From Pseudarthrobacter psychrotolerans (GTDB lineage: Bacteria > Actinomycetota > Actinomycetes > Actinomycetales > Micrococcaceae), in NCBI RefSeq assembly GCF_009911795.1, contig NZ_CP047898.1:3968001-4032000 (forward strand): DNA of 64,000 nucleotides. Direction: 5' to 3'. Position 1 is the first letter of the stretch; each line of letters begins with the position of its first letter. The notes below the pieces were generated by a model. The model searched no databases. It was given only the letters and a program-made list of their open reading frames with translations, and was not told the DNA's origin. Positions 1 through 64,000 of the stretch are shown piece after piece. The translations under genes and the position numbers were made by a program.

Positions 1-869
1 CTGTGGACAGCGCCACCTACAAGGGAACCTTGTACGCGGCGCCGCAAACGTCCGACGGCGGCATCCTCTACTACCGCAAGGACCTGGTGCCCACCCCTCC
101 CAAGACCTGGGACGAGATGATGAGCATGTGCTCCATCGCCAAGGCCAACAACATCGGATGTTACGCAGGCCAGTTCAGCAAGTACGAGGGCCTGACCGTC
201 AACGCCTCTGAGGCGATTAACTCCGCAGGTGGTTCGGTACTGGACAAGGACGGCAAACCGAGCCTGAATACGCCTGAGGCCAAGGCCGGACTCGAAAACC
301 TCGCGAAGGCCTATGCCGACGGCAACATTCCCAAGGAAGGCATTACCTTCCAGGAAGAACTCAGCCGGCAGGCTTTCCAGGACGGCAAGCTCCTCTTCCT
401 GCGGAACTGGCCGTACGTCTATAACCTGGCCACCACCGAAGGGTCCTCCACTGTGAAGGACAAGCTGGGCATGACGGCACTTCCGGGCAAGTCGGGTCCG
501 GGCTCTTCATCGCTGGGCGGTCACAACGCGGCGGTAAGCGTCTACTCCAAGTACAAGGCCACCGCCCTGGACTTCCTGAAGTTCTTGACGAACGCTGAGA
601 ACCAGAAGTTCTTCGCCACGCAGGGGTCGCTGGCTCCGGTGCTAGGAGCCCTGTACGACGACAAGGACCTGGTAGCCAAACTGCCTTATCTGCCGGTACT
701 GAAGACGTCCATCTCCAACGCAGTTCCGCGCCCCGTTTCGCCGTTCTACCCGGCCGTTACGAAGGCCATCCAGGAGAACGCGTACTCGGCCATTAAGGGC
801 GAGAAGTCTGTGGACTCTGCACTCTCTGACATGCAGAAGTCCATCGAGTCCGCCGGTGCGGGATCGTAG
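1..869 (+). CDS. Sugar ABC transporter substrate-binding protein (5' truncated by window edge)
   Basis: Extracellular solute-binding protein, family 1 (MalE/ThuE-like), which would deliver a sugar to the two permeases that follow. The window holds only the C-terminal ~288 residues, so the signal peptide and lipobox are missing; a GTG at position 3 is in frame but is an internal codon. Typical family segments are visible: GGILYYRKDLV, TWDEMM, and NWPYVYNLA in the hinge region. Full-length relatives are about 420-440 residues. The next permease begins only about 7 bases after the stop, so the genes form an operon. An oligosaccharide or alpha-glucoside is likely from the family, but the exact sugar cannot be read from sequence. 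Confidence 0.9.
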   Translation, partial: VDSATYKGTLYAAPQTSDGGILYYRKDLVPTPPKTWDEMMSMCSIAKANNIGCYAGQFSKYEGLTVNASEAINSAGGSVLDKDGKPSLNTPEAKAGLENLAKAYADGNIPKEGITFQEELSRQAFQDGKLLFLRNWPYVYNLATTEGSSTVKDKLGMTALPGKSGPGSSSLGGHNAAVSVYSKYKATALDFLKFLTNAENQKFFATQGSLAPVLGALYDDKDLVAKLPYLPVLKTSISNAVPRPVSPFYPAVTKAIQENAYSAIKGEKSVDSALSDMQKSIESAGAGS

Positions 870-876
870 TTCTGCC

Positions 877-1912
877 ATGGCAACCGAATTGGGCCCGACG
901 CCGGTAAAGTCACCGGCGTCGGGCGGTACCCCGGTCCACCACGCACCTAAGGGTGTCGGGGAGGACAACAAAATACTCAGCCAGGGAAGATGGGCCTCCT
1001 GGCTGTTAGCCCTACCATCGTCGCCCTGGGCATAGTGATCGTTTACCCGATTATCAGCGCCATCGTGATGTCCTTCCAGAAAGATGCGGGCCTCGATCCG
1101 GCCACCGGCTTGTTTGTGCAAGGCGGATCGGCCGGGCTCCAGAACTACGTAAACTGGCTGGCCCAGCAGTGTGCCGCCCCGGGGGCGGCACCTTGGCCTG
1201 TCCGGCAGGTACGCTCGGCGGTCAGTTCTGGTCGGCCACAGCCACCACATTTTTCTTCACCGTGGTGACGGTAGCGCTGGAGACCGTCCTGGGTTTTTGG
1301 ATGGCCGTGATCATGGCCCGCACGTTCAGGGGCCGCAGCCTCGTCCGTGCCGCAGTGCTGGTGCCGTGGGCCATCCCCACCGCCGTCACCGCCAAGCTCT
1401 GGTTCTTCATCTTCGCTTTTGAAGGCATCGCCAACAAGTTGTTCAACACCACCATCCTGTGGACGGGCAGCGAATGGCCCGCCAAGTGGGCCGTCATTAT
1501 CGCCGATGTTTGGAAGACGACGCCCTTTATGGCGCTGCTGATCCTGGCGGGCCTGCAGATGATTCCGGCGGACGTTTACGAGGCCGCGAAGGTGGACGGT
1601 GCCACCACGTGGCAGCGTTTCCGGATGATCACGCTGCCGCTGGTCAAACCCGCACTCATGGTGGCGGTACTGTTCCGCACCCTGGACGCGTTGCGTATGT
1701 TTGACCTCCCGTACATCCTGACTGGTGGCGCGAATAACACCACCACCCTGTCCATTCTGGTGATCAACCAGATCAGGCAGGGATTCAACGCAGCGGCGGC
1801 ACTGTCCACCATCACGTTCATCATCATCTTTCTGGTCGCTTTCATCTTTGTCCGATTCCTGGGTGCAAATGTTGTGGAGCAAAGCGGCGCCACTGGTAAG
1901 GGGAAGAAATGA
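877..1912 (+). pseudogene. Sugar ABC permease, MalF type, broken by two frameshifts
   Basis: Inner-membrane permease of the binding-protein-dependent (MalF/UgpA) family. The ATG at 877 opens a frame reading MATELGPTPVKS..., which runs into RWASWLL and then stops. The protein continues one frame over from about 993-1005 (SPTIVALGIVIVYP), and shifts again at the G run 1181-1185 into GGGTLACPAGTLGGQFWSAT. Restoring one base at each site gives about 345 residues with six or more membrane spans. The EAA loop (EAAKVDGATTWQRF) contacts the ATPase. The stop overlaps the next ATG (ATGA, 1909-1912). Both lesions are single-base losses, so sequencing error is more likely than a true pseudogene. Confidence 0.85.
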
Positions 1913-2805
1913 GCACCGCGACAGCAGCCACCGAATTGCGTGCCCGGCAGGACAAAGGCCGCAAAAATGCGCAGAACCGCGAAAAGTGGGCACAGGGCCG
2001 GACCTATATCAGTGCGGTAGTTGTCCTCATCTGGTGCCTGGCCCCGGCCTACTGGATGGTGGTGACTGCCTTCAGGGAAGTCGGCTTCACGTACGACACT
2101 TCGATCCTGCCCAGCCACGTCACTTTGGACAACTTCAACACGGCTTTCGATACCTCGTTCGGCAACCACTTCGGCCAGGCCCTGCTCAACAGCGTCTTCA
2201 TCGGCCTGACGGTTACCCTCATCGCACTGCTGCTGGGTGTCTTCGCGGCGTACGCCTTGGCGCGACTGAACTTTCGGTTCAAGTACCTCGTGCTGGGCTT
2301 CATCCTCGGGGCTTCCATGTTCCCGGGCGTTGCCCTCATCACACCGCTTTTCCAGCTGTTCACGAATATCCACTGGATCGGCACGTATCAGGCGCTGATC
2401 ATTCCGAACATCTCCTTCGTGCTGCCATTGACCGTCTACACCATGACCTCCTTCTTCCGCGAAATGCCGTGGGAGCTCGAGGAATCAGCACGCGTGGACG
2501 GGTGCACACAGGGGCAGGCGTTCCGGAAGGTGATCATGCCGCTGGCGGCGCCGGCCATCTTCACCACGGCCATCCTGGCATTCATCTCCTCATGGAATGA
2601 GTTCCTGATCGCCAGCCAGCTGTCCAGCGATGCCACCCAGCCAGTCACGGTTGCCATCGCCAACTTTGCCGGCGCGCAGCCCAACCAGATCCCCTACACT
2701 GCGATCATGGCTGCGGGCACCATCGTCACCATTCCCTTGGTGATCCTGGTGCTGGTGTTCCAACGGAAGATTGTTGCCGGCCTGACAGCAGGTGCAGTCA
2801 AGTGA
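1909..2805 (+). CDS. Sugar ABC transporter permease, MalG type
   Basis: Second membrane subunit of the carbohydrate importer, 298 residues. It has a hydrophilic N-terminus, about six membrane spans, and the ATPase-contacting EAA loop around residue 190 (EESARVDGCTQGQAF). The start overlaps the stop of the MalF-type gene by 4 bases (ATGA), and its own stop overlaps the next GTG (GTGA, 2802-2805), so it is translationally coupled on both sides. No ATPase gene follows. Related actinobacterial sugar importers often use a shared MsiK-type ATPase encoded elsewhere, and this is probably the case here. Confidence 0.95.
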   Translation: MSTATAATELRARQDKGRKNAQNREKWAQGRTYISAVVVLIWCLAPAYWMVVTAFREVGFTYDTSILPSHVTLDNFNTAFDTSFGNHFGQALLNSVFIGLTVTLIALLLGVFAAYALARLNFRFKYLVLGFILGASMFPGVALITPLFQLFTNIHWIGTYQALIIPNISFVLPLTVYTMTSFFREMPWELEESARVDGCTQGQAFRKVIMPLAAPAIFTTAILAFISSWNEFLIASQLSSDATQPVTVAIANFAGAQPNQIPYTAIMAAGTIVTIPLVILVLVFQRKIVAGLTAGAVK

Positions 2806-3053
2806 CAGAGGATGTTGCCCGCCCCCACCGTTCCAAGGGGGCGGGAAACGGCCGCCGCATGCAACGTTCCGGTGAAGACTTTGACATCATCATCGGGTTT
2901 CTGGGATTCTGGGCCGTTGTCCTGCTGGCAGTCACAGTGTGGATGGAGGTGACCGGCCAGCCCGCGCTCTGGTGGGCGCTGGGCTTGCTGGTGACACTTC
3001 TGGCGGTCTACGGAATGGTGCGGCTGCGGCGGCGGCTGCCGGCGCGGAGATAG
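2802..3053 (+). CDS. Small two-span membrane protein in the sugar-importer operon
   Basis: An 83-residue protein starting at a GTG that overlaps the stop of the MalG-type permease. It has an Arg/Lys-rich N-terminus (about 25 residues), two hydrophobic spans (roughly residues 30-48 and 53-70), and a very basic tail (RLRRRLPARR). This predicts both ends on the cytoplasmic side. I do not recognise a named family. The overlap implies co-translation with the importer, so it may be an accessory or stability factor, but this is inferred from position only. Confidence 0.75.
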   Translation: MTEDVARPHRSKGAGNGRRMQRSGEDFDIIIGFLGFWAVVLLAVTVWMEVTGQPALWWALGLLVTLLAVYGMVRLRRRLPARR

Positions 3054-3097
3054 CAGGTAGTGCCTGCAGGGAGCATGTGAGGGGAACGGTGGCAGGC

Positions 3098-4141
3098 ATG
3101 GCTGAAAGGTCTCAACGGGGTGGCCACAGCGGCGTGAGCATTGAGGACGTGGCAGCGGCCGCAGGGGTGTCCACTGCCACCGTTTCCCGGGCCGTGCGCG
3201 GACTGCCCCGGGTTTCGCCCGCCACCCGGGAGAAAATCCTCGAAGTGGCGGGGGCCCTGGGCTATGTCGCTTCGTCGTCCGCGTCAGGGCTGGCCACCGG
3301 CCGTACGAAGACCATCGGCGTGCTGGCCCCGTTTGTCAGCCGTTGGTTTTTCTCCAAGGCCATTGAGGGCGCGGACCGTGAACTTCACGCCCGCCACTAC
3401 AACCTCTCCCTCTTCAACCTGGGCGGGCACGGCAGCAACCGTGAACGCCTTTTCAGCAAAACCATGGTCTACAAGCAGATTGACGCGCTCCTTGTCCTTT
3501 GTATGGCCCTCACCACCGACGAACTGGAGCACCTCCAGAAGATTGATATCCCGCTGATCGTGGTGGGTGGCCACGTGGAGGAGTGCGCGTATATCGGTAT
3601 CGACGACTACGCCGCCTCGTCCACGGCCGTCCGGCATCTGATCGAACTCGGCCACCGGGATATTGCCCTCTTGCACGGCGACGACGAAACGGACCTTAAC
3701 TTCGACGTTCCCCGCGTGCGGATCCTGGCTTTCAAGGACGTCATGGCAGGAGCGGGGCTCGCCACCCGCCCCGAGTGGGACGAATGGGGAGACTTCACGG
3801 TCCGCAGCGGACAGGAGGCCTTCCGGCGCCTCTGGGCCCGGCCGGGCCCCAAGCCAACCGCCATCTTCTGCGCGTCCGACGAAATGGCCATGGGCGTCAT
3901 CTTCGAAGCCGCCAGGGCGGGCGTCCGGGTGCCGGAAGATCTCTCCGTGGTGGGGATAGACGACCATGATTTCGCCGACGCCGTGGGCCTGACCACCGTG
4001 GGCCAGCGGCCCGACGAACAGGCCGAGCTGGCCACCAAGATGCTCCTCGACGAACTGGACGGCATGGTCGGGGCGGTCCAATCCGCCGTCGCGCCCCACG
4101 AGCTCATCGTCAGGCGTACGACGGCGCCGCCCCCTTCCTGA
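3098..4141 (+). CDS. LacI-family transcriptional regulator
   Basis: DNA-binding repressor of the LacI/GalR type, 347 residues from this ATG. The N-terminal helix-turn-helix (VSIEDVAAAAGVSTATVSRA) is followed by the hinge helix and a periplasmic-binding-like sensor domain (TIGVLAPF, VVGIDDHDFADAVGLTTV). It follows the sugar importer by 45 bases on the same strand, so the importer's sugar is its likely effector. Start choice is uncertain: in-frame GTGs at 3077 and 3089 are possible, and the frame stays open as far up as 2939. A GAGGGGA stretch lies about 12 bases before the ATG. Confidence 0.9.
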   Translation: MAERSQRGGHSGVSIEDVAAAAGVSTATVSRAVRGLPRVSPATREKILEVAGALGYVASSSASGLATGRTKTIGVLAPFVSRWFFSKAIEGADRELHARHYNLSLFNLGGHGSNRERLFSKTMVYKQIDALLVLCMALTTDELEHLQKIDIPLIVVGGHVEECAYIGIDDYAASSTAVRHLIELGHRDIALLHGDDETDLNFDVPRVRILAFKDVMAGAGLATRPEWDEWGDFTVRSGQEAFRRLWARPGPKPTAIFCASDEMAMGVIFEAARAGVRVPEDLSVVGIDDHDFADAVGLTTVGQRPDEQAELATKMLLDELDGMVGAVQSAVAPHELIVRRTTAPPPS

Positions 4142-4178
4142 GCCGGCGCTGGGTAGCATCCCGGTCAGGAAGCTGTGA

Positions 4179-5174
4179 TCAGGACGCGCGGGCGAGCTGC
4201 CGGATGGGAATCCAGCGCGAAGCCAGCCGGCGGTAGGCTGCCGCGGCGCCCGTCATATCGCCCTCGGCCAGGCATTCAATGCCCAGCCGGATGTCCATGG
4301 GCGACTCGTCCGGGTACACCTTGTCCGCTACAGCGCCGTAGTCGAGTTCCACCATGGAATTGACGTGGAACAGCTCCAGCCATTGGGTCAGCTGGGCGAG
4401 GTCGTCCAGCATGTCCAGGTCCGGCGCGGCCAGCGCCAGGTGGGCCACGGCGTACCGTGCCCGCTCCATGGCTTCGGTGATGGGAGCCCACACCCTGACG
4501 GTGAGGATGCGCCCGCCGGATTCCACCACGTCCTTATGGTCGCCTTCCATAAAGAGCGAGAACCAGCTGAAAGGGATACCCCAGGTCGAGGCGCGGCTAT
4601 GCACGCGGATGGCGCCGTCACGGGCTTTGACCTGGTCAATGCGCTCCTGGTGTTTGTCCCGCTGCTCTTCCGGAATCAGCATTTCGGCCAGCGGGCCGTG
4701 GATGCCTTCCATGAGGGCGTTGGCGGCCAGGCCGGCGCGCAGGACGAGCTGGCTGGGGCAGTACAGCAGGACGCGTCCGGTCCCGGAGTCACTCCCAGCG
4801 CCCCCAGCGTCAGGCCCAGGTCCGGAACTGGAGCCTATCCCGGCACCCAAGCCGGTTTCGGCACCCAGGCCGGCGGCAGCACCGGCGTCGGACGTTCCTG
4901 CCTGCGGGGTCCGTCCGGGGGGTACGCCGGGAATGCTGGTGACCCGGACCAGGTCCGTCCGTCCGGTGGGGAACGGGTCCCCGCCGGAGCGGGTGATTCG
5001 GCCCAGCGAGGCCAGCAGTTCGGCGTTTTCGACGGCGGCGCGGGAGGCCGTGCGGGCACCGGCGGTGCGGATGGCGTCCTGCTGTCCTGCCGGGAAGGCC
5101 TCCAGCGGTTCGTAGACGCGCAGGGTGGAGGAGAACGGCAGGCCGGCCTGGCCCCGGTAGAGGTTTCCCGTCAT
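4179..5174 (-). CDS. Conserved hypothetical protein
   Basis: A 331-residue protein of unrecognised function. The ATG at 5174 begins MTGNLYRGQAGLPFSSTL. The frame remains open much further upstream, but that stretch is antisense to exonuclease III and has no coding character. An N-terminal region (residues 1-95) is joined by a Gly/Ala/Ser-rich linker (about 95-145, low complexity) to a C-terminal region with alternating hydrophobic and charged segments. No signal peptide, membrane span or catalytic motif is evident. It lies 34 bases downstream of xthA on the same strand and may be co-transcribed with it. Confidence 0.7.
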   Translation of the reverse strand: MTGNLYRGQAGLPFSSTLRVYEPLEAFPAGQQDAIRTAGARTASRAAVENAELLASLGRITRSGGDPFPTGRTDLVRVTSIPGVPPGRTPQAGTSDAGAAAGLGAETGLGAGIGSSSGPGPDAGGAGSDSGTGRVLLYCPSQLVLRAGLAANALMEGIHGPLAEMLIPEEQRDKHQERIDQVKARDGAIRVHSRASTWGIPFSWFSLFMEGDHKDVVESGGRILTVRVWAPITEAMERARYAVAHLALAAPDLDMLDDLAQLTQWLELFHVNSMVELDYGAVADKVYPDESPMDIRLGIECLAEGDMTGAAAAYRRLASRWIPIRQLARAS

Positions 5175-5208
5175 TACAGTCTCCCTTCCTGGGCCCCGGC
5201 TGCAGCCA

Positions 5209-6015
5209 TCAGTCCGCCAGGTCCACCAGGACGGGGGCGTGGTCCGAGGCGCCCTTGCCCTTGCGTTCCTCGCGGTCGATCGATGCGCCCGTGACGCGGG
5301 CCGCCAAAGCGGGGGAGCCAAGGACAAAATCAATGCGCATTCCCTCCTTCTTGGGGAACCGCAGCTGGGTGTAATCCCAGTAGGTGTACACGCCGGGACC
5401 GGGCGTGTACTGGCGTGCCACGTCGGTGAACCCGGCCTCTGCGAAAGCGTGGAAAGCTGCGCGCTCCGGCGGGCTGACGTGGGTATGGCCCTGGGACAGG
5501 AACAGGTCGATGTCCCAGACGTCCTCATCCAGGGGCGCGATGTTCCAGTCGCCCATGAGCGCAATCTGGGCTTTGGGATCAGCGGCGACCAGGCCCTGGG
5601 CGTGGTCCTTGAGGGATTCGAGCCATTTGAGTTTGTACGGCATGTGTTCGTCGTCCAGGGAGCGGCCGTTGGGCACGTAGAGGCTCCAGACCCGGACGCC
5701 GCCGCACGTGGCAGCCATCGCACGGGCTTCCTGGACGGGGTCCTTGCCTTCCTTCCCGAACGGAGGCTGGTCCAGGAACGTGCGCTCCACGTCTTCCAGG
5801 CCAACCCGGGACGCGATGGCAACCCCGTTCCACTGGCTCACACCGAAGTGGGCCACCTCGTAGCCCATGCGTTCGAACAGTTCCCACGGGAAGTTTTCGT
5901 CCTTGCACTTTGTCTCCTGGATGGCCAGGACGTCGCAATCGCTGCGCTGCAGCCAGGCCTCCACACGGTCGGCGCGGGCACGGAGGGAGTTCACATTCCA
6001 GGTAGCAATCTTCAC
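5209..6015 (-). CDS. xthA: Exodeoxyribonuclease III
   Basis: AP endonuclease / 3'-5' exonuclease of base-excision repair, 268 residues, full length, GTG start. The endonuclease-exonuclease-phosphatase fold motifs appear in order: ATWNVNSLRAR at the N-terminus, AIQETKC with the metal-binding Glu, YVPNGRSLDDEHMPYKL, GDWNIAP with catalytic Asp/Asn, and KGASDHAPV at the C-terminus with the catalytic Asp-His pair. It is cytoplasmic and acts on abasic sites in DNA. The 3' neighbour on the same strand is a conserved hypothetical gene; mmsA diverges upstream. Confidence 0.97.
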   Translation of the reverse strand: MKIATWNVNSLRARADRVEAWLQRSDCDVLAIQETKCKDENFPWELFERMGYEVAHFGVSQWNGVAIASRVGLEDVERTFLDQPPFGKEGKDPVQEARAMAATCGGVRVWSLYVPNGRSLDDEHMPYKLKWLESLKDHAQGLVAADPKAQIALMGDWNIAPLDEDVWDIDLFLSQGHTHVSPPERAAFHAFAEAGFTDVARQYTPGPGVYTYWDYTQLRFPKKEGMRIDFVLGSPALAARVTGASIDREERKGKGASDHAPVLVDLAD

Positions 6016-6098
6016 AGTCCCTAACTTACCGAACTTGTCGCCCGGAGGCGTTGCCGCGGAGGGTTCCGATCAGCCTGTCGGCCGGTGCCCGCAGAAAC

Positions 6099-6166
6099 GG
6101 GGCACTATGGCGCAGACACGCCGTTGAATCGTGCAGCGGGGCCCCGGAGACGGGTCAAAGTGCCCC
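6099..6166. repeat. 68-bp dispersed intergenic repeat, copy 1
   Basis: The element begins GGGGCACT and ends AAAGTGCCCC, so its ends are inverted copies of each other. A second element of the same length with the same ends and a shared GACACGCCG inner segment lies at 34309-34376. The middle is diverged with small indels. It sits between xthA and mmsA. The form suggests a small palindromic, REP- or MITE-like family. Confidence 0.55.
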
Positions 6167-6307
6167 AGGACGGGGTGCCGCAACAAAAAGACGGTGACGG
6201 CGACAGCATACGCCACGAGGGTTCGGGACAGTCTGGAATTTAGTAGGAAGTCCGAGTATATTCGCTTGCAGAGATGACCTGGATCACATGCGAAGGAGCA
6301 TTCCATC

Positions 6308-7807
6308 ATGGTGCGCGAACTATCCCATTACGTGGACGGCCAACGGGTGACGGGGACCTCCGGCCGCTTCAGTGACGTTTTTGACCCCTGCACGGGCCAG
6401 GTCCAGGCGCGCCTGCCCCTGGCCAGCGCGGAGGAGGTCCGGAACGTGGTGGCCGCCGCGGAGAAAGCGCAGGTCCAGTGGGGTGCCATGAACCCGCAGC
6501 GCCGCGGCCGGATCCTGCTGAAGTTCGTTGACCTCGTCAACGAGAACATGGATGAACTCGCCACGCTGTTGTCCTCCGAACACGGGAAGACTTTCGCCGA
6601 TTCCAAGGGCGATATCCAGCGCGGCATCGAGGTGGTGGAGTTCGCAGCGGGCGCCCCGCACCTGCTCAAAGGCGAATTTTCCGACGACGCCGGTGCAGGC
6701 ATCGACGTCCACTCGCTTCGCCAGCCACTCGGGGTAGTCGCGGGCATCACCCCGTTCAACTTCCCGGCCATGATCCCCTTGTGGAAGTCCGGCCCGGCCC
6801 TCGCCGCCGGCAACGCCTTCATCCTCAAGCCTTCCGAGCGTGACCCCTCGGTGCCGCTGCGCCTTGCCGAGCTGTACTCCGAAGCCGGCGTCCCGGACGG
6901 CGTGTTCAACGTGGTCAACGGCGACAAGGAAGCCGTGGACGCGCTGCTGGAAGATCCCCGCGTGAAGGCCATCGGCTTTGTGGGCTCCACGCCCATCGCA
7001 CAGTACATCTACGCCACCGCGGCCGCCCACGGGAAACGCGCCCAGTGCTTCGGCGGGGCCAAGAACCACATGGTGATCATGCCGGACGCGGACCTGGACA
7101 TGGCCGCCGACGCCCTGATCGGCGCCGGCTTCGGCTCGGCCGGCGAGCGCTGCATGGCCATTTCCGTGGCCGTCCCGGTGGGGGAGAAGACCGCGGACGC
7201 ACTGATATCGAAGCTGACCGAGCGCGTCAAACACCTCAGGGTGGGCCACAGCCTGGACAAGGACTCGGACTTCGGGCCCGTGGTGGCGGCGAGTGCCAAG
7301 GAACGGATCGAGGGCTACATCCAGTCCGGTGTGGACGAGGGGGCCACCCTCCTTGCTGACGGCAGGGGCCTCACCGTGGACGGCTACGCCGACGGCTTCT
7401 GGGTGGGACCCACGCTCTTCGACAACGTCACGAAGGACATGAAGATCTATAAGGAAGAGATCTTCGGACCCGTCCTGAGCGTGCTCCGTGCCGCCGATTA
7501 CGACGAAGCGCTAAGGCTCTGCTCCGAGCACGAATTCGGCAACGGCGTGGCCATCTTCACCCGCGACGGCGACGCCGCCAGGGACTTCGCCAGCCGGGTG
7601 GAGGTAGGAATGGTTGGCATCAACGTGCCCATCCCGGTGCCCATCGCCTATTACACGTTTGGCGGCTGGAAAGCGTCCGGCTTCGGCGACCTGAACCAGC
7701 ACGGCGCCGATGCGTTCCGCTTCTACACCAAGACCAAGACAGTCACCACACGCTGGCCGTCCGGGATCCGCCAGGGCGCCAGCTTCATCATGCCGGAAGG
7801 CAGCTGA
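6308..7807 (+). CDS. mmsA: Methylmalonate-semialdehyde dehydrogenase (CoA-acylating)
   Basis: Converts (methyl)malonate semialdehyde to propionyl-CoA or acetyl-CoA with NAD in valine (and inositol-type) catabolism. It has 499 residues, the usual length. The aldehyde dehydrogenase fold shows ITPFNFPAMIPLWK for cofactor binding, FGGAKNHMVIMPDAD, the catalytic Cys in GSAGERCMAISVAV, and GGWKASGFGDLNQHG near the end. The AAGGAG ribosome site is about 10 bases before the ATG. The stop overlaps the next ATG (TGATG), starting an operon with the hydrolase and mmsB, which fixes valine degradation as the likely role. Confidence 0.95.
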   Translation: MVRELSHYVDGQRVTGTSGRFSDVFDPCTGQVQARLPLASAEEVRNVVAAAEKAQVQWGAMNPQRRGRILLKFVDLVNENMDELATLLSSEHGKTFADSKGDIQRGIEVVEFAAGAPHLLKGEFSDDAGAGIDVHSLRQPLGVVAGITPFNFPAMIPLWKSGPALAAGNAFILKPSERDPSVPLRLAELYSEAGVPDGVFNVVNGDKEAVDALLEDPRVKAIGFVGSTPIAQYIYATAAAHGKRAQCFGGAKNHMVIMPDADLDMAADALIGAGFGSAGERCMAISVAVPVGEKTADALISKLTERVKHLRVGHSLDKDSDFGPVVAASAKERIEGYIQSGVDEGATLLADGRGLTVDGYADGFWVGPTLFDNVTKDMKIYKEEIFGPVLSVLRAADYDEALRLCSEHEFGNGVAIFTRDGDAARDFASRVEVGMVGINVPIPVPIAYYTFGGWKASGFGDLNQHGADAFRFYTKTKTVTTRWPSGIRQGASFIMPEGS

Positions 7808-8946
7808 TGACCGGTCTCCCGCCGGAAGCAGGCGCCGCGAAAGCAGGTGGCGCGGAAGCCGGTACCGCTGAAGTGCTCTTCGAACGCCGCGGCCACCTGG
7901 GCATCATGACGCTCAACCGGCCTAAAGCAGTCAACGCACTGAACGCCGGCATGGTGGCCGCCATGCTGGCGCAGCTCACCGCCTGGGCGGACGACGACGG
8001 CATGGCCGCCGTCCTGGTGCACGGCGCCGGCGAGCGTGGCCTCTGCGCCGGGGGCGACATTGTGGCGATCTACCGGGACATCCTTGGCGGCGGGACGGAA
8101 ACGGCTGACTTCTGGCAGGCCGAATACCGGCTGAACTCCCTGATTGCCGCGTACCCCAAGCCTTATGTGGCCTTGATGGACGGCCTGGTGCTGGGCGGCG
8201 GCGTGGGGATCTCCGCGCACGGTTCGGTGCGGGTGGTCACCGAACGCACCCGGACGGGGATGCCGGAGACCACCATCGGGTTTGTGCCCGACGTCGGCGG
8301 GACCTGGCTGCTGGCGAAGTCACCTGGGGAGACCGGCACCCATGCGGCGCTGACCGGCGCCCACCTGACCGGGGCGGATGCGCTGTTCCTGGGTCTCGCG
8401 GACCACTTTGTCCCGTCGGGGCGCCTGCCGGAGCTGGCGGCGGCGCTCGAACACGAAAGTGCGGAAGCCGCCGTCGTACGGTTTGCCCAGAGCCCGCCGC
8501 CCTCCGGGCTGGAAGCGCAGCGCGACTGGATCGATGCCGCCTACGCCAGCGATGACGTGGAGGACATTGTCCGGCGGCTGCGGACCGTGGAGGGCGCGCC
8601 GGGCGGCGCCCCGGGCGGGGAGCCTAGGGCCGAGGCAACCGAAGGGGCCGCCACGATTGAGGCGAAGTCCCCTACGGCCGTGAAAGTGACCCTGGAGTCC
8701 CTCCGCCGGGCCAAGGGACTGACGCTGGACGAAGCACTGGCGCAGGAATACCGGGTAGGGCTTCGGTTCCTGGCCGCGCCGGACTTCCGCGAAGGGATCC
8801 GCGCGCAGGTGGTGGACAAGGACCGTACGCCGCAATGGAAGCCGGCCACGCTGCATGAGGTGCGCGCGGCAGACGTGGAACGGTTCTTCGCGCCGCTGGG
8901 GGACCGGGAGCTCAACCTGCACACAAAGGAGCCGGACAATGCCTGA
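7807..8946 (+). CDS. 3-Hydroxyisobutyryl-CoA hydrolase
   Basis: Crotonase-fold enzyme, 379 residues, longer than enoyl-CoA hydratases. It carries GERGLCAGGDIV (oxyanion hole), MDGLVLGGGVGISAHG and PETTIGFVPDVGGTW with the catalytic Glu. Its C-terminal extension (EYRVGLRFLAAPDFREGIRA and VVDKDRTPQWKP) is characteristic of 3-hydroxyisobutyryl-CoA hydrolases. A Gly/Ala/Pro/Glu-rich insertion near residue 265 is unusual but probably a loop. It releases free 3-hydroxyisobutyrate for MmsB, encoded immediately downstream with an 8-base overlap. Confidence 0.9.
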   Translation: MTGLPPEAGAAKAGGAEAGTAEVLFERRGHLGIMTLNRPKAVNALNAGMVAAMLAQLTAWADDDGMAAVLVHGAGERGLCAGGDIVAIYRDILGGGTETADFWQAEYRLNSLIAAYPKPYVALMDGLVLGGGVGISAHGSVRVVTERTRTGMPETTIGFVPDVGGTWLLAKSPGETGTHAALTGAHLTGADALFLGLADHFVPSGRLPELAAALEHESAEAAVVRFAQSPPPSGLEAQRDWIDAAYASDDVEDIVRRLRTVEGAPGGAPGGEPRAEATEGAATIEAKSPTAVKVTLESLRRAKGLTLDEALAQEYRVGLRFLAAPDFREGIRAQVVDKDRTPQWKPATLHEVRAADVERFFAPLGDRELNLHTKEPDNA

Positions 8947-9847
8947 ACAAATCACCGTCGCTTTCCTGGGCCTGGGCCACATGGGCGGGCCCATGGCAGT
9001 GAACCTGGTCCGGGCCGGCTACACCGTGGCGGGCTTCGACGTGGTCCCCGCTGCCCTGGACGCCGCCCAGACCCACGGCGTCCCCACGGCGGCCAGTCCG
9101 CTGGACGCCATAGCCGGTGCCGACGTGGTGCTGACCATGTTCCCCAGCGGACAGCACGTGCTGGACGCCTACCGCGGCGCGGAGGGACAGCCGGGCCTGC
9201 TGGCCGAGGCCAAGCCGGGCACCATGTTCCTGGACTGCTCCACCATCAACGTGGACGAGGCGCGGGAAGCCTCCGCGCTCGCCATTGCGGCCGGCCACCG
9301 TGCCGTGGACGCCCCGGTCTCCGGCGGCGTGGTGGGTGCCGAAGCCGGCACGCTCACGTTTATGGTGGGCGGCGAAGCGGAGGACTTCGAGGCCGTGCGG
9401 CCGCTGCTTGAGGTGATGGGCAAGCGCGTGGTCCACTGCGGCGGGCACGGCGGCGGCCAGGCCGCGAAGATCTGCAACAACCTCATCCTGGGGGTCTCGA
9501 TGATCGCGGTCAGCGAGGCCTTTGTGCTGGGTGAGAAGCTGGGCCTGACGCACCAGGCGCTCTTCGACGTCGCCTCCAACGCCTCCGGGCAATGCTGGGC
9601 CCTGACCACCAACTGCCCCGTGCCCGGACCGGTCCCCACCAGCCCAGCCAACCGTGACTACCAGCCCGGCTTCGCGGGGGCGCTGATGGCCAAGGACCTG
9701 CGGCTCGCGCTGAATGCGCTGGAAAGTACGGGAGTGGCCGCCCGGCTGGGACCGCTGGCGTCGGAAATCTACGATACGTTTGCCGCTGAAGGCGGAGCAG
9801 GCAGGGACTTCTCCGGAATCATCACCGATATCCGCGACAAATCGTAG
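8939..9847 (+). CDS. mmsB: 3-Hydroxyisobutyrate dehydrogenase
   Basis: NAD-dependent oxidation of 3-hydroxyisobutyrate to methylmalonate semialdehyde, the substrate of MmsA. It has 302 residues from the ATG at 8939, which overlaps the hydrolase stop. The N-terminal Rossmann motif is FLGLGHMGGPMAVNLVRAGY, followed by the family signature DAPVSGGVVGAEAGTLTF and the catalytic Lys in GGQAAKICNNLILG. The frame is open further upstream but inside the hydrolase gene. With mmsA and the hydrolase it gives three consecutive steps of valine breakdown. Confidence 0.95.
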   Translation: MPEQITVAFLGLGHMGGPMAVNLVRAGYTVAGFDVVPAALDAAQTHGVPTAASPLDAIAGADVVLTMFPSGQHVLDAYRGAEGQPGLLAEAKPGTMFLDCSTINVDEAREASALAIAAGHRAVDAPVSGGVVGAEAGTLTFMVGGEAEDFEAVRPLLEVMGKRVVHCGGHGGGQAAKICNNLILGVSMIAVSEAFVLGEKLGLTHQALFDVASNASGQCWALTTNCPVPGPVPTSPANRDYQPGFAGALMAKDLRLALNALESTGVAARLGPLASEIYDTFAAEGGAGRDFSGIITDIRDKS

Positions 9848-9919
9848 CAGTAGCAGTATCTGCAGCACTGTCACCACTCGCAGCCCTAGCAACATCCACG
9901 AATACTTGAAAGGTCACGC

Positions 9920-10696
9920 ATGACGGAGTACACGAACATCCTGGTGGAAAAGCGCGGCCGGGTAGGGCTGGTCACGCTCAACCGGCCGGAGGCGCTCAAC
10001 GCCCTGGACAAGGCCACCATGGACCAGCTCGTGGCAGCCGTCACCGCCATGGACGCCGATCCCGGCGTGGGCGCGGTGGTGGTCACCGGCTCGGGCAAGG
10101 CGTTCGCCGCCGGGGCCGACATCAAGGAAATGGCCTCGCAGGGCTACATGGACATGTACGCCGCCGACTGGTTCCGGGGCTGGGAGGACTTCACACGGCT
10201 GCGGATCCCTGTCATCGCGGCGGTGTCCGGCTTCGCGCTGGGCGGCGGCTGCGAGCTGGCCATGATGTGCGATTTCATCATCGCCGGCGACAACGCCAAG
10301 TTCGGCCAGCCGGAGATCAACCTCGGCGTGCTGCCGGGTATGGGCGGTTCGCAGCGGCTCACCCGGGCCGTGGGCAAGGCCAAGGCCATGGACATGATCC
10401 TCACCGGGCGCTTCATCGGCGCCGAAGAGGCCGAACGTTCGGGCCTCGTCTCGCGCGTGGTGCCCGCGGAGGATGTGGTGGAGGAGGCCCTGAAGGCCGC
10501 GGAGGTCATCGCGTCCAAATCCAAGCCCGTGGCCATGCTCGCGAAGGAAGCCGTCAACGCCGCCTTCGAAACGGGACTCGCCCAGGGTGTCCTGTTCGAA
10601 CGCCGGATCTTCCACTCGCTCTTCGCCAGCGAGGACCAGAAGGAAGGCATGGCGGCCTTCAGCGAGAAGCGCCAGCCGGAATTCAACCACCGCTAG
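9920..10696 (+). CDS. Enoyl-CoA hydratase
   Basis: Crotonase-family hydratase, 258 residues, which hydrates trans-2-enoyl-CoA to 3-hydroxyacyl-CoA (methacrylyl-CoA in valine breakdown). Both catalytic Glu regions are present: [13 protein letters not shown] and [18 protein letters not shown], with the oxyanion-hole segment [11 protein letters not shown]. It follows mmsB by 72 bases with an AAAGG site before the ATG, so it is probably the last gene of the valine operon and supplies substrate to the hydrolase at 7807. A long palindrome follows the stop. Confidence 0.93.
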
Positions 10697-10721
10697 CCAA
10701 ACACGACGCGCAAACATCCCT

Positions 10722-10783
10722 GCGACGCGCTAATGTCCTGGCGCTACTGTAATTCCAGTAGCGCCAGGACATTAGCGCGTCGC
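10722..10783. terminator. Long perfect palindrome between convergent genes
   Basis: Two 28-base arms (10722-10749 and 10756-10783) pair perfectly around a 6-base loop. It lies between the convergent enoyl-CoA hydratase and flavoprotein genes, so it could stop transcription from both sides. There is no T tract, and the arms are much longer than a standard terminator stem, so it may instead belong to a palindromic repeat family. Confidence 0.6.
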
Positions 10784-10820
10784 CAGGCAACAAACGCGTC
10801 GCGCCTGATGCCGCGCCGGG

Positions 10821-11786
10821 CTAGGCGGTGAGGCTGCCCTTATGCGCCGCGACGGCTTCCGCCAGTTCCTCCGCCATCAGGTCCGAATTGATGCCGACGC
10901 CGGCCCACTCCCCGGCGGCTGCCGAGGACAGCACCTGCGCGCGGAGATCCGTGACGTTGCCTGCCGCCCACACCCCGGGCACGCCGGTGGCTCCGTCGTC
11001 GTCGGTGTCGAGGTGTTCGCCCATTCCGGTCGGGTGCTGGACGGCCTTGAGTCCCAGCTCCGCAAAGGCAGCGGTCCGTGCCATGAATCGGGGTGCCGTC
11101 ACCACAGCGTCCGCTGCCACGACGCTGCCGCCGATCAACGCGACTCCGGTCAGCCTGTCCCGCTCCACCCGAAGGGAGTCCACGCGGCCGTCAACCACCG
11201 TAATGCCGCGCGCTGCCAACTGGTGCAGTTCCACGTCCGTGGGCTGCAGGGCGTCATTGAGGAACAGTGTGACGTTGGCGCTCCACTGCCGGAAAAGTAG
11301 TGCCTGGTGGGCCGCGAGCGGTCCGGTGGCAAGGATGCCAATGGCCTGGTCCCGGACTTCCCAGCCGTGGCAGTAGGGGCAGTGCAGGACATCCTTGCCC
11401 CAGCGTTCACGCAAACCCGGTATGTCCGGCAGTTCGTCCACCAGCCCGGTGGCGATGAGGAGCCTGCGGCCGCGGACCATGCTTCCGTCCTCCAGCGCTA
11501 CCGAAAAGCGGCCCTTGGAGCCGGTGACGCCAACCACCTGCCCGTTGAGGAACCGGCCGCCGTAGGACTCCGCCTCGGCGCGGCCAATCCGGTACAGCTC
11601 GGCAGGGCTGATCCCGTCGCGGGACAGGAAGCCGTGCACCGCGTCGGCCGGTGCATTCCGGGGTTCACCGCCGTCCACCACCAGTACCGACCGGCGTGAC
11701 CGGCCCAGCATCTGGGCCGCATTCAAGCCGGCTGCACCACCGCCAACAATGACGACGTCCACCAATGTGTTGTTCATTTTTGTCAT
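10821..11786 (-). CDS. Thioredoxin-reductase-like FAD/NAD(P) oxidoreductase
   Basis: Pyridine-nucleotide-disulfide oxidoreductase, 321 residues. The N-terminal FAD site is VVIVGGGAAGLNAAQMLGRS. The CxxC centre (HCPYCHGWEV) lies near residue 135, and the C-terminal FAD segment is VPGVWAAGNVTD. The CPYCHG form separates it from classic TrxB (CATC) and fits the family often found beside small regulators. The ATG at 11786 is chosen because a GGAGGT site lies 7 bases upstream; an upstream extension would run into the divergent promoter. The divergent XRE-cupin gene is the probable regulator. The physiological disulfide substrate is unknown. Confidence 0.85.
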   Translation of the reverse strand: MTKMNNTLVDVVIVGGGAAGLNAAQMLGRSRRSVLVVDGGEPRNAPADAVHGFLSRDGISPAELYRIGRAEAESYGGRFLNGQVVGVTGSKGRFSVALEDGSMVRGRRLLIATGLVDELPDIPGLRERWGKDVLHCPYCHGWEVRDQAIGILATGPLAAHQALLFRQWSANVTLFLNDALQPTDVELHQLAARGITVVDGRVDSLRVERDRLTGVALIGGSVVAADAVVTAPRFMARTAAFAELGLKAVQHPTGMGEHLDTDDDGATGVPGVWAAGNVTDLRAQVLSSAAAGEWAGVGINSDLMAEELAEAVAAHKGSLTA

Positions 11787-11803
11787 TTTTCTTACCTCCA
11801 CAT

Positions 11804-11816
11804 CCATCGTCGATGG
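11804..11816. promoter_or_regulatory. Candidate operator in divergent promoter region
   Basis: A short palindrome, CCATCG-T-CGATGG, sits directly upstream of the flavoprotein ribosome site and 48 bases before the XRE-cupin start. It is a plausible site for that regulator, inferred from symmetry and position only. Confidence 0.35.
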
Positions 11817-11864
11817 CGGCTCAGACGGTGGCATCCTTCTTTGCTGAAGTGGCAAGCTGAAAGC

Positions 11865-12494
11865 ATGGATGAACTTGATAATGTCCTTGCAGCCGTCGGT
11901 CCGCGGCTCCGCGCCCTGCGGATCAGCCGCGACGCCACCCTGTCTGCGCTTTCGACGGTAACGGGTATCTCGGTCAGCACGCTCTCCCGTCTGGAATCAG
12001 GACAGCGGCGGCCCAATCTGGAACTGCTCTTGCCCCTGGCCAAAGCGCACCAGGTTCCGCTGGACGAACTGGTGGGTGCGCCCACAACCGGGGATCCGCG
12101 GCCCATCATCAATAAGGGGATGACCATTGTGCCGCTGACCCGTCGGCCCGGTGGTGTGCAGGCCTACAAGCTCGTCCTAAACGCAGGTAGTCCAGAGGAG
12201 CCGACACCTCAGGTCCACGAGGGCTACGAATGGATTTACGTGCTCAACGGCAAGCTGCGGCTGGTGCTCGGGGACCAGGACATCGTGCTGCCTACCGGCG
12301 AAGCGGCGGAGTTCGACACGCGGATCCCGCATTGGTTCGGCCGGGCGGATGCCCGGCCGGTGGAGTTCATCAGCCTCTTTGGGCGCCAGGGCGAGAGAAT
12401 GCACGTCCGCGCGAAGCCGGCCCCGGCTGAGCAGGGCCGAGGGAGCGGCTTCGCCGGTAGCTGTCGGGGAGCGGGGCAGGCTACGCCGCGCTGA
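11865..12494 (+). CDS. XRE-family regulator with C-terminal cupin domain
   Basis: About 209 residues. The N-terminal helix-turn-helix (TLSALSTVTGISVSTLSRLE, residues ~24-43) is followed by a short linker and a cupin sensor barrel (HEGYEWIYVLNGKLRLVLGD ... PHWFGRADARPVEFISLFG). This is the MarR-unrelated XRE/cupin architecture that senses small ligands. It is transcribed away from the CPYC flavoprotein, which it probably controls. The ATG at 11865 is preferred over 11841 because homology to the helix-turn-helix domain begins soon after. The C-terminal tail (Gly/Ala/Arg-rich) overlaps the convergent DUF1761 gene by 14 bases. Confidence 0.85.
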   Translation: MDELDNVLAAVGPRLRALRISRDATLSALSTVTGISVSTLSRLESGQRRPNLELLLPLAKAHQVPLDELVGAPTTGDPRPIINKGMTIVPLTRRPGGVQAYKLVLNAGSPEEPTPQVHEGYEWIYVLNGKLRLVLGDQDIVLPTGEAAEFDTRIPHWFGRADARPVEFISLFGRQGERMHVRAKPAPAEQGRGSGFAGSCRGAGQATPR

Positions 12495-12909
12495 TCCCGA
12501 ACAGGCCGATGATGAGGGCCATGACTTCAAAGGTGGCCAGTTCGTGGGCGCAGTTCAGGAGCGTCAGGCGGGCGGGGCGGCCCTCGAAGGCATCGTGGGT
12601 GATGAAGCGGGCCGCCGTGAACCCGGCCCAGAGAATGGTGGCCGTGATCAGGGTGTTGGGAAGGAAATTTCCGCCGTAGAAGTGCTGGGAGATGGCGGCG
12701 GAACCGGCAAGGACCCAGGCACTGACGAAGCTGACCCCCAGCGTGATCAGGATGGGTTTGACGGCATCCTTGGCTTCCCCGCTGGGCGTGACCTTGGCGA
12801 CGCGCATCCAGTAGGTGCCGAACACCTTTGGCGTGTACCAGACGGACCCGACCACCATGCTGGACAAGGTGGCCACCAGCACGCCCCAGAAGTTGATCTC
12901 CGGAATCAT
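12481..12909 (-). CDS. DUF1761 family membrane protein
   Basis: A 142-residue integral membrane protein with four predicted spans. It shows the DUF1761 pattern: INFWGVLVATLSSMVVGSVW with W-Y-T-P at the N-terminus, a central KPILITLGVSFVSAWVLAGS span, and a conserved NCAHELATFEVMALI at the C-terminus. The function of the family is unknown. Its 3' end overlaps the convergent XRE-cupin gene by 14 bases. Confidence 0.85.
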   Translation of the reverse strand: MIPEINFWGVLVATLSSMVVGSVWYTPKVFGTYWMRVAKVTPSGEAKDAVKPILITLGVSFVSAWVLAGSAAISQHFYGGNFLPNTLITATILWAGFTAARFITHDAFEGRPARLTLLNCAHELATFEVMALIIGLFGISAA

Positions 12910-13051
12910 TGTGTACTCCTCAGGTCCAGGCCCGTTCCGTCCGAACGCTCCGCTCCACCGAAGTCTAGGGGACGGCCGGGCCGCGTTCCCGGCCAGACGG
13001 CGCCTCGGCCGCCGACATCGCCAGACGTTGCACTGGAGGCAGGCCCGGATC

Positions 13052-13839
13052 TCACAGGACCTTTGAAAGGAACTCCCGGGTCCGGGCGTGCTGGGGGTCG
13101 GCGATCAGCTGGCGCGGGTCGCCGCTTTCGACGACGACGCCGCCGTCCATGAAGGTCAGCGTGTCACCGACCTCCCGGGCGAAGCCGATCTCGTGGGTCA
13201 CCACGATCATGGTCATGCCGGACTTGGCCAGGTCCTTCATCACGTTGAGGACATCACCCACCAGTTCGGGGTCGAGGGCGGAGGTGGGCTCGTCGAAAAG
13301 CATCAGTTCCGGGTCCATGGCCAGTGCACGGGCAATGGCCACGCGCTGCTGCTGGCCGCCGAGAGCTGGGCGGGATAGTGATTGGCGTGGTTAGCCAGGC
13401 CGACCCTGTCCAGCAGCTCCATGGCCCTCGTCCTGGCCTTCACCTTGGACTGTCCTTTGACCTGGGTGGGTGCCTCGATGATGTTCTGCAGCGCGGTACG
13501 GTGGGCGAAGAGATTGAACTTCTGGAACACCATGCCGATGTCCCGCCGCTGCGCTGCTATCTCCTTGGTGGTGAGTTCATGGAGGCGCCCGCGGCTTTCG
13601 CGGAAGCCGATGAGGTCATCGCTGACGCGGATCCGCCCGGCGCTGATGGTCTCAAGCATGTTGATGCAGCGCAGCAGCGTGGACTTCCCGGACCCGGACG
13701 GCCCGATCAGCACTGAAACCTCACCCTGCCGGACCGTCATGTCAATGCCGCGGAGCACATGGTGGCTGCCAAAGTACTTATGGACCCCGTCAATCCGGAC
13801 GAGGGCTTCCTTCGTCACGACGTCACTGGTGATGGTCAC
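13052..13839 (-). pseudogene. Polar amino-acid ABC transporter ATPase, broken by one frameshift
   Basis: ATPase of the HisP/GlnQ type. The first part (start 13839) holds Walker A (LIGPSGSGKSTLLRCINMLE) and the Q loop (IGMVFQKFNLF). The frame then breaks at QLS, around 13358-13364, where one C is missing from the signature sequence. The second frame continues [30 protein letters not shown], and ends FLSKVL. Repairing one base gives about 262 residues, normal for the family. It is the third gene of a substrate-binding protein - permease - ATPase operon, overlapping the permease by 4 bases. Sequencing error is likely. Confidence 0.88.
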
Positions 13840-14828
13840 AGAACCTCATCCTCTTTCCGGGCTGCGTGGGGTGCGTGGGCTGCCGGGGCGGCGAGGGCGC
13901 TGGCGGGGGCTTGTAAGGGTTGGACTGGCGCGGGAGCGAGGTTGTCCACACCCTTGCCGAAGTGGCGTTCGATGTAGAACTGACCCACCATGAGAACGCT
14001 GGTGATAACGAGGTACCAGAGCGCGGCGACGATCAGCAGGGGAATGGGCAGGTAGCTCCTGTTGGCGATTCCGTTGGTGGCGAACGTGAGATCCAGGGTG
14101 AAAGGCACTGCCAGGACCAGCGAGGTGGTCTTAAGCATTCCGATGGTTTCATTGCCGGTCGGGGGAACGATCACGCGCATGGCCTGGGGCAGGATAATGC
14201 GCCACATGATCTTGGACTTGCGCATGCCCAAAGCCTCGGCGGCTTCCATCTGGCCCGGGTCGACCGATTTCAGGCCCGCCCTGAAGATCTCGGCAAGGTA
14301 CGCGGACTCGTTCAACCCCAGGCCCAGGACCGCCGCCACAAAGGCGGTGACCACATCCTGTGTGCTGAAGCTGAACAGCTCGGGCCCGAACGGAACGCCC
14401 ACGGCGATCTTGGGATAGAGCACCGAAATGAGGCCCCAGAAGACGAGCTGGGTGTAGACCGGCGTTCCGCGGAAGAACCAGACCCAGGCCCAGCTCACGC
14501 CCCGGAACAGCGGGTTGTCGGACTGGCGCATGAAGGCGAGCAGCACGGCCAGCACAATGGCGATTATCATCGAGAGCACCGTGAGGAGCAGCGTCCAGCC
14601 GATGCCTTGGACCACCAGAACGTCCAGGAGGTACTTCCCCACAGTCTCCCAGCGGAAGTTGGCGTTGGTGAACACGCTCTGGGCCATGATGGCGGCGAAG
14701 AGCAGGATGATAGCGCCCGCGGCCCACCGGCCGGGGTGCCGGACCGGAACGGCGTTGATGAGTTCCGGTCCCCGGCGCCGTTGCCCGGGCGCGACGGTTG
14801 TGGTCTTGCCCGGCGTTAGTGTGCTCAA
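13836..14828 (-). CDS. Polar amino-acid ABC transporter permease
   Basis: HisM/GlnP-type permease, 330 residues. The N-terminal tail (~35 residues) precedes the first membrane span (WAAGAIILLFAAIMAQSVF); five or so spans follow. The conserved family region LLTVLSMIIAIVLAVLLA, WVWFFRGTPVYTQL and the EAA-like loop EAAEALGMRKSKIMWRIILPQA are all visible. A Pro/Ala-rich C-terminal tail is longer than usual. It overlaps both neighbours by 4 bases, so the three genes are co-translated. Context with ornithine cyclodeaminase suggests a basic amino acid such as arginine or ornithine. Confidence 0.93.
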   Translation of the reverse strand: MSTLTPGKTTTVAPGQRRRGPELINAVPVRHPGRWAAGAIILLFAAIMAQSVFTNANFRWETVGKYLLDVLVVQGIGWTLLLTVLSMIIAIVLAVLLAFMRQSDNPLFRGVSWAWVWFFRGTPVYTQLVFWGLISVLYPKIAVGVPFGPELFSFSTQDVVTAFVAAVLGLGLNESAYLAEIFRAGLKSVDPGQMEAAEALGMRKSKIMWRIILPQAMRVIVPPTGNETIGMLKTTSLVLAVPFTLDLTFATNGIANRSYLPIPLLIVAALWYLVITSVLMVGQFYIERHFGKGVDNLAPAPVQPLQAPASALAAPAAHAPHAARKEDEVL

Positions 14829-15751
14829 CTGCCCACCACCGGGTTCACTTCAGACTTCGACACGGCGCCCTTGGAGTTGTTCCATTTGTCCAGGATTTTC
14901 CCGTAGGTGCCATCGCTGATGAGCTTGTTCATAACCTTGCCGATGAGTTCGGACAACGCAGTGTCCGACTTCGCAATGGCAATTCCCTGCGGTGCGGCGT
15001 CGTAGACTTCGCCCAGTGTCTGGAGTTTGTCCCCGGTCTGGGACAGGGCGTAACCGATGACCGGCGAGTCTGCGGCCATGGCGTCGATGCTGCCGTTGAC
15101 CAGGCGCGTGGTGACGTCTGTCTGGTTCTTCAGCGTGACAATGTCGATGGCGGGTTTGCCCTCGGCGACGCACTTGCGGGAGCGGCCGGACACATCAGGA
15201 TCCTCCTCTACGGTGCCGGTCTGGACTCCCACCTTCTTGCCGCAGATATCCTCCACCGCGAAGTTCTTCGGGTTGTCCTTGGCTACGGCCCACAGCACGC
15301 CTGCATCGAAATAGCTGACAAAATTCACGGTCTGGGCGCGCTCGGGGTTGATGGTGAACGAGGAGATCCCGAGATCGTACTTGGGGCCCAGTGCCGGCAG
15401 GATGCCGGTGAACTCCGCCGTCTCAACCTTGGTGCTCAGGCCGAGGGTCGCACCGATCGCTTTGGCGATGTCGACGTCGTAGCCCTGCGGCACCTGTCCA
15501 TCGGCACCCAGGAATTCGGCGGGGGCGTAGGACGTGTCGGAGCCGACGGTCAGGGCGCCTTTTGCCTTCAGCTCGGGGGAAACCAACTCGGCCAGCGCTT
15601 CGTCCTTCTCGATTGCCGAGGGGTCGAAGCCCGCAGGCTCCGACAAGGAGCCTGCGGCGGTCTGCGAGGCGTTGGTGCAACCGGTGAGGGCCAGCGCGGC
15701 GGCTGCGACAACGGCAGCGAGCCTCAGCGACGGCATGAAGGAAGACGGCAT
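14825..15751 (-). CDS. Polar amino-acid ABC transporter substrate-binding lipoprotein
   Basis: Family 3 solute-binding protein, 308 residues from the chosen ATG. It has a lipoprotein signal (hydrophobic stretch then LALTGC, Cys about residue 25) and typical SBP_bac_3 segments: LTVGSDTSYAPAEFLG, QGYDVDIAKAIGATLGL, DLGISSFTINPERAQ. The ATG at 15751 is preferred because AAAGGG lies 7 bases upstream and the signal peptide then has the right length; a GTG at 15814 is in frame. It is the first gene of the importer operon and is divergent from an Lrp/AsnC regulator. Confidence 0.93.
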   Translation of the reverse strand: MPSSFMPSLRLAAVVAAAALALTGCTNASQTAAGSLSEPAGFDPSAIEKDEALAELVSPELKAKGALTVGSDTSYAPAEFLGADGQVPQGYDVDIAKAIGATLGLSTKVETAEFTGILPALGPKYDLGISSFTINPERAQTVNFVSYFDAGVLWAVAKDNPKNFAVEDICGKKVGVQTGTVEEDPDVSGRSRKCVAEGKPAIDIVTLKNQTDVTTRLVNGSIDAMAADSPVIGYALSQTGDKLQTLGEVYDAAPQGIAIAKSDTALSELIGKVMNKLISDGTYGKILDKWNNSKGAVSKSEVNPVVGS

Positions 15752-15915
15752 CTTTTTACCCTTTGAACTAGGTGAGAGCGGAGTGGCGGCAGCGTTTCTT
15801 GTGTCCTGCGTCACCGCTGCGACAACACTACGGTTGGGTGATGTGCATCCTCAATGGTCAAAAAACCAACTTTTCATTGAAAAAACTCACAAAACGATGA
15901 ATCCCGATATACATT

Positions 15916-16353
15916 ATGACGATGACCCCCCTCACTGACCTTGATCGCAGGCTCCTCTCCGCCCTCCGTGAGGACGGCAGGGCCTCGGTGGCCAGCCTGG
16001 CCCGCAGACTCGATGTCGCCCGGGCCACGATCAACAGCCGGCTGGGGCGGCTGGTCGCGTCGGGGACCATCGTCGGCTTCACGGTCCGGGTGCGCGACGA
16101 GCTCGATCCTCTGGCGATCCACGCCATTGCCCTGATCGCCGTGGAGGGCAGGACTACGGACAGGGTCATCCGCCAGCTCAGGGGCTTTCCGGAAATCACG
16201 GCGCTGCACACCACCAACGGAGGCTGGGACCTGGTTGCAGAGCTCCGGACCGAGAGCCTCATCGGCTTCGACCAGGTCCTGGGGCGGATCCGGGGGGTCG
16301 ACGGCATTGTGAACAGCGAGACGAGCCTCCTGCTCAGCTCGGTGCTGCGCTAG
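15916..16353 (+). CDS. Lrp/AsnC-family transcriptional regulator
   Basis: A 145-residue amino-acid-responsive regulator. The N-terminal winged helix (LTDLDRRLLSALREDGRASV ... ARATINSRLGRLVASGTIVG) is followed by the RAM/ligand-binding beta-alpha-beta domain (ALIAVEGRTTDRVIRQL ... GGWDLVAEL). It lies between a divergent amino-acid importer and the ornithine cyclodeaminase/CtlX genes, so it probably controls both in response to arginine, ornithine or a related amino acid. The 164-base divergent region upstream is AT-rich for this genome and should hold both promoters. Confidence 0.92.
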   Translation: MTMTPLTDLDRRLLSALREDGRASVASLARRLDVARATINSRLGRLVASGTIVGFTVRVRDELDPLAIHAIALIAVEGRTTDRVIRQLRGFPEITALHTTNGGWDLVAELRTESLIGFDQVLGRIRGVDGIVNSETSLLLSSVLR

Positions 16354-16522
16354 GGATCCGGGGATGCCGGATCCAGACGACCCGGTGTACATAATGCGCA
16401 ATACTTCTCGTCATTCTGCTCAGCGATTCAACAGAAAGCTTGCTGTTTGGCAATTGAGCCTGCATATCGCCGAACCCTAGAGTTGTGGCATCAGTGGATA
16501 ACTAGAGAATTAGGGGGCGCAG

Positions 16523-17554
16523 ATGACGCGCTTTGTCGATGTTCACAACATGGTGCGCTGGGCTGCAGGACGCGGTCCGGAGCACATCATTTCCGGAATG
16601 ATCCAGTACCTTGAGGATGATTTCCGGCGCTGGGAATCGTTCGATAAGACGCCCCGGGTCGCCAGCCACACGCCGTTCGGCGTCATCGAGCTCATGCCCA
16701 CGAGCGACCACGAGACCTATGGTTTCAAGTACGTCAACGGGCACCCGTCCAACCCCGCGCGTGGGTTCCAGACCGTGACGGCGTTTGGCGTCCTGGCCGA
16801 CGTCCACAACGGCTACCCCACGTTCCTTACCGAGATGACGGTGCTGACGGCGCTGCGCACCGCGGCGACGTCCGGCATGGTGGCGAAAAAGCTGGCCCGT
16901 GCCGACTCGCGCGTCATGGCGATGATCGGCAGCGGAAGCCAGTCCGAGTTCCAGGCCCTCGCGTTCCGCAGCGCCCTGGGTATTTCCACGCTCCGGGTAT
17001 GGGACACCGACCCCACCGCACTGGAGAAGTTCGTGGCCAACATGGCACCCCTGGGTTTCGACATTACGATCGCCACGTCCGCAGCGGACGCGGTGCGCGG
17101 GGCCGATGTCATCACCACGTGCACCGCGGACAAGGCGAACGCCACCGTCCTCACGGCGGACCTGATTGAACCGGGCGTCCACATCAACGCCATCGGCGGG
17201 GACTGCCCGGGGAAGACCGAGCTTGAACCGGCGATCCTCGGACTCGGCGACGTGTTCGTGGAGTACGCCCCCCAGACCCGCATCGAAGGGGAGATCCAGC
17301 ACATGCCGGCCGGCTTTGGCGTGACGGAGTTCTGGCAGGTCCTGACGGACAGGGTGCCCGGGCGCACGGCGGCTGCGCAGATCACCATCTTCGACTCAGT
17401 CGGCTTTGCCATTGAGGATTTCTCGGCCCTGCGGTTCGTGCGCGACGCCGTCGACGGCACCGACTTCTTCGTCGAGATCGACCTCGTGGCAAGCCCGGAG
17501 GACCCGAAGAACCTGTTCGGCCTCGTGGGTGCCCTCTCTCCGGTTGGCTCCTGA
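16523..17554 (+). CDS. ocd: Ornithine cyclodeaminase
   Basis: Converts L-ornithine to L-proline and ammonia with bound NAD; mu-crystallin family, 343 residues. Visible motifs are VIELMPTSDHETYGFKYVNG (substrate-binding Lys/Arg region), VTAFGVLADVHNGYP, the Rossmann segment MAMIGSGSQSEFQALAF, and INAIGGDCPGKTEL with the catalytic Asp. An AGGGGG site precedes the ATG. CtlX follows after 7 bases, so the pair would take citrulline or arginine-type compounds through ornithine to proline. Confidence 0.93.
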   Translation: MTRFVDVHNMVRWAAGRGPEHIISGMIQYLEDDFRRWESFDKTPRVASHTPFGVIELMPTSDHETYGFKYVNGHPSNPARGFQTVTAFGVLADVHNGYPTFLTEMTVLTALRTAATSGMVAKKLARADSRVMAMIGSGSQSEFQALAFRSALGISTLRVWDTDPTALEKFVANMAPLGFDITIATSAADAVRGADVITTCTADKANATVLTADLIEPGVHINAIGGDCPGKTELEPAILGLGDVFVEYAPQTRIEGEIQHMPAGFGVTEFWQVLTDRVPGRTAAAQITIFDSVGFAIEDFSALRFVRDAVDGTDFFVEIDLVASPEDPKNLFGLVGALSPVGS

Positions 17555-17561
17555 GTCTCCG

Positions 17562-18503
17562 ATGTCAGTTCAAGCCCCGTCCGCCGTCGTCCTCGTACGG
17601 CCGCACACCTTCATGCCCAACCCGGCGACGGTAGTGGACAATGCCTTCCAGATGTCGGCTCATTCCGTGGACCGGCAAACGCTTGCCGCGGCAGCCCGCA
17701 ATGAGGTGACCGGGCTGGCCGAGGCGCTGGAAACAGCCGGCGTCACGGTGCACGTGTTCGAGGACTATGACGAAACCCGCCCGGACAGCGTGTTTCCCAA
17801 CAACTGGCTCTCCACGCATGCGGGCGGCCACATTGGGATATTCCCGATGTACGCCCCCAACCGCCGCCACGAACGCCGCAGCGACATTCTTGACTTCCTC
17901 AAGACCCACTACCGTGTGCAGGACGTTATCGACTACTCCGGGCTGGAAATGGACCGCGTGTTCCTGGAGGGAACGGGAGCAATGGTCCTGGACCACGGCG
18001 GCCGTGTGGCATACGCCGCACGCTCCCGCCGGGCCGATCCCGTCGCGCTGGAGCGGTTCTGCACGAACTTCGGCTATGAGCCCATGCTGTTCGACGCGGC
18101 CGATGCGGATGGCACCGCCGTCTACCACACGAATGTGATGATGTCCGTGGCGACGGACTTCGCGATGGTCGGGCTGGGCCTGATCCCGTCGGCGGAGCGC
18201 CGGCGCGAGGTGGTGGAACGGCTTTCCGGCGGGGGACGGATGGTGATCGAGCTGAGCCACGACCAGATCCTCAATTTCGCAGGCAACGCGATCGAGCTCC
18301 AGGGCGGGGAGGGCCGCGTGCTGGCGCTGTCCGGGCGGGCCCTGGGGAGCCTGACGGCGGAACAGAAGGCCATCATAGAAAGCAGCTGTACCCTGCTGCC
18401 TGTCGATGTTCCCACCATCGAACTGGCCGGAGGCTCCGTGCGGTGCATGATCGCCGGAATCCACCTCGACCGCAGGCCCGTCCTCGCCGGCATCGGAGAC
18501 TGA
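17562..18503 (+). CDS. ctlX: Citrulline/arginine deiminase-like hydrolase (CtlX type)
   Basis: Guanidino-group-modifying (amidinotransferase) superfamily enzyme, 313 residues. The N-terminal VLVRPHTFMPNPATV, FPNNWLSTH with substrate-binding Asp/Asn residues, FLEGTGAMVLDH, YHTNVMMSV with the catalytic His, and the nucleophilic Cys in GGSVRCMIAGIHLD are all present. This pattern matches CtlX, named for citrulline use, and its relatives dimethylarginine hydrolase and arginine deiminase. The ATG at 17562 follows the ocd stop by 7 bases; an upstream in-frame ATG lies inside ocd. Product identity within the superfamily is inferred from ocd next door. Confidence 0.85.
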   Translation: MSVQAPSAVVLVRPHTFMPNPATVVDNAFQMSAHSVDRQTLAAAARNEVTGLAEALETAGVTVHVFEDYDETRPDSVFPNNWLSTHAGGHIGIFPMYAPNRRHERRSDILDFLKTHYRVQDVIDYSGLEMDRVFLEGTGAMVLDHGGRVAYAARSRRADPVALERFCTNFGYEPMLFDAADADGTAVYHTNVMMSVATDFAMVGLGLIPSAERRREVVERLSGGGRMVIELSHDQILNFAGNAIELQGGEGRVLALSGRALGSLTAEQKAIIESSCTLLPVDVPTIELAGGSVRCMIAGIHLDRRPVLAGIGD

Positions 18504-18511
18504 GCCGGTCT

Positions 18512-19018
18512 TCAGCCGGTGAAGTCCCCGGCATTCCGGCGGAAGGTGCCCAGGATGCGGATCAGCTGGTCCACGTCGGCCGCGTCGAACCCTGACTGGC
18601 CGAACACCTCGGTGTTGAGCACCGCCGTCGCCCGTTTGGCAACGATCCGCCCTTCCGCGGTGAGCTCGATCAGGGTGGTGCGGCCGTCCGTAGGATGCGG
18701 CAAACGAGCCACCAGTCCCGAGCCTTCCAAACGGTCGACGGCGTTGGTCACCGAGGTGGGATGGACCTGGAGGAGGGCGCTCGCCTTGTTCATGGGCAGC
18801 GCGCCGCTGCGGGCGAAGCTGAGGAGCGCGAGCAGTTCGTAGCGGGCGAAAGTCAGTCCGAACGGTTTCAGGACGCCTTCGATCCGTGCCAGCAGGATCT
18901 GCTGGGTACGCATTATGGCGGTGATCGCGGCCATGGGAGCGGCGACGTCGGCCCAGCCGTGCTCCTCCCAGTTCCGTTGGGCGTCGGCGATGGGGTCCCG
19001 GGGCAGTGGCGCGGCCAT
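18512..19018 (-). CDS. MarR-family transcriptional regulator
   Basis: A 168-residue winged-helix regulator. The recognition helix region is ASALLQVHPTSVTNAVDRLE, and the wing is HPTDGRTTLIELTAEGR. It lies 11 bases after the acyl-CoA synthetase stop on the same strand, so the two are co-transcribed and the regulator is probably autoregulated. A perfect 16-base palindrome in the divergent promoter upstream of the synthetase (20799-20814) is a candidate operator, which would place the acyl-CoA dehydrogenase under the same control. Acyl-CoA or fatty/aromatic acids are plausible ligands. Confidence 0.92.
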   Translation of the reverse strand: MAAPLPRDPIADAQRNWEEHGWADVAAPMAAITAIMRTQQILLARIEGVLKPFGLTFARYELLALLSFARSGALPMNKASALLQVHPTSVTNAVDRLEGSGLVARLPHPTDGRTTLIELTAEGRIVAKRATAVLNTEVFGQSGFDAADVDQLIRILGTFRRNAGDFTG

Positions 19019-19029
19019 TCCTCAGCCCT

Positions 19030-20781
19030 TCAGCCCCGGGAAATCCGCCTCGGAGTATTCCACTCCCAGGCCGTCGGGATGGGCGCCCCGCCATGCCGGA
19101 GCTTCTCATTGTGCCGCAGTTCCACGCGGCGGATCTTGCCCGAAATGGTCTTGGGCAGTGCCGCGAATTCCAGCCGCCGGATCCGCTTGAACGGCGCCAG
19201 GTGTTCGCGGCAGTAGCGGAGGATGTCCTCAGCCAGTTCCGGCCCCGGCTCCAGTCCGGACACCAGGACAACGTAGGCCTTCGGGACGGAGAGCTTGAGC
19301 GCATCCGGCGACGGAACCACTGCCGCTTCGGCCACGGCCGGGTGCTCCAGCAGCACGCTCTCCAGTTCGAACGGCGAGAGCCGGTAGTCGGAGGATTTGA
19401 AGACGTCGTCGTCGCGGCCCACGTAGGTGATGACGCCCTGTTTATCCCGGCTGGCCATGTCGCCCGTGTGGTAGTAGCCGCCCCGGAACGCCTCGGCGGT
19501 CCGCTCCGCGTCCCCGTAGTAGCCCTTCATCAGCCCCACCGGCCGGGGGTCCAAGCGGAGGCAGAGCTCGCCGTCGTCGGCTTCTTCCCCCGTGTTCGGG
19601 TCCACCAGCACCACGTCGTAGCCGGGAAGCGGCCGCCCCATGGCGCCGACGGTGACCGGCTGGCTGGGCGTGTTGGCCACCTGGACGGTGGTTTCGGTCT
19701 GGCCGAAGCCGTCCCGGATGGTCTGGCCCCACGCGCGCTGGACCTGTTCGATCACTTCAGCGTTCAGCGGTTCGCCCGCGGAGACCACCTTGGTGGGAGG
19801 AGTTTTCAGCACTTTCAGGTTCGCCTGGATCAGCATCCGCCAGACCGTGGGCGGGGCGCAGAAGCTGGTGACGCGCTCGCGGTCCATCTGCTCCATCAGG
19901 GCACGGGCGTCGAACCGTTCGTAGTTGTAGACAAAAACGCAGGCCTCCGCGATCCACGGGGCAAAGAAATTGGACCACGCGTGTTTGCCCCAGCCCGGCG
20001 ATGCCACATTCAAGTGCACGTCGCCGGGTTCCAGGCCAATCCAGTACATCGTGGAGAGGTGCCCCACCGGGTAAGACGTGTGGGTGTGCTCCACCAGCTT
20101 GGCCTTCGACGTGGTTCCGGAGGTGAAATACAGCAGCAGCGTCTCGTCCGCCTGGGTGGGGGCATCGGCTGTGAAGGTGACTGCCGCCGTCGTCGAATCC
20201 GTGTACTGGAGGGCTTCTGCGATGGCGGCAGTTTTTGCGACGGTTGTTGCGGCTGTTTTTGTGGCTGCGCCGGTCCCGCCGATTTCGATCAGGCGGTAAT
20301 CGCCGGGGACGCCGGCGAACTTACCGATGTTGGAACGCCCGACGGCGGCCCAGCCCGCCTCGCCGCGCTCCACGCGTTCGGCCAGGTCCTCCGGACCCAT
20401 CAGAGTGGTGGTGGGGATCAGGACAATACCCAGCTTGATGCCGGCCAGCATCAGCTCCCAGAGCTCCACCTGGTTGCCCAGCATGATGATCATCCGGTCC
20501 CCGCGGCGCACGCCCTGGCTTCTCAGCCAGTTGGCCACTTGGTTGGAACGGGCCGCCAGGTCCGCGAAGCTCCGCCGTGTGGCCGAGCCGTCCTGCTCCA
20601 CGATGACGAGGGCCGGATTGGTGGCCTTCTCAGGATCTGCGGCGATCTGATCGAACCAGTCGAGGGCAAAGTTGAATTCCGTAAACCTCGGCCACTCGAA
20701 CTCGCGTCCGGCCTGGTGGTAGTCGGTACGGAGGGCCAGCAGGCGGTCGCGTGCTTCGCGGAAGTCATCGGTGACTGACAA
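19030..20781 (-). CDS. AMP-dependent acyl-CoA synthetase
   Basis: Adenylate-forming ligase, 583 residues. Core motifs are LLLYFTSGTTSKAKLVEHTH (P-loop), SAGEPLNAEVIEQV, DGFGQTETTVQVAN, GGYYHTGDMASRD, and ALPKTISGKIRRVELR with the C-terminal catalytic Lys. This is the acetyl/medium-chain type rather than a long-chain FadD. An Ala/Thr-rich insertion (about residues 173-205) is a likely surface loop. AAAGGTG precedes the ATG. Divergent acyl-CoA dehydrogenase and co-transcribed MarR regulator indicate a fatty or branched acid activation unit; the exact acid is not readable. Confidence 0.92.
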   Translation of the reverse strand: MSVTDDFREARDRLLALRTDYHQAGREFEWPRFTEFNFALDWFDQIAADPEKATNPALVIVEQDGSATRRSFADLAARSNQVANWLRSQGVRRGDRMIIMLGNQVELWELMLAGIKLGIVLIPTTTLMGPEDLAERVERGEAGWAAVGRSNIGKFAGVPGDYRLIEIGGTGAATKTAATTVAKTAAIAEALQYTDSTTAAVTFTADAPTQADETLLLYFTSGTTSKAKLVEHTHTSYPVGHLSTMYWIGLEPGDVHLNVASPGWGKHAWSNFFAPWIAEACVFVYNYERFDARALMEQMDRERVTSFCAPPTVWRMLIQANLKVLKTPPTKVVSAGEPLNAEVIEQVQRAWGQTIRDGFGQTETTVQVANTPSQPVTVGAMGRPLPGYDVVLVDPNTGEEADDGELCLRLDPRPVGLMKGYYGDAERTAEAFRGGYYHTGDMASRDKQGVITYVGRDDDVFKSSDYRLSPFELESVLLEHPAVAEAAVVPSPDALKLSVPKAYVVLVSGLEPGPELAEDILRYCREHLAPFKRIRRLEFAALPKTISGKIRRVELRHNEKLRHGGAPIPTAWEWNTPRRISRG

Positions 20782-20798
20782 GGGAACACCTTTCGTCC

Positions 20799-20814
20799 AG
20801 TGATGCGCATCACT
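20799..20814. promoter_or_regulatory. Candidate MarR operator in divergent promoter
   Basis: A perfect 16-base palindrome, AGTGATGCGCATCACT, sits between the acyl-CoA synthetase and acyl-CoA dehydrogenase starts, which are 99 bases apart. Size and symmetry suit a MarR dimer. Confidence 0.5.
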
Positions 20815-20880
20815 AAAGATTCGACCCTGTGCAATATACTAGGACATCCAAGGGTTTGGAAGACCGAAGGGATGTAAAGC

Positions 20881-22077
20881 GTGCAGCCACAAGGACGTGA
20901 GCGTGATCTGACCGGCGCCCCGCCGTTTCCCGAAGCAGATCTCATGTACATCGTGGACCTCCTCCCCGCGGCGGAGCGAGCGCGGTATCTGGATCTCCGG
21001 GCGTTCCTGCAGTCCACGGTGCGGCAGGCATCCATTGACTACTGGAACCGCGAGGAGTTCCCGTTCGGGTTGATGGCGGAGATGGGCAAGCGAGGGTTCG
21101 GCGCGCTGCAGACGGACGGCACCTCGAAACTCTTCAAGGGCCTGATGTACGTCGAAGTGGCCAGGGCGGATGTTTCGCTGTCGGCTCTGGTAGGGATCCA
21201 CAACGAACTGATCGTGGGGATGATCGACGCCCTCGGTTCCGAGGAACAGAAGCAGCGGTGGCTGCCTGGCCTGAAAACTTTTACCCAGCTGGGCGCCTTC
21301 GCCCTGACCGAACCCGGGCACGGCTCGGACATTGCCGGCGGGCTGGAAACATCCGCGCGGCTGGAGGACGGCGAGTGGGTGATCAACGGCGCCAAACGCT
21401 GGATCGGCTCCGGGACTATCGCGGACTTTGCCCTGGTGTGGGCGCGTGACGAAGCTGACGGGCAGATCAAAGGCTTCATTGTGGAGACCGGCCGCGCGGG
21501 CTACCGGGCAACCAAGATTGCCAACAAGATCGGCCTGCGGATCATGCAGAACGCGGACATCGTGCTGGACAACGTCAGGATTCCGGCGTCCAACATGCTG
21601 CCGGGCGCCACGGACTTCTCCAAGGCCAACGACCTCCTGCGGGATTCGCGCGCCTGGGTTGGCTGGCAAGGTGCCGGGATCCAACTGGCCGCGTTCGACG
21701 TCGCCCGTTCCTACTCGCTGGAACGCAGGCAATTCGGAAAGGAACTGGCATGCTTCCAGCTGGTCCAGCAGCAACTGGCGGAGATACTGGGCAACGCCTC
21801 GGCGTCACTGGCGCTCATGGCCCAGCTCGCCCGGATCCAGACGGACGGCAAGCTGGAGATGGCCCAGGCGGCCATGGCAAAGTCCACGTGCACCCGGCTG
21901 GCCCGTGCTTCGGTGGCGATGGGACGCTCGCTGCTGGGCGGCAACGGGATCAGCTCGGACTATGAAATGGGCAAGCTGTTTGGTGATGCCGAAATCCTCT
22001 ATACCTATGAGGGCAGCTACGAAATCAATTCGCTGATTGTGGGCCGGGCCGTCACCGGAAAATCGGCCTTCGTCTAG
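20881..22077 (+). CDS. Acyl-CoA dehydrogenase (short-chain/glutaryl-CoA type)
   Basis: FAD-dependent dehydrogenase, 398 residues, GTG start. It shows ALTEPGHGSDIAGGLETSA and VINGAKRWIGSGTIADF for FAD and substrate binding, RQFGKELACFQLVQQQLAEI in the C-terminal helical domain, and the catalytic Glu in ILYTYEGSYEINSLIVGRA. The Tyr-Glu-Gly arrangement at the end resembles glutaryl-CoA and short-chain dehydrogenases. It is divergent from an acyl-CoA synthetase with a shared palindromic operator candidate, so the two probably act in sequence on one substrate. Confidence 0.93.
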   Translation: MQPQGRERDLTGAPPFPEADLMYIVDLLPAAERARYLDLRAFLQSTVRQASIDYWNREEFPFGLMAEMGKRGFGALQTDGTSKLFKGLMYVEVARADVSLSALVGIHNELIVGMIDALGSEEQKQRWLPGLKTFTQLGAFALTEPGHGSDIAGGLETSARLEDGEWVINGAKRWIGSGTIADFALVWARDEADGQIKGFIVETGRAGYRATKIANKIGLRIMQNADIVLDNVRIPASNMLPGATDFSKANDLLRDSRAWVGWQGAGIQLAAFDVARSYSLERRQFGKELACFQLVQQQLAEILGNASASLALMAQLARIQTDGKLEMAQAAMAKSTCTRLARASVAMGRSLLGGNGISSDYEMGKLFGDAEILYTYEGSYEINSLIVGRAVTGKSAFV

Positions 22078-22107
22078 AAATTCACGCTGAGCAAAAAATT
22101 AACAAAA

Positions 22108-22147
22108 AACTGCCCTGGCCATGCTTTGCAGCACGGCCAGGGCAGTT
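22108..22147. terminator. Bidirectional terminator hairpin
   Basis: Thirteen-base arms AACTGCCCTGGCC (22108-22120) and its complement (22135-22147) enclose a 14-base loop. An A-rich stretch on the left serves as a T tract for the minus strand. It lies between the convergent acyl-CoA dehydrogenase and cspA genes. Confidence 0.75.
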
Positions 22148-22157
22148 GATCAGAACC

Positions 22158-22361
22158 TTAGAGCGGGCGAATGTTCTCTGCCTGCGGGCCCTTGGGACCT
22201 TGGGTCACATCGAATTCGACTTTCTGGTTCTCATCCAGCGAGCGGTAGCCGCTGCTGGCGATTGCCGAGTAGTGCGCGAAAACATCGGCGGATCCGTCGT
22301 CCGGAGCGATGAAGCCAAAGCCCTTTTCAGCGTTGAACCATTTAACTGTGCCTGTTGCCAT
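22158..22361 (-). CDS. cspA: Cold-shock protein, CspA family
   Basis: A 67-residue single-domain nucleic-acid-binding protein, the standard length. RNP1 ([10 protein letters not shown]) and RNP2 (DVFAHYSAI) are intact, after the usual [15 protein letters not shown] start. A strong AAGGAAG site precedes the ATG at 22361. The frame stays open upstream, but the conserved Csp start and ribosome site settle the choice. The leader region upstream (22362-22586) has no gene and could hold a long 5' untranslated leader, common for csp genes. A bidirectional terminator follows the stop. Confidence 0.96.
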
Positions 22362-22586
22362 TGCTAACTTCCTTTGTAACCCTTTTCTGGTCCTGCTCGG
22401 ACGGCAGGCAGACGCGGAGTCTGTAGTCCGCTGTCTCAAACCTAGGGGCTGCGCGGTGGGCGTGCAATAGCTACAGTCATCAAGTGTCACTGCTGTTACT
22501 GAAGTGGTACCCGGGAACCGGGCGCCCGAACCGCCGAAGTCGGCTGCCACCCGGCTCCGGGATGTGTCTGCGTTGACTGCCCTCGG

Positions 22587-23213
22587 CTAGCGCATACCCT
22601 CCCGGCGGATGGCCGTGGCGATGGCCGCGGCCCGGGTCTCCACCCCGAGCTTGGCGTAGATATGCGCCAGATGGGTCTTGACCGTGGCCTCGGAGATGAA
22701 GAGCCGCTGACCCAACTGCCGGTTGCTGAGCCCCTCGGTCAGGAGGCTCAGCAGCTCCGCCTCCCGGGGCGTCAGGACCTCGTCGGGATTGCGCAGCTGC
22801 TGGAAAAGCCGGGAGGCCACGGGGGCACTCATCACGCTCTTCCCTTGAACTGCTCCGCGGATTGCGGCAAAGATTTCATCCGGGACGGCGTCCTTGAGGA
22901 GGTAGCCCATGGCGCCGGCGTCCACGGCCCGGACAATGTCTGCGTCCGAATCGTACGTGGTGAACACCAGGATGGCCTGCCGGTTGTTGCGCTGCCTCAG
23001 CTGCCTGATGGCCTCGATTCCGTCCATTCCGGCGCCCATGGCCAGATCCATCACCACTACCGCAGGGGAAAGTTGTTCCACAAGGTCCAGGGCTTCCTCG
23101 CCGGAGGCGGCCTCGGCCACCACGTCAAGGTCAGGCTGCGTGCCCAGCAGTGCCTTGAGTCCGCTCCGGACCACCAGGTGGTCGTCCACCAGGAGGACGG
23201 TGATGCCTGTCAT
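22587..23213 (-). CDS. LuxR/NarL-family response regulator
   Basis: A 208-residue two-component response regulator. The receiver domain (1-120) has VLLVDDHLVVRSGLKALL and the phospho-acceptor Asp in VVMDLAMGAGMDG; the output domain is a LuxR-type helix-turn-helix (LTPREAELLSLLTEGLSNRQ ... ISEATVKTHLAHIYAKLGV). Its start overlaps the kinase stop by 4 bases. The kinase gene faces an HbpS/GlcG-like secreted protein; this three-gene layout resembles the SenS-SenR-HbpS haem/redox system of Streptomyces. The 15-base direct repeats at 24656-24689 are candidate binding sites. Confidence 0.95.
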   Translation of the reverse strand: MTGITVLLVDDHLVVRSGLKALLGTQPDLDVVAEAASGEEALDLVEQLSPAVVVMDLAMGAGMDGIEAIRQLRQRNNRQAILVFTTYDSDADIVRAVDAGAMGYLLKDAVPDEIFAAIRGAVQGKSVMSAPVASRLFQQLRNPDEVLTPREAELLSLLTEGLSNRQLGQRLFISEATVKTHLAHIYAKLGVETRAAAIATAIRREGMR

Positions 23214-24478
23214 GGCTCGTCCCGGGTGGTGTGCTTCACAGGTGGCGCTGACTGCACCCGAGCCGGCACTTGTGCGGCCACGATGGTCCCTTCGCCGGGG
23301 ATGCTTTCCACCGAGAATACCCCGCCCAGTTGCTCCACGCGCTGTCGCATGGCCCGCAGCCCGTATCCTCCGGCGTCCGACGGCGGTGCTGCCGCAGCGG
23401 GATCAAAGCCCGTTCCGTCGTCGTAGATGTCAAGGGTGACCGAGTCCGGGAGGAACCCCAACGTCAGGGTAGTTGTGGTGGCGCTGGCGTGCCGCTGGAT
23501 GTTCGCGGCCGCACTCTGGACCACCCGCAGCAGGGTGTGACGGACCTCCGCGGAGACGGCCCTCGGCTCGCCGGTGACCAGGAGCCGCGTGTTCGGGACG
23601 TACTGGGCGGCCGCCTGGTGCAGCGCCTCGGGCAGCGGGGACGCGTCGAGTCCCGGGGAAGCGAGCTCGTGGACCAGGCTGCGGGTCACGGTCAGGTTCC
23701 GGCGCAGCAGCTGAGTAGCCTGGTTGAGGTCCTGCCGTGATTCCTGGCCGGGCCACGAACGGTCCGCGGCCTCCAGGAGCAGCAGGCTGCTGGCCAGGCC
23801 CTGCGTCACGGTGTCGTGGATCTCGCGCGAGACGCGCTCGCGTTCGGCGATGGTGCCGGCCCTGCGCTCGCTGGCCGCCAGCTGCCCCTGTGCCAGAGAT
23901 ACCTCGGCATGGAGCCGGCGCTGCTCCGCGGCGTCGTGCTCGATGCGGTCATAGATCAGCGTCAGCATAACGCCGACGGCGATCGGTCCCAGCAGCATCG
24001 CGAGGTCCGTCCCGTCGCTAAGCCGGAAGAGCCCGACGGCGGTGGCGGCCGCCGTCGCCCCCGCCGCCACGTAACCCACGGCGCCAGTAAAGGCCGTCCG
24101 GCAAAGGAAGAAGATCGCAAAGGAACACCAGGCAAAGCTGGGTGCGGCGATAACCAGGGCTGCCCAGACGGCCACAAACACGAGCATCCAGACTGACCAC
24201 CGGCGCCTCTGACGGGCCAGTAGGGCGATCACGGCGTAGAGCGCGCAAACCGTTCCGGCCAGGCCGAGGACCAGGAGGTTGTCCGGCAGGCTGTGCCGCA
24301 TGACATAGCGGACGGCCGACGCGACGAGCAGGACAGCGAAGCCCAGATGGACGGCGGTGTCGATCCGGCCGAACCGGCCCGGGGCGGCGGCAGGTTCAGC
24401 AGGCGGTTCAGCGGCCGGTTCAACAGGCCGGGCGCGTCCGGTTGACGGGGTTTCACGGGGAGTGGCTGGGGAGGGCAT
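23210..24478 (-). CDS. Membrane sensor histidine kinase (HisKA_3 type)
   Basis: A 422-residue kinase. About 30 Ala/Pro-rich residues precede five or six membrane spans (about 35-170). The dimerisation/phospho-acceptor helix is AERERVSREIHDTVTQGLAS with the catalytic His, and the ATPase domain has IYDDGTGFDP and GGYGLRAMRQRVEQLGG. It lacks a large extracellular loop, so it likely senses through the membrane or a partner protein. The divergent HbpS-like secreted protein is the candidate partner, as in Streptomyces SenS. It is translationally coupled to the response regulator. Confidence 0.94.
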   Translation of the reverse strand: MPSPATPRETPSTGRARPVEPAAEPPAEPAAAPGRFGRIDTAVHLGFAVLLVASAVRYVMRHSLPDNLLVLGLAGTVCALYAVIALLARQRRRWSVWMLVFVAVWAALVIAAPSFAWCSFAIFFLCRTAFTGAVGYVAAGATAAATAVGLFRLSDGTDLAMLLGPIAVGVMLTLIYDRIEHDAAEQRRLHAEVSLAQGQLAASERRAGTIAERERVSREIHDTVTQGLASSLLLLEAADRSWPGQESRQDLNQATQLLRRNLTVTRSLVHELASPGLDASPLPEALHQAAAQYVPNTRLLVTGEPRAVSAEVRHTLLRVVQSAAANIQRHASATTTTLTLGFLPDSVTLDIYDDGTGFDPAAAAPPSDAGGYGLRAMRQRVEQLGGVFSVESIPGEGTIVAAQVPARVQSAPPVKHTTRDEP

Positions 24479-24655
24479 GGGTCCGGTTCAGGTCAGAGGG
24501 CTTTCCTACCCCATGCTATTGCCCGCGCCGTTGCTGGTCTCTCCGCCTTTTGGCTGATGCTGCTGGCCTTCCGGGGGACCGGAGCGCAGCCAAAGGCCCG
24601 ATGTTTGTTCCGGCGGGACTGGACAGGATGGATGGAGCCGATGCCCATCGGGGCA

Positions 24656-24689
24656 TTCCGCCAACGTGGGCCCCTTCCGCCAACGTGGG
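24656..24689. promoter_or_regulatory. Direct repeats in the kinase/HbpS-like divergent region
   Basis: TTCCGCCAACGTGGG occurs exactly twice (24656-24670 and 24675-24689), a 19-base period, 53 bases upstream of the HbpS-like start. A similar CAACGTTG segment follows at about 24709. Two same-face direct repeats fit a LuxR-type response regulator dimer. Confidence 0.5.
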
Positions 24690-24741
24690 TCCAGCAACGG
24701 GAGTCCATCAACGTTGCGTCCATCAACCCAAGGAGATCACC

Positions 24742-25341
24742 GTGAAGAAGTCCAACAAGATTGCCGCCGCTGCCGCCGCCGGAGCTTTGCTGCTGACCGG
24801 AGGGCTGACCGTTGCAGCCAATGCCGGGACCAGCCAGGCTGCCGCCCCTGCCGCCGTGCCCGCCCCCGCTGCGGTACCCGCCGTCGATATCCCGCCGGCG
24901 CCGGAAACCGTGGTGGCGCAGAACCGCATCACGGTGGGCGCCTCGTCCGATGCCGTCCGGGCAGCCCTCGCCAAATGCCAGGCGGACAAGCTGCCGTACG
25001 TCACGGTGGCCCTGGTGGACAGGTTCGGCACCGTCCAGGCGATCCTGCGTGGGGACAACGCCGCCGAGCACACGATCGAAGCAGCCAAGCAGAAGGCCTA
25101 CACCGCAGCCGCGTTCGGTGCGCCGACGAGCGAGCTGGCCAAGCGCGTCAACGGCAACGGGCCCAGCATCGCGGACCTCCCCGGCACCCTTTTCCTGGCC
25201 GGCGGCGTCCCGCTCAAGGTCAACGGTGTGTCCGTAGCAGGCATCGGAGTGGGCGGCGCCCCCGACGGCAATCTGGACGAGGCCTGCGCCACCGCCGGCG
25301 CCGAGGCCATTGCCGCGCTGGCAGCCGGCCCGGCCAAGTAG
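24742..25341 (+). CDS. Secreted HbpS/GlcG-family (haem-binding-like) protein
   Basis: A 199-residue exported protein. GTG start with AGGAG 6 bases upstream. The signal peptide (KKSNKIAAAAAAGALLLTGG, cleavage near VAANA-GTSQA) is followed by an Ala/Pro linker and the GlcG/HbpS domain (about 55-195): LPYVTVALVDRFGTVQAILR, AAKQKAYTAAAFGAPTSELA, LFLAGGVPLKVNGVSVAGIG. Streptomyces HbpS binds haem outside the cell and modulates the SenS kinase; here a histidine kinase is encoded divergently. Haem binding is not provable from sequence. Confidence 0.88.
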   Translation: MKKSNKIAAAAAAGALLLTGGLTVAANAGTSQAAAPAAVPAPAAVPAVDIPPAPETVVAQNRITVGASSDAVRAALAKCQADKLPYVTVALVDRFGTVQAILRGDNAAEHTIEAAKQKAYTAAAFGAPTSELAKRVNGNGPSIADLPGTLFLAGGVPLKVNGVSVAGIGVGGAPDGNLDEACATAGAEAIAALAAGPAK

Positions 25342-25351
25342 GCTCGGCTCC

Positions 25352-26113
25352 ATGCAACGGTTCAGGACTTGGCGGTTGAGGACCCGGCGCCGGACCCGCG
25401 GGGCAGCGCGGATTCTCATCGTGGCGGTTGCAGTGGCAGGTTCCCTGGCTGCGTGCCAGGGGAACCCGGGAGGGCCGCAGCCGCTGGAGTCGCCGCCGTC
25501 GTCCGTCCTGGTCAGCCCGGGCAGCCGGCCCCCGCCCGGACCGTCAGCTTCGCCGGGTACGTCCCCGCCTGCTTCCATGGCAACGGCAGCCACCAAGCCA
25601 CCGGCCCTGTCCGCCGAGGCCCAGACCTGGCTCGACCAGGAGCTGATCGCCGCCGCGAAGGCCAACAATGTGGCGCTGGTGGGTGAGTTGATCGGCCGCG
25701 GCGCCAACGCGAACGCCAAGGACGCCATCCAGGATTCCGCGTTCCTCTATGCCGGGGCCGAGGGATTCAACGAGGTGCTCCAGCTGACGCTGGCGGCCGG
25801 CGCAGACGTTTCCAGCACCAACCGTTATGGCGGGACGGCACTGATTCCCGCCAGCGAACACGGCCATGTGGCGACCGTGCGCATCCTCCTGGCCGCTGGA
25901 GTGCCCGTGAACCATGTGAACAACCTGGGCTGGACCGCCATGCAGGAGGCTGTGCTCCTCAACGACGGTGGGCCCAGCCAGCAGGACGTGGTGCGCCAGC
26001 TCCTGGACGCCGGTGCGGACCCGGACATCCGGGATCCTCAAGGCCGCACGGCGCTGGAGAATGCGGAGCGGCTGGGCTTCGGTGAGATCGCTGCCCTGAT
26101 CCGTGCCCGCTAG
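25352..26113 (+). CDS. Ankyrin-repeat lipoprotein
   Basis: A 253-residue protein. A basic N-terminus (RFRTWRLRTRRRTRG) precedes a hydrophobic stretch ending in the lipobox SLAAC (about residue 34), then a Pro/Ser-rich linker of about 45 residues. At least four ankyrin repeats follow (from about residue 95: LIAAAKANNVALVGELIGRG; GTALIPASEHGHVATVRILL; GWTAMQEAVLL; GRTALENAERLGFGEIAAL). The ATG at 25352 is 7 bases after a TAGGCT -10-like box. It sits 10 bases after the HbpS-like gene and so is likely co-expressed; extracytoplasmic ankyrin proteins can support peroxide defence. Confidence 0.85.
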   Translation: MQRFRTWRLRTRRRTRGAARILIVAVAVAGSLAACQGNPGGPQPLESPPSSVLVSPGSRPPPGPSASPGTSPPASMATAATKPPALSAEAQTWLDQELIAAAKANNVALVGELIGRGANANAKDAIQDSAFLYAGAEGFNEVLQLTLAAGADVSSTNRYGGTALIPASEHGHVATVRILLAAGVPVNHVNNLGWTAMQEAVLLNDGGPSQQDVVRQLLDAGADPDIRDPQGRTALENAERLGFGEIAALIRAR

Positions 26114-27119
26114 AGCACGTCCTCGAACAACTCCACGTATTTCCGCATCATCGTCTCCGCGCTGAATCGGGTTTCGACGGCGGACCGGCAGTCATGCCGG
26201 TTCAGGCCGGACGCACGCTGCAGGCAGCCGGCCAGTTCATCGGTAGCCGCGGCGAGGAAACCGGTGACTCCGTGCTCGATGATTTCCGGTGCGGAGCCCC
26301 GCTGAGTGGCCACAACCGGGGTGCCGGCGGCCAGCGCCTCGATCATGACCATTCCAAAGGGTTCGTCCCACTGCACGGGGTTGAGCAGCGCGACGGCATT
26401 GCCCAGCAGGGCGAACTTTCCGTCGGCGTCCAGTTCTCCGAGGAACTCTTCATCAGGCCCGAGCAAGGGTGCTACCACGGAGCGGAAATAATTCACTTCA
26501 GCAGGGTCGCTCATTTTTGCGGCGATCTTGAGCTGCATGCCCGCTCTGCGGGCCACCGCTATTGCCTCAGCGATGCCTTTGCACGGCGCCATTCGGCCGA
26601 GAAAACACGCGTAGCCGCCGGCTCCGGCACCGGGTGTAACAGTTGCGGGATCGATGCCGTGGTGGATGACCCGCCGGATTTTCACGTCGGGGGCGCTGTT
26701 GGCCTGGTGCTGCGAAATGGCCACCAGTGACACGTCCCGGCTGAAGGCTTCATATACCCGGCAAAGCTCCGGCGTCATGTCCGAATGAATGGTGCTGACC
26801 ACTGGAACCCGGGTGGGCGGTGCCGGTACAACGGTCCCGCCAGGGTGTGATCATGGATGATATCGACGCCGTCCAGTTCGGCGTAGGCCCTGATCACGTG
26901 CGGCAGTTCTGAGCTTGTTTTGCCCATGGCTGCACGCTCCGCTCTGGCGAATCCGCCGATCCGTTCGACCGGGCAGGTGCTGTCGGACGCCGCGGCAAGC
27001 ACCACGCTGTGCCCGGCCGCCGCCAGCGAGGTGGCCAGCGCATGGATCATCGCCTCCGTTCCGCCGTAGCCTATGGGTGGGACGGGGAGCCATGGTGGAG
27101 CTATCAGTCCTATCCGCAA
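26110..27119 (-). pseudogene. Family 4-type glycosyltransferase, broken by one frameshift
   Basis: GT-B glycosyltransferase. The first frame gives RIGLIAPPWLPVPPIGYGGT and DIIHDHTLAGPLYRHRPP; after a lost C at about 26815-26822 it continues one frame over with VVSTIHSDMTPELCRVYEAF, YACFLGRMAPCKGIAEAI (nucleotide-sugar domain), and EPFGMVMIEALAAGTPVVAT with the catalytic Glu. One restored base gives about 336 residues. The TTG at 27119 is favoured because AGGAG lies 8 bases upstream and the protein then begins at the conserved first strand; the frame is open to 27188. It follows the debranching-type enzyme by 22 bases. Confidence 0.85.
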
Positions 27120-27141
27120 GATTCGCGCTCCTGCTCCGCGT

Positions 27142-29247
27142 TTAACCTGTCTTGTCCAGTTTCTCGGCGAGCTCAACCAGATCGGCAAGGGGGGGACGTG
27201 TCCCGCGGTGGAACGTCATGCCCGCCGGGAGCCCCTCGATCGTGGCCTGGCTGCCGGTCACGTCGATGGTGATCCGGCCATCGCCTATGGGGCAGTTAGT
27301 GATGCGGACCCGGCCCCAGGACTCCGGCAGCACAGGGTCCATCCACATACCGTTCATGGATACGTGGGGATTATACCGCAGCATTGTGCGCAGCAGATGC
27401 ACCGGGGTGGTGGCAGCCCAGGCCTGGGGCGAGCAAGCCGTCGGGTAAGTCACCGGTTCCGGGAAATCAGCGCGGTCAAATCCGCAAAACAATTCAGGCA
27501 AGCGGTGGTCGGTGAAATCCGCGGCCTCAATAAGCCCGAGGGCAACCCGCCGGGCCTCGTCCACAAATCCGTACCTCATCAGGCCCGTGGCAATTATCGC
27601 GTTGTCATGCGGCCACACGGATCCGTTGTGGTAGCTCGCCGGGTTGTAGGCGCCCATATCCGTGGCCAATGTACGGATCCCCCAACCGCTGAACATTTCC
27701 GGCGACATCAGCCGGGCAGCCACCAGGGGCGCCTTGTCGGCGTCGATAATCCCGTTCCACAGGCAGTGCCCCATATTTGAGGCACAGGCATCCACCGGTC
27801 TCTTGTCCCGGTCCAGCGCGATGGCATAGTAGCCACGGTCCGGCAGCCAGAACTGTTCGTTGAACTGCTTTTTAAGCCGCGCTGCGCGTTCCCGCAGCTC
27901 CCGCGCCAAAACCAGCTCCCCGGCGTCGTACGCCATCCACGCCCTGGCGATGTAGGCGCCGTACACGTACCCCTGCACTTCGCAGAGGGCGATCGGCGGC
28001 TCTGCCATGCGGCCGTCCGCGAAATTAATGCCGTCCCAGGAATCTTTCCATCCCTGGTTGATCAGCCCTTGGTTGTTGAGCCGCTGATATTCCACAAAGC
28101 CGTCGCCGTCGCGGTCCCCGTAATCCCTGATCCATTCCAGCGCCCTGTCAGCGTTGGGCAGCAGCGCCGCCACCTGGTCCGCGGCGAGGCCCCAGCGGCT
28201 GACTTCGCCGAGCAGCGTGACGAACAACGGCGTGGCATCGGCCGTGCCGTAGTAGGCGGACTTCCCGCCCAGTGCCAGACCCGTGCTGACGCCCAGCCGG
28301 ACCTCATGGAGGATCCGGCCGGGCTGCTCTTCGGTCAGCGCGTCCACCGAGTTGCCCTGCCTTTCGGCCAGCGTCTGCAAGGTGTCCAGGGCCAGCGACG
28401 GGTCCACAGACAGCGCCATGTAGGACGAGAGAAGCGAATCGCGGCCGAAAAGGGCCATGAACCACGGGGCGCCCGCCGCGACAACGGTCCGGTCCGGATG
28501 CAGCGGGTCCTCGATCTGGAGGGCGCCGATGTCATCATGGCTGCGCTGCATGGTGCGGGCAAACGACACGTTGCTGATGTGCGGCGCGGGGATCTTCCGA
28601 ATCCACTCCTGGCGCCGTATTTCCGCAGGCGACGTGCCGGTTTCCTGGCGCCGGAAGGGTGCGGGCGTTTCGGCCGCATCCAGTAGAGGCGACACCGTGA
28701 CCATCGTGCGCCACTGGCCGTGGGGCGGCACCACGGTGCGGTAGCCCAGGCCTTCGTGACTGAACGTCGCGTCGGGAGCCTGCAGGACAACCCCCTTATG
28801 CATTCCCCGCCAGACGCCCTTGATGGTGAGGGAGTCGCCTTCCGGGCGCCGGGACTGGTCCCAGTGCCGGATGATCCGGGCGTCCTTCACCTCAAAGAGG
28901 TCCGCGAAGTCCGCGTCCATCGCCAGTTCCACAACGCACACGGCAGGCTCGCGGGAATGGTTCCAGACGGTGATCTCCTCCAGGATGCCCGAGCCCACCT
29001 CGCGGTTTCGTTCCACGATCAAAGGGCTGTCCGCACGGCCGGCTGCCCGGGCCGGACGGCCGATGAATACGGCCCGGTACGGTTCGAGGGCACGGGCGGC
29101 CAGCGGCTCCAAAGTCACATCATTGACCGTCAGTCTCCAGCGGGAGACGATGCGGGTGTCCTCATGGAACACGCCATGGGGACGGTCGGAGTACATGTCG
29201 CCGGCAAGACCGGAAATACAGAAGTTTGAGCCATCCACAAGTGTCAC
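27142..29247 (-). CDS. Amylo-alpha-1,6-glucosidase / glycogen-debranching-type protein
   Basis: A 701-residue glycoside hydrolase. The N-terminal beta-rich domain (about 1-200) begins LVDGSNFCISGLAGDMYSDR and FHEDTRIVSRWRL, as in the GDE_N_bis family. The C-terminal (alpha/alpha)6 barrel has APWFMALFGRDSLLSSYMAL with a conserved Asp, NQGWKDSWDGINFADG, EVQGYVYGAYIARAW, and NGSVWPHDNAIIATGLMRYG. It probably hydrolyses alpha-1,6 or other alpha-glucosidic bonds in the cytoplasm. GTG start; the gene is first in a pair with a GT4-type glycosyltransferase, suggesting glycogen/trehalose or compatible-solute metabolism. Confidence 0.88.
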   Translation of the reverse strand: MTLVDGSNFCISGLAGDMYSDRPHGVFHEDTRIVSRWRLTVNDVTLEPLAARALEPYRAVFIGRPARAAGRADSPLIVERNREVGSGILEEITVWNHSREPAVCVVELAMDADFADLFEVKDARIIRHWDQSRRPEGDSLTIKGVWRGMHKGVVLQAPDATFSHEGLGYRTVVPPHGQWRTMVTVSPLLDAAETPAPFRRQETGTSPAEIRRQEWIRKIPAPHISNVSFARTMQRSHDDIGALQIEDPLHPDRTVVAAGAPWFMALFGRDSLLSSYMALSVDPSLALDTLQTLAERQGNSVDALTEEQPGRILHEVRLGVSTGLALGGKSAYYGTADATPLFVTLLGEVSRWGLAADQVAALLPNADRALEWIRDYGDRDGDGFVEYQRLNNQGLINQGWKDSWDGINFADGRMAEPPIALCEVQGYVYGAYIARAWMAYDAGELVLARELRERAARLKKQFNEQFWLPDRGYYAIALDRDKRPVDACASNMGHCLWNGIIDADKAPLVAARLMSPEMFSGWGIRTLATDMGAYNPASYHNGSVWPHDNAIIATGLMRYGFVDEARRVALGLIEAADFTDHRLPELFCGFDRADFPEPVTYPTACSPQAWAATTPVHLLRTMLRYNPHVSMNGMWMDPVLPESWGRVRITNCPIGDGRITIDVTGSQATIEGLPAGMTFHRGTRPPLADLVELAEKLDKTG

Positions 29248-29530
29248 CGTGGCCCCAGGGGGCCCGCCGCGGTGTCAGCATTCCATCCAGCCATCCAGGG
29301 CTCCTTTGACGCAAGCAACGCTGCGGGGCCCGTTCCTGTGGACCCCGCGGTGGATTAGAAGGGCTGCCGCCGCGGATCGATCAGTCGTGGGATCTTCGTC
29401 CTGATCGGCCTCCAACGGAGCCTAGTGGGCAACGAATCTGTCATGCCGGACCTCCACCAGGAACACGATGGTTCTATGACCCTACGCTTGTGGTTCTGTG
29501 GACGCCAGATGCGAAACCCACCTCATGTCT
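29248..29530. other. Intergenic region, no gene seen
   Basis: About 283 bases between the debranching-type gene and the thiolase, both on the minus strand. I see no convincing reading frame with coding character, hairpin or repeat. It should hold the promoter of the debranching-type gene and the end of the thiolase transcript. Confidence 0.5.
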
Positions 29531-30727
29531 CTAGACCGCTTCGAGGACGCTGACGTAGTTGGCGATGCCCACGCCGCCCATGTTCTGCACGGCGGCCCGG
29601 CGCGGGTTGGCGAGCTGCATGTCGCCGGCGGTCCCGGTGAGCTGCATGGCGGCGATGACGTGCTGGGAGACGCCCGTGGCGCCGACGGGGTGGCCTTTGG
29701 CCTTGAGTCCGCCGGAGACGTTGATGGGCAGCTTTCCGTCCTTGAAGACCCACCCTTCCTGCACAGCACGGGCACCCTGGCCCGGTTCGGTCAGTCCCAT
29801 GGCCTCGTACATCAGCAGCTCGGCGATGGTGAAACAGTCGTGGACCTCAGCGAAGTCCAGGTCTTCAAGCCCGACGCCGGCCATCCCCATCGCGCGCTGC
29901 CACGACACCCGGGTGGCGGCGAAGGCTGTGGGGTCCCGCCGTTCGGCCGGAAAGAAGTCGTTCGCGTGGCCAAAACCGGCGAACCTTACCTGCGCAGTGG
30001 CCCCGCCGGTTGGCGAGGTGGACAGCACGACGGCGGCGGCGCCGTCGGACACGGGGGAGCAGTCGGTGCGGCGCAGGGGGTCGGCCACCATGGGGTTCTT
30101 GTCCGAGACGGTGCGGCAGAACTCCTCGCCGAGGTCCTTGCGCAGCTGGGCGTACGGGTTGTCCACGCCGTTGCGGTGGTTCTTGGCCGCGATGGAGCCC
30201 AGCACGTCGCCCAGCTTTCCGTCGCCGCGTCCGTAGCGCTTGTCGTAGTGCTTGGCGACGTCCGCGAACAGGCCCGTAAAGCCGGTGGTGGACGTCTGGC
30301 CGGCCATGTCGTAGTCAGCGCCCAGCAGGGCGGCGCCCACAACGTCGGCGCCGGCGTGCGTCATTTTCTCGGCGCCGATCACCAGCACGGTCTTAGCCGT
30401 CCCGGCCAGCAGCGACTTGGTGCCCTGCTGGAACGCGGCCGAACCGGACGCGCAGGCGTTCTCCACGCGGGTGGCCGCGACGTTGGCCAGGTCCGGCGAG
30501 ACCTGGAGGGCTAGCGACGATGGGAAGGCCAGGGGCATCATGCCGGAGTTGAACTGGCCCAGGTAGATCTCATCGATCTGCCCGGGCTCGATCCCGGCGT
30601 TGCTGATGGCCTCGGTGGCGACCTGGACGATCAGGGATTCGAGGGTCTCGTCTGTCAGTTTGCCGAACCGGCTGTGACCCCAGCCGGTGAGCAGGACATC
30701 CTTGCCGAACTGTTCCTTGAGGCTCAT
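29531..30727 (-). CDS. Thiolase-family acetyl-CoA acetyltransferase (SCP-x-like)
   Basis: A 398-residue thiolase. The nucleophilic Cys is in [17 protein letters not shown] (about residue 92), followed by [33 protein letters not shown] and the catalytic His in [17 protein letters not shown]. The HDCF motif and overall pattern are of the SCP-x/lipid-transfer thiolase type rather than the classic PcaF/AtoB type. Its ATG overlaps the CoA-transferase B stop by 4 bases. The unit activates a 3-keto acid with CoA, then cleaves it to acetyl-CoA plus a shortened acyl-CoA. Confidence 0.9.
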
Positions 30728-31419
30728 GCGCTGGCTCCTTCGAGGGTTGATTCGTTCAGGGTTGCTTCCGGGGCGACGGTGAATGCGGCGTCGGTTTTTT
30801 CGCGGATTTCCGCCACGGTGGCCCCCGGCGCAAGGCGGGTCAGCGTGAGCTGTCGCCCGCCGTCGTCGTCCGTTTTGATCAAATCAAAAACCGCGAGGTC
30901 GCTGATGATGCGGTCCACGCAGCGCAGGCCGGTGAGCGGCAGGGTGCACTCGGTGACGATCTTTGCCGTGCCGTCCTTGGCGTTGTGCTCGGTCAGGACC
31001 ACCACGCGCGGGGTGCCGGCGACGAGGTCCATGGCGCCGCCCATGCCCTTGACCATCTTGCCGGGGATGGTCCAGTTGGCGAGGTCGCCGTTGCCGGAGA
31101 CCTGCATGGCGCCCAGGATGGCCACCTTGACGTGGCCGCCGCGGATCATCCCGAAGGACGTGGCGGAGTCGAAGATGCTGCCGCCGGGCAGGACCGTGAC
31201 GGTCTGCTTGCCGGCGTTGATGAGGTCCGCGTCTTCCTCGCCCCCATAGGGGAACGGGCCCATGCCGAGCAGGCCGTTTTCGCTCTGCAGGACCACGCGG
31301 ACGCCGTCGGGCAGATTGTTGGCCACCAGCGTGGGGATGCCGATGCCCAGGTTCACGTAGTCGCCGTCGTTCAGTTCCTCGGCCGCGATGGCAGCCATTT
31401 CATCCCTGGTCCAGGCCAT
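30724..31419 (-). CDS. 3-Oxoacid CoA-transferase, subunit B
   Basis: Beta subunit of a succinyl-CoA:3-ketoacid (SCOT/PcaJ-like) CoA-transferase, 231 residues. It begins [20 protein letters not shown] and contains [17 protein letters not shown] and the catalytic Glu in [15 protein letters not shown], the hallmark of this subunit; [20 protein letters not shown] follows. The ATG at 31419 is chosen because AAGGAG lies 6 bases upstream; a start at 31440 is in frame. The A subunit gene ends about 90 bases upstream. The 3-keto acid may be acetoacetate, 3-oxoadipate or another. Confidence 0.92.
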
Positions 31420-31510
31420 GGGGTTCTCCTTGGGGTTCAAAGTGTGCGGGGGCTTAAGTGTTCGTTCGCGCTGCGGGGTGGGGCAGGCGGGGGCAGGCCA
31501 GGGTAGGCGT

Positions 31511-32230
31511 TCAGGCGGGGACTGTTGCCGTTTCCCGGGAGCGGACGGTGCGCTGTTCGATGTCCTTCACCCGATTGCTCGCCTGGACCAGGTGCTGGAC
31601 GTACACGCCCGGTGTGATGATGTGGTTCGGATCCAGTGCGCCCGGCTCCAGGATGACTTCGGCTTCGGCAATGGTCACCAGGCCGGCGGTGGCCACCACC
31701 GGGTTGAAGTTCCGGGCCGTGTAGCGGTAGATCAGGTTCCCGTCCGTGTCCGCGGTGTGCGCGTGGACCAGTGCGACGTCGGCGCGGATGGCGCGCTCCT
31801 GAACGTACGTTTCGCCGTCGAACTCTGCCAGAGGTTTGCCTTCCGCGACCAGCGTTCCCACGCCGGTCTTGGTGTAGAAGGCGGGGATGCCGGCGCCGCC
31901 GGCGCGGAGGCGCTCGGCCAGGGTGCCCTGCGGGGTGAATTCCACCTCAAGCAGGCCGGCGAGGTACTGCTCGGCGAAGAGTTTGTTCTCGCCGACATAG
32001 GATGCGATCACTTTGCGGACCAGGCCGGCTTCGATCAACACGCCCAGGCCCTTCCCGTCCACGCCCATGTTGTTCGACACGACGGTCAGGTCGCGCACGC
32101 CGGAATCACGGACGGCCTCGATGAGGTCCGCCGGGATGCCGCTCAGGCCAAATCCGCCGACGGCGAGCGTCATGCCATCGCGGAGCACGTCCGCCAGGGT
32201 ACCGGCGGCGTTGGATTTCAGTTTGGACAT
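31511..32230 (-). CDS. 3-Oxoacid CoA-transferase, subunit A
   Basis: Alpha subunit, 239 residues. Family signatures visible are [20 protein letters not shown] (the GGF glycine-rich motif), [56 protein letters not shown] and [11 protein letters not shown]. It is the first gene of the CoA-transferase A - B - thiolase operon and is divergent from an IclR-type regulator. A 13-base palindrome 42 bases upstream (32272-32284) is a candidate operator. Confidence 0.94.
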
Positions 32231-32271
32231 TCCGTCTCCTCGTCATCGAGCATGCAGAGCCATTCGGGATA

Positions 32272-32284
32272 TCCACTTTGTGGA
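32272..32284. promoter_or_regulatory. IclR-type operator, left copy
   Basis: TCCACTTTGTGGA, a palindrome with 5-base arms, recurs as TCCACATTGTGGA at 32391-32403. One copy lies ahead of each divergent gene. Confidence 0.6.
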
Positions 32285-32390
32285 CATTGGGCCTGAAGAA
32301 CGAGCCTAGGTTGGTCGCTGAAGATGTTCAACAGCGCAATCATCCCTGAAAGGCAGATATTTCACAGCGTGGACGCTAGGCTTTGAGCTG

Positions 32391-32403
32391 TCCACATTGT
32401 GGA
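32391..32403. promoter_or_regulatory. IclR-type operator, right copy
   Basis: TCCACATTGTGGA, one base different from the copy at 32272-32284. Its last bases are the GGAGG possible ribosome site of the iclR gene, consistent with autoregulation. Confidence 0.6.
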
Positions 32404-32429
32404 GGATTTCCTGAAAGTTGGTGAGCTCA

Positions 32430-33212
32430 ATGACAAATCCAGTCCAAGGAGCGCAAGTAGTGGGCCGAGTGGCGTCACTGCTCCGGCTTGTCGGCCGGAA
32501 GCCGGAAGGCAGCTCGATTTCCGGCCTGGTTCGGGAGTCCGGGCTGACCCGTCCCACCGTCCACCGGCTCCTGGCCTCCCTCGCCGCGGAGGGCCTCCTG
32601 GACCACGATGCCCGCAGCGGAAACTGGATCCTGGGCCCGGAGATTTTCCTGCTGGGCTCGGTAGCGGCGGCCCGCTTCCCGTTTGAGGACCTGGCGCGGC
32701 CGGGCCTGCGCCGGCTGGCGGAGGAGACCGGCGAAAGCGCCTTCTATTCCATCCGCAGGGGCCAGGAGACGGTCTGTGTGCTGCGGGAAGAGGGCAGCTT
32801 CCCGGTGCGCTCCTTCGTACTGCACGAGGGAGTACGGTTTCCGCTGGGTGTGGCCTCCGCCGGGACCGCCATCATGGCGTTCCTCCCGGATGAGGAGCAG
32901 GACGCCATCCTGACCGGCTGGGACCAGCACGCCGGCACTTTCGCAGCAGGCCACGGCGTGGACGTGGTCCGCAGGAATCTGGAACGGACCCGGCTGCATG
33001 GCTTTGCAGTGAATCCCGGCCTGGTGCTTGAGGGCAGCTGGGGAATGGGGGCGGCCGTGTTCGACCAGCTGGGCCGGCCGGTGGGCGCGCTTTCACTCAC
33101 CGGCATCGAACCCCGGTTCCGGCCGGAGCGGCAGGAGTTCCTCGGGAAACTGCTGATGGAGGAAGCCCACCGGATCTCCACGCTGCTGACCCGTTCGCCG
33201 GGCGCCGCCTGA
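32430..33212 (+). CDS. IclR-family transcriptional regulator
   Basis: A 260-residue regulator. The N-terminal winged helix (VGRVASLLRLV ... ISGLVRESGLTRPTVHRLLA) is followed by the IclR effector domain (GLRRLAEETGESAFYSIRRG, FPLGVASAGTAIMAFLPDE, GAAVFDQLGRPVGALSLTG). The ATG at 32430 is used; in-frame TTG (32418) and GTG (32421) are alternatives, with GGAGG at 32401. Divergent transcription from the CoA-transferase/thiolase operon and two matched palindromes indicate it controls that operon, as PcaR-type regulators do for the beta-ketoadipate pathway. Confidence 0.93.
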   Translation: MTNPVQGAQVVGRVASLLRLVGRKPEGSSISGLVRESGLTRPTVHRLLASLAAEGLLDHDARSGNWILGPEIFLLGSVAAARFPFEDLARPGLRRLAEETGESAFYSIRRGQETVCVLREEGSFPVRSFVLHEGVRFPLGVASAGTAIMAFLPDEEQDAILTGWDQHAGTFAAGHGVDVVRRNLERTRLHGFAVNPGLVLEGSWGMGAAVFDQLGRPVGALSLTGIEPRFRPERQEFLGKLLMEEAHRISTLLTRSPGAA

Positions 33213-33344
33213 AGTGTTCGGCGGTGTGTGGCTGACCCGCGCACCTGCCAGGTTCACTCACTGCAGGCGCTTGCGCACACACCTGTTGTGCAAGATGCTG
33301 GCAACATAGGCCGCAATCGGGTCGAGCCTAAGGAGCGCAGCCTC

Positions 33345-34250
33345 ATGAAAAGCATCAAAATGAAGTTCGACCATTTTGGCAGCCCGGACGTCGTCACCGC
33401 GGGCGAAGAAGAGCAGTCACCCCCGGGTCCCGGCGAGGTGCAGGTGGGCGTCCGCGCCATCGCCGTCAACCCGGTGGACTGGAAACTCGTTGCGGGCTAC
33501 CTGGAACCCTACTTCCCACTGCAGCTGCCCGGTGTCCCCGGCTGCGAAGCCTCAGGAACGGTGACCGCCGTCGACCCCGGCGTGACCGGGTTCGAAGTGG
33601 GCGACGAGGTCATCTGGAACGGCATCGCCGGAGGCTACCGCGCCGTGGCCAACCTTCCTGCCGCCCAGCTGACACGCAAGCCGGCCGGCATCGATTTTGA
33701 GCAGGCAGCCTGCATGGCGATAGCGGGCGGCGCGGCGTATTCGGCCCTGGTCCAGCTGGGCATCGGTGTGGGGGACACCGTCCTTATCCACGGAGCGGCG
33801 GGCGGTGTCGGCTCGGCCTCCGTCCAGATCGCCCGGGACCTCGGCGCCCGCGTCATAGGGACGGCCTCGGAGCAGAATCATGACTACCTGCGCGGGCTCG
33901 GAGCCGAACCTGTGGCCTACGGCGAAGGCCTCGTTGAGCGCGTCCGTTCCCTGGGCAGCATCACCGCCGTGGTGGACACCTTTGGCGGGGAAGAGACGAC
34001 GGCGGCCACGGTCGAGCTGCTGGGTGGTCACGGCACCGCGGTAACCACTGTGCCCGGCAAAGAGTCCAAGGCTGCAGGAATCGTCCCGGTCCGGTTGCTT
34101 GACGGACGGACGGCGGAAGCGGCCCGGCTGGCAGCCGACGGGAAACTTCGTTTCGACATCCAGGAGCGGATCCCCCTCACCGAAGCGGCCCGGGCGCTGG
34201 GCCTCAGCCGCGGGGGACACGTCCGGGGCAAGCTCGTGCTCATCCCGTAA
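33345..34250 (+). CDS. Zinc-independent MDR oxidoreductase (quinone-oxidoreductase-like)
   Basis: NADPH-dependent medium-chain dehydrogenase/reductase, 301 residues. The N-terminal catalytic domain has AVNPVDWKLVAGYL and LPGVPGCEASGTVTAVDPGV; the Rossmann segment is GDTVLIHGAAGGVGSASVQI. The zinc ligands of alcohol dehydrogenases are absent, so it belongs to the quinone oxidoreductase branch, and the sequence ends HVRGKLVLIP as is usual there. The ATG at 33345 has AAGGAG about 10 bases upstream. It stands alone between iclR and a repeat element; the substrate is unknown. Confidence 0.9.
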   Translation: MKSIKMKFDHFGSPDVVTAGEEEQSPPGPGEVQVGVRAIAVNPVDWKLVAGYLEPYFPLQLPGVPGCEASGTVTAVDPGVTGFEVGDEVIWNGIAGGYRAVANLPAAQLTRKPAGIDFEQAACMAIAGGAAYSALVQLGIGVGDTVLIHGAAGGVGSASVQIARDLGARVIGTASEQNHDYLRGLGAEPVAYGEGLVERVRSLGSITAVVDTFGGEETTAATVELLGGHGTAVTTVPGKESKAAGIVPVRLLDGRTAEAARLAADGKLRFDIQERIPLTEAARALGLSRGGHVRGKLVLIP

Positions 34251-34308
34251 TTGGAGCCGCCGACAGGGCCGTCCGTTGGTGCGCCAATGATGCCCCGCGG
34301 GCCGTCGT

Positions 34309-34376
34309 GGGGCACTTTGACACGGACACGCCGGTATTTCTGGCGGGATCGGTTCAGACGGGGTTAAAAGTGCCCC
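34309..34376. repeat. 68-bp dispersed intergenic repeat, copy 2
   Basis: Same length and ends as the element at 6099-6166 (GGGGCACT ... AAGTGCCCC), sharing GACACGCCG near base 17. It lies between the convergent MDR oxidoreductase and nadE genes. Confidence 0.55.
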
Positions 34377-34417
34377 GGTTCGGCTGACAGCCCGACCCGG
34401 GCCTACCTCGGGGCCGC

Positions 34418-35238
34418 CTACTTCCACCAGGTATCGAAGATGGTGACCGGCACAGTGCGCTTGTGGCGCGTGCGCAGGTACTTCTGCTCGATCAGCTCAG
34501 CGGCCGCTTCGGGGATCTCGCGGCCTTCGAGGTAATCATCGATCTGGTCGTAGCTGAGGCCCAGTTCCTCCTCGTCGGTGCGTCCGGGCTTACCGTCCAG
34601 GAGATCGGCGGTGGGTACTTTTTCCCAGACGCGTGCGGGCGCCCCGAGTTCAGCAAGCAGCTCACGGTTCTGGCGCTTGTTGAGGCCGAACAGCGGCAGG
34701 ATGTCCGCGCCGCCGTCGCCGAATTTAGTGAAGAACCCGTGACGGACTCTGCTCCGTGATCCGTGCCGATCACCAGATAGTTGTGCTCGCCGGCCAGCGC
34801 GTACTGGGCGATCATCCGCGTGCGGGCCTTGGTGTTTCCCTTGTGGAAATCGGAGATGCCGTTGCCGACCGTCTTCTCGAACTCTTCCTCGAAGCCATCC
34901 ACGGCTGCGGAGATGTTGAAGGTCCATTCCGTCTTGGCCTGGATGAAGTCCAGGGCGGCCTGGGCGTCTTCTTCGTCGTGCTGGACGCCGTACGGCAGAC
35001 GGACTGCGACGAAGTTGGCCTCCACGCCTTCAGCGTCAAGCTCCTCCACCGCCAGCTGGGCCAGCCTGCCGGCGAGGGAGGAATCCAGCCCGCCCGAGAT
35101 GCCCAGGACAAAGCCCTTCGTGTGGGTTGCCCGGAGGTAATCCTTCAGGAAATCCACCCGCTTACGCACCTCCCCGACGGGGTCGATCCGGGGCTGCACG
35201 CCCATTTCTTCGATGATGGTGGCCTGAAGTTCGCGCAT
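34418..35238 (-). pseudogene. nadE: NAD synthetase (NH3-dependent), broken by one frameshift
   Basis: Final step of NAD synthesis: amidation of nicotinate adenine dinucleotide. The first frame has the N-type ATP pyrophosphatase loop [20 protein letters not shown] and [16 protein letters not shown]; after a lost base in the C run 34736-34738 (G run on the coding strand) it continues [20 protein letters not shown] and ends FDTWWK. Repair gives about 274 residues, the normal single-domain length. The ATG at 35238 ([13 protein letters not shown]) is chosen. Because NAD synthetase is needed by nearly all bacteria and no second copy is visible here, the break is probably a sequence error. Confidence 0.92.
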
Positions 35239-35303
35239 GTGATCCAGCCTAGTCAGCGCTGTCAACAACGCTCAACTGTGTCCACCCGAACCACGAACGT
35301 TTC

Positions 35304-35374
35304 AGCGCGAACGGACACTTGAGCACCCCAGCGCGAACGGACACTTGGGGCCTACAGGCGCAAACGGACACTTG
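35304..35374. repeat. Three tandem 18-base direct repeats
   Basis: AGCGCGAACGGACACTTG occurs at 35304-35321 and 35330-35347, and GGCGCAAACGGACACTTG at 35357-35374, giving a 26-27-base period. They lie between the nadE start and the LacI-regulator stop, upstream of nadE. They could be regulatory or a slipped-strand repeat. Confidence 0.55.
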
Positions 35375-35383
35375 GGCACTGAG

Positions 35384-36406
35384 CTACCGCGTTCCCGGTG
35401 CCGCTCCGGTTGAACCGCGCACCGTGAGATGCGTCGGCATCAGGGAGCGACTGCGGCTACCACCGCCCGCCAGCGGGTTGAGCTGGGCCAAGAGCATGGA
35501 CACGGCCACGCGGCCGGCCTGTTCGATCGGGGAAGCCATGGTGGTCAGCGGGGGATTGCAGAAGTCCGCGCCGAAGATGTCGTCGCAGCCCACCACGCTC
35601 ATGTCCTCCGGGACCCGGATGCCGCGTTCGCGCAGCCGCTGCAGCATGCCGATGGCGATGAGGTCGTTAAAGGCAATGCAAGCGGTGACGCCGGAGTGCA
35701 CGGCCGCGTCTGCTGCGGCGGCACCTGACTGTGTCTTAGGGGCGAACGGGCCGAGCCTGCGCACCTCCACGCCGCGGTCCTCGGCGGCGGCCGCCAGGGC
35801 TATCCAGCGAAGAGTGCTGGATTGGGACGTGAGGGGGCCGGCCATGTAGGCGATGCGGGTGTGGCCGAGCGAGATCAGGTGGTCCAAGGCCTGGCTGGTG
35901 GCGGACGGTGTGTCAATGACGACGGCGGGAATGCCGGCTACGTCGCGGTTGATGGTCACCATGGGAATCCTGGCGGCCGCGGCCAGCAGCGCCTCATCGC
36001 TGAGCCTGGACGCGGCGACGATGATTCCGTCGGCGCTCTTGCGCAGCTGCTCCATGGTGGAGGCCTCCACTTCGTCGGACTCTTCGGTGTCCACGAGCAG
36101 CTGGGTGTAGCCGGCCGCCTTGAGCTGCAGCTGGGTGCCCCGGATGAGGTCAAAATAGAAGGGGTTGGTGATGTCCGGCACCAGGACGCCGACGGCGCCG
36201 GTGCGGCCGGAGCTCAGGGCCTTCGCCTGGCTGTTCGGCGTGTAGTTCAACTCGGCCGCAGCCGCTTCGATGCGCGCACGGGTGCGGATGTTGACGCGGT
36301 CCGGAGTGGAAAGGGCGCGGGACACGGTAGATGCGGCCACGCCGCAGATGGCGGCGATGTCGTGGATGGTGGCAGGGCGGTCTGTTCCGGCTGCTTGCAT
36401 CGCCAT
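35384..36406 (-). CDS. LacI-family regulator of the uronate/glycoside island (copy 1)
   Basis: A 340-residue LacI/GalR repressor. Helix-turn-helix TIHDIAAICGVAASTVSRAL, hinge NYTPNSQAKALSSGRTGAVG, and sensor domain with LVPDITNPFYFDLIRG and SVVGCDDIFGADFCNPPLTT. It is transcribed away from the isomerase/oxidoreductase operon. A TGGCAA-N4-TTGTCA operator in the shared region (36496-36511) and three more in the island are its likely sites. It closely resembles the second LacI gene at 46278 (both have TNPxxFDxIRG and CDDIFGAD-like segments), so which of the two binds these operators cannot be decided by sequence. Confidence 0.93.
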   Translation of the reverse strand: MAMQAAGTDRPATIHDIAAICGVAASTVSRALSTPDRVNIRTRARIEAAAAELNYTPNSQAKALSSGRTGAVGVLVPDITNPFYFDLIRGTQLQLKAAGYTQLLVDTEESDEVEASTMEQLRKSADGIIVAASRLSDEALLAAAARIPMVTINRDVAGIPAVVIDTPSATSQALDHLISLGHTRIAYMAGPLTSQSSTLRWIALAAAAEDRGVEVRRLGPFAPKTQSGAAAADAAVHSGVTACIAFNDLIAIGMLQRLRERGIRVPEDMSVVGCDDIFGADFCNPPLTTMASPIEQAGRVAVSMLLAQLNPLAGGGSRSRSLMPTHLTVRGSTGAAPGTR

Positions 36407-36495
36407 GGCGCGCTCCTCACTGAACGGGATGACAGGGGGCTTGTGACGGTTGCCACAGCCCTGTAGCTCCTAGATTGCCACAGGATGCAATCATT

Positions 36496-36534
36496 TGGCA
36501 ATCGGTTGTCATTGACAGTTGACGTGTCTAGACT
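36496..36534 (+). promoter_or_regulatory. LacI operator/promoter module 1
   Basis: Operator TGGCAATCGGTTGTCA (36496-36511). Its last six bases TTGTCA act as the -35; a 17-base spacer leads to TAGACT (36529-36534) as the -10. It drives the operon starting at 36623. A second overlapping -35, TTGACA at 36512, is possible. Confidence 0.75.
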
Positions 36535-36622
36535 TAGGGCAGCACTTTTTGTGAACTGAGTCACCCGCGCGCCGGAGCGGCACCAAGGCTGTCCCGTCGC
36601 GGGCATACCTAAGGAGATTCCC

Positions 36623-37483
36623 GTGACCGCAACACCAACCGAAGCAACAAACACCGTCTGGCAGCTCTCAGGATTCGGCGATGAAGTGGATCCGGACCCC
36701 GCCGTTCAGGCCGCTGTCCTGCTTGCACTGGGCGCGAGCTACATCGAAGTACGCAGCGCCTGGGGTGTCAACGTCTCCGAGCTGACGCCGGAGCAGGTTA
36801 CCGAGCTGAAGGAAATCCTGGACGCCAAGGGCCTGAAGGTCTCCGCCGTGGCCAGCCCCATCGGCAAGGTGGACATCAGCTTGCCTGTGGAGCACGAAGT
36901 GGAACGCCTCCGCCAGATCATCTCCGTAGCCAAGGGACTGGATACAAAGTACATCCGGGTATTTTCCTTCTACCGGAGTGAAACCCAGACGCCGGAAGAA
37001 ATCCGCGACGACGTCATCACGCGCATGCGGGCACTGGCCGCTGAAGCCGCAAGCGCCGGCGTCGTACTCCTGCACGAGAACGAAAAGGACATTTACGGCG
37101 ATACGCCGCAGCGCGTCCTGGACATCATGGAGTCCGTCGACTCGCCCGCACTGCGCATCGCCTGGGACAACGCCAACTTCGTCCAGGTTGGCGTCCGGCC
37201 GTACACCGATGGATACGCCATGCTCCGCCCCTACCTCGAATACCTCCAGGTCAAGGACGCCATCATGGCCACGGGCGAGGTTGTTCCTTCCGGCCATGGC
37301 GACGGCGAACTCGACGCCACCATTGCCGCCCTGAAGGCGGACGGGTACGCAGGTTTCGCCTCCCTGGAACCGCACCTCGCCAGCCACCATGAACTGGGTG
37401 GCTTCTCCGGGCCGGTTGCCTTCGGCAGCGCCGCCCGCGCATTCGCGGTCCTTGCCGCCAAGAACGGAATCGAACTTTCGTGA
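36623..37483 (+). CDS. Sugar phosphate isomerase/epimerase-like TIM-barrel protein (pair 1)
   Basis: A 286-residue AP-endonuclease-2-like (xylose isomerase-like) TIM barrel. GTG start with AAGGAG 6 bases upstream. Metal-ligand segments are visible: VVLLHENEKDIYG (Glu), LRIAWDNANFVQVG (Asp), YLQVKDAI, and FASLEPHLASHH (Glu) near the end. Its stop overlaps the next gene's GTG by 4 bases, so it acts with the Gfo/Idh/MocA oxidoreductase. Enzymes of this fold isomerise sugars or cleave 3-keto-glycosides; the specific reaction is not known. Confidence 0.85.
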   Translation: MTATPTEATNTVWQLSGFGDEVDPDPAVQAAVLLALGASYIEVRSAWGVNVSELTPEQVTELKEILDAKGLKVSAVASPIGKVDISLPVEHEVERLRQIISVAKGLDTKYIRVFSFYRSETQTPEEIRDDVITRMRALAAEAASAGVVLLHENEKDIYGDTPQRVLDIMESVDSPALRIAWDNANFVQVGVRPYTDGYAMLRPYLEYLQVKDAIMATGEVVPSGHGDGELDATIAALKADGYAGFASLEPHLASHHELGGFSGPVAFGSAARAFAVLAAKNGIELS

Positions 37484-38493
37484 CGGGCCTCAAGGCCGCA
37501 GTTATCGGCTGCGGTGACGTGTCAGCAGTGCACTTCGAAGCCATCGCAAAGCTCGACGGCGCGCGGCTGGCCGGTGTCTGTGACTCTGATCCCGGCCGCC
37601 TTGCGGCGTCTGTGGCGGCCTATGGCGTCCCGGGGTTCCCGGATCACCTCAGCCTGATCGAGGCCATCGGACCGGATGTTGTGCACGTTACGACGCCGCA
37701 CAACATGCACGCCTCGATTGCGGCGGACTGCCTTGAGCGTGGCGTGAATGTGATTGTTGAAAAGCCGCTCGCGCATTCGCTCGAGGAAGGCCGCCGGCTG
37801 GTGGAGGCTGCCAAAGCGTCCACTGCCAAGATTGCCGTCTGTTTCCAGAACCGCTACAACGCCACTGCACAGGCCATGCATTCCCTGCTGTCCTCCGGTG
37901 AGCTCGGCGCGGTAGTAGGGGCTTCGGCGACCGTGCTGTGGCAACGGGAGGCGGACTATTACCGCAGCCGGCCGTGGCGCGGAACCTGGGAGGGCGGCGG
38001 CGGCGGGCTCATGATGAACCAGGCCATCCACACTGTTGACCTGCTGCAGTGGCTGGTGGGCGACGTCGTTTCGTTGTCCGGCAACGCGGCCACCAGGTTC
38101 CTGGGCGAAACCATCGAGGTGGAGGATACGGCGGAGTTTGTTGCCCAGCACGCCAACGGTGCGCGCAGCGCCTTCTACGCAACGCTGGCCAATGCCGCGA
38201 ACGCGCCGGTCACCCTGGATATTGTCACGGAAAAAGCGACTCTCAGTCTTCGTGGGGACTTGACGGTCACTTATGCGGACGGCCGCGTGGACGTGGTCCC
38301 CGAGCGTGTGGTGGAGTCCGGTGGGCGCGCCTACTGGGGGGTCTCGCATGAGCTGCTCATTGCTGATTTCTATGCCCGCCTCGGCGACTCGGGTCCGTTC
38401 TGGATCAACCCTGAAGAGGCCGAGAAATCTCTGAAAATCGTCAAGGAGATTTACCGCCAGAGCTACCCGGACGCGACGGAGAAAGTCTCCTGA
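37480..38493 (+). CDS. Gfo/Idh/MocA-family oxidoreductase (pair 1)
   Basis: NAD(P)-dependent sugar/polyol dehydrogenase, 337 residues. Rossmann segment AAVIGCGDVSAVHFEAIAKL; the catalytic Lys is in VIVEKPLAHSLEEG; the C-terminal domain has GGGLMMNQAIHTVDLLQWLV with a conserved His. This fold oxidises or reduces ring hydroxyls of sugars and inositols. It overlaps the TIM-barrel gene and ends the first operon; a LacI-type promoter/operator follows at 38569. A second pair of the same two families occurs at 44074-46160. Confidence 0.9.
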   Translation: MTGLKAAVIGCGDVSAVHFEAIAKLDGARLAGVCDSDPGRLAASVAAYGVPGFPDHLSLIEAIGPDVVHVTTPHNMHASIAADCLERGVNVIVEKPLAHSLEEGRRLVEAAKASTAKIAVCFQNRYNATAQAMHSLLSSGELGAVVGASATVLWQREADYYRSRPWRGTWEGGGGGLMMNQAIHTVDLLQWLVGDVVSLSGNAATRFLGETIEVEDTAEFVAQHANGARSAFYATLANAANAPVTLDIVTEKATLSLRGDLTVTYADGRVDVVPERVVESGGRAYWGVSHELLIADFYARLGDSGPFWINPEEAEKSLKIVKEIYRQSYPDATEKVS

Positions 38494-38568
38494 GCTGCTC
38501 ACGGCAACCGGTTGAAGCCGGTTAGAACGTTTCATTCACGGCGATTTTCGCCTAGATTGCAACAATAT

Positions 38569-38607
38569 TGACAATCGGTTGCCAAAGTTGGCAATCATGC
38601 GTATTCT
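38569..38607 (+). promoter_or_regulatory. LacI operator/promoter module 2
   Basis: Operator TGACAATCGGTTGCCA (38569-38584), with TTGCCA as -35, a 17-base spacer, and TATTCT (38602-38607) as -10. A weaker site, CGGCAACCGGTTGAAG, lies at 38502-38517, and an extra half-site GGCAATC falls within the spacer. It drives the importer operon. Confidence 0.75.
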
Positions 38608-38685
38608 GAATCTCGAAGGCCGGTGTGGCCCACGCCACACCGGCCCAATCGCAACTCTCACGTTCCACAGATTCAGGAGCCAACA

Positions 38686-40215
38686 ATGAAGTTAGGTCCC
38701 AAGGCGGCAGCAGCCGCCCTCATCGTCAGCGCAGCACTGGCGCTGACTGCGTGCGGCGGCGGCGCCCCGGGCGGTACCGCTGCGGGAGCAGCCAAGACAA
38801 CCACCCTGACGTTGGGCGCCGTCCAGGAAATCCGCTCCTGGGATCCGGCCCAGGCCCACGTGGGCCACTTCCTGCAGCCCTACCAGGCCGCCTACGATTC
38901 CCTGCTTCTCCGGGAACCGGATGGCAAGCTCAGCCCGATGCTGGCCACGGCCTGGAAGTACAACGACACCCACACCAAGCTCACCGTGGACCTGCGCACA
39001 GACGTGACGTTCAGCGACGGCGCTAAGTTTGATGCCGCCGCAGCCAAGGCAAACCTGGATCACTTCAAAACCGCCAATGGTCCGCAGATGGCACAGCTCA
39101 CCGCCGTCTCGGAGGTCAAGGTGGTTGATGCTGACACTATCGAGCTGGACCTGACCGCCGCTGACCCTTCCCTGGAGTTCTACCTCAGCCAGGCCGCCGG
39201 CCTGATGGGCAGCCCCAAGGCGCTGGGCACCGAGGGTATCAAGACCGAACCTGTGGGCAGCGGCCCGTACGTGATGGACAAGGCAGCAACGGTCAAGGAC
39301 TCACAGTCCGTGTTCACAGCCCGCAAGGACTACTGGAACAAGGACAACCAGAAGTTCGAGAAGATCACCTTCAAGATCCTGCTTGACTTGACCGCCCGCA
39401 CCAACGCACTGGTTTCGGGACAGGTTGACGCCACGCTGCTGGATCCCAAGACCGGCAAGCAGGCAGAGGGATCCAAGATGATCCTCGCCGCGAACGAGGT
39501 GGACTGGCAGGGCCTGACGCTGTTCGACCGCGATGGCGCCAAGAACCCGGCACTGGCCAATGTCAAGGTCCGCCAGGCCATCAACTACGCGTTTGACCGC
39601 AAGACGATCCTCGACCAGGTCCTGCTGGGCCAGGGCACGCCCACGTCCCAGCCCTTCGGCAAGGCCAGCGGCGCCTGGGTTGAAGACCTTGAGAACAAGT
39701 ACCCCTACGACCCAGCCAAGGCGAAAGCACTGCTGAAGGAAGCAGGCTTCGAAACCGGCGTCGTCCTCGAGCTCCCGTCCGTTCCCGGGTTTGAAACCCA
39801 GCTGGCAGTAGTCAAGCAGCAGCTCTCTGACGTCGGCATCACCGTGAACATTGGTGCCGCGATCACCAACACCTACACCACGGACATCGCCGGGCAGAAG
39901 TTCACCAGCATGTACTTCTCGCTCTTCCAGGGTGAGCCGTGGGTTGCCATCAACCAGATCGTCTCCACGAAGGCCCTGTACAACCCGTTCAAGAACACCA
40001 GCCCCGAGCTGCAGGCCAAGATCGATGCCGTGCAGAACGGTGGAAAGGATGCTGCAAAGCTGGCCCAGGACGTCAACCGGTATGTGGTTGACCAGGCGTG
40101 GTTCGCCCCGCTGTTCCGCGTGAACCAGATGTACTACCACAACTCCAAGATCAACGTCACGCCGCAGATCCAGCAGGCTGTCCCGTCGATCTACAACTAC
40201 TCGCCCGCAAAGTAG
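38686..40215 (+). CDS. Opp/Dpp-type ABC substrate-binding lipoprotein
   Basis: Family 5 solute-binding protein, 509 residues. Signal peptide KLGPKAAAAALIVSAALAL with lipobox LTAC (Cys about residue 22), then a Gly/Ala linker. Typical segments are EIRSWDPAQAHVGHFLQPYQ, DVTFSDGAKFDAAAAKANLD, GSGPYVMDKAA and VRQAINYAFDRKTILDQVLL. AGGAG precedes the ATG by 7 bases. Family 5 proteins bind peptides but also glycosides and oligosaccharides; the surrounding uronate genes point to a sugar-containing ligand. A strong hairpin follows the stop. Confidence 0.92.
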   Translation: MKLGPKAAAAALIVSAALALTACGGGAPGGTAAGAAKTTTLTLGAVQEIRSWDPAQAHVGHFLQPYQAAYDSLLLREPDGKLSPMLATAWKYNDTHTKLTVDLRTDVTFSDGAKFDAAAAKANLDHFKTANGPQMAQLTAVSEVKVVDADTIELDLTAADPSLEFYLSQAAGLMGSPKALGTEGIKTEPVGSGPYVMDKAATVKDSQSVFTARKDYWNKDNQKFEKITFKILLDLTARTNALVSGQVDATLLDPKTGKQAEGSKMILAANEVDWQGLTLFDRDGAKNPALANVKVRQAINYAFDRKTILDQVLLGQGTPTSQPFGKASGAWVEDLENKYPYDPAKAKALLKEAGFETGVVLELPSVPGFETQLAVVKQQLSDVGITVNIGAAITNTYTTDIAGQKFTSMYFSLFQGEPWVAINQIVSTKALYNPFKNTSPELQAKIDAVQNGGKDAAKLAQDVNRYVVDQAWFAPLFRVNQMYYHNSKINVTPQIQQAVPSIYNYSPAK

Positions 40216-40236
40216 CCCAGCGACGTAGCCTTCCGG

Positions 40237-40275
40237 TTCCGGCACGCCGCCCCGTCCAGGGGCGGCGTGCCGGAA
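40237..40275 (+). terminator. Intra-operon attenuating hairpin
   Basis: Seventeen-base perfect arms (40237-40253 and 40259-40275) and a 5-base loop, GC-rich with no T tract. It lies between the binding protein and first permease genes, where such hairpins usually raise binding-protein mRNA over the membrane subunits. Confidence 0.7.
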
Positions 40276-40313
40276 CAAGGCAGCCAACCCATGCCAGTTC
40301 AACGGAGCCAGCA

Positions 40314-41255
40314 ATGATCACTTTCATTCTCAAACGCCTCGGCAGCGGACTCGTCGTTCTGTTCGCCGTCTCGATCCTCGTTTTTTCCCTGCTCTACGTA
40401 TCGAGCGGCAGCATAGCGCGGAACATCCTGGGCGACCAGGCAACGCCGGAGCAGCTGGCCGTGAAGGAAGCCGAACTGGGGCTCGACCAGCCCATCATCA
40501 CGCGCTATTTCAGCTGGCTCACCCACGCACTGAGCGGGGACCTCGGCACATCGTGGTTCACCTCTGAGCCCGTCGCCAACGCGCTGGCCACGCGCATTCC
40601 GGTGACCATGACCATGGTGATTGCAGCCATGCTCCTGATCTCCATCATCGCCACCCTCATCGGCGTTGCCGCGGCAGTAAAGCGCGGCTGGGTGGACAGA
40701 ATCGTCCAGATCGGCGCCATCATCGGTGATTCCGTTCCAGGCTTTGTCATCGGCATCATCCTGGTGACCATCCTGGCCATCCAGATGGGCCTTTTCCCCG
40801 CCACCAGCACCATCTCGCCCGGTGTCGGAGCGGACGCCTGGGTACTTTCCCTGACCCTTCCGGTGATTGCGCTGCTGATCAACGGCGTCACTGGCGGTGC
40901 CCAGCAGATCCGCAGCGCCGTCATCAAGCAGCTCGAACGCGATTATGTCCGCACCCTGCGCAGCCGCGGAATCGGCGAGACCGAGGTCCTGTTCAAGCAC
41001 GTCCTGCGCAGCGCAGCTCCGGCCGGCCTGACCGTACTCAGCCTCCAGCTGATCGGCATGCTCGGCGGTGTGGTCATCATCGAGCAGATCTTTGCCCTGC
41101 CCGGCATGGGGCCACTCGCCGTAGCCGCCACCAGCCAGAGTGACCAGCCCGTGGTCATGGGCGTCGTTATGTACACCGTCGCCGTTGTCATTGTGGTCAA
41201 CCTCATTGTTGACATGCTCAACGGCTGGCTTAACCCGAAGGTGCGTGTCTCGTGA
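40314..41255 (+). CDS. Opp/Dpp-type ABC permease 1 (DppB-like)
   Basis: A 313-residue membrane protein: MITFILKRLGSGLVVLFAVS is the typical first span, followed by a periplasmic loop (EAELGLDQPIITRYFSWLTH) and five more spans. The EAA-type loop RDYVRTLRSRGIGETEVLFK-like region and C-terminal IIEQIFALPGMGPLAVAA are family features. The ATG has GGAG about 7 bases upstream; the frame is open into the binding-protein gene. Its stop overlaps the next GTG (GTGA, 41252-41255). Confidence 0.93.
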   Translation: MITFILKRLGSGLVVLFAVSILVFSLLYVSSGSIARNILGDQATPEQLAVKEAELGLDQPIITRYFSWLTHALSGDLGTSWFTSEPVANALATRIPVTMTMVIAAMLLISIIATLIGVAAAVKRGWVDRIVQIGAIIGDSVPGFVIGIILVTILAIQMGLFPATSTISPGVGADAWVLSLTLPVIALLINGVTGGAQQIRSAVIKQLERDYVRTLRSRGIGETEVLFKHVLRSAAPAGLTVLSLQLIGMLGGVVIIEQIFALPGMGPLAVAATSQSDQPVVMGVVMYTVAVVIVVNLIVDMLNGWLNPKVRVS

Positions 41256-43124
41256 CCGAGTCCGTCGAAACCTCTGCCCTGACGCCCGCACCCGGAACGT
41301 CGGGCCAGACCGGAACCGTTGTCCGCTCAACAGTCCTCAAGCGGCTGCTGAAGAATCCTCTTGGCATCATCGCCATCGTTATCCTGCTGGCGATGGCCTT
41401 CATGGCCGTATTTGCCGACGCCCTGGCCCCGTTCGAAGAGAACTTCGCCAACATTTCCAAGACCCTCGCCGCGCCGGACTCTGTCAACATTCTCGGCACC
41501 GACAGCTCGGGACGTGATGTCTGGAGCAGACTGCTGTTCGGGGCACAGCTGACACTGAGCTCGGCGCTGCTGTGCGCCGCCGTCGCCATTGCCATCGGCC
41601 TGCCGGCAGGCCTGATCGCCGGCTACTACGCCGGCAAGTTCGAAGCGGCCTCCAACTGGGTTGTCAGCATCCTGATGAGCCTTCCGGGCCTTATCGTCCT
41701 GCTGACCATCCGGGCCGCGTTCGGCCCTTCGGTCTGGATTGCCATGATCGCCTTCGGCGTCCTGATCAGCCCTTCCTACTTCCGGCTGACCCGGTCGGCG
41801 GTACAGTCGGTCCGCAACGAACTCTATGTGGATGCTGCGCGGGTCTCGGGGCTCTCCGATTTCAGCATCATCGTCCGCCATATCTTCTCCGTGGTACGCG
41901 CCCCGATCATCATCCAGACTGCTGCAATCGCCGGCGTCGCCATCGCCATCCAGTCCGGACTCGAGTTCCTGGGCCTGGGCGATCCGGCCAAAGCCACCTG
42001 GGGCGTCATGCTCAGTGAGGGCTTCAAGAACGTATACCTCAACCCGACCCTGCTCTTCTGGCCTGCGTTTGCCATGGCGCTGACCATCGGCGCCCTGGTC
42101 CTGCTGGGCAACGCCCTCCGTGACGCCCTGGAAGACGGCGAAAAAATCAAGCACCGCAGGCAGAAAGCACATCAAGCCGAAGATGCTGCGGCAGCCAGCG
42201 CCGCCAAGGCAGCGCGGAAGACCATTGCGGCCGTCGAGGCCGGAACCGAACACCACCTCGTCAAGGTGACCAACCTCGGCGTCGGCTACCCCAGGCGGAC
42301 GGATCCATCAAGAAAGTGGTGGATGACGTCTCCTTCCACGTTGACCGCGGCGAAATCCTCGGCATCGTGGGCGAATCCGGGTCGGGTAAGTCCCAGACTG
42401 CCTTCTCCATCCTGGGCCTGCTGCCGGACACCGCACGAATCGTGGGCGGCGCCATCCAGTTCGATGGCAACTACACGGTCGCTCCAGGTGAGGACAAGGT
42501 CAACCAGGGCCGCCTCTCCAAGCTGCGCGGCAAGCGGATTTCCTACATCCCGCAGGAACCCATGAGCAACCTGGACCCGGCCTTCACCATCGGCTACCAG
42601 CTGGTTACGCCCATGGTGCGTGTCCTGGGAATCACCAAGGCCGAAGCCACCAAGCGGGCCATGAAGCTGCTCTCCGACGTCGGCATCGTCAGCCCGGAGC
42701 GCACCTTCAAGGCCTACCCTCACGAGGTATCCGGTGGCATGGCCCAGCGTGTGCTTATCGCCGGCGCCATCAGCTGCGAACCGGACCTCATCATTGCCGA
42801 TGAGCCCACCACCGCACTGGACGTCACGGTCCAGGCCGATGTGCTGGACCTCATCCGCGACCTCCAGCGCCGGCTCGGCGTCGGCGTCATCCTGGTGACC
42901 CACAACTTCGGCGTTGTGGCTGACCTCTGCGACCGTGTTGTGGTCATGCAGAACGGCCGGCTGGTGGAGGAGGGCCCGTGCGGGAGATCCTGCGCGAACC
43001 GAAGGAACGCTATACCCAGACTTTGTTGGCTTCGATGCTGGAAGGCAAGGAACCGATGACCATGCTGGTTTCAGCTGCTTCGTCTTCAACCGCGTCATCA
43101 AGTGCTAAGGAGAATGTCCTGTGA
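41252..43124 (+). pseudogene. ABC permease-ATPase fusion (DppC-DppD), broken by two frameshifts
   Basis: One long gene combining the DppC-like permease (about residues 1-300; LLKNPLGIIAIVILLAMAFM, LGTDSSGRDVWSRLLFGAQL, YVDAARVSGLSDFSIIVRHI) with an ATPase. A charged Ala/Lys-rich linker leads to HLVKVTNLGVGYP, where one C is missing (run 42289-42292). The ATPase continues in the next frame with VGESGSGKSQTAFSILGLLP, EVSGGMAQRVLIAGA and LIIADEPTTALDV. A second single-base loss near 42979 separates LVEEGP from VREILREPKERYTQTLL; the repaired frame stops at 43124, overlapping the next GTG. Repaired length is about 624 residues. Confidence 0.87.
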
Positions 43125-44026
43125 CGGAAACTGCAGCCTCAAGCGCCGCGGTATCGGCCCCGGCACGCGAAGAACTCCTTCGCGTCGAGAACCTGGTGGT
43201 GGACTACGCAGGCAAGGGTTTCCGCGCCAAGAAATTCCGCGCCCTGACCGACATCAATATCAGCATCGGCCAGGGTGAGACCCTGGGCCTCGTGGGCGAA
43301 TCAGGGTCGGGTAAGACCACCCTGGGCCGGTCTGTACTGGGTCTCGCGCCGGTGAGCGGCGGCAAGATCACCTTCGAAGGCCAGGACATCAGCCACGCCA
43401 CCCGCAAGCAGCGGCGCGTCCTCAGCCGCGACATGCAGGTGGTCTTCCAGGATCCCTACACGTCACTGAACCCCGCCCTGGAAATCGGCGACATTCTGGC
43501 CGAACCCCTGGGCGTGCAGGGCATGGAGCAGGCAGCAGCAAAGAAACGCGTGAAGGAGCTCCTGGACCAGGTTGGCCTCCCGTCGGACGCCATCCACCGG
43601 CTTCCGCGCGAGTTCAGCGGCGGCCAGCGCCAGCGCGTGGCGATTGCCCGCGCCCTGGCACTGTCTCCCAAGCTCATCGTCTGTGATGAGCCGGTCAGCG
43701 CACTGGACCTCTCCACCCAGGCCCGCGTCCTGGATCTCTTCCTGCAGATCCAGAAGGACACGGGCGTCTCCTACCTGTTTGTCTCCCACGACCTTGACGT
43801 GGTCCGCCACATCAGCCACCGTGTAGCCGTGATGTACCGTGGAGAAATCGTGGAGCAGGGGCCGGCAGAGATCGTCACGCGCAACCCCGAGCACCCCTAC
43901 ACGCAGCGGTTGCTGCTCGCTTCCCCGGTGCCGGATCCGGACCGCCAGGAGAAGCGCCGTGCCGACCGTCACCGGCTGCTCGAAGAACAGCGCCAGCAGA
44001 ACGAGCAGGCCGCTGTCCTTGCCTAG
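43121..44026 (+). CDS. Opp/Dpp-type ABC ATPase (DppF-like)
   Basis: Second ATPase of the importer, 301 residues, GTG start overlapping the fusion gene's stop. Walker A LGLVGESGSGKTTLGRSVLG, Q loop VVFQDPYTSLNPALE, signature [20 protein letters not shown], Walker B LIVCDEPVSALDLST and the H loop VSHDLDVVRHIS are all intact. The C-terminus contains HPYTQRLLLASPVPDPDRQE, typical of the oligopeptide subfamily. With the fused permease-ATPase it completes the two-ATPase importer. The TIM-barrel gene follows after 47 bases. Confidence 0.94.
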   Translation: MTETAASSAAVSAPAREELLRVENLVVDYAGKGFRAKKFRALTDINISIGQGETLGLVGESGSGKTTLGRSVLGLAPVSGGKITFEGQDISHATRKQRRVLSRDMQVVFQDPYTSLNPALEIGDILAEPLGVQGMEQAAAKKRVKELLDQVGLPSDAIHRLPREFSGGQRQRVAIARALALSPKLIVCDEPVSALDLSTQARVLDLFLQIQKDTGVSYLFVSHDLDVVRHISHRVAVMYRGEIVEQGPAEIVTRNPEHPYTQRLLLASPVPDPDRQEKRRADRHRLLEEQRQQNEQAAVLA

Positions 44027-44073
44027 GGCTCGTGCCCGAACTAACTCAACAGCAACAACAATGGAGGAATAAC

Positions 44074-44934
44074 GTGGCCAAAATTGGCGTACAGGCAATG
44101 ATGCTGAAGGACAGCTTCACCGAAATCGGGGCGTTCGAAACGCTCCGCAAGGTCAGCGACATCGGCTACAACGCCGTCGAGATCTCGCAGATCCCGATGA
44201 CGCCGGAAAACGTCGCTGAACTGGATCGGTCCCGCAGCGAGCTGGGCATGGACATCGCAGCCCTTTCCGTGGCCATGGAGACTCCCAAGGGCCGGCCCGG
44301 CGATTCCCTGGCGGAGCACTTTGACAAGATCGTGGATGACGCCAAGAGCCTGGACTCGAAATTGCTGCGGATCGGTATGCTGCCGTTCGAGGCAATGACG
44401 TCCATCGGCGCGGTGATTGACTTCGCCAAGCAGGCCAACGAGTATGCCGAGCGCCTGCGGGAGCAGGGCCTGGGGCTGTACTACCACAACCACCACATCG
44501 AGTTCGCGAAGTTCGACGGCAAATACATGCTGGACATCATTGCGGAGAACTCCCCGGCCATGGGCATGGAAATCGACGTGCACTGGGTCCAGCGCGGCGG
44601 CCTGGACCCGGTCCGCACGCTGGAAAAGTACGCCGGCCGCACGGCCATGGTCCACCTGAAGGACTACCGGATAGGCCAAATGCCGGAGTCGGCCATGGGT
44701 CTGCTGGATTCCGGCGACTTTATGGGCTTCATGGCCGAGTTCAAGAATGTTGTCCAGTTCGCCGAAGTGGGCGAAGGCAACCTGGACTTCGCATCCATCA
44801 TCCCGGCCGCGCAGGCTGCCGGCGCCGAGTACCTGCTGGTGGAACAGGACGAACTCTATGGCCGCACGGTTTGGGAAGCGCTGCAGACTTCCTACGACAA
44901 CCTGATTGCCCTGGGCCAGTCCGAGCTCTTCTAA
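44074..44934 (+). CDS. Sugar phosphate isomerase/epimerase-like TIM-barrel protein (pair 2)
   Basis: A 286-residue AP-endonuclease-2-like barrel. GTG start with GGAGG 7 bases upstream. Metal and active-site segments are GLGLYYHNHHIEFAKFDG, MGMEIDVHWVQRGGLDP (Asp and His), TAMVHLKDYRIG (His) and YLLVEQDELYGR (Glu). It is clearly a different subgroup from the pair-1 barrel at 36623. It lies between the importer ATPase and a second Gfo/Idh/MocA oxidoreductase in one operon, so it probably processes the imported compound. Confidence 0.87.
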   Translation: MAKIGVQAMMLKDSFTEIGAFETLRKVSDIGYNAVEISQIPMTPENVAELDRSRSELGMDIAALSVAMETPKGRPGDSLAEHFDKIVDDAKSLDSKLLRIGMLPFEAMTSIGAVIDFAKQANEYAERLREQGLGLYYHNHHIEFAKFDGKYMLDIIAENSPAMGMEIDVHWVQRGGLDPVRTLEKYAGRTAMVHLKDYRIGQMPESAMGLLDSGDFMGFMAEFKNVVQFAEVGEGNLDFASIIPAAQAAGAEYLLVEQDELYGRTVWEALQTSYDNLIALGQSELF

Positions 44935-44993
44935 GCGGACTGATCTCCACAATCTTTTCGACAAGCTCAACCCACGAAAAAGGATAAACAACT

Positions 44994-46160
44994 GTGAGCA
45001 AGAAAGTACGCCTCGGCATCATCGGCCTGGGCCAGCAGGGCGGCGCTTACGCCAAGTTCATCACGGACGGCATGGTTCCCAACATGGTGATCGGGGCCAT
45101 CTGCGACACCGATCCGGCCAAGAAGGAGATTGCCTCGGCCACATACCCCGACGCTCCCTTCTATGACGACTACATCGCGATGCTGGAAAGCGGCGACGTT
45201 GACGCCGTCGTGACCTGCGTGCCGCACTTCCTGCACCCGGAAATGGGCATCGAGACCCTGAAACGCAACATCCACGCGCTGGTGGAGAAGCCGGCCGGCG
45301 TCTACACCAAGCAGGTCAAGGAACTGAACGAGTTCGCGGCCTCCAAGCCTGAGCTCTCCTTCGGCATCATGTTCAACCAGCGCAACAACCCGCTGTACAA
45401 GAAGCTCAAAGAGATTGTGGAAAATGGCGAGATCGGTGCCATCCGCCGCAGCAACTGGATCATCACCAACTGGTGGCGTCCCCAGGGCTACTACAACTCG
45501 AGCGAATGGCGCGCGACGTGGGGCGGCGAAGGCGGCGGCGTCCTGGTCAACCAGGCACCGCACCAGCTGGACCTGTGGCAGTGGATCTGTGGCGTGCCGA
45601 AGTCCGTCTACTCCAAGGTTTCCTTCGGCTTCCGCCGCGACATCGCCGTCGAAGATGAAGTGACTGCGGTGGTTGACTATGGAGACGGTGTTACCGGCGT
45701 ATTTGTCACCGCCACCCACGATCTGACCGGCACCGACCGCTTCGAGATCCTGGGCGACCAGGGCAAGATCGTCGTCGAGGGCAGCAAGACCGCCACGGTG
45801 ACGCGCCTGCACAAGCCCGAGCGGGAGCTCAGCGACGGCATGGGCATGGACGATGTCCGCAAGCTCTTTATGGGCGAGCTGAATCCGGAGGAGTACTACA
45901 CCACTGAGGTCATCGAGTTCGAGTCCGCTTGGGGTGCCCAGCACTCCGGCGTCCTGGAGAACTTCGCCGCCAACATCCTGGACGGCACGCCGCTGCTCGC
46001 TCCGGGTTCGGACGGCATCAACGGCGTCCGCCTGGCCAACGCCATCCACCTCTCCGCCTGGACCGGCAAAGAAGTTGGACTGGACTTCGACGAGAACGAA
46101 TTCCTCGCCGAGCTCAACAAGCGCATCGCCGAAGAAGGCAAGTTCCCGCAGCGCGCGTAA
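44994..46160 (+). CDS. Gfo/Idh/MocA-family oxidoreductase (pair 2)
   Basis: A 388-residue NAD(P)-dependent dehydrogenase, GTG start. N-terminal VRLGIIGLGQQGGAYAKFIT, catalytic Lys in HALVEKPAGVYTKQVKELNE, GGGVLVNQAPHQLDLWQWIC with conserved His, and FVTATHDLTGTDRFEILGDQ in the C-terminal domain. It is longer than the pair-1 enzyme and closer to the glucoside-oxidising type (by VNQAPHQLDLWQW). It is the last gene of the importer operon; a strong hairpin follows. Confidence 0.9.
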   Translation: MSKKVRLGIIGLGQQGGAYAKFITDGMVPNMVIGAICDTDPAKKEIASATYPDAPFYDDYIAMLESGDVDAVVTCVPHFLHPEMGIETLKRNIHALVEKPAGVYTKQVKELNEFAASKPELSFGIMFNQRNNPLYKKLKEIVENGEIGAIRRSNWIITNWWRPQGYYNSSEWRATWGGEGGGVLVNQAPHQLDLWQWICGVPKSVYSKVSFGFRRDIAVEDEVTAVVDYGDGVTGVFVTATHDLTGTDRFEILGDQGKIVVEGSKTATVTRLHKPERELSDGMGMDDVRKLFMGELNPEEYYTTEVIEFESAWGAQHSGVLENFAANILDGTPLLAPGSDGINGVRLANAIHLSAWTGKEVGLDFDENEFLAELNKRIAEEGKFPQRA

Positions 46161-46199
46161 CCTCCTGGGTGACTCCTGGGTGAGCAGCGGAGCTGACCA

Positions 46200-46241
46200 G
46201 CAGCTGTGGCCGTTTTGGACCATCAAAACGGCCACAGCTGC
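46200..46241. terminator. Hairpin ending the importer operon
   Basis: Eighteen-base perfect arms (46200-46217 and 46224-46241) with a 6-base loop; the stem carries four T and four A near the loop. It separates the oxidoreductase from the LacI gene. Confidence 0.75.
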
Positions 46242-46265
46242 GACCTGCTTAGGTGGTTTCATCGT

Positions 46266-46271
46266 TAGGAT
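46266..46271 (+). promoter_or_regulatory. -10 box, probable leaderless start for LacI gene
   Basis: TAGGAT lies exactly six bases before the GTG at 46278, so transcription would begin at the start codon. No ribosome site is seen. Confidence 0.5.
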
Positions 46272-46277
46272 GGGGCG

Positions 46278-47339
46278 GTGACTGAACCCCAAACGCCGGA
46301 CACCGCCCCATCAACGGGTTCGGTCAGAAAGCACGGCCGCGACCGCAAATCCAACGCGACCATCTACGACATCGCCAAGATGGCCGGCGTCAACGCGTCC
46401 ACCGTTTCCCGCGCGCTCAGCAAGCCGGGCAGGGTCAGCCCCAAGACGCAGAAGCTCATCGAGGATGCGGCCGCCCAGCTGAACTACCAGGTCAATCCGT
46501 TCGCGCGCGCCCTTCCCACGGGCAAGACCAACACGTTCGGCCTCATCGTCGCGGACATCACCAACCCCACCTTCTTTGACATCATCCGCGGCGCAGAGAC
46601 CACCGCAACCAGCCGGGACTACACCCTGGTGCTCGCCGAGTCGGCGGAGTCCCCGGCGACGGAACTGACTGCAGCCCGCCGGCTGATGGCCACGGTGGAT
46701 GGGCTTATTCTCGCGAGCCCGCGCATGGACGATGACAACATCCGCGCCCTGGCCCGGGACAAACCCGTGGTGGTCATCAACCGCGAAGTGGAGGGCGTGC
46801 CGTGCGTGGTGCCGGACGTCAACAAGGGGATCAGCGAGGCGGTCCGCAGCTTGGCCGCCAACGGCCACACAAGGGTTGCCTATGTGGCGGGCCCGCCGGA
46901 ATCCTGGATGTCCGAACGCCGCTGGGAGGGCGTGCAGGCGGCCTGCGAGTGGTCCCGGCTTGAGGCCGTGCGGCTTGAGTCCAGCAAACCAACGGTCGAC
47001 GGCGGCCGGCAGACTGCGCGTGATGTCCGCGCCAGCGGTGCCACTGCGGTCCTGACGTACAACGACCTGCTGGCCATCGGGCTCATGCAGGAACTCCAGG
47101 CCGCCGGCGTGGTGGTGCCCGACCACATCAGCATCGTCGGCTTTGACGACATCTTCGGCGCGGACTTCACGACTCCGCCGCTCACCACCGTGCGTTCGCC
47201 GTTGGGGGAGTGCGGCGAGGCGGCCGCCACACGCCTGTTGGACTTTCTCCACGGGAGCGGGGAACAGACCGGCACCTTGAGCGTGGAGACTGAGCTTGTG
47301 CTGCGCGGCTCCAGCGGTAGGATCCTGCCCGCGAAGTGA
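46278..47339 (+). CDS. LacI-family regulator of the uronate/glycoside island (copy 2)
   Basis: A 353-residue LacI/GalR repressor, GTG start. Helix-turn-helix TIYDIAKMAGVNASTVSRAL, hinge NYQVNPFARALPTGKTNTFG, sensor domain LIVADITNPTFFDIIRGAET and SIVGFDDIFGADFTTPPLTT. It is paralogous to the regulator at 35384. It sits between the importer operon and uxaC; the uxaC promoter has an overlapping TGGCAA-N4-TTGACA operator. It may respond to a uronate or its breakdown intermediate. Confidence 0.93.
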   Translation: MTEPQTPDTAPSTGSVRKHGRDRKSNATIYDIAKMAGVNASTVSRALSKPGRVSPKTQKLIEDAAAQLNYQVNPFARALPTGKTNTFGLIVADITNPTFFDIIRGAETTATSRDYTLVLAESAESPATELTAARRLMATVDGLILASPRMDDDNIRALARDKPVVVINREVEGVPCVVPDVNKGISEAVRSLAANGHTRVAYVAGPPESWMSERRWEGVQAACEWSRLEAVRLESSKPTVDGGRQTARDVRASGATAVLTYNDLLAIGLMQELQAAGVVVPDHISIVGFDDIFGADFTTPPLTTVRSPLGECGEAAATRLLDFLHGSGEQTGTLSVETELVLRGSSGRILPAK

Positions 47340-47374
47340 GTCCTGACGGGCCGATTCCAGCATTTGGCAATTTA

Positions 47375-47413
47375 TGGCAACCGGTTGACAAAACTCGGCA
47401 CCAGGCAGATTAT
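47375..47413 (+). promoter_or_regulatory. LacI operator/promoter module 3
   Basis: Operator TGGCAACCGGTTGACA (47375-47390), with consensus -35 TTGACA, 17-base spacer, and GATTAT (47408-47413) as -10. The uxaC ATG comes six bases later, so the transcript is probably leaderless. Confidence 0.75.
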
Positions 47414-47419
47414 TGATCT

Positions 47420-48826
47420 ATGTCACAGTCGATTGCTGCCAACCCAGACAGGCTCCTGCCCGCCGACCCCGGAACGCGCAGCATTGCGCGCGGCCTCCTT
47501 GCGCGCGTACAGGACCTCCCCATCATCTCCCCGCACGGCCACGTTGACGCCGCCGTCATCGAGCACAACACGCCGTTCCCCGACCCGGCAGCGCTGCTCG
47601 TCAGCCCGGACCACTACGTCACGCGCCTGATCCACGCCAACGGCGCCCCCTTGGACAGGCTGCGGGCCGGCGGTCCCACGGCGCCCGAGTCACGCGAAAT
47701 CTGGCGCACGTTCGTCGAGGCCTGGCCGCTCTTTGAGGGCACGGCCTCCGGCTACTGGCTGCGCAATCAGTTCGACAGCGTCTTCAACCTGGGCGCAGAC
47801 CTGGGCGACATGTCCGCCGATGCCAGCTATGACGCCATCGCCGCCAAGCTCGTGGAGCCCGGCTTCCGTCCCCGCCAGCTTTTCAAAGACTTCAACATCG
47901 AGGTCCTGGCCACCACGGACGATCCCCTGGACAACCTCGCCAGCCACAAGGCCATCGCCGAGGACTCCACCTTCAACGGCCGCGTCCTGCCCACGTTCCG
48001 CCCGGACGCCTACCTCAACATTGCGCACCCCACCTGGTGCGCCAACGTAGACCGCCTGATCGAAACAGCCGGTGACGGCGCCAACGGCTACGCGGGCTAC
48101 ATCACGGCCCTGGAAAACCGCCGCCGCTACTTCGTGGAGCACGGCGCAGTCTCGGCGGACCACGGTGTGGCCACCCCGGCAACGCTCAAGCTGGACCGCG
48201 CCGAAGCCGAAAGGATCTTCGAGCTCGCCCGCGCCGGCAAGGCCACGGCCGAGGACCGCAACACCTTCGAAGCCCACATGATGTACCAGATGGGTCGCAT
48301 GTCGGTGGAGGACGGGCTGGTCATGACCATCCACCCGGGCTCGTTCCGCAACCACCACACGCCCACGTTCGAGGCCTTCGGTGCCGACACCGGCCACGAC
48401 ATCCCGTTCGCCACCAACTACACCGAGGCCATCCGCCCGCTGCTGCAGGACTTCGGCACGGCCAAGGACTTCCACCTGGTGCTGTTCACCCTGGACGAGA
48501 CCGTGTTTTCCCGCGAGCTGGCACCACTGGCCGGCTTCTACCCGTCCGTCTACCTGGGCGCACCCTGGTGGTTCCTGGACGCCCCGGATGCCATGCTCCG
48601 GTTCCGCTCCGCCGTGACCGAAACAGCCGGGTTCTCCCGTTCCTCCGGTTTCATCGACGACACCAGGGCCTTCTGCTCCATTCCCGCCCGCCACGATGCG
48701 TCCCGCCGGATCGAAGCCTCCTTCCTGGCCCGCCTCGTGGCCGAGCACCGTGTCAGTGAAGACCGTGCCCACGAAATCATCGTGGACACCGTCGATTCCT
48801 CCCCGCGAAGGGTTTTCAAACTGTGA
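47420..48826 (+). CDS. uxaC: Glucuronate isomerase
   Basis: Converts D-glucuronate to D-fructuronate (or galacturonate to tagaturonate); amidohydrolase-type barrel, 468 residues. The N-terminal metal motif is LPIISPHGHVDAAVIEHNTP; WLRNQFDSVFNLG, DFNIEVLATTDDPLDNLASH, GLVMTIHPGSFRNHH and SVYLGAPWWFLDAP are family segments. No Shine-Dalgarno site is present and the -10 box is six bases upstream, indicating a leaderless mRNA. The stop overlaps the uxuB GTG by 4 bases. The enzyme fits with UxuB and ManD in a glucuronate pathway. Confidence 0.96.
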   Translation: MSQSIAANPDRLLPADPGTRSIARGLLARVQDLPIISPHGHVDAAVIEHNTPFPDPAALLVSPDHYVTRLIHANGAPLDRLRAGGPTAPESREIWRTFVEAWPLFEGTASGYWLRNQFDSVFNLGADLGDMSADASYDAIAAKLVEPGFRPRQLFKDFNIEVLATTDDPLDNLASHKAIAEDSTFNGRVLPTFRPDAYLNIAHPTWCANVDRLIETAGDGANGYAGYITALENRRRYFVEHGAVSADHGVATPATLKLDRAEAERIFELARAGKATAEDRNTFEAHMMYQMGRMSVEDGLVMTIHPGSFRNHHTPTFEAFGADTGHDIPFATNYTEAIRPLLQDFGTAKDFHLVLFTLDETVFSRELAPLAGFYPSVYLGAPWWFLDAPDAMLRFRSAVTETAGFSRSSGFIDDTRAFCSIPARHDASRRIEASFLARLVAEHRVSEDRAHEIIVDTVDSSPRRVFKL

Positions 48827-50259
48827 GCATCGAACAGACGGACGCAGCAGTCGAGGCAGCCGAATCCCTGCCGCAGCTGAACCGAACCACGCACGTCGCC
48901 GCCAAGCCGCCGGTGCGGATCGTCCACCTCGGACTCGGTGCCTTCCACCGCTCGCACCAGGCCTGGTACACCAGCCAGGCCAGCGACGCCGCTGACTGGG
49001 GCATCGCCGCTTTCACCGGCCGCCGCCCGGACGCTGCCCTGGCTCTTGCCGAGCAGGACGGCCTCTTCACGCTCGTGGAGCGCGCTGACAGCGGCGACTC
49101 GTTCTCCGTCGTCGGCAGCATCGTCGAAGCGGTAGACGGCGCGGACGTGCAGCGGCTTGCAGAGCTCGTTTCGGCGCCCGCCACGGCCATGGTCACCTTG
49201 ACGGTCACCGAGGCGGCGTACCGGCTCGGTGCCGACGGGCAGCTGGACACGACGGCGTCCGACGTCGCCGGCGACCTTGCGCTGCTGGCGTCCGGCAGCG
49301 GAAACCCGTCGACGCCGCTGGGCAGGCTTGTGTTCGCCCTCGCCGCGCGCCGGGCTGCCGGAGCCGGGCCGCTCGCCGTCGTCTGCTGCGACAACCTCGC
49401 CAACAACGGCACGGTAGCCCGCAACGCCGTGGCGGGCCTGGCCCAGGCCTGGGACGCGGAGCTCGCTGCCTGGGTCGAGGAAAACGTCAGCTTTGTCAGC
49501 ACGTCCGTGGACCGCATCACCCCGCGCACCACGGAAGCGGACATCGCCGCCGTCGAGGCCGCCTGCGACTACCGCGACAACTCGCCCGTAGTGGCAGAGC
49601 CCTTCACCAACTGGGTGCTCAGCGGAGATTTCCCCGCCGGCCGCCCGCGCTGGGAAGATGCCGGCGCAGTCTTCGTTGACCACATCGAGCCCTACGAAAA
49701 CCGCAAGCTGTGGCTCCTGAACGGCGCCCATTCCCTGCTGGCCTACGCCGGCCAGCTCCGCGGACACACCACGGTGGCGCAGGCCCTCGCGGACCCGCAG
49801 TGCCTGACCGCCGTCGAAAGCTTTTGGGACGAGGCCGAGGCGAACCTGTCCGGCGCCGCGGCCGGCGGCGCGGACCTGCAGGTCCCGGCGTACCGCGCCG
49901 CCCTGCTGGCCCGCTTCAGCAATGCGCGTATTGCCCACCACCTCGCCCAGATCGCCATGGACGGCAGCACCAAGCTGCGCATGCGGGCCGTGCCTGTCCT
50001 CTTGGCCGAACGGGCCCAGGGCAAGTCCGGTGCCGCTGCGGCGCTGATGATCGCAGCCTGGATTGATTTCAGTGCCGCGGCCGAGACGTTCCACGATCCG
50101 TTGGCAGCAGAGGTGGCCGCGGCCAACCTGCTGGCGGGTACGGAGCGCGTGCGGGCGGTCCTGGCGCTGGTGGATCCTGCCGTCGCAGCGGACGACGCCG
50201 TGGTGGAGCTCGTTTCCGGCCTGCTCGGCACATTCACTGCGGGCGCCAGCAACGGCTGA
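48823..50259 (+). CDS. uxuB: Mannitol dehydrogenase-family fructuronate reductase
   Basis: Reduces D-fructuronate to D-mannonate with NADH; long-chain polyol dehydrogenase, 478 residues. RIVHLGLGAFHRSHQAWYTS holds the nucleotide site, FVSTSVDRITPRTTEAD and the catalytic Lys region NRKLWLLNGAHSLLAYAGQL are present. Adjacent genes uxaC and, downstream, manD make fructuronate the likely substrate over mannitol or tagaturonate. GTG start overlapping the uxaC stop. A terminator hairpin lies 18 bases after the stop. Confidence 0.92.
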   Translation: MSIEQTDAAVEAAESLPQLNRTTHVAAKPPVRIVHLGLGAFHRSHQAWYTSQASDAADWGIAAFTGRRPDAALALAEQDGLFTLVERADSGDSFSVVGSIVEAVDGADVQRLAELVSAPATAMVTLTVTEAAYRLGADGQLDTTASDVAGDLALLASGSGNPSTPLGRLVFALAARRAAGAGPLAVVCCDNLANNGTVARNAVAGLAQAWDAELAAWVEENVSFVSTSVDRITPRTTEADIAAVEAACDYRDNSPVVAEPFTNWVLSGDFPAGRPRWEDAGAVFVDHIEPYENRKLWLLNGAHSLLAYAGQLRGHTTVAQALADPQCLTAVESFWDEAEANLSGAAAGGADLQVPAYRAALLARFSNARIAHHLAQIAMDGSTKLRMRAVPVLLAERAQGKSGAAAALMIAAWIDFSAAAETFHDPLAAEVAAANLLAGTERVRAVLALVDPAVAADDAVVELVSGLLGTFTAGASNG

Positions 50260-50277
50260 CCGACTATTTGCTGTACG

Positions 50278-50311
50278 AACTGCCCGGTCCGGGATCCTGG
50301 ACCGGGCAGTT
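50278..50311 (+). terminator. Rho-independent terminator after uxuB
   Basis: Thirteen-base arms AACTGCCCGGTCC (50278-50290) and its complement (50299-50311), 8-base loop, followed by a T-rich CTGTTTT. Confidence 0.85.
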
Positions 50312-50341
50312 TCTGTTTTGTGAAGCTTCAACAGAAATTTA

Positions 50342-50380
50342 TGGCAACCGCTTGCCATTTTATTGCCAAGTGACTAGGAT
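50342..50380 (+). promoter_or_regulatory. LacI operator/promoter module 4
   Basis: Operator TGGCAACCGCTTGCCA (50342-50357), perfect half-sites TGGCAA and TTGCCA; TTGCCA is the -35, 17-base spacer, TAGGAT (50375-50380) as -10. It drives the symporter - manD - gluconokinase/GH3 operon with a leader of roughly 135 bases. Confidence 0.78.
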
Positions 50381-50522
50381 TACAGGCAACGAGAAACACA
50401 CGGCGGTACCCGCGCCGGATGCGGATTCTGCCGACTCCAGCATCACCAAAGATTCACCGCTTCATAGCATTTCAATAATTTTCGCTGGCCAACACGGCGG
50501 CAAGGGTAAAGGAGCCCAATTC

Positions 50523-51998
50523 ATGAAAAAGCTAAACAAGCTCAGCATCATCGGCTACGGGGCCGGCGATGCAGCCAACAACCTCGCATTCACCACCGCC
50601 ACCATGTTCCTGCTGGTGTACTACACCGATGTTGCCGGTATCTCCGCCGCGGCCGCCGGAACCCTGCTGCTCGTGGTCAGGCTCTTTGACGCCTTCGCCG
50701 ACGTCTTCGCCGGCCGGCTCGTAGACCGGACCTACAGCAAGCGCTTCGGTAAGTTCCGCCCGTTCATCATGTTCGGCTCCATCCCGCTGCTCCTGCTGAG
50801 CATGGCAACGTTCTCCGTCCCGCAGATCGGTGAATCCGGCACACTGCTGTACGCCTACGTCACCTACGCCGCCCTTGGCTTGGCCTACAGCCTCGTGAAC
50901 ATTCCGTACGGCTCGCTGGCAGGCGCCATGACGCAGGATCCGGGGGAGCGCGCAAAACTGGGCTCGGCCCGCATGGTGGGCGCCCTGCTGGTGAGTTCTG
51001 CCCTGGGTATCTTCGTCGCACCGCTGATCAAGCCGGGCGCCAACCTCCAGTCGACGTTCACCACCATCACCCTGATCTTCGTGGTCATCGGAACTGCGCT
51101 GTACTTCTTCACGGCATTGACCGCCAAGGAACGCGTGCACCGCGCCGTCCCCAAGGTCACGTTCAAGCAGAGCATGGAAACTCTTAAGGGCAACAAGCCC
51201 CTCCTGATGCTGTGCCTGAGCTCCTTCTTCTTCCTCTCCGGCTACCTCGCCCTGACTTCCGTGCAGCTGTACTACCTGCGCGACGTCCTCGGCCGCCTGG
51301 ACCTGTACCCGGTACTGTCCATCATCCAGCTGGCGCTTACCTTCTTCCTGGCCGCCTTTATGCCCAAACTTGTCCGAAACGTGGGCAAGAAGCGCGTCTA
51401 CATCTACTCTTCCCTGGTCACTGTCATTGGCGGTGCGATCATCTTCTTCACTCCGACCGGCCAGGTCTGGATGGGCTTTACCGGCCTCGTGATCAGCCTC
51501 GTGGGTGTCCTCGCCGTGAACATCGTGGTGTGGGCGCTGGAAGCCGACACGGTGGAGTACGGCGAATGGCGGACCGGTGTCCGCACCGAGGGGATCACGT
51601 ACGCACTGTTCTCCTTCACCCGGAAGTCCGGACAGGCTGTGGGCGGCGCCCTGGCGGCGTACGCCTTGGCACTGGGCGGTTACAAGTCCGGCGCGGCCCA
51701 GACCGCGGATGCTCTGTTCGGCATCCAGCTGGCCGCGGGCGCAATCCCGGCCGTACTGACTATCCTTGCGGTATTGGTTATGAGCAAGTACACGCTGACC
51801 GACGCCAAGCACGCGGAAATCCTCAAGGAAATCCAGGAACGCCGGACCAAAACTGTGGGAGCAGGCGAAGGCGAAGCCGCTGACGCCAGCACCACCGCTG
51901 AAGCCGGCATCACCGCTGACGCCGGCATCACCGCTGACGCCGGCACCACGGCTGATGCCCGCACGCCGGTTGGCGCCGGCAAAACCGCCGGCCACTAA
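50523..51998 (+). CDS. GPH-family sugar/glucuronide:cation symporter
   Basis: Glycoside-pentoside-hexuronide carrier, 491 residues, about 12 membrane spans. N-terminal KLSIIGYGAGDAANNLAFTT, the conserved VRLFDAFADVFAGRLVDRTY loop and FGKFRPFIMFGSIPL are family signatures; WALEADTVEYGEWRTGVRTE and GITYALFSFTRKSG are also diagnostic. The ATG has AAAGGAG about 8 bases upstream; the frame is open further up into the leader. The C-terminal tail carries four hexapeptide repeats (51885-51956). Hexuronide or uronate import is supported by the neighbours. Confidence 0.92.
   Translation: MKKLNKLSIIGYGAGDAANNLAFTTATMFLLVYYTDVAGISAAAAGTLLLVVRLFDAFADVFAGRLVDRTYSKRFGKFRPFIMFGSIPLLLLSMATFSVPQIGESGTLLYAYVTYAALGLAYSLVNIPYGSLAGAMTQDPGERAKLGSARMVGALLVSSALGIFVAPLIKPGANLQSTFTTITLIFVVIGTALYFFTALTAKERVHRAVPKVTFKQSMETLKGNKPLLMLCLSSFFFLSGYLALTSVQLYYLRDVLGRLDLYPVLSIIQLALTFFLAAFMPKLVRNVGKKRVYIYSSLVTVIGGAIIFFTPTGQVWMGFTGLVISLVGVLAVNIVVWALEADTVEYGEWRTGVRTEGITYALFSFTRKSGQAVGGALAAYALALGGYKSGAAQTADALFGIQLAAGAIPAVLTILAVLVMSKYTLTDAKHAEILKEIQERRTKTVGAGEGEAADASTTAEAGITADAGITADAGTTADARTPVGAGKTAGH
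51885..51956 (+). repeat. Four 18-base coding repeats in the symporter tail
   Basis: Four in-frame 18-base units encode A-(S/G)-(T/I)-T-A-(E/D) at the cytoplasmic C-terminus; the two central units are identical. Copy number could vary without shifting the frame. Confidence 0.7.
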
Positions 51999-52043
51999 CT
52001 TCCAGCACTACCAACTGACCAGAAGTCCCCGAAAGGATCTGCC

Positions 52044-53273
52044 GTGAAAATCATTGCCGCTGAGGTGTTCGTGACAAGCCCGTCACGTAACTTCGTGACC
52101 CTGCGCATCACTACGGACGACGGGGTCACCGGCATCGGTGACGCCACACTGAACGGCCGCGAACTGGCTGTTGCCGCGTACCTCAAAGAACACGTGGCCC
52201 AGCTGCTGATCGGCAAGGATCCGCACCGGATCGAGGACACCTGGCAGTTCCTGTACCGCAGCTCCTATTGGCGCCGCGGCCCGGTCACCATGGCGGCCAT
52301 CGCCGCCGTCGACATGGCCCTGTGGGACATTAAGGGCAAGATGGCGAACATGCCGGTTTACCAGCTCCTGGGCGGCGCCTCACGCAACGGCCTGCGGGCC
52401 TACGGCCACGCGTCCGGCGCGGACATCGAGTCGCTGTTCGATTCCGTCCGTGAACACCTGGAACTGGGCTACAAGTCAGTCCGCATCCAGACCGCAGTCC
52501 CCGGCATCAAGGCCGTCTACGGTGTTGCCGCCCAGGCCCAGGCTTCGGGCGAGCGCTATGACTACGAGCCCGCAGGCCGCGGCGCCTTCCCGGTGGAGGA
52601 AGACTGGGACACCCGCGCGTACCTGCGCCACCTGCCCACCGTCTTCGAAGCCGTGCGCAACGAATTCGGTCCGGAGTTGCCGCTGCTGCATGACGGACAC
52701 CACCGCATGACCCCCATCCAGGCCGCCAAGCTCGGCAAGGCCCTGGAACCGTACGACCTCTTCTGGCTCGAGGACTGCACCCCGGCCGAAAACCAGGAAG
52801 CACTGCGCTGGGTCCGCCATCACACCACCACCCCGCTGGCCATCGGTGAAATCTTCAACACGGTCTACGACTACCAGACCATCATCAAGGAACAGCTGAT
52901 CGACTACGTGCGCGCAGCCTCCACCCACTTCGGCGGTATTTCCCCGCTGAAGAAGGTCATGGACTTCGCCGCCCAGTACCAGATCAAGTCCGGCTTCCAC
53001 GGCCCCACGGACATCTCCCCGGTGGGCTTCGCCGCCCAGCTGCACGTAGGCCTGGCCATCCACAACTACGGCATCCAGGAATACATGCAGCACTCCGACA
53101 AGACCAACGAGGTCTTCGAGCAGTCCATGACCTTCGTGGACGGCTACCTGCACCCGGGCGACAAGCCTGGCATCGGCGTCGAATTCAACGAGGAAGCCGC
53201 AGCAGCGTACCCGTACCAGCAGGCCTACCTGCCGTACAACCGCCTGGTGGACGGAACGGTGCACGACTGGTGA
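52044..53273 (+). CDS. manD: D-Mannonate dehydratase, enolase superfamily
   Basis: Dehydrates D-mannonate to 2-keto-3-deoxygluconate; 409 residues. N-terminal capping domain includes [20 protein letters not shown]; the barrel has metal ligands in [15 protein letters not shown] (Asp), [15 protein letters not shown] (Glu) and [14 protein letters not shown] (Glu), and [20 protein letters not shown]. The HDGHH segment is characteristic of the ManD group. It follows the symporter by 45 bases and overlaps the gluconokinase/GH3 start by 4 bases, placing it after UxuB in the pathway. A few ManD-group proteins prefer D-gluconate or have low activity. Confidence 0.93.
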
Positions 53274-55594
53274 CCACCACGACATCCCCCTCCGCAGCGG
53301 GAGCCACCGGTCCCCGCGTCATCGTTATGGGCGTCTCCGGCTGCGGCAAGACCACCATCGGTGACCTGGTGGCCCGCGAGCTGGGCGTCCCGTTCCTCGA
53401 CGGCGACTCGCTGCACCCCGTGGAGAATGTGGCCAAGATGGCAGCGGGCATCCCGCTGACCGACGAGGACCGCTGGCCCTGGCTCGCCACGGTGGGAGCT
53501 GATCTCGCCGCTGCCAAGGGCGGCCTGGTTCTGGCCTGCTCTGCACTGAAGCGCAGCTACCGCGACGCCATCCGCGCCCAGGCGCCGGACACTGTTTTCC
53601 TGCACCTGCACGGCAGCAAGGACGTTCTTAGGGCACGGACCGAAGGCCGCTCCGGGCACTTCATGCCGCCCGCGCTGCTGGAATCCCAGCTGGCCACCCT
53701 CGAAGCGCTGGAAGCGGATGAGGCAGGCATTGTGGTGGACATCGCCGGTCCAGTGGACCAGGTCGTGGCCGACGCGTTGGCGGGCATCGCAGCTGCGGTG
53801 ACTGCCGCCGTCGGAACCTCCACCGCCGGTGCCACGGGCACCCCAGTGCGCCAGTTCGACGTCGACCTCCAGGCCGCGCCGTTCAACCTCGACGACGCAG
53901 CGGTCACCTGGGTGAACACCACCCTGGAATCGATGACGCTTGAGGAAAAGATCGGGCAGCTGTTCATTAACCACAACAACGATTACTCCCCGGAGTACCT
54001 CGATGGTGTGCTGGAGAACTTCCATGTGGGCGGCATGCGCTACCGGCCAGGCCCGTCCGCTGCCGTGCAGGAACACATCCGGCACGCACAGTCGAAGTCC
54101 AAGGTGCCGCTGCTGGTGGCCTCCAACCCGGAAATGGGTGGTGCAGGCAGCTGCGACGACGGCACGTTTGTGTCCACGCACCTGCAGGCAGGTTCGCACC
54201 CGGACAAGTCCATCGCACGCCGGATGGGGCAGGTTGCCGGCGTTGAAACCGCGGCCCTGGGCTGCAACTGGGCCTTCGCACCGATCGTGGACATCCACTA
54301 CAACTGGCGGAACACGGTGATCTCCACCCGGGCCTTCGGCAACACGCCGGAGATCGTGGTGGAACGGGCCAAGGAATACTTCGACGGGATCAGTGAATCA
54401 CCCACGGCCTGTGCCATGAAGCACTTCCCCGGCGACGGCATGGACGAGCGCGACCAGCACGTGGTCACGTCCTACAACACCCTCGGCTACGACGAGTGGA
54501 ACAAGACGTATGGCCACGTGTACCGCGAGATGATCGGGCACGGCGTGCAGTCCGTCATGATCGGGCACATCGGCGCGCCGGAGCTTTCCCGGCACTTCCG
54601 CCCGGGCCTGGCGGACAAGGACATCCGTCCCGCCACACTGGCTCCGGAGCTGCTCCGGGACCTGCTGCGTGGCGAGCTCGGCTTCAACGGGCTCATCCTC
54701 ACGGACGCCTCGCAGATGATCGGCCTGACCCAGGCCATGAAGCGCAAGGACCTGGTTCCGGCGACCATTGCCGCCGGTTGCGACATGTTCCTGTTCTTCC
54801 GCAACCCGGAAGAGGACTTCGGGTACATGCTGGACGGTTTCAAGTCCGGCGTCATCACCGAGCAGCGCCTGCATGACGCCCTGCGCCGCATCCTTGCCCT
54901 CAAGGCCTCGTTGGGGCTGCACCTCAAGGCACGCAACGAACTGGTTCCTCCGGTGGAAGCCCTGGCGAAGATCGGCAGCGCGGCGCACCGTGCCGTCGCC
55001 GCGGAGATCGCGGACAAGACCGTCACCCTGGTCAAGGACACCGCGAACAACTTGCCTATCCGGCCGGAGACGCACAAGCGGATCCGCCTGTACGGCATCT
55101 CCGGCGGCCCGGACTTCACCATGGCGGACCCGCTGGCCTACCTGGACACGGTCAAGGACGAGCTGGAAAAAGCCGGCTTCGAGGTGCACGTGTTCAAGAC
55201 TGCCGATCAGCGCAAGGCGGCGGGGGAGACGGGCGTCAACTTCATGTCCGTCATTTCCGAGGAAGCCACCGGCGATTATGCGGACAAGTATGACGCGGCG
55301 TTTGTCTTCGCCAACGTCAAGGGCTTCGCTCAGGAAGCGGCCATCCGGATCAAGTGGTCCACCCCGATGGCCGCGGAAATCCCGTGGTACGTCACCGAGG
55401 TTCCCACGGTGTTTGTGTCGCTGAACCAGCCCAACCACCTGATCGACGTGCCGATGGTCAAGACCGCCATCCACGCCCATGCCGGAACGGTGGAGGCCAT
55501 CCGGGCCACCATTGAGAAGATCATGGGCAAGTCCGAGTTCCAGGGGACGTTCAACGAGAACGTCTTCTGCGATTCCTTCGACACCCGGCTCTAG
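53270..55594 (+). CDS. Gluconokinase - glycoside hydrolase family 3 fusion
   Basis: A 774-residue fusion. Residues ~1-180 are a complete GntK-type gluconate kinase: P-loop [50 protein letters not shown] and [12 protein letters not shown] linker (~180-205, Ala/Thr/Gly-rich) leads to a GH3 glycosidase: [60 protein letters not shown], and the likely nucleophile Asp in [20 protein letters not shown]; a C-terminal domain follows. GTG start overlapping manD. The GH3 part may have once begun at the in-frame GTG near 53846; no stop separates the two. A glycosidase plus kinase in one chain is unusual. Confidence 0.9.
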
Positions 55595-55629
55595 GGTTAT
55601 CGCTGCGGTCTTAGACTGACGACTCGCAG

Positions 55630-55669
55630 ATGGAATGGCGCTACGCGTACACGCGTAGCGCCATTCCAT
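55630..55669. terminator. Palindromic terminator-like hairpin
   Basis: Nineteen-base perfect arms (55630-55648 and 55651-55669), nearly no loop, followed by TTTCTGT. It closes the uronate operon. The GGCGCTAC core also occurs in the palindrome at 10722-10783. Confidence 0.7.
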
Positions 55670-55733
55670 TTCTGTGCCGCCGGACTATTTGCGCGTCCCA
55701 AACCAGGCGCGTGCGGCCAGTCCCCGTGCGGCG

Positions 55734-55739
55734 TAGCGT
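55734..55739 (+). promoter_or_regulatory. -10 box, probable leaderless start for FAD monooxygenase
   Basis: TAGCGT lies exactly six bases before the ATG at 55746, with no ribosome site between. Confidence 0.45.
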
Positions 55740-55745
55740 TAGTGC

Positions 55746-57076
55746 ATGGAGCGAACGGGGTGCGCTGTTGTTGGCGGCGGGCCGGCGGGCATGATGCTGG
55801 GGCTGCTGCTGGCCCGGGCTGGCGTGAAGGTCACGGTCCTCGAAAAGCATGGCGACTTCCTGCGGGATTTCCGCGGCGACACAGTGCATGCCTCCACTAT
55901 TAGGCTGATCGACGAACTGGGACTGGGCGACAGCTTCCGCCGGCTTCCGCAGAGCAGGCTGAACAACGTTGCCATCCCCATCCCGGGCGCCGGCCTGGTC
56001 ACCCTCGGGATTTTGCATCCATGAGGCCCCCGTACAACTACATCGCCATGATGCCGCAGTGGGACTTCCTGAACTTCCTGGCCACCGAGGCCGCGCGGGA
56101 ACCCACGTTCACGCTTCTGATGGAACGCGAAGCAACGTCGTTAATGTTCGACGGCGGACGCGTTGCCGGTGTCCGCTACCGCACGCGCGCGGTAGCGGAG
56201 GGCACGGGCTCCGGGGCGGCGGGTTCCGCCGGTACGCGAACGGATAGGCCCGGCGCTGAAGTTGCACTCTACGCGGACCTCGTAGTGGCCACCGACGGAA
56301 GGCATTCCGTGCTCCGTCGGGCAGCTGGCTTGCGGCCGAAAGAGTACCCCGTACCCTTCGACACCTGGTGGTTCAAACTGCCGCGGCATCCTTCGGAGAA
56401 AGGGGCAGTGGCAGGCATCGTTCCGGCGTTCCGGGACCGCGAGGCGATGATCGCACTGTTCCGCGACGACTACTACCAAATGGGGTACCTCGGCCCGAAA
56501 GGGGAGGATGTGCGGATCCGTTCCGAGGGGGTGGAGCGGTTCCGGGAACGCGTTGCCGGACTGCGTCCAGACCTCGCGGACCGTGTTGACTCGATCCATT
56601 CGCTCGAGGACCTGCATTGGCTGGATGTCCGGCTGGACCGGTTGAGGCGCTGGTACGTGGACGGGCTGCTGTGCATTGGCGACGCCGCCCACGCCATGTC
56701 GCCGGCCGGAGGCGTGGGTATCAACCTTGCAGTCCAGGATGCCGTCGCGGCAGCAGCCAGGCTGGCGCCGGGCCTGCTCCGGGGACGGGTGCCGGTCAAA
56801 GATCTGGCTGGTGTCCAGCGGCGGCGCCGGATGCCCACTATTGTGCTGCAGACCGTCCAGCGCATCATGCACCGGATGGTGTTCGTTCCGTTGTTCGCGG
56901 GGAAGAGGACCGGAATTCCACCGCTTCTTTTCTTTGTGGTCCGGCATTCGCCGGTGGCGCGGCGGCTCCTTCCCCGGTTGATCGCCTTCGGTCCCAGGCC
57001 CGAACATGCGCCGGCGTTCGCACGGCGTCCCGGACGGCCGTCATCAACGGCGGAGCCAGTAAACTGGAGACCATGA
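55746..57076 (+). pseudogene. FAD-dependent monooxygenase, broken by one frameshift
   Basis: Class A flavin monooxygenase (UbiH/PHBH fold). First frame: CAVVGGGPAGMMLGLLLARA for FAD, FRGDTVHASTIRLIDELGLG, then a stop at 56024. Losing one G in GGG 56007-56009 explains the break: with it, the protein reads LGDFASMRPPYNYIAMMPQW and continues with YADLVVATDGRHSVLRRAAG and LLCIGDAAHAMSPAGGVGIN. Repaired length is about 443 residues, with a basic C-terminal tail. Substrate unknown. Its stop overlaps the pyrE ATG. Confidence 0.88.
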
Positions 57077-57654
57077 CTGCCACCCCTGATGCTGCGTCCA
57101 ACACTGCTGCCCGTGCCCGCCTGCTGGAACTGATCAAGGAACTTGCCGTGGTCCGCGGCCAGGTGATCCTGTCCAGCGGTGCCGAGGCCGACTACTACAT
57201 CGACCTGCGCCGCATCACGCTGCACCACGAAGCCTCCAAGCTGGTGGGCCAGGTCATGCTGGCACTGACGGACGACGCCGGGATCGACTTTGAGTGCGCC
57301 GGTGGCCTGACCATGGGTGCTGATCCCGTGGGCACCGCTGTTATGCACGCCGCGGTGGACGCCGGCCGCAATGTGGACGCGTTTGTGGTCCGCAAGGCGC
57401 AGAAGTCCTACGGCATGGGCCGCCAGGTTGAGGGTCCGTCGGTTGAGGGCCGCAAGGTCCTGGTGCTGGAGGATACGTCCACCACCGGTGGCTCCGCCCT
57501 TACCGCCGTGGAAGGTGTCCGGAAGGCCGGCGGCAACATTGTGGCCGTGGCCGTCATTGTGGACCGGGACACCGGCGCCAAGGAAAAGATCGAAGCCGAG
57601 ACCGGTGTGCCCTACCTGTTCGCCTTCGGCAAGGACGAGCTGGGCCTCTCTTAG
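57073..57654 (+). CDS. pyrE: Orotate phosphoribosyltransferase
   Basis: Transfers phosphoribosyl from PRPP to orotate in pyrimidine synthesis; 193 residues. The PRPP motif is KVLVLEDTSTTGGSALTAVE; ILSSGAEADYYIDLRRITLH and ECAGGLTMGADPVGTAVMHA are the substrate and lid regions, and VRKAQKSYGMGRQVEGP holds the conserved loop Lys. The ATG overlaps the monooxygenase stop; TAAACT, 7 bases upstream, could serve as its own -10. The frame is open upstream but within the monooxygenase. Confidence 0.97.
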   Translation: MTATPDAASNTAARARLLELIKELAVVRGQVILSSGAEADYYIDLRRITLHHEASKLVGQVMLALTDDAGIDFECAGGLTMGADPVGTAVMHAAVDAGRNVDAFVVRKAQKSYGMGRQVEGPSVEGRKVLVLEDTSTTGGSALTAVEGVRKAGGNIVAVAVIVDRDTGAKEKIEAETGVPYLFAFGKDELGLS

Positions 57655-57769
57655 CCAGGCCTCTCCTGGCGAGTTCGGCCAGTCCCGGCCGGTACGGCGG
57701 CCGCTCCACCCAGGGTTGCCCGGGGCGGTTGCCGGGGGCCGGGGTTGCAGCGGCGGCTTCCGCTGTGGC

Positions 57770-57775
57770 TACGGT
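57770..57775 (+). promoter_or_regulatory. -10 box, probable leaderless start for the Tat hydrolase
   Basis: TACGGT lies exactly six bases before the GTG at 57782. Confidence 0.4.
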
Positions 57776-57781
57776 AGAGGT

Positions 57782-58822
57782 GTGCCGTACAGGGAGGAAG
57801 CAGATCCGCAGGAACAGCCTGGTGCTCATCAAGCCCGGCTGCTTGCCAATGCCGCCGCCCTCAAGCGGTTTTCGCGCCGCGGGTTCCTGGCCGGTACCGG
57901 TGCCTCGGCCCTGCTGGCAGCGGACATGCTGGTTACCCGCCGCGTCCAGGCGGAGCGGCGGGTCAACAGGATCCTGCAGGTTGCGGACGACTTCGCCGAC
58001 GCCTATTACCCGAACGCCAGCTGGTTCCTCTTCCCCGGCTACAAGACCAGCTGGGAAGAAGCGCTCTGGATCCTTAACGCGATGCGTGGTGCGCTGAACA
58101 AGCGCGGCCAGCTCGCCGCCGTCGGATATTCCAACCAGGGACTGGACATCGACGAGGTGGTAATCGCCGTCATCGAACACGTCCGGGCGAAAAAGCTCAC
58201 CAGGCTCTTCTTCTACGGCCACAGCTTCGGCGGCATGGTGGCCACCCAGGTGGCCGCGCGGCTCAGGGAATTCCACGGCGTGGAGGTCGACTTCATCCTG
58301 CTGGACTCCAGCCCCTACAGCCGGAGCGACGTGCTGGACGAGAGCTGGTTCGACGGTGTCGTGTTCCTGTACGAGAGCGGCTTCCGGGTCCCGTCTGTTG
58401 TCCGCGGCAGCTACGAACTGGGGGAACGCGTCATCCACAAGGACGAGCGGACCTGGCGGCAGATCCTGGACCAGACCCTGGAGCAGCTGTCCCCGATCGC
58501 CCCGTCCAGTGTGCTCATCCAGTCCGAGTCGGCCTACATCTACCACTTCGACGGGAACCGGTTTGCGGACAAGCTCGGCGATACGCGGATGGCGTACATC
58601 GGCAACCCCAAAGACAGCACCGTCCGTTACCAGACGGCCAAGGCCGCGTGGTCGGCAGCGTTTCAGCCCCACATGGTGTCCATGGATCTGCAAACGGATG
58701 GTGCCCTGCCGGCGCACGCGAGCCCGGGCTGGAGTCCGCTCATCTACCGGCCCATCGTGGAGCGGCTGATGGACGAGTTTTTCCCGCTGCCCCGCGGTGG
58801 CTCGAAGGTGACGGTCTTCTAG
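57782..58822 (+). CDS. Alpha/beta-hydrolase-like protein with twin-arginine signal
   Basis: About 346 residues from the GTG at 57782. A twin-arginine signal is seen near residue 33 (FSRRGFLAGTGASALLAA), predicting Tat export of a folded protein. The hydrolase core includes WFLFPGYKTSWEEALWIL, the nucleophile elbow RLFFYGHSFGGMVATQV (Ser) and FILLDSSPYSRSDVLDESWF. The frame is open from inside pyrE, but the start is placed beside a -10 box at this GTG. The 3' end overlaps the convergent HAD gene by 4 bases. Substrate not assignable. Confidence 0.75.
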   Translation: MPYREEADPQEQPGAHQARLLANAAALKRFSRRGFLAGTGASALLAADMLVTRRVQAERRVNRILQVADDFADAYYPNASWFLFPGYKTSWEEALWILNAMRGALNKRGQLAAVGYSNQGLDIDEVVIAVIEHVRAKKLTRLFFYGHSFGGMVATQVAARLREFHGVEVDFILLDSSPYSRSDVLDESWFDGVVFLYESGFRVPSVVRGSYELGERVIHKDERTWRQILDQTLEQLSPIAPSSVLIQSESAYIYHFDGNRFADKLGDTRMAYIGNPKDSTVRYQTAKAAWSAAFQPHMVSMDLQTDGALPAHASPGWSPLIYRPIVERLMDEFFPLPRGGSKVTVF

Positions 58823-59649
58823 ATCTGGTTCTTAAGGTCAGCAACGGAGTTCAGGACCTGGTTGGGCCGGAAAGGGTAGGCGGCAATGTCTTCGCGCTGC
58901 GTAATGCCGGTGAGGACCAGGACCGTGTGCAGGCCTGCCTCCATGCCGGCGATGATGTCGGTGTCCATCCGGTCCCCGATCATGGCGGTGGTTTCGGAGT
59001 GCGCATCGATCTGGTTCATGGCGGACCGGAACATCATGGGATTCGGCTTGCCCACAATGTACGGTTCCCGGCCGGTGGCCTTCGTGATGAGCGCCGCGAT
59101 GGCGCCCGTCGCGGGCATGGGGCCGTCTTTGGACGGACCCGTGGCGTCCGGGTTGGTGGCAATGAAGCGGGCGCCGGCCAGGATCAGGCGGATGGCCATG
59201 GTGATGGCCTCAAAGGAGTACGTACGGGTTTCGCCGAGCACCACAAAGTCCGGGTCCTGGTCGGTGAGGATGAAGCCTGCCTCGTGCAGCGCCGTCGTCA
59301 GCCCTGCCTCGCCGATGGTGTAGGCGCGGTTCCCGGAGCCGGAACCCCGCACCTGGTCCTTCAGGAAGTGGGCGGTGGCCAGTGCTGACGTCCAGATGTT
59401 TTCCTCGGGGATCTCCAGCCCGGAGGCACGCAGCCGGGCGGCGAGGTCGCGGGGCGTGAAGATCGAGTTGTTCGTCAGCACCAGGAACCGCTTGGACGTG
59501 TCCACCCAGCGCTGGATCAGTTCTGCGGCCCCTGGGACGGCATGGTTTTCGTGGACGAGTACGCCGTCCATGTCTGTCAGCCAGCATTCGATCTCCTGGC
59601 CGTTGCGGTAAACCGCCGGTGAACCCTGTACCTGGTCTGCTTCTGCCAC
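58819..59649 (-). CDS. HAD-family phosphatase (NagD/phosphoglycolate-type)
   Basis: A 276-residue haloacid dehalogenase phosphatase of the NagD (IIA) subfamily. Motif I ECWLTDMDGVLVHEN with nucleophile Asp, motif II FLVLTNNS, motif III Lys in YIVGKPNPMMF, motif IV MIGDRMDTDIIAGMEAG. The cap domain lies between motifs II and III. Likely substrates are sugar phosphates or glycerol/glycolate phosphate. It is convergent with the Tat-type hydrolase and divergent from the TrmH gene. Confidence 0.94.
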   Translation of the reverse strand: MAEADQVQGSPAVYRNGQEIECWLTDMDGVLVHENHAVPGAAELIQRWVDTSKRFLVLTNNSIFTPRDLAARLRASGLEIPEENIWTSALATAHFLKDQVRGSGSGNRAYTIGEAGLTTALHEAGFILTDQDPDFVVLGETRTYSFEAITMAIRLILAGARFIATNPDATGPSKDGPMPATGAIAALITKATGREPYIVGKPNPMMFRSAMNQIDAHSETTAMIGDRMDTDIIAGMEAGLHTVLVLTGITQREDIAAYPFRPNQVLNSVADLKNQI

Positions 59650-59689
59650 GTTTACCTCCGCCGGTGATGAATGCTCCAGTGGTCCAGTC

Positions 59690-59695
59690 TAGTGT
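59690..59695 (+). promoter_or_regulatory. -10 box, probable leaderless start for TrmH gene
   Basis: TAGTGT lies exactly six bases before the GTG at 59702. Confidence 0.45.
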
Positions 59696-59701
59696 TGAGG
59701 G

Positions 59702-60403
59702 GTGAAACAAACGCCCGGAAACCCAGCCGAACCTCATCCAGTGCCCTCGGAGGAGCCCTCGGAGGAGCCCTCGCCGGAGGCATGGGAGCCAAAGGCGGAG
59801 GTCGGTGTCGGGCCCTGGGAGGGCGAGCTGCCCGCGGGTGACCACTGGGATCCTGAACTGCTCGCCGACGGCGACCGGCGCAACGTGGTGGACCAGTACC
59901 GCTACTGGAAGCACGATGCGATCGTGGCGGACCTCGATTCCAAGCGGCACAACTTCCATATCGCCATCGAAAACTGGCAGCACGATATGAATATCGGAAC
60001 CGTGGTGCGCACCGCCAACGCATTCCTCGCCAAGGAAGTCCACATCATCGGACGACGCCGGTGGAACAGGCGCGGGGCGATGGTCACCGACCGCTACCAG
60101 CACGTCCGCCATCACCCCACCGTGGAGGACTTTGTGGTGTGGGCGCAGGGGGAGGGGCTCGCGATCATCGGGATCGACATCTTCCCGGACTCCGTGCCCC
60201 TGGAGACGTATGAGCTGCCGCGCGATTGTGTCCTGGTCTTCGGCCAGGAAGGGCCCGGGCTGACGCCGGAGGTCCACGAGGCGGCCCTGGCCACCCTGTC
60301 CATCGAGCAGTTCGGTTCCACCCGCTCCATCAACGCCGCCTCCGCGGCCGCGATCGCCATGCACGCCTGGATCCGCCGGCACGTTTTTAGCCAGCCCGTC
60401 TGA
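59702..60403 (+). CDS. TrmH/SpoU-family RNA 2'-O-methyltransferase
   Basis: A 233-residue SPOUT methyltransferase. An acidic/Pro-rich N-terminal region (about 55 residues) precedes the domain. Motif 1 is DMNIGTVVRTANAFLA; motif 2 DCVLVFGQEGPGLTPEVHEA; motif 3 IEQFGSTRSINAASAAAIAM, forming the trefoil-knot SAM site. It modifies a tRNA or rRNA ribose; the target base is not evident. GTG start with a -10 box six bases upstream. The stop is followed by 16-base tandem repeats and a palindrome. Confidence 0.92.
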   Translation: MKQTPGNPAEPHPVPSEEPSEEPSPEAWEPKAEVGVGPWEGELPAGDHWDPELLADGDRRNVVDQYRYWKHDAIVADLDSKRHNFHIAIENWQHDMNIGTVVRTANAFLAKEVHIIGRRRWNRRGAMVTDRYQHVRHHPTVEDFVVWAQGEGLAIIGIDIFPDSVPLETYELPRDCVLVFGQEGPGLTPEVHEAALATLSIEQFGSTRSINAASAAAIAMHAWIRRHVFSQPV

Positions 60404-60410
60404 CCCCTCG

Positions 60411-60468
60411 CCACTTCTGAACCCTGCCACTTCTGAACCCTGCCACTTCTGAACCCTGCCACTTCTGA
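60411..60468. repeat. 16-base tandem repeat array
   Basis: CCACTTCTGAACCCTG repeats at 60411, 60427 and 60443, then a partial copy at 60459. Degenerate versions (CTGACCCCTCG, CCACGTCTGACCCC) flank it. It follows the TrmH stop by 7 bases. Confidence 0.75.
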
Positions 60469-60491
60469 CCCCCTCGCCACGTCTGACCCCG

Positions 60492-60550
60492 CCGAGATGG
60501 CATTTCACGGCAGTCCCGGGCTCCGGCACTGCCGTGAAATGCCATCTCGG
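60492..60550. repeat. Palindromic repeat, complete copy
   Basis: Arms of 23 bases (60492-60514 and 60528-60550) pair perfectly about the 13-base loop CCCGGGCTCCGGC. A decayed relative with the loop CCCTGGCACCGGC is at 61541-61590, after the DUF559-like gene. Confidence 0.75.
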
Positions 60551-60616
60551 TGCCTGACGGGACGCCTGCCTGTGGATAACCCTCCACGGCACGTCCGGAT
60601 CGGGAAGAATTCGGGG

Positions 60617-61549
60617 ATGCATAGGGCTCCGCTTCCCGAACACCTGACCGCCGGTTCGTTCTCGCTTCGTATGTCCGACAAAGCCGGCATCAGCAGGACT
60701 CGCACGGCGGCCAAAGACCTGGCCACAGTTTCCCGGGGCATCCGTGTCCACCTGGGATCAGCCGCCAAGGGTGCTGCGGCGCTGCGGGCCTACACGGAAC
60801 TGGATGACACTTCTGCCCTGACCCACGTTTCCGCGGCACGGGTTTGGTGCGCCGCCCTTGGCTGGAGGCTCGAGGGCGACTGGCGGGTCCATTTGTCCCG
60901 TCGGCCCGGGTCCAGCATGCCGCGCCGGGTCAATGTGGCGGGGCACCTGTTGACCTTCCTTCCCGGAGAGCTCGTGGAGTACGACGGCGTCCGGCTCACC
61001 TCGCCTGCCAGGACGTGGCTGGACCTGGCATCCATGACCGGTGTGGATGAACTTGTCATCGCGGGAGACTCTTTGGTGTGCTCCCACGGCCAAGAGTTCC
61101 CCGTCCCGCGTGACCCGTTGTGCACGGTGGAGGAGTTGCGCGCCATGGTTGCGAAGCATTCCGGAATCAGGGGAGCCAGGCTGGCCAGGGCGGCATTGGA
61201 GCTGATCCGCGCGGGTGCCGACTCGCGGCCCGAAACCGAGATGCGTCTGGCCCTGGTCCGGGCCGGCCTGCCCGAGCCGGAATTGAACCACGTGCTGTGG
61301 GGAGTGGACGGCGCCCCGGTGCTGTGGCCGGATGCGGCCTACCTGGAGTGGCGGATCTCGATCCAGTACGACGGTGCCGGCCATGGCGGCACTGAGCAGT
61401 ACCGGCGGGACATCCGGCGGGAGTCCGTGACACGTGAGTACGGCTGGCTTGAGGTGCGGGTGTCCAAAGACGACCTCGCAGGGGAGCGTCCCGCCGTCGT
61501 GCGTAAAGTCCGGGCCGCACTGGAAAGCCGAGGCTGGCGCCCGAGATGA
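60617..61549 (+). CDS. DUF559-like / AbiEi-type domain protein
   Basis: A 310-residue protein beginning MHRAPLPEHLTAGSFSLRMS; the frame is open further upstream, but over the palindrome. An N-terminal winged-helix-like part (DKAGISRTRTAAKDLATVSR) resembles AbiEi antitoxin-type domains; the C-terminal ~90 residues match DUF559, a restriction-endonuclease-like fold: LEWRISIQYDGAGHGGTEQY, RRESVTREYGWLEVRVSKDD. Catalytic function unproven. The gene is flanked by two copies of one palindromic repeat, and its stop codon lies inside the second. Confidence 0.75.
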   Translation: MHRAPLPEHLTAGSFSLRMSDKAGISRTRTAAKDLATVSRGIRVHLGSAAKGAAALRAYTELDDTSALTHVSAARVWCAALGWRLEGDWRVHLSRRPGSSMPRRVNVAGHLLTFLPGELVEYDGVRLTSPARTWLDLASMTGVDELVIAGDSLVCSHGQEFPVPRDPLCTVEELRAMVAKHSGIRGARLARAALELIRAGADSRPETEMRLALVRAGLPEPELNHVLWGVDGAPVLWPDAAYLEWRISIQYDGAGHGGTEQYRRDIRRESVTREYGWLEVRVSKDDLAGERPAVVRKVRAALESRGWRPR

Positions 61550-61590
61550 CACTTCGCGGCAGTCCCTGGCACCGGCACTGCCGCGAAGTG
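61541..61590. repeat. Palindromic repeat, decayed copy
   Basis: The left part (61541-61563) differs from the arm at 60492-60514 at only a few positions; the right arm pairs for 14 bases (61550-61563 with 61577-61590) and then diverges. It contains the stop codon of the DUF559-like gene. Confidence 0.65.
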
Positions 61591-61741
61591 CCACCCCCGT
61601 GCGGCGTGTGAGCGTAACTGTTACCGGCCTGCGTGACCCGAACCACTGCCCCTGCACAGAAATGGCTAGGATGGTGGCTAGCCGTAAGAGGTCTACTCCA
61701 GGGTCACAACCCACAGACGAAAACTCAGCATAGGAGTCACC

Positions 61742-62761
61742 ATGCCCATTGCAACCCCAGAGATCTACTCCGAGATGATCGATCGCGCCAAGGCCGGAGG
61801 CTTTGCGTTCCCGGCGGTCAACGTGACCTCGTCGCAGACCCTGAACGCAGCCATCCGCGGGTTCGCCGAGGCTGAGTCCGATGGCATCATCCAGGTTTCC
61901 ACCGGTGGCGCAGCGTACTGGTCCGGCGCGTCCGTCAAGGACATGGTTGCCGGTTCGCTCGGCTTCGCCGCCTTTGCCCGCGAAGTGGCCAAGAACTACA
62001 ACGTCAACATCGCGCTGCACACGGACCACTGCCCCAAGGACAAGCTGGACGGTTTTGTCCTGCCGCTGCTGGCGGCGTCCGAGGCCGAGGTCAAGGCTGG
62101 CCGGAACCCGATCTTCAACTCGCACATGTGGGACGGCTCGCACGAGACCCTCGAAGACAACCTGCGCATCGCCCGCGAGCTGCTGGAGCGTTCCGCTGCG
62201 GCCAAGATGATGCTCGAGGTTGAAATCGGCACCGTGGGCGGCGAGGAAGACGGCGTTGAAAACGCCATCAACGACAAGCTGTACACCACCACCGAAGACG
62301 CCCTGGCGACCATCGAGGCCCTGGGCACCGGCGAGAACGGCCGCTACCTGACGGCGCTGACGTTCGGCAACGTCCACGGCGTGTACAAGCCCGGCGGCGT
62401 GAAGCTGCGCCCGGAGCTGCTCAAGCAGATCCAGGCCGAGGTGGGTGCCAAGATCGGCAAGGAGAACCCGTTTGACCTCGTGTTCCACGGCGGGTCGGGC
62501 TCCAGTGACCAGGAAATCGCTGACGCGGTCTCCTATGGCGTGATCAAGATGAACGTCGACACCGACACTCAGTATGCCTTCACGCGTCCGGTGGCCGGGC
62601 ACATGCTCGCCAACTACGACGGCGTCCTGAAGATCGACGGCGAAATGGGCAACAAGAAGACCTACGACCCCCGCGTCTGGGGCGCCTCCGCCGAGGCCGG
62701 CATGGCTGCCCGCATCGTCGAGGCCGCCCGCCAGCTCGGCTCCCTCGGTAAGACGTTCTAA
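61742..62761 (+). CDS. fbaA: Class II fructose-1,6-bisphosphate aldolase
   Basis: Zinc-dependent aldolase of glycolysis/gluconeogenesis, 339 residues. It shows AFPAVNVTSSQTLNAAIRGF, zinc and active-site region NIALHTDHCPKDKLDGFVLP, EVEIGTVGGEEDGVENAIND, FGNVHGVYKPGGVKLRPELL with zinc His, DLVFHGGSGSSDQEIADAVS, and KMNVDTDTQYAFTRPVAG for phosphate binding. GGAG precedes the ATG by about 6 bases. DUF3151 follows after 2 bases, so the two are co-transcribed. Confidence 0.97.
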   Translation: MPIATPEIYSEMIDRAKAGGFAFPAVNVTSSQTLNAAIRGFAEAESDGIIQVSTGGAAYWSGASVKDMVAGSLGFAAFAREVAKNYNVNIALHTDHCPKDKLDGFVLPLLAASEAEVKAGRNPIFNSHMWDGSHETLEDNLRIARELLERSAAAKMMLEVEIGTVGGEEDGVENAINDKLYTTTEDALATIEALGTGENGRYLTALTFGNVHGVYKPGGVKLRPELLKQIQAEVGAKIGKENPFDLVFHGGSGSSDQEIADAVSYGVIKMNVDTDTQYAFTRPVAGHMLANYDGVLKIDGEMGNKKTYDPRVWGASAEAGMAARIVEAARQLGSLGKTF

Positions 62762-62763
62762 TT

Positions 62764-63186
62764 ATGTCGGACGAGTTCCGCAAGAACCTGATGGGTCCGG
62801 AGCCGACGCTCCTGCCTGCCGAGACCGACGTCTACCAGCAGCTGGACGCCGGTGCCGAAGCGCTGGACCTGGTGGAAAAGCACCCCACGTCGTCGCTGTT
62901 GTGGGCTGTCCTGGCGGAGGAGGCGTGGTCCGAGGGCCGCACCATCGATTCCTACGCCTACTCGCGCGTCGGCTACCACCGCGGGCTGGACTCGCTGCGC
63001 CGCAACGGCTGGCGCGGTGTGGGTCCCATCCCGTGGGAGCACGAACCCAACCGCGGCTTCCTGCGCGCACTCTACTCGCTGGGCCGCGCGTCCGCGGCCA
63101 TCGGTGAAGCCGATGAACCGGAACGGATCGAGAAGTTCCTCAACGACTCGGACCCGGCAGCCAAGGCAGCCATCGAGGGCAAGTAG
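62764..63186 (+). CDS. DUF3151 family protein
   Basis: A 140-residue actinobacterial conserved protein of unknown function. It starts MSDEFRKNLMGPEPTLLPAE and has the family features of repeated helices (ALDLVEKHPTSSLLWAVLAE, SYAYSRVGYHRGLDSLRRNG) and WRGVGPIPWEHEPNRGFLRA. The gene pairs with fructose-bisphosphate aldolase, as it does in many Actinobacteria. A strong terminator follows. Confidence 0.88.
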   Translation: MSDEFRKNLMGPEPTLLPAETDVYQQLDAGAEALDLVEKHPTSSLLWAVLAEEAWSEGRTIDSYAYSRVGYHRGLDSLRRNGWRGVGPIPWEHEPNRGFLRALYSLGRASAAIGEADEPERIEKFLNDSDPAAKAAIEGK

Positions 63187-63192
63187 TAGAAG

Positions 63193-63245
63193 AACGACGG
63201 CGGGCGGTCACCTTTCAGAAGAAAAGGTGACCGCCCGCCGTCGTT
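63193..63245. terminator. Strong hairpin terminator after DUF3151
   Basis: Twenty-three-base arms (63193-63215 and 63223-63245) around a 7-base loop, GC-rich stem with an A/T-rich tip. It lies between convergent DUF3151 and the gene at 63328. Confidence 0.8.
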
Positions 63246-63327
63246 CCCCACCCGCACCCTCGCCTCGCAAGCTCAGCCAGGGAACCCTGCGGGCGTGGGC
63301 CCACACTCGCTGAGCGGAGGGCTGTGG

Positions 63328-63957
63328 CTAGACCTTCGCGAGGCCCGTGCGGGCCATGGCGTCGGTGTAGACAACGCGCATTTCCTCGAGGTACTGTTCC
63401 TGCCGCGCGGGCGTCCCGGCGAAGGCGCGGCCGCTGAGGGACCGGACCTTGTAGGTCTTCAGCCCGCGGCGCCAGAGCAGCGGAACTTCTGTCTTTAGCA
63501 GCAGGTTGGCCAAACGGTTGGCTTCGGTGCCGTGGGCCACGATCACCGAGGCGCGGGGGACCACGGCGAGGAACTTCAGGAGCGGCTTGAGGCCGGCCGA
63601 AATCTGGTCCGGCGTGAACTTGCCGTTGACCTCACCGGGCGTGTGCCAGGGGTGCACGTTCCAGGGCATCACGAACTCGGGGCGCAGGCCCAGCTTCCAC
63701 TGGATGCCGAGCATGCGGGTGGCGGCGTCTTCGTCGCCAGCGGTGATGAAGCCGGACGGGTCAGCCTCGCCGATGTTGGAGTAGAGGCTGATGATGCGGC
63801 ACTCGTCCACGTCGTGCATGGGGTCGACGTAGGGGACTTCGGTGTGGGGTTTGACGCTCTGCAGGGAATCGCACAGCTCGTTGACGGCTGCAACGTTGGG
63901 CTCGTAGCGGCGGCTCAGGAGCTGTTCACGGAGGGATTCTGGGGCCAGGGCTGTCAT
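63328..63957 (-). CDS. Uracil-DNA-glycosylase-like protein
   Basis: A 209-residue protein beginning MTALAPESLREQLLSRRYEP. It contains RIISLYSNIGEADPSGFITA, VMPWNVHPWHTPGEVNGKFT, ASVIVAHGTEANRLANLLLK and YKVRSLSGRAFAG. The PWN-HPW segment and overall order of a glycine-containing strand and a His-containing motif resemble the uracil-DNA glycosylase superfamily, but I cannot confirm the catalytic pair. The ATG at 63957 is preferred over an in-frame TTG at 63966. The true function could be different. Confidence 0.6.
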   Translation of the reverse strand: MTALAPESLREQLLSRRYEPNVAAVNELCDSLQSVKPHTEVPYVDPMHDVDECRIISLYSNIGEADPSGFITAGDEDAATRMLGIQWKLGLRPEFVMPWNVHPWHTPGEVNGKFTPDQISAGLKPLLKFLAVVPRASVIVAHGTEANRLANLLLKTEVPLLWRRGLKTYKVRSLSGRAFAGTPARQEQYLEEMRVVYTDAMARTGLAKV

Positions 63958-64000
63958 ATAGTGCAATGTCTCCTGCGGGGCTCGGCGATGCTGCCAATCC

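Follow-up and report, generated by a model that had tools for sequence, protein, structure and literature searches.

A glucuronide/glucuronate island of the soil actinobacterium Pseudarthrobacter psychrotolerans, analysed within a window of 64,000 nucleotides, very probably belongs to one LacI-family regulon for taking up and degrading these plant sugar acids, in which a repressor dimer placed on a palindrome overlapping the -35 box would exclude RNA polymerase from five operons. Moreover, a third half-site accompanies the palindrome in many of the operators at a distance of one helical turn, as TGGCAA on the upstream side (10 bp) or TTGCCA on the downstream side (11 bp), and most likely provides a second binding register. 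The original prediction pictured the operator as a palindrome only and overlooked these flanking half-sites, and the conserved extra half goes beyond the usual picture of the LacI family.

Genes of the island

The two paralogous LacI genes that had been predicted for the island were found, and their products are 43-45% identical overall. The first, lacI1 (35384..36406, minus strand; PF00356 54.5 bits, PF13377 120.1 bits), is divergent from operator 1, and the second, lacI2 (46278..47339, plus strand; 54.3 and 105.4 bits for the same models), closes operon 2. Both combine an N-terminal LacI helix-turn-helix (HTH) with a Peripla_BP domain, at scores over the cut-offs. On the plus strand, operon 1 (36623..38493) encodes a xylose-isomerase-like TIM barrel (36623-37483) and a Gfo/Idh/MocA oxidoreductase (37480-38493), and operon 2 (38686..46160) an Opp/Dpp-type importer (SBP_bac_5, two permeases and two ATPases) together with a second TIM barrel and a second oxidoreductase. 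In this regard, the importer assigned to operon 2 by the original prediction was confirmed, but the operon also carries this second enzyme pair and lacI2.

Operon 3 (47420..50259, plus strand) comprises the glucuronate isomerase gene uxaC (NF002794, 557 bits against a cut-off of 387) and a mannitol-dehydrogenase-family, UxuB-like enzyme. Operon 4 (50523..55594, plus strand) contains a glucuronide GPH symporter (50523-51998; NF007353, 643 bits, cut-off 528), the D-mannonate dehydratase ManD (52044-53273; NF043051, 689 bits, cut-off 550) and a fusion of a GntK-type kinase with a GH3 part (53270-55594; TIGR01313, 186, cut-off 113.75; PF00933). Uptake, isomerisation, reduction and dehydration, as expected of a glucuronate regulon, are all represented, with the reduction step assigned to a UxuB-like protein whose best model, fructuronate reductase, gives 266 bits and lies under its cut-off of 603. 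Of 18 genomes searched, 6 have a beta-glucuronidase gene next to operator 4, and none was found in the own genome at E <= 1e-30.

Operators and promoter geometry

The four operators lie where they had been placed, with 0-1 mismatch to TGGCAAN4TTGCCA, and in each of them the right half-site doubles as the -35 box and is followed by 17 bp and a -10-like box, so that a module of 39 bp is read directly every time. Operator 1 (TGGCAATCGGTTGTCA-17-TAGACT; 36496..36511, plus strand, as are all four) uses its right half TTGTCA at 36506-36511 as the -35 box, with the -10 box TAGACT at 36529-36534; operator 2 (TGACAATCGGTTGCCA-17-TATTCT; 38569..38584) has TATTCT at 38602-38607; operator 3 (TGGCAACCGGTTGACA-17-GATTAT; 47375..47390) offers the consensus -35 TTGACA and a GATTAT at 47408-47413; and operator 4 (TGGCAACCGCTTGCCA-17-TAGGAT; 50342..50357), a perfect site, is followed by TAGGAT at 50375-50380. 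The modules, which had been called identical, share their geometry but differ in sequence. The window contains nine sites with <=2 mismatches to TGGCAAN4TTGCCA, whereas shuffled sequences average 2.41 (sd 1.48) and 0 of 100 shuffles reach nine.

Operators scattered over the genome without link to sugar genes, the outcome that would speak against the original prediction, were not what a genome scan returned. In 5.17 Mb there are only five sites with <=1 mismatch to TGGCAANCGNTTGCCA, namely the four window operators and one 2.28 Mb away (G000:C1:1721146), all of them preceding sugar transport or catabolism operons and all with the central CG of LacI-family palindromes; 15 further places, two of them in the window, have 2 mismatches. 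The four operons expected under the operator are all present, but the fifth site, which precedes a sugar importer, had been missed. The solute-binding protein (SBP) of this fifth operon is 65-70% identical to the SBP encoded beside lacI1 and its operator in 13 congeners that have LacI1 only, and because the orthologue adjoins lacI1 and its operator there, the fifth importer looks, judging from gene order, like a displaced member of a regulon of five operons rather than four. In this line, a perfect operator is kept before the fifth-type importer in 4 of 4 copies lying away from lacI1. That the fifth site serves an unrelated LacI was considered and is unlikely, since other genomes have the orthologue of its importer next to lacI1.

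The promoter geometry is maintained among relatives. A TANNNT -10 box stands 17 or 18 bp from the operator/-35 in 58 of 58 promoters: 15 of 15 for operon 1 (TIM1; spacer 17 in nine and 18 in six), 12 of 12 for the importer (SBP; always 17), 12 of 12 for the symporter (GPH; 17 in ten and 18 in two), 15 of 15 for the LacI1-only-type operon and 4 of 4 for the displaced importer. A chance overlap with the -35 box was rejected, since in these sets, over spacers of 0-30 bp, TANNNT is confined to 17 or 18 bp, apart from an occurrence at 23 in one GPH sequence and at 0 in one fifth-site sequence. The predicted promoters therefore overlap the operators as in LacI-family repressor regulons.

The uxaC promoter is built differently: TANNNT is found at 17 or 18 bp in 0 of 15 sequences, NANNNT occurs at 18 in 12 of 15, and its -10 box (GATTAT) is weak. 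On the other hand, its operator 16-mer is the same in all 15 sequences, each with the right half TTGACA, and the distance from the operator end to the uxaC ATG is 29 nt in five and 30 nt in ten of the 15 orthologous promoters. This distance, together with the weak -10 box, suggests a spacer of probably 17-18 bp, and the transcript is predicted to be leaderless from the ATG at 47420. In the reverse direction, towards lacI1, both groups of 15 sequences lack a TANNNT at 17 or 18 bp. The operator beside lacI1 may control the divergent lacI1 promoter too, but the case for autoregulation is weak because this -10 box is missing.

Co-occurrence with lacI genes

Among 36 congeners, site numbers, which include some sites outside the island, follow the lacI genes: 3-7 sites in the 14 genomes with both genes, 1-3 in the 13 with the LacI1 type only, and 0-1 in the nine with neither (0 in seven, one in each of two). 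LacI1-type orthologues (68-97% identity) occur in 27 of the 36 congeners, and operators adjoin lacI1-type genes in other genera too. Since a LacI1-type gene is present in all 14 congeners with LacI2 and in the window's own genome as well, co-occurrence does not separate the roles of LacI1 and LacI2. A perfect site at G013:C13:91621 lies near genes for NAD synthase, a 3-hydroxyisobutyrate-dehydrogenase-like protein and enoyl-CoA hydratase, and no sugar gene was recognised among the six neighbouring ORFs scanned. Operators also precede manD in four relatives (L087-L090), which were left out of the promoter and half-site conservation counts.

The third half-site

In the window, TGGCAA stands exactly 10 bp upstream of operator 3 (47365..47370, plus strand; exact in 14 of 15 orthologous sequences and within one mismatch in all 15), and TTGCCA follows the right half of operator 4 at 11 bp, inside the promoter spacer (50363..50368, plus strand; exact in 11 of 12, within one mismatch in 12). 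Operator 1 has no third half-site at -10 or -11, and is accompanied by a moderately conserved TTGCCA 21 bp before its start (36475..36480, plus strand; exact in 5 of 15, within one mismatch in 11), while a weakly conserved TGGCAA is found 20 bp after the start of operator 2 (38589..38594, plus strand; exact in 5 of 12, within one mismatch in nine). The third half-site has weakened at the window's own lacI1 operator but is kept at uxaC and the symporter.

A broader view was obtained from the best 80 loci by likeness to lacI1, chosen by protein and not by DNA and grouped as Arthrobacter-like by record titles (L237, titled Sporosarcina, was counted as Arthrobacter-like). In the 79 loci counted, leaving out only the incomplete L268, the 22 loci outside the Arthrobacter-like group comprise 18 with an exact third half-site at -10, three with an exact one at -11 and one with a single mismatch, so that in this recount 22 of 22 distant loci keep it at -10 or -11 within one mismatch and the earlier result holds. 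The 57 Arthrobacter-like loci have it exact in 18, with one mismatch in 23 and absent in 16, and the bases of eight of the 23 fit TTGCCA at -11 too. Its information content over 20 distant loci reaches 1.72 bits per base, above the canonical right half (1.46) and the upstream background (0.34), in a count of 74 of the 80 loci (without L267, L268, L284, L285, L287 and L290). The LacI1-only-type operator retains it within one mismatch in 15 of 15 loci, two of which come from LacI2 genomes. In alignment A1, five of the nine proteins come from loci found via the three-half-site pattern, a possible bias.

The positions are restricted: in 77 loci an exact extra TGGCAA occurs only at -10 (34), -11 (two) and +30 (one), and an exact extra TTGCCA at +21, +22, -21, +31 and +20. 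No exact extra half-site was found in these loci at -13 or +23, the places expected of operators overlapping at about 13 bp. Direct half-site repeats with a pitch of 10 or 11 bp are present, a candidate feature of CytR-type binding, which comprises direct repeats at a pitch of about 9-11 bp or inverted repeats with a variable spacer, together with action alongside CRP. Two other origins were also considered. As a general feature of LacI loci the third half-site was rejected, for among 37 candidate palindromes at 22 other LacI loci of the own genome only one had an extra half-site (+20), in a loose control that included coding sequence and assumed candidate motifs instead of the true ones. A divergent lacI1 promoter as its sole cause is insufficient, because it is kept at uxaC and GPH, where no lacI is divergent.

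Proposed mechanism and alternatives

Steric repression of the glucuronide regulon is well supported by these sequence features. A dimer of LacI1, LacI2 or both would bind the 16-bp palindrome, and since the right half of the operator is also the sigma -35 box, the bound repressor would keep RNA polymerase off five operons, four here and one at 1.72 Mb, until a sugar of the pathway releases it. The third half-site would most likely serve as a second, overlapping register for the same repressor, comparable to the direct-repeat or shifted binding of CytR, and may hold or redistribute the dimer. A more specific version, which we regard as unlikely, treats the three-half-site operator (TGGCAA-N4-TGGCAA-NCGN-TTGC) as two mutually exclusive registers 10 bp apart, the one covering the -35 box being repressing and the other, one turn upstream, freeing it; such a register-shift switch would replace simple release, with the dimer remaining on the promoter.

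The palindrome might also suffice, the third half-site being a mere trace of a lower-affinity second operator frame or of an operator duplication. This reading is doubtful but has a real chance: TGGCAA-N4-TGGCAA at 47365 differs from the palindrome by just two mismatches, conservation of the extra half-site is weak at TIM1 and SBP, and the half-site is absent or ambiguous in part of the Arthrobacter-like loci, as noted above. However, its retention in all 22 distant loci, with more information per base than the right half itself, and its persistence at uxaC, and in the downstream position at GPH, without a divergent lacI argue for a role of its own. It is improbable, in turn, that the paralogues split the work, one on the palindrome and the other on a shifted or extended register, each operator integrating two sugar signals. 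Two LacI genes with the same recognition-helix stretch (ASTVSRAL) are compatible with it, but the 13 LacI1-only congeners still have the third half-site in their operator, so that a single protein suffices there.

Some activators bind just upstream of the -35 box, where the third half-site at -10 lies, and CcpA, which gives the best sequence-profile match among solved structures, is itself a LacI-family member. Nevertheless, it is very unlikely that the operators are activation sites or catabolite-control elements, because in all five promoters the core lies across the -35 box, where a repressor would sit, and at uxaC the right half matches the -35 consensus exactly in all 15 sequences. Finally, with 24 LacI-type HTH matches in the genome, another LacI-family or global regulator encoded elsewhere might own the sites; this is hardly credible, given that seven of the nine congeners lacking LacI1/LacI2 orthologues have no site, that operators adjoin lacI1-type genes beyond the genus, and that STVSRAL occurs among those 24 HTHs only in lacI1, lacI2 and one other.

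Relation to known systems

A survey of the LacI family lists the glucuronate/galacturonate regulators ExuR, KdgR, UxaR and UxuR, and its main text does not contain the words Arthrobacter or Micrococc- (PMC4052901). The regulon resembles the surveyed sugar regulons in its LacI HTH and periplasmic-binding-protein domains, its central-CG palindrome and its sites before sugar transport/catabolism operons, but the inter-site peaks of the survey are 13, 22 and 32 bp, whereas here the distance between an extra and a core half-site is 10 or 11 bp (PMC4052901). The same survey described overlapping operators that it was unable to reconcile with the structures, for which it proposed a special mode of binding (PMC4052901). 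In gamma-proteobacteria, GntR has two overlapping operators upstream of gntKU, conserved in orthologues, but these overlap at about 13 bp instead of 10-11 (PMC4052901). By analogy, the nearest precedent is CytR, a member of the family that accepts direct and inverted repeats with spacers of about whole helical turns (PMC3454398). Octamers separated by 1 bp (or, in one alternative, by 3 bp) form its direct repeats, which gives them a pitch of 9 or 11 bp, near the 10-11 bp seen here, yet CytR is an anti-activator working with CRP, whereas the present operator lies on the -35 box and has a direct as well as an inverted repeat (PMC3454398). The cre-var sites of CcpA share a non-canonical arrangement of half-sites, but have a variable spacer between two inverted repeats, and their abstract mentions no third half-site (PMC5263246). 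Literature searches by title and abstract found no paper on the operator.

Altogether, the geometry is fixed and simpler than in the surveyed overlapping operators: several actinobacterial genera keep an extra half-site one turn away from the palindrome, and one regulon contains natural variants with an upstream, a downstream or a weak copy. One or two purified proteins and a few short DNAs would therefore be enough to address the three-half-site question directly. Moreover, gene order suggests that functions which some congeners keep in a single cluster under one operator are in others divided among five units, every one of them with the same operator/-35 module.

Operators and promoter modules of the island

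The four operators placed by the original prediction at 36496, 38569, 47375 and 50342 of the window were all recovered there, with 0-1 mismatch to TGGCAAN4TTGCCA; allowing up to two mismatches, the window holds nine sites against a shuffle mean of 2.41, a number reached in 0/100 shuffles. They precede four predicted operons, with borders read off gene order: a xylose-isomerase-like TIM barrel paired with an oxidoreductase of the Gfo/Idh/MocA type (operon 1), an Opp/Dpp-type importer with a second TIM-barrel/oxidoreductase pair and lacI2 (operon 2), uxaC with a UxuB-like enzyme (operon 3), and a GPH symporter together with ManD and a fusion of a GntK-type kinase with GH3 (operon 4). Direct reading of the bases gave right halves TTGTCA, TTGCCA, TTGACA and TTGCCA, followed after 17 bp by the -10-like hexamers TAGACT, TATTCT, GATTAT and TAGGAT, respectively. 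The modules, described earlier as identical, thus share their geometry in 4/4 cases and differ in their letters.

This geometry is conserved among relatives, with TANNNT at spacer 17 or 18 in the promoters of TIM1 (15/15), the importer SBP (12/12), the GPH symporter (12/12), displaced importers (4/4) and LacI1-only-type operons (15/15, two from genomes also having LacI2). The exception is the uxaC promoter, with TANNNT in 0/15 sequences; its operator is identical in 15/15, and the right half, the consensus -35 TTGACA, deviates from the palindrome in the direction of the promoter consensus. A leaderless uxaC mRNA is predicted from the ATG, which lies 29 or 30 nt downstream of the operator in 15/15 sequences. 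In the window, a -10-like box stands 6 nt before this ATG (47408-47425). Shine-Dalgarno-like sequences are present at TIM1, SBP and the symporter, in contrast to uxaC. In both groups, the reverse promoter towards lacI1 (35384..36406, minus strand) lacks TANNNT at 17/18, so that lacI1 autoregulation through operator 1 is possible, though unsupported.

Distribution of the operator

The whole-genome motif scan proposed in the original prediction showed that the sites are rare. In the own genome (5.17 Mb, with the window at G000:C1:3968001-4032000), TGGCAANCGNTTGCCA was found with up to two mismatches in 20 places versus 5 for the reversed control pattern, and with up to one mismatch in five: the four of the window and G000:C1:1721146. 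This fifth site precedes an SBP/MalF/MalG-type sugar importer, neighboured by a Xaa-Pro aminopeptidase and by stress, magnesium and iron-sulfur genes, and 0/24 of the genome's LacI-type HTH matches lie within 400 kb. At 65-70% identity, its SBP is orthologous to the one found directly after lacI1 and the operator in 13 LacI1-only congeners, and four importer copies away from lacI1 (own genome, G015, G013 and G030) have a perfect operator with a TACGCT or TACTCT -10 at 18 bp. Another perfect operator of G013 (L200:3621, G013:C13:91621) stands 1.5 kb past lacI1, in the vicinity of an NAD synthase and of genes for acyl-CoA/amino acid catabolism; no sugar gene was recognised in the six ORFs scanned.

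Sites with up to one mismatch follow the lacI genes among the 36 congeners: 3-7 in each of the 14 with LacI1-type and LacI2 genes, 1-3 in each of the 13 with the LacI1 type only (68-71% identical), and, among the 9 with neither, 0 in seven and one each in G005 and G016 (TGGAAAGCGCTTGCCA and TGGCCATCGATTGCCA). These counts include several sites outside the island, among the matches listed; the reversed control gave 0-2. Both paralogues have the recognition helix ASTVSRAL, and STVSRAL occurs in just one other of the own genome's 24 LacI-type HTHs. Every LacI2 genome examined has a LacI1-type gene, and, since the full operator is present in genomes having the LacI1 type alone, a LacI1-type protein would suffice there.

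The 13 LacI1-only congeners carry lacI1, a divergent operator and then SBP-MalF-MalG-TIM-oxidoreductase-uxaC-uxuB-manD, with kinase/GH3 seen in 11/13 of the fetched stretches; in these stretches a second site (up to one mismatch) is absent, save before GPH in G001 and G009. In the group that includes the window, these functions are divided among five units, each with its operator/-35 module. In the G030 locus (L091), the matches to oxidoreductase 1, to a permease, to lacI2 and to the symporter are all split in two with operators intact, reflecting either sequencing errors or decay.

Glucuronide functions

UxaC, the glucuronide symporter and ManD passed curated cut-offs; the UxuB-like protein fell below its own (266 bits vs 603). 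In relative G020, the stretch from operator 4 to the symporter contains a beta-glucuronidase (882 bits against a cut-off of 544; L080:15166-16980), and homologues (E <= 1e-30) occur in 6/18 genomes searched, always adjoining operator 4 and ahead of the symporter. None was found at this threshold in the window's genome, though the glucuronide symporter is retained (compare window 50358-50523). Gene content and the beta-glucuronidase beside operator 4 in relatives fit a glucuronide regulon.

A single 774-aa ORF (53270-55594) joins the GntK-type kinase (TIGR01313, residues 18-171) to the GH3 glycosidase domain (223-543), a fusion for which G004, G012, G022, G033 and G023 have matches covering 99-100% of the length. 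The two TIM-barrel/Gfo-Idh-MocA oxidoreductase pairs lie at 36623-38493 and 44032-46160; both oxidoreductases are weakly like glycoside 3-dehydrogenase models, far under cut-offs, a hint of a possible route via 3-keto-glycosides.

A third half-site

Beside the core palindrome, uxaC promoters carry a TGGCAA that precedes the operator by exactly 10 bp (exact in 14/15, up to one mismatch in 15/15), LacI1-only-type operons carry it at -10 (13/15 and 15/15), and GPH promoters have a TTGCCA that follows the right half by 11 bp (11/12 and 12/12). Extra half-sites are weaker at SBP (+20, exact in 5/12) and TIM1 (-21, exact in 5/15), and all of these additional half-sites are separated from a core half-site by close to a whole number of helical turns. 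As an exact match, the 25-base three-half-site pattern occurs in 9/394 genomes of the class (reversed control, 0). Of the six matches outside the genus, five are accompanied by a LacI gene with 45-50% identity to lacI1, and the 3-kb stretch around the other one contains no LacI gene.

Among the best 80 LacI1-type loci in titled genomes, 77 have the core with up to two mismatches, with TANNNT following after 17 bp in 41 loci and after 18 bp in 29. TGGCAA stands at -10 exactly in 34/77 and within one mismatch in 58/77 (median over scanned offsets, 0), and TTGCCA within one mismatch also accumulates at -11 (28), -21 (20) and +21 (17). The 22 loci not labelled Arthrobacter-like, counted without picking (Sinomonas, Dactylosporangium, Leifsonia, Plantactinospora, Subtercola, Cellulomonas, Microlunatus, Phycicoccus, Virgisporangium, a Micrococcales record and three MAGs), comprise 18 with an exact third half-site at -10, 3 with an exact one at -11 and a single locus with one mismatch at -10. 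The 57 Arthrobacter-like loci are exact at -10 in 18, have one mismatch in 23 (8 of which also fit TTGCCA at -11) and neither in 16. Information per base for the third half-site, left core half, right half and upstream background is 1.72, 1.87, 1.46 and 0.34 bits in 20 distant loci, and 1.15, 2.0, 1.69 and 0.47 bits in 54 Arthrobacter-like loci. Taken together, counts and bits indicate that in distant relatives the third half-site is more strongly conserved than the canonical right half, and that it has weakened at the lacI1 operator of the Arthrobacter group, operator 1 of the window included. One record titled Sporosarcina beigongshangi (L237), with the same operator and a LacI 76% identical to lacI1, is possibly mislabelled or contaminated.

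Proposed mechanism

In agreement with the original prediction, the core over the -35 predicts that a bound repressor would block RNA polymerase. Because the third half-site is oriented like its neighbouring half-site, a symmetric dimer could not use both neighbours normally. The dimer might adopt a second, mutually exclusive register one turn away (TGGCAA-N4-TGGCAA differs from the palindrome at two positions), or its headpieces might accept half-sites in direct repeat, an arrangement reported for CytR with octamers 1 bp apart, a 9-bp pitch (PMC3454398). A dimer in the shifted register would free the -35, which allows a register-shift switch as a bolder reading.

No description of a 10/11-bp three-half-site operator was found in the literature searched, a coverage mostly outside subscription papers. 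A LacI survey gives inter-site peaks of 13, 22 and 32 bp, with the 13-bp overlap lacking a structural explanation (PMC4052901), whereas the spacing here is 10/11 bp. The regulon itself is of the ordinary kind, a LacI-family sugar regulon of a type already known, and its 10/11-bp three-half-site operator is a variant.
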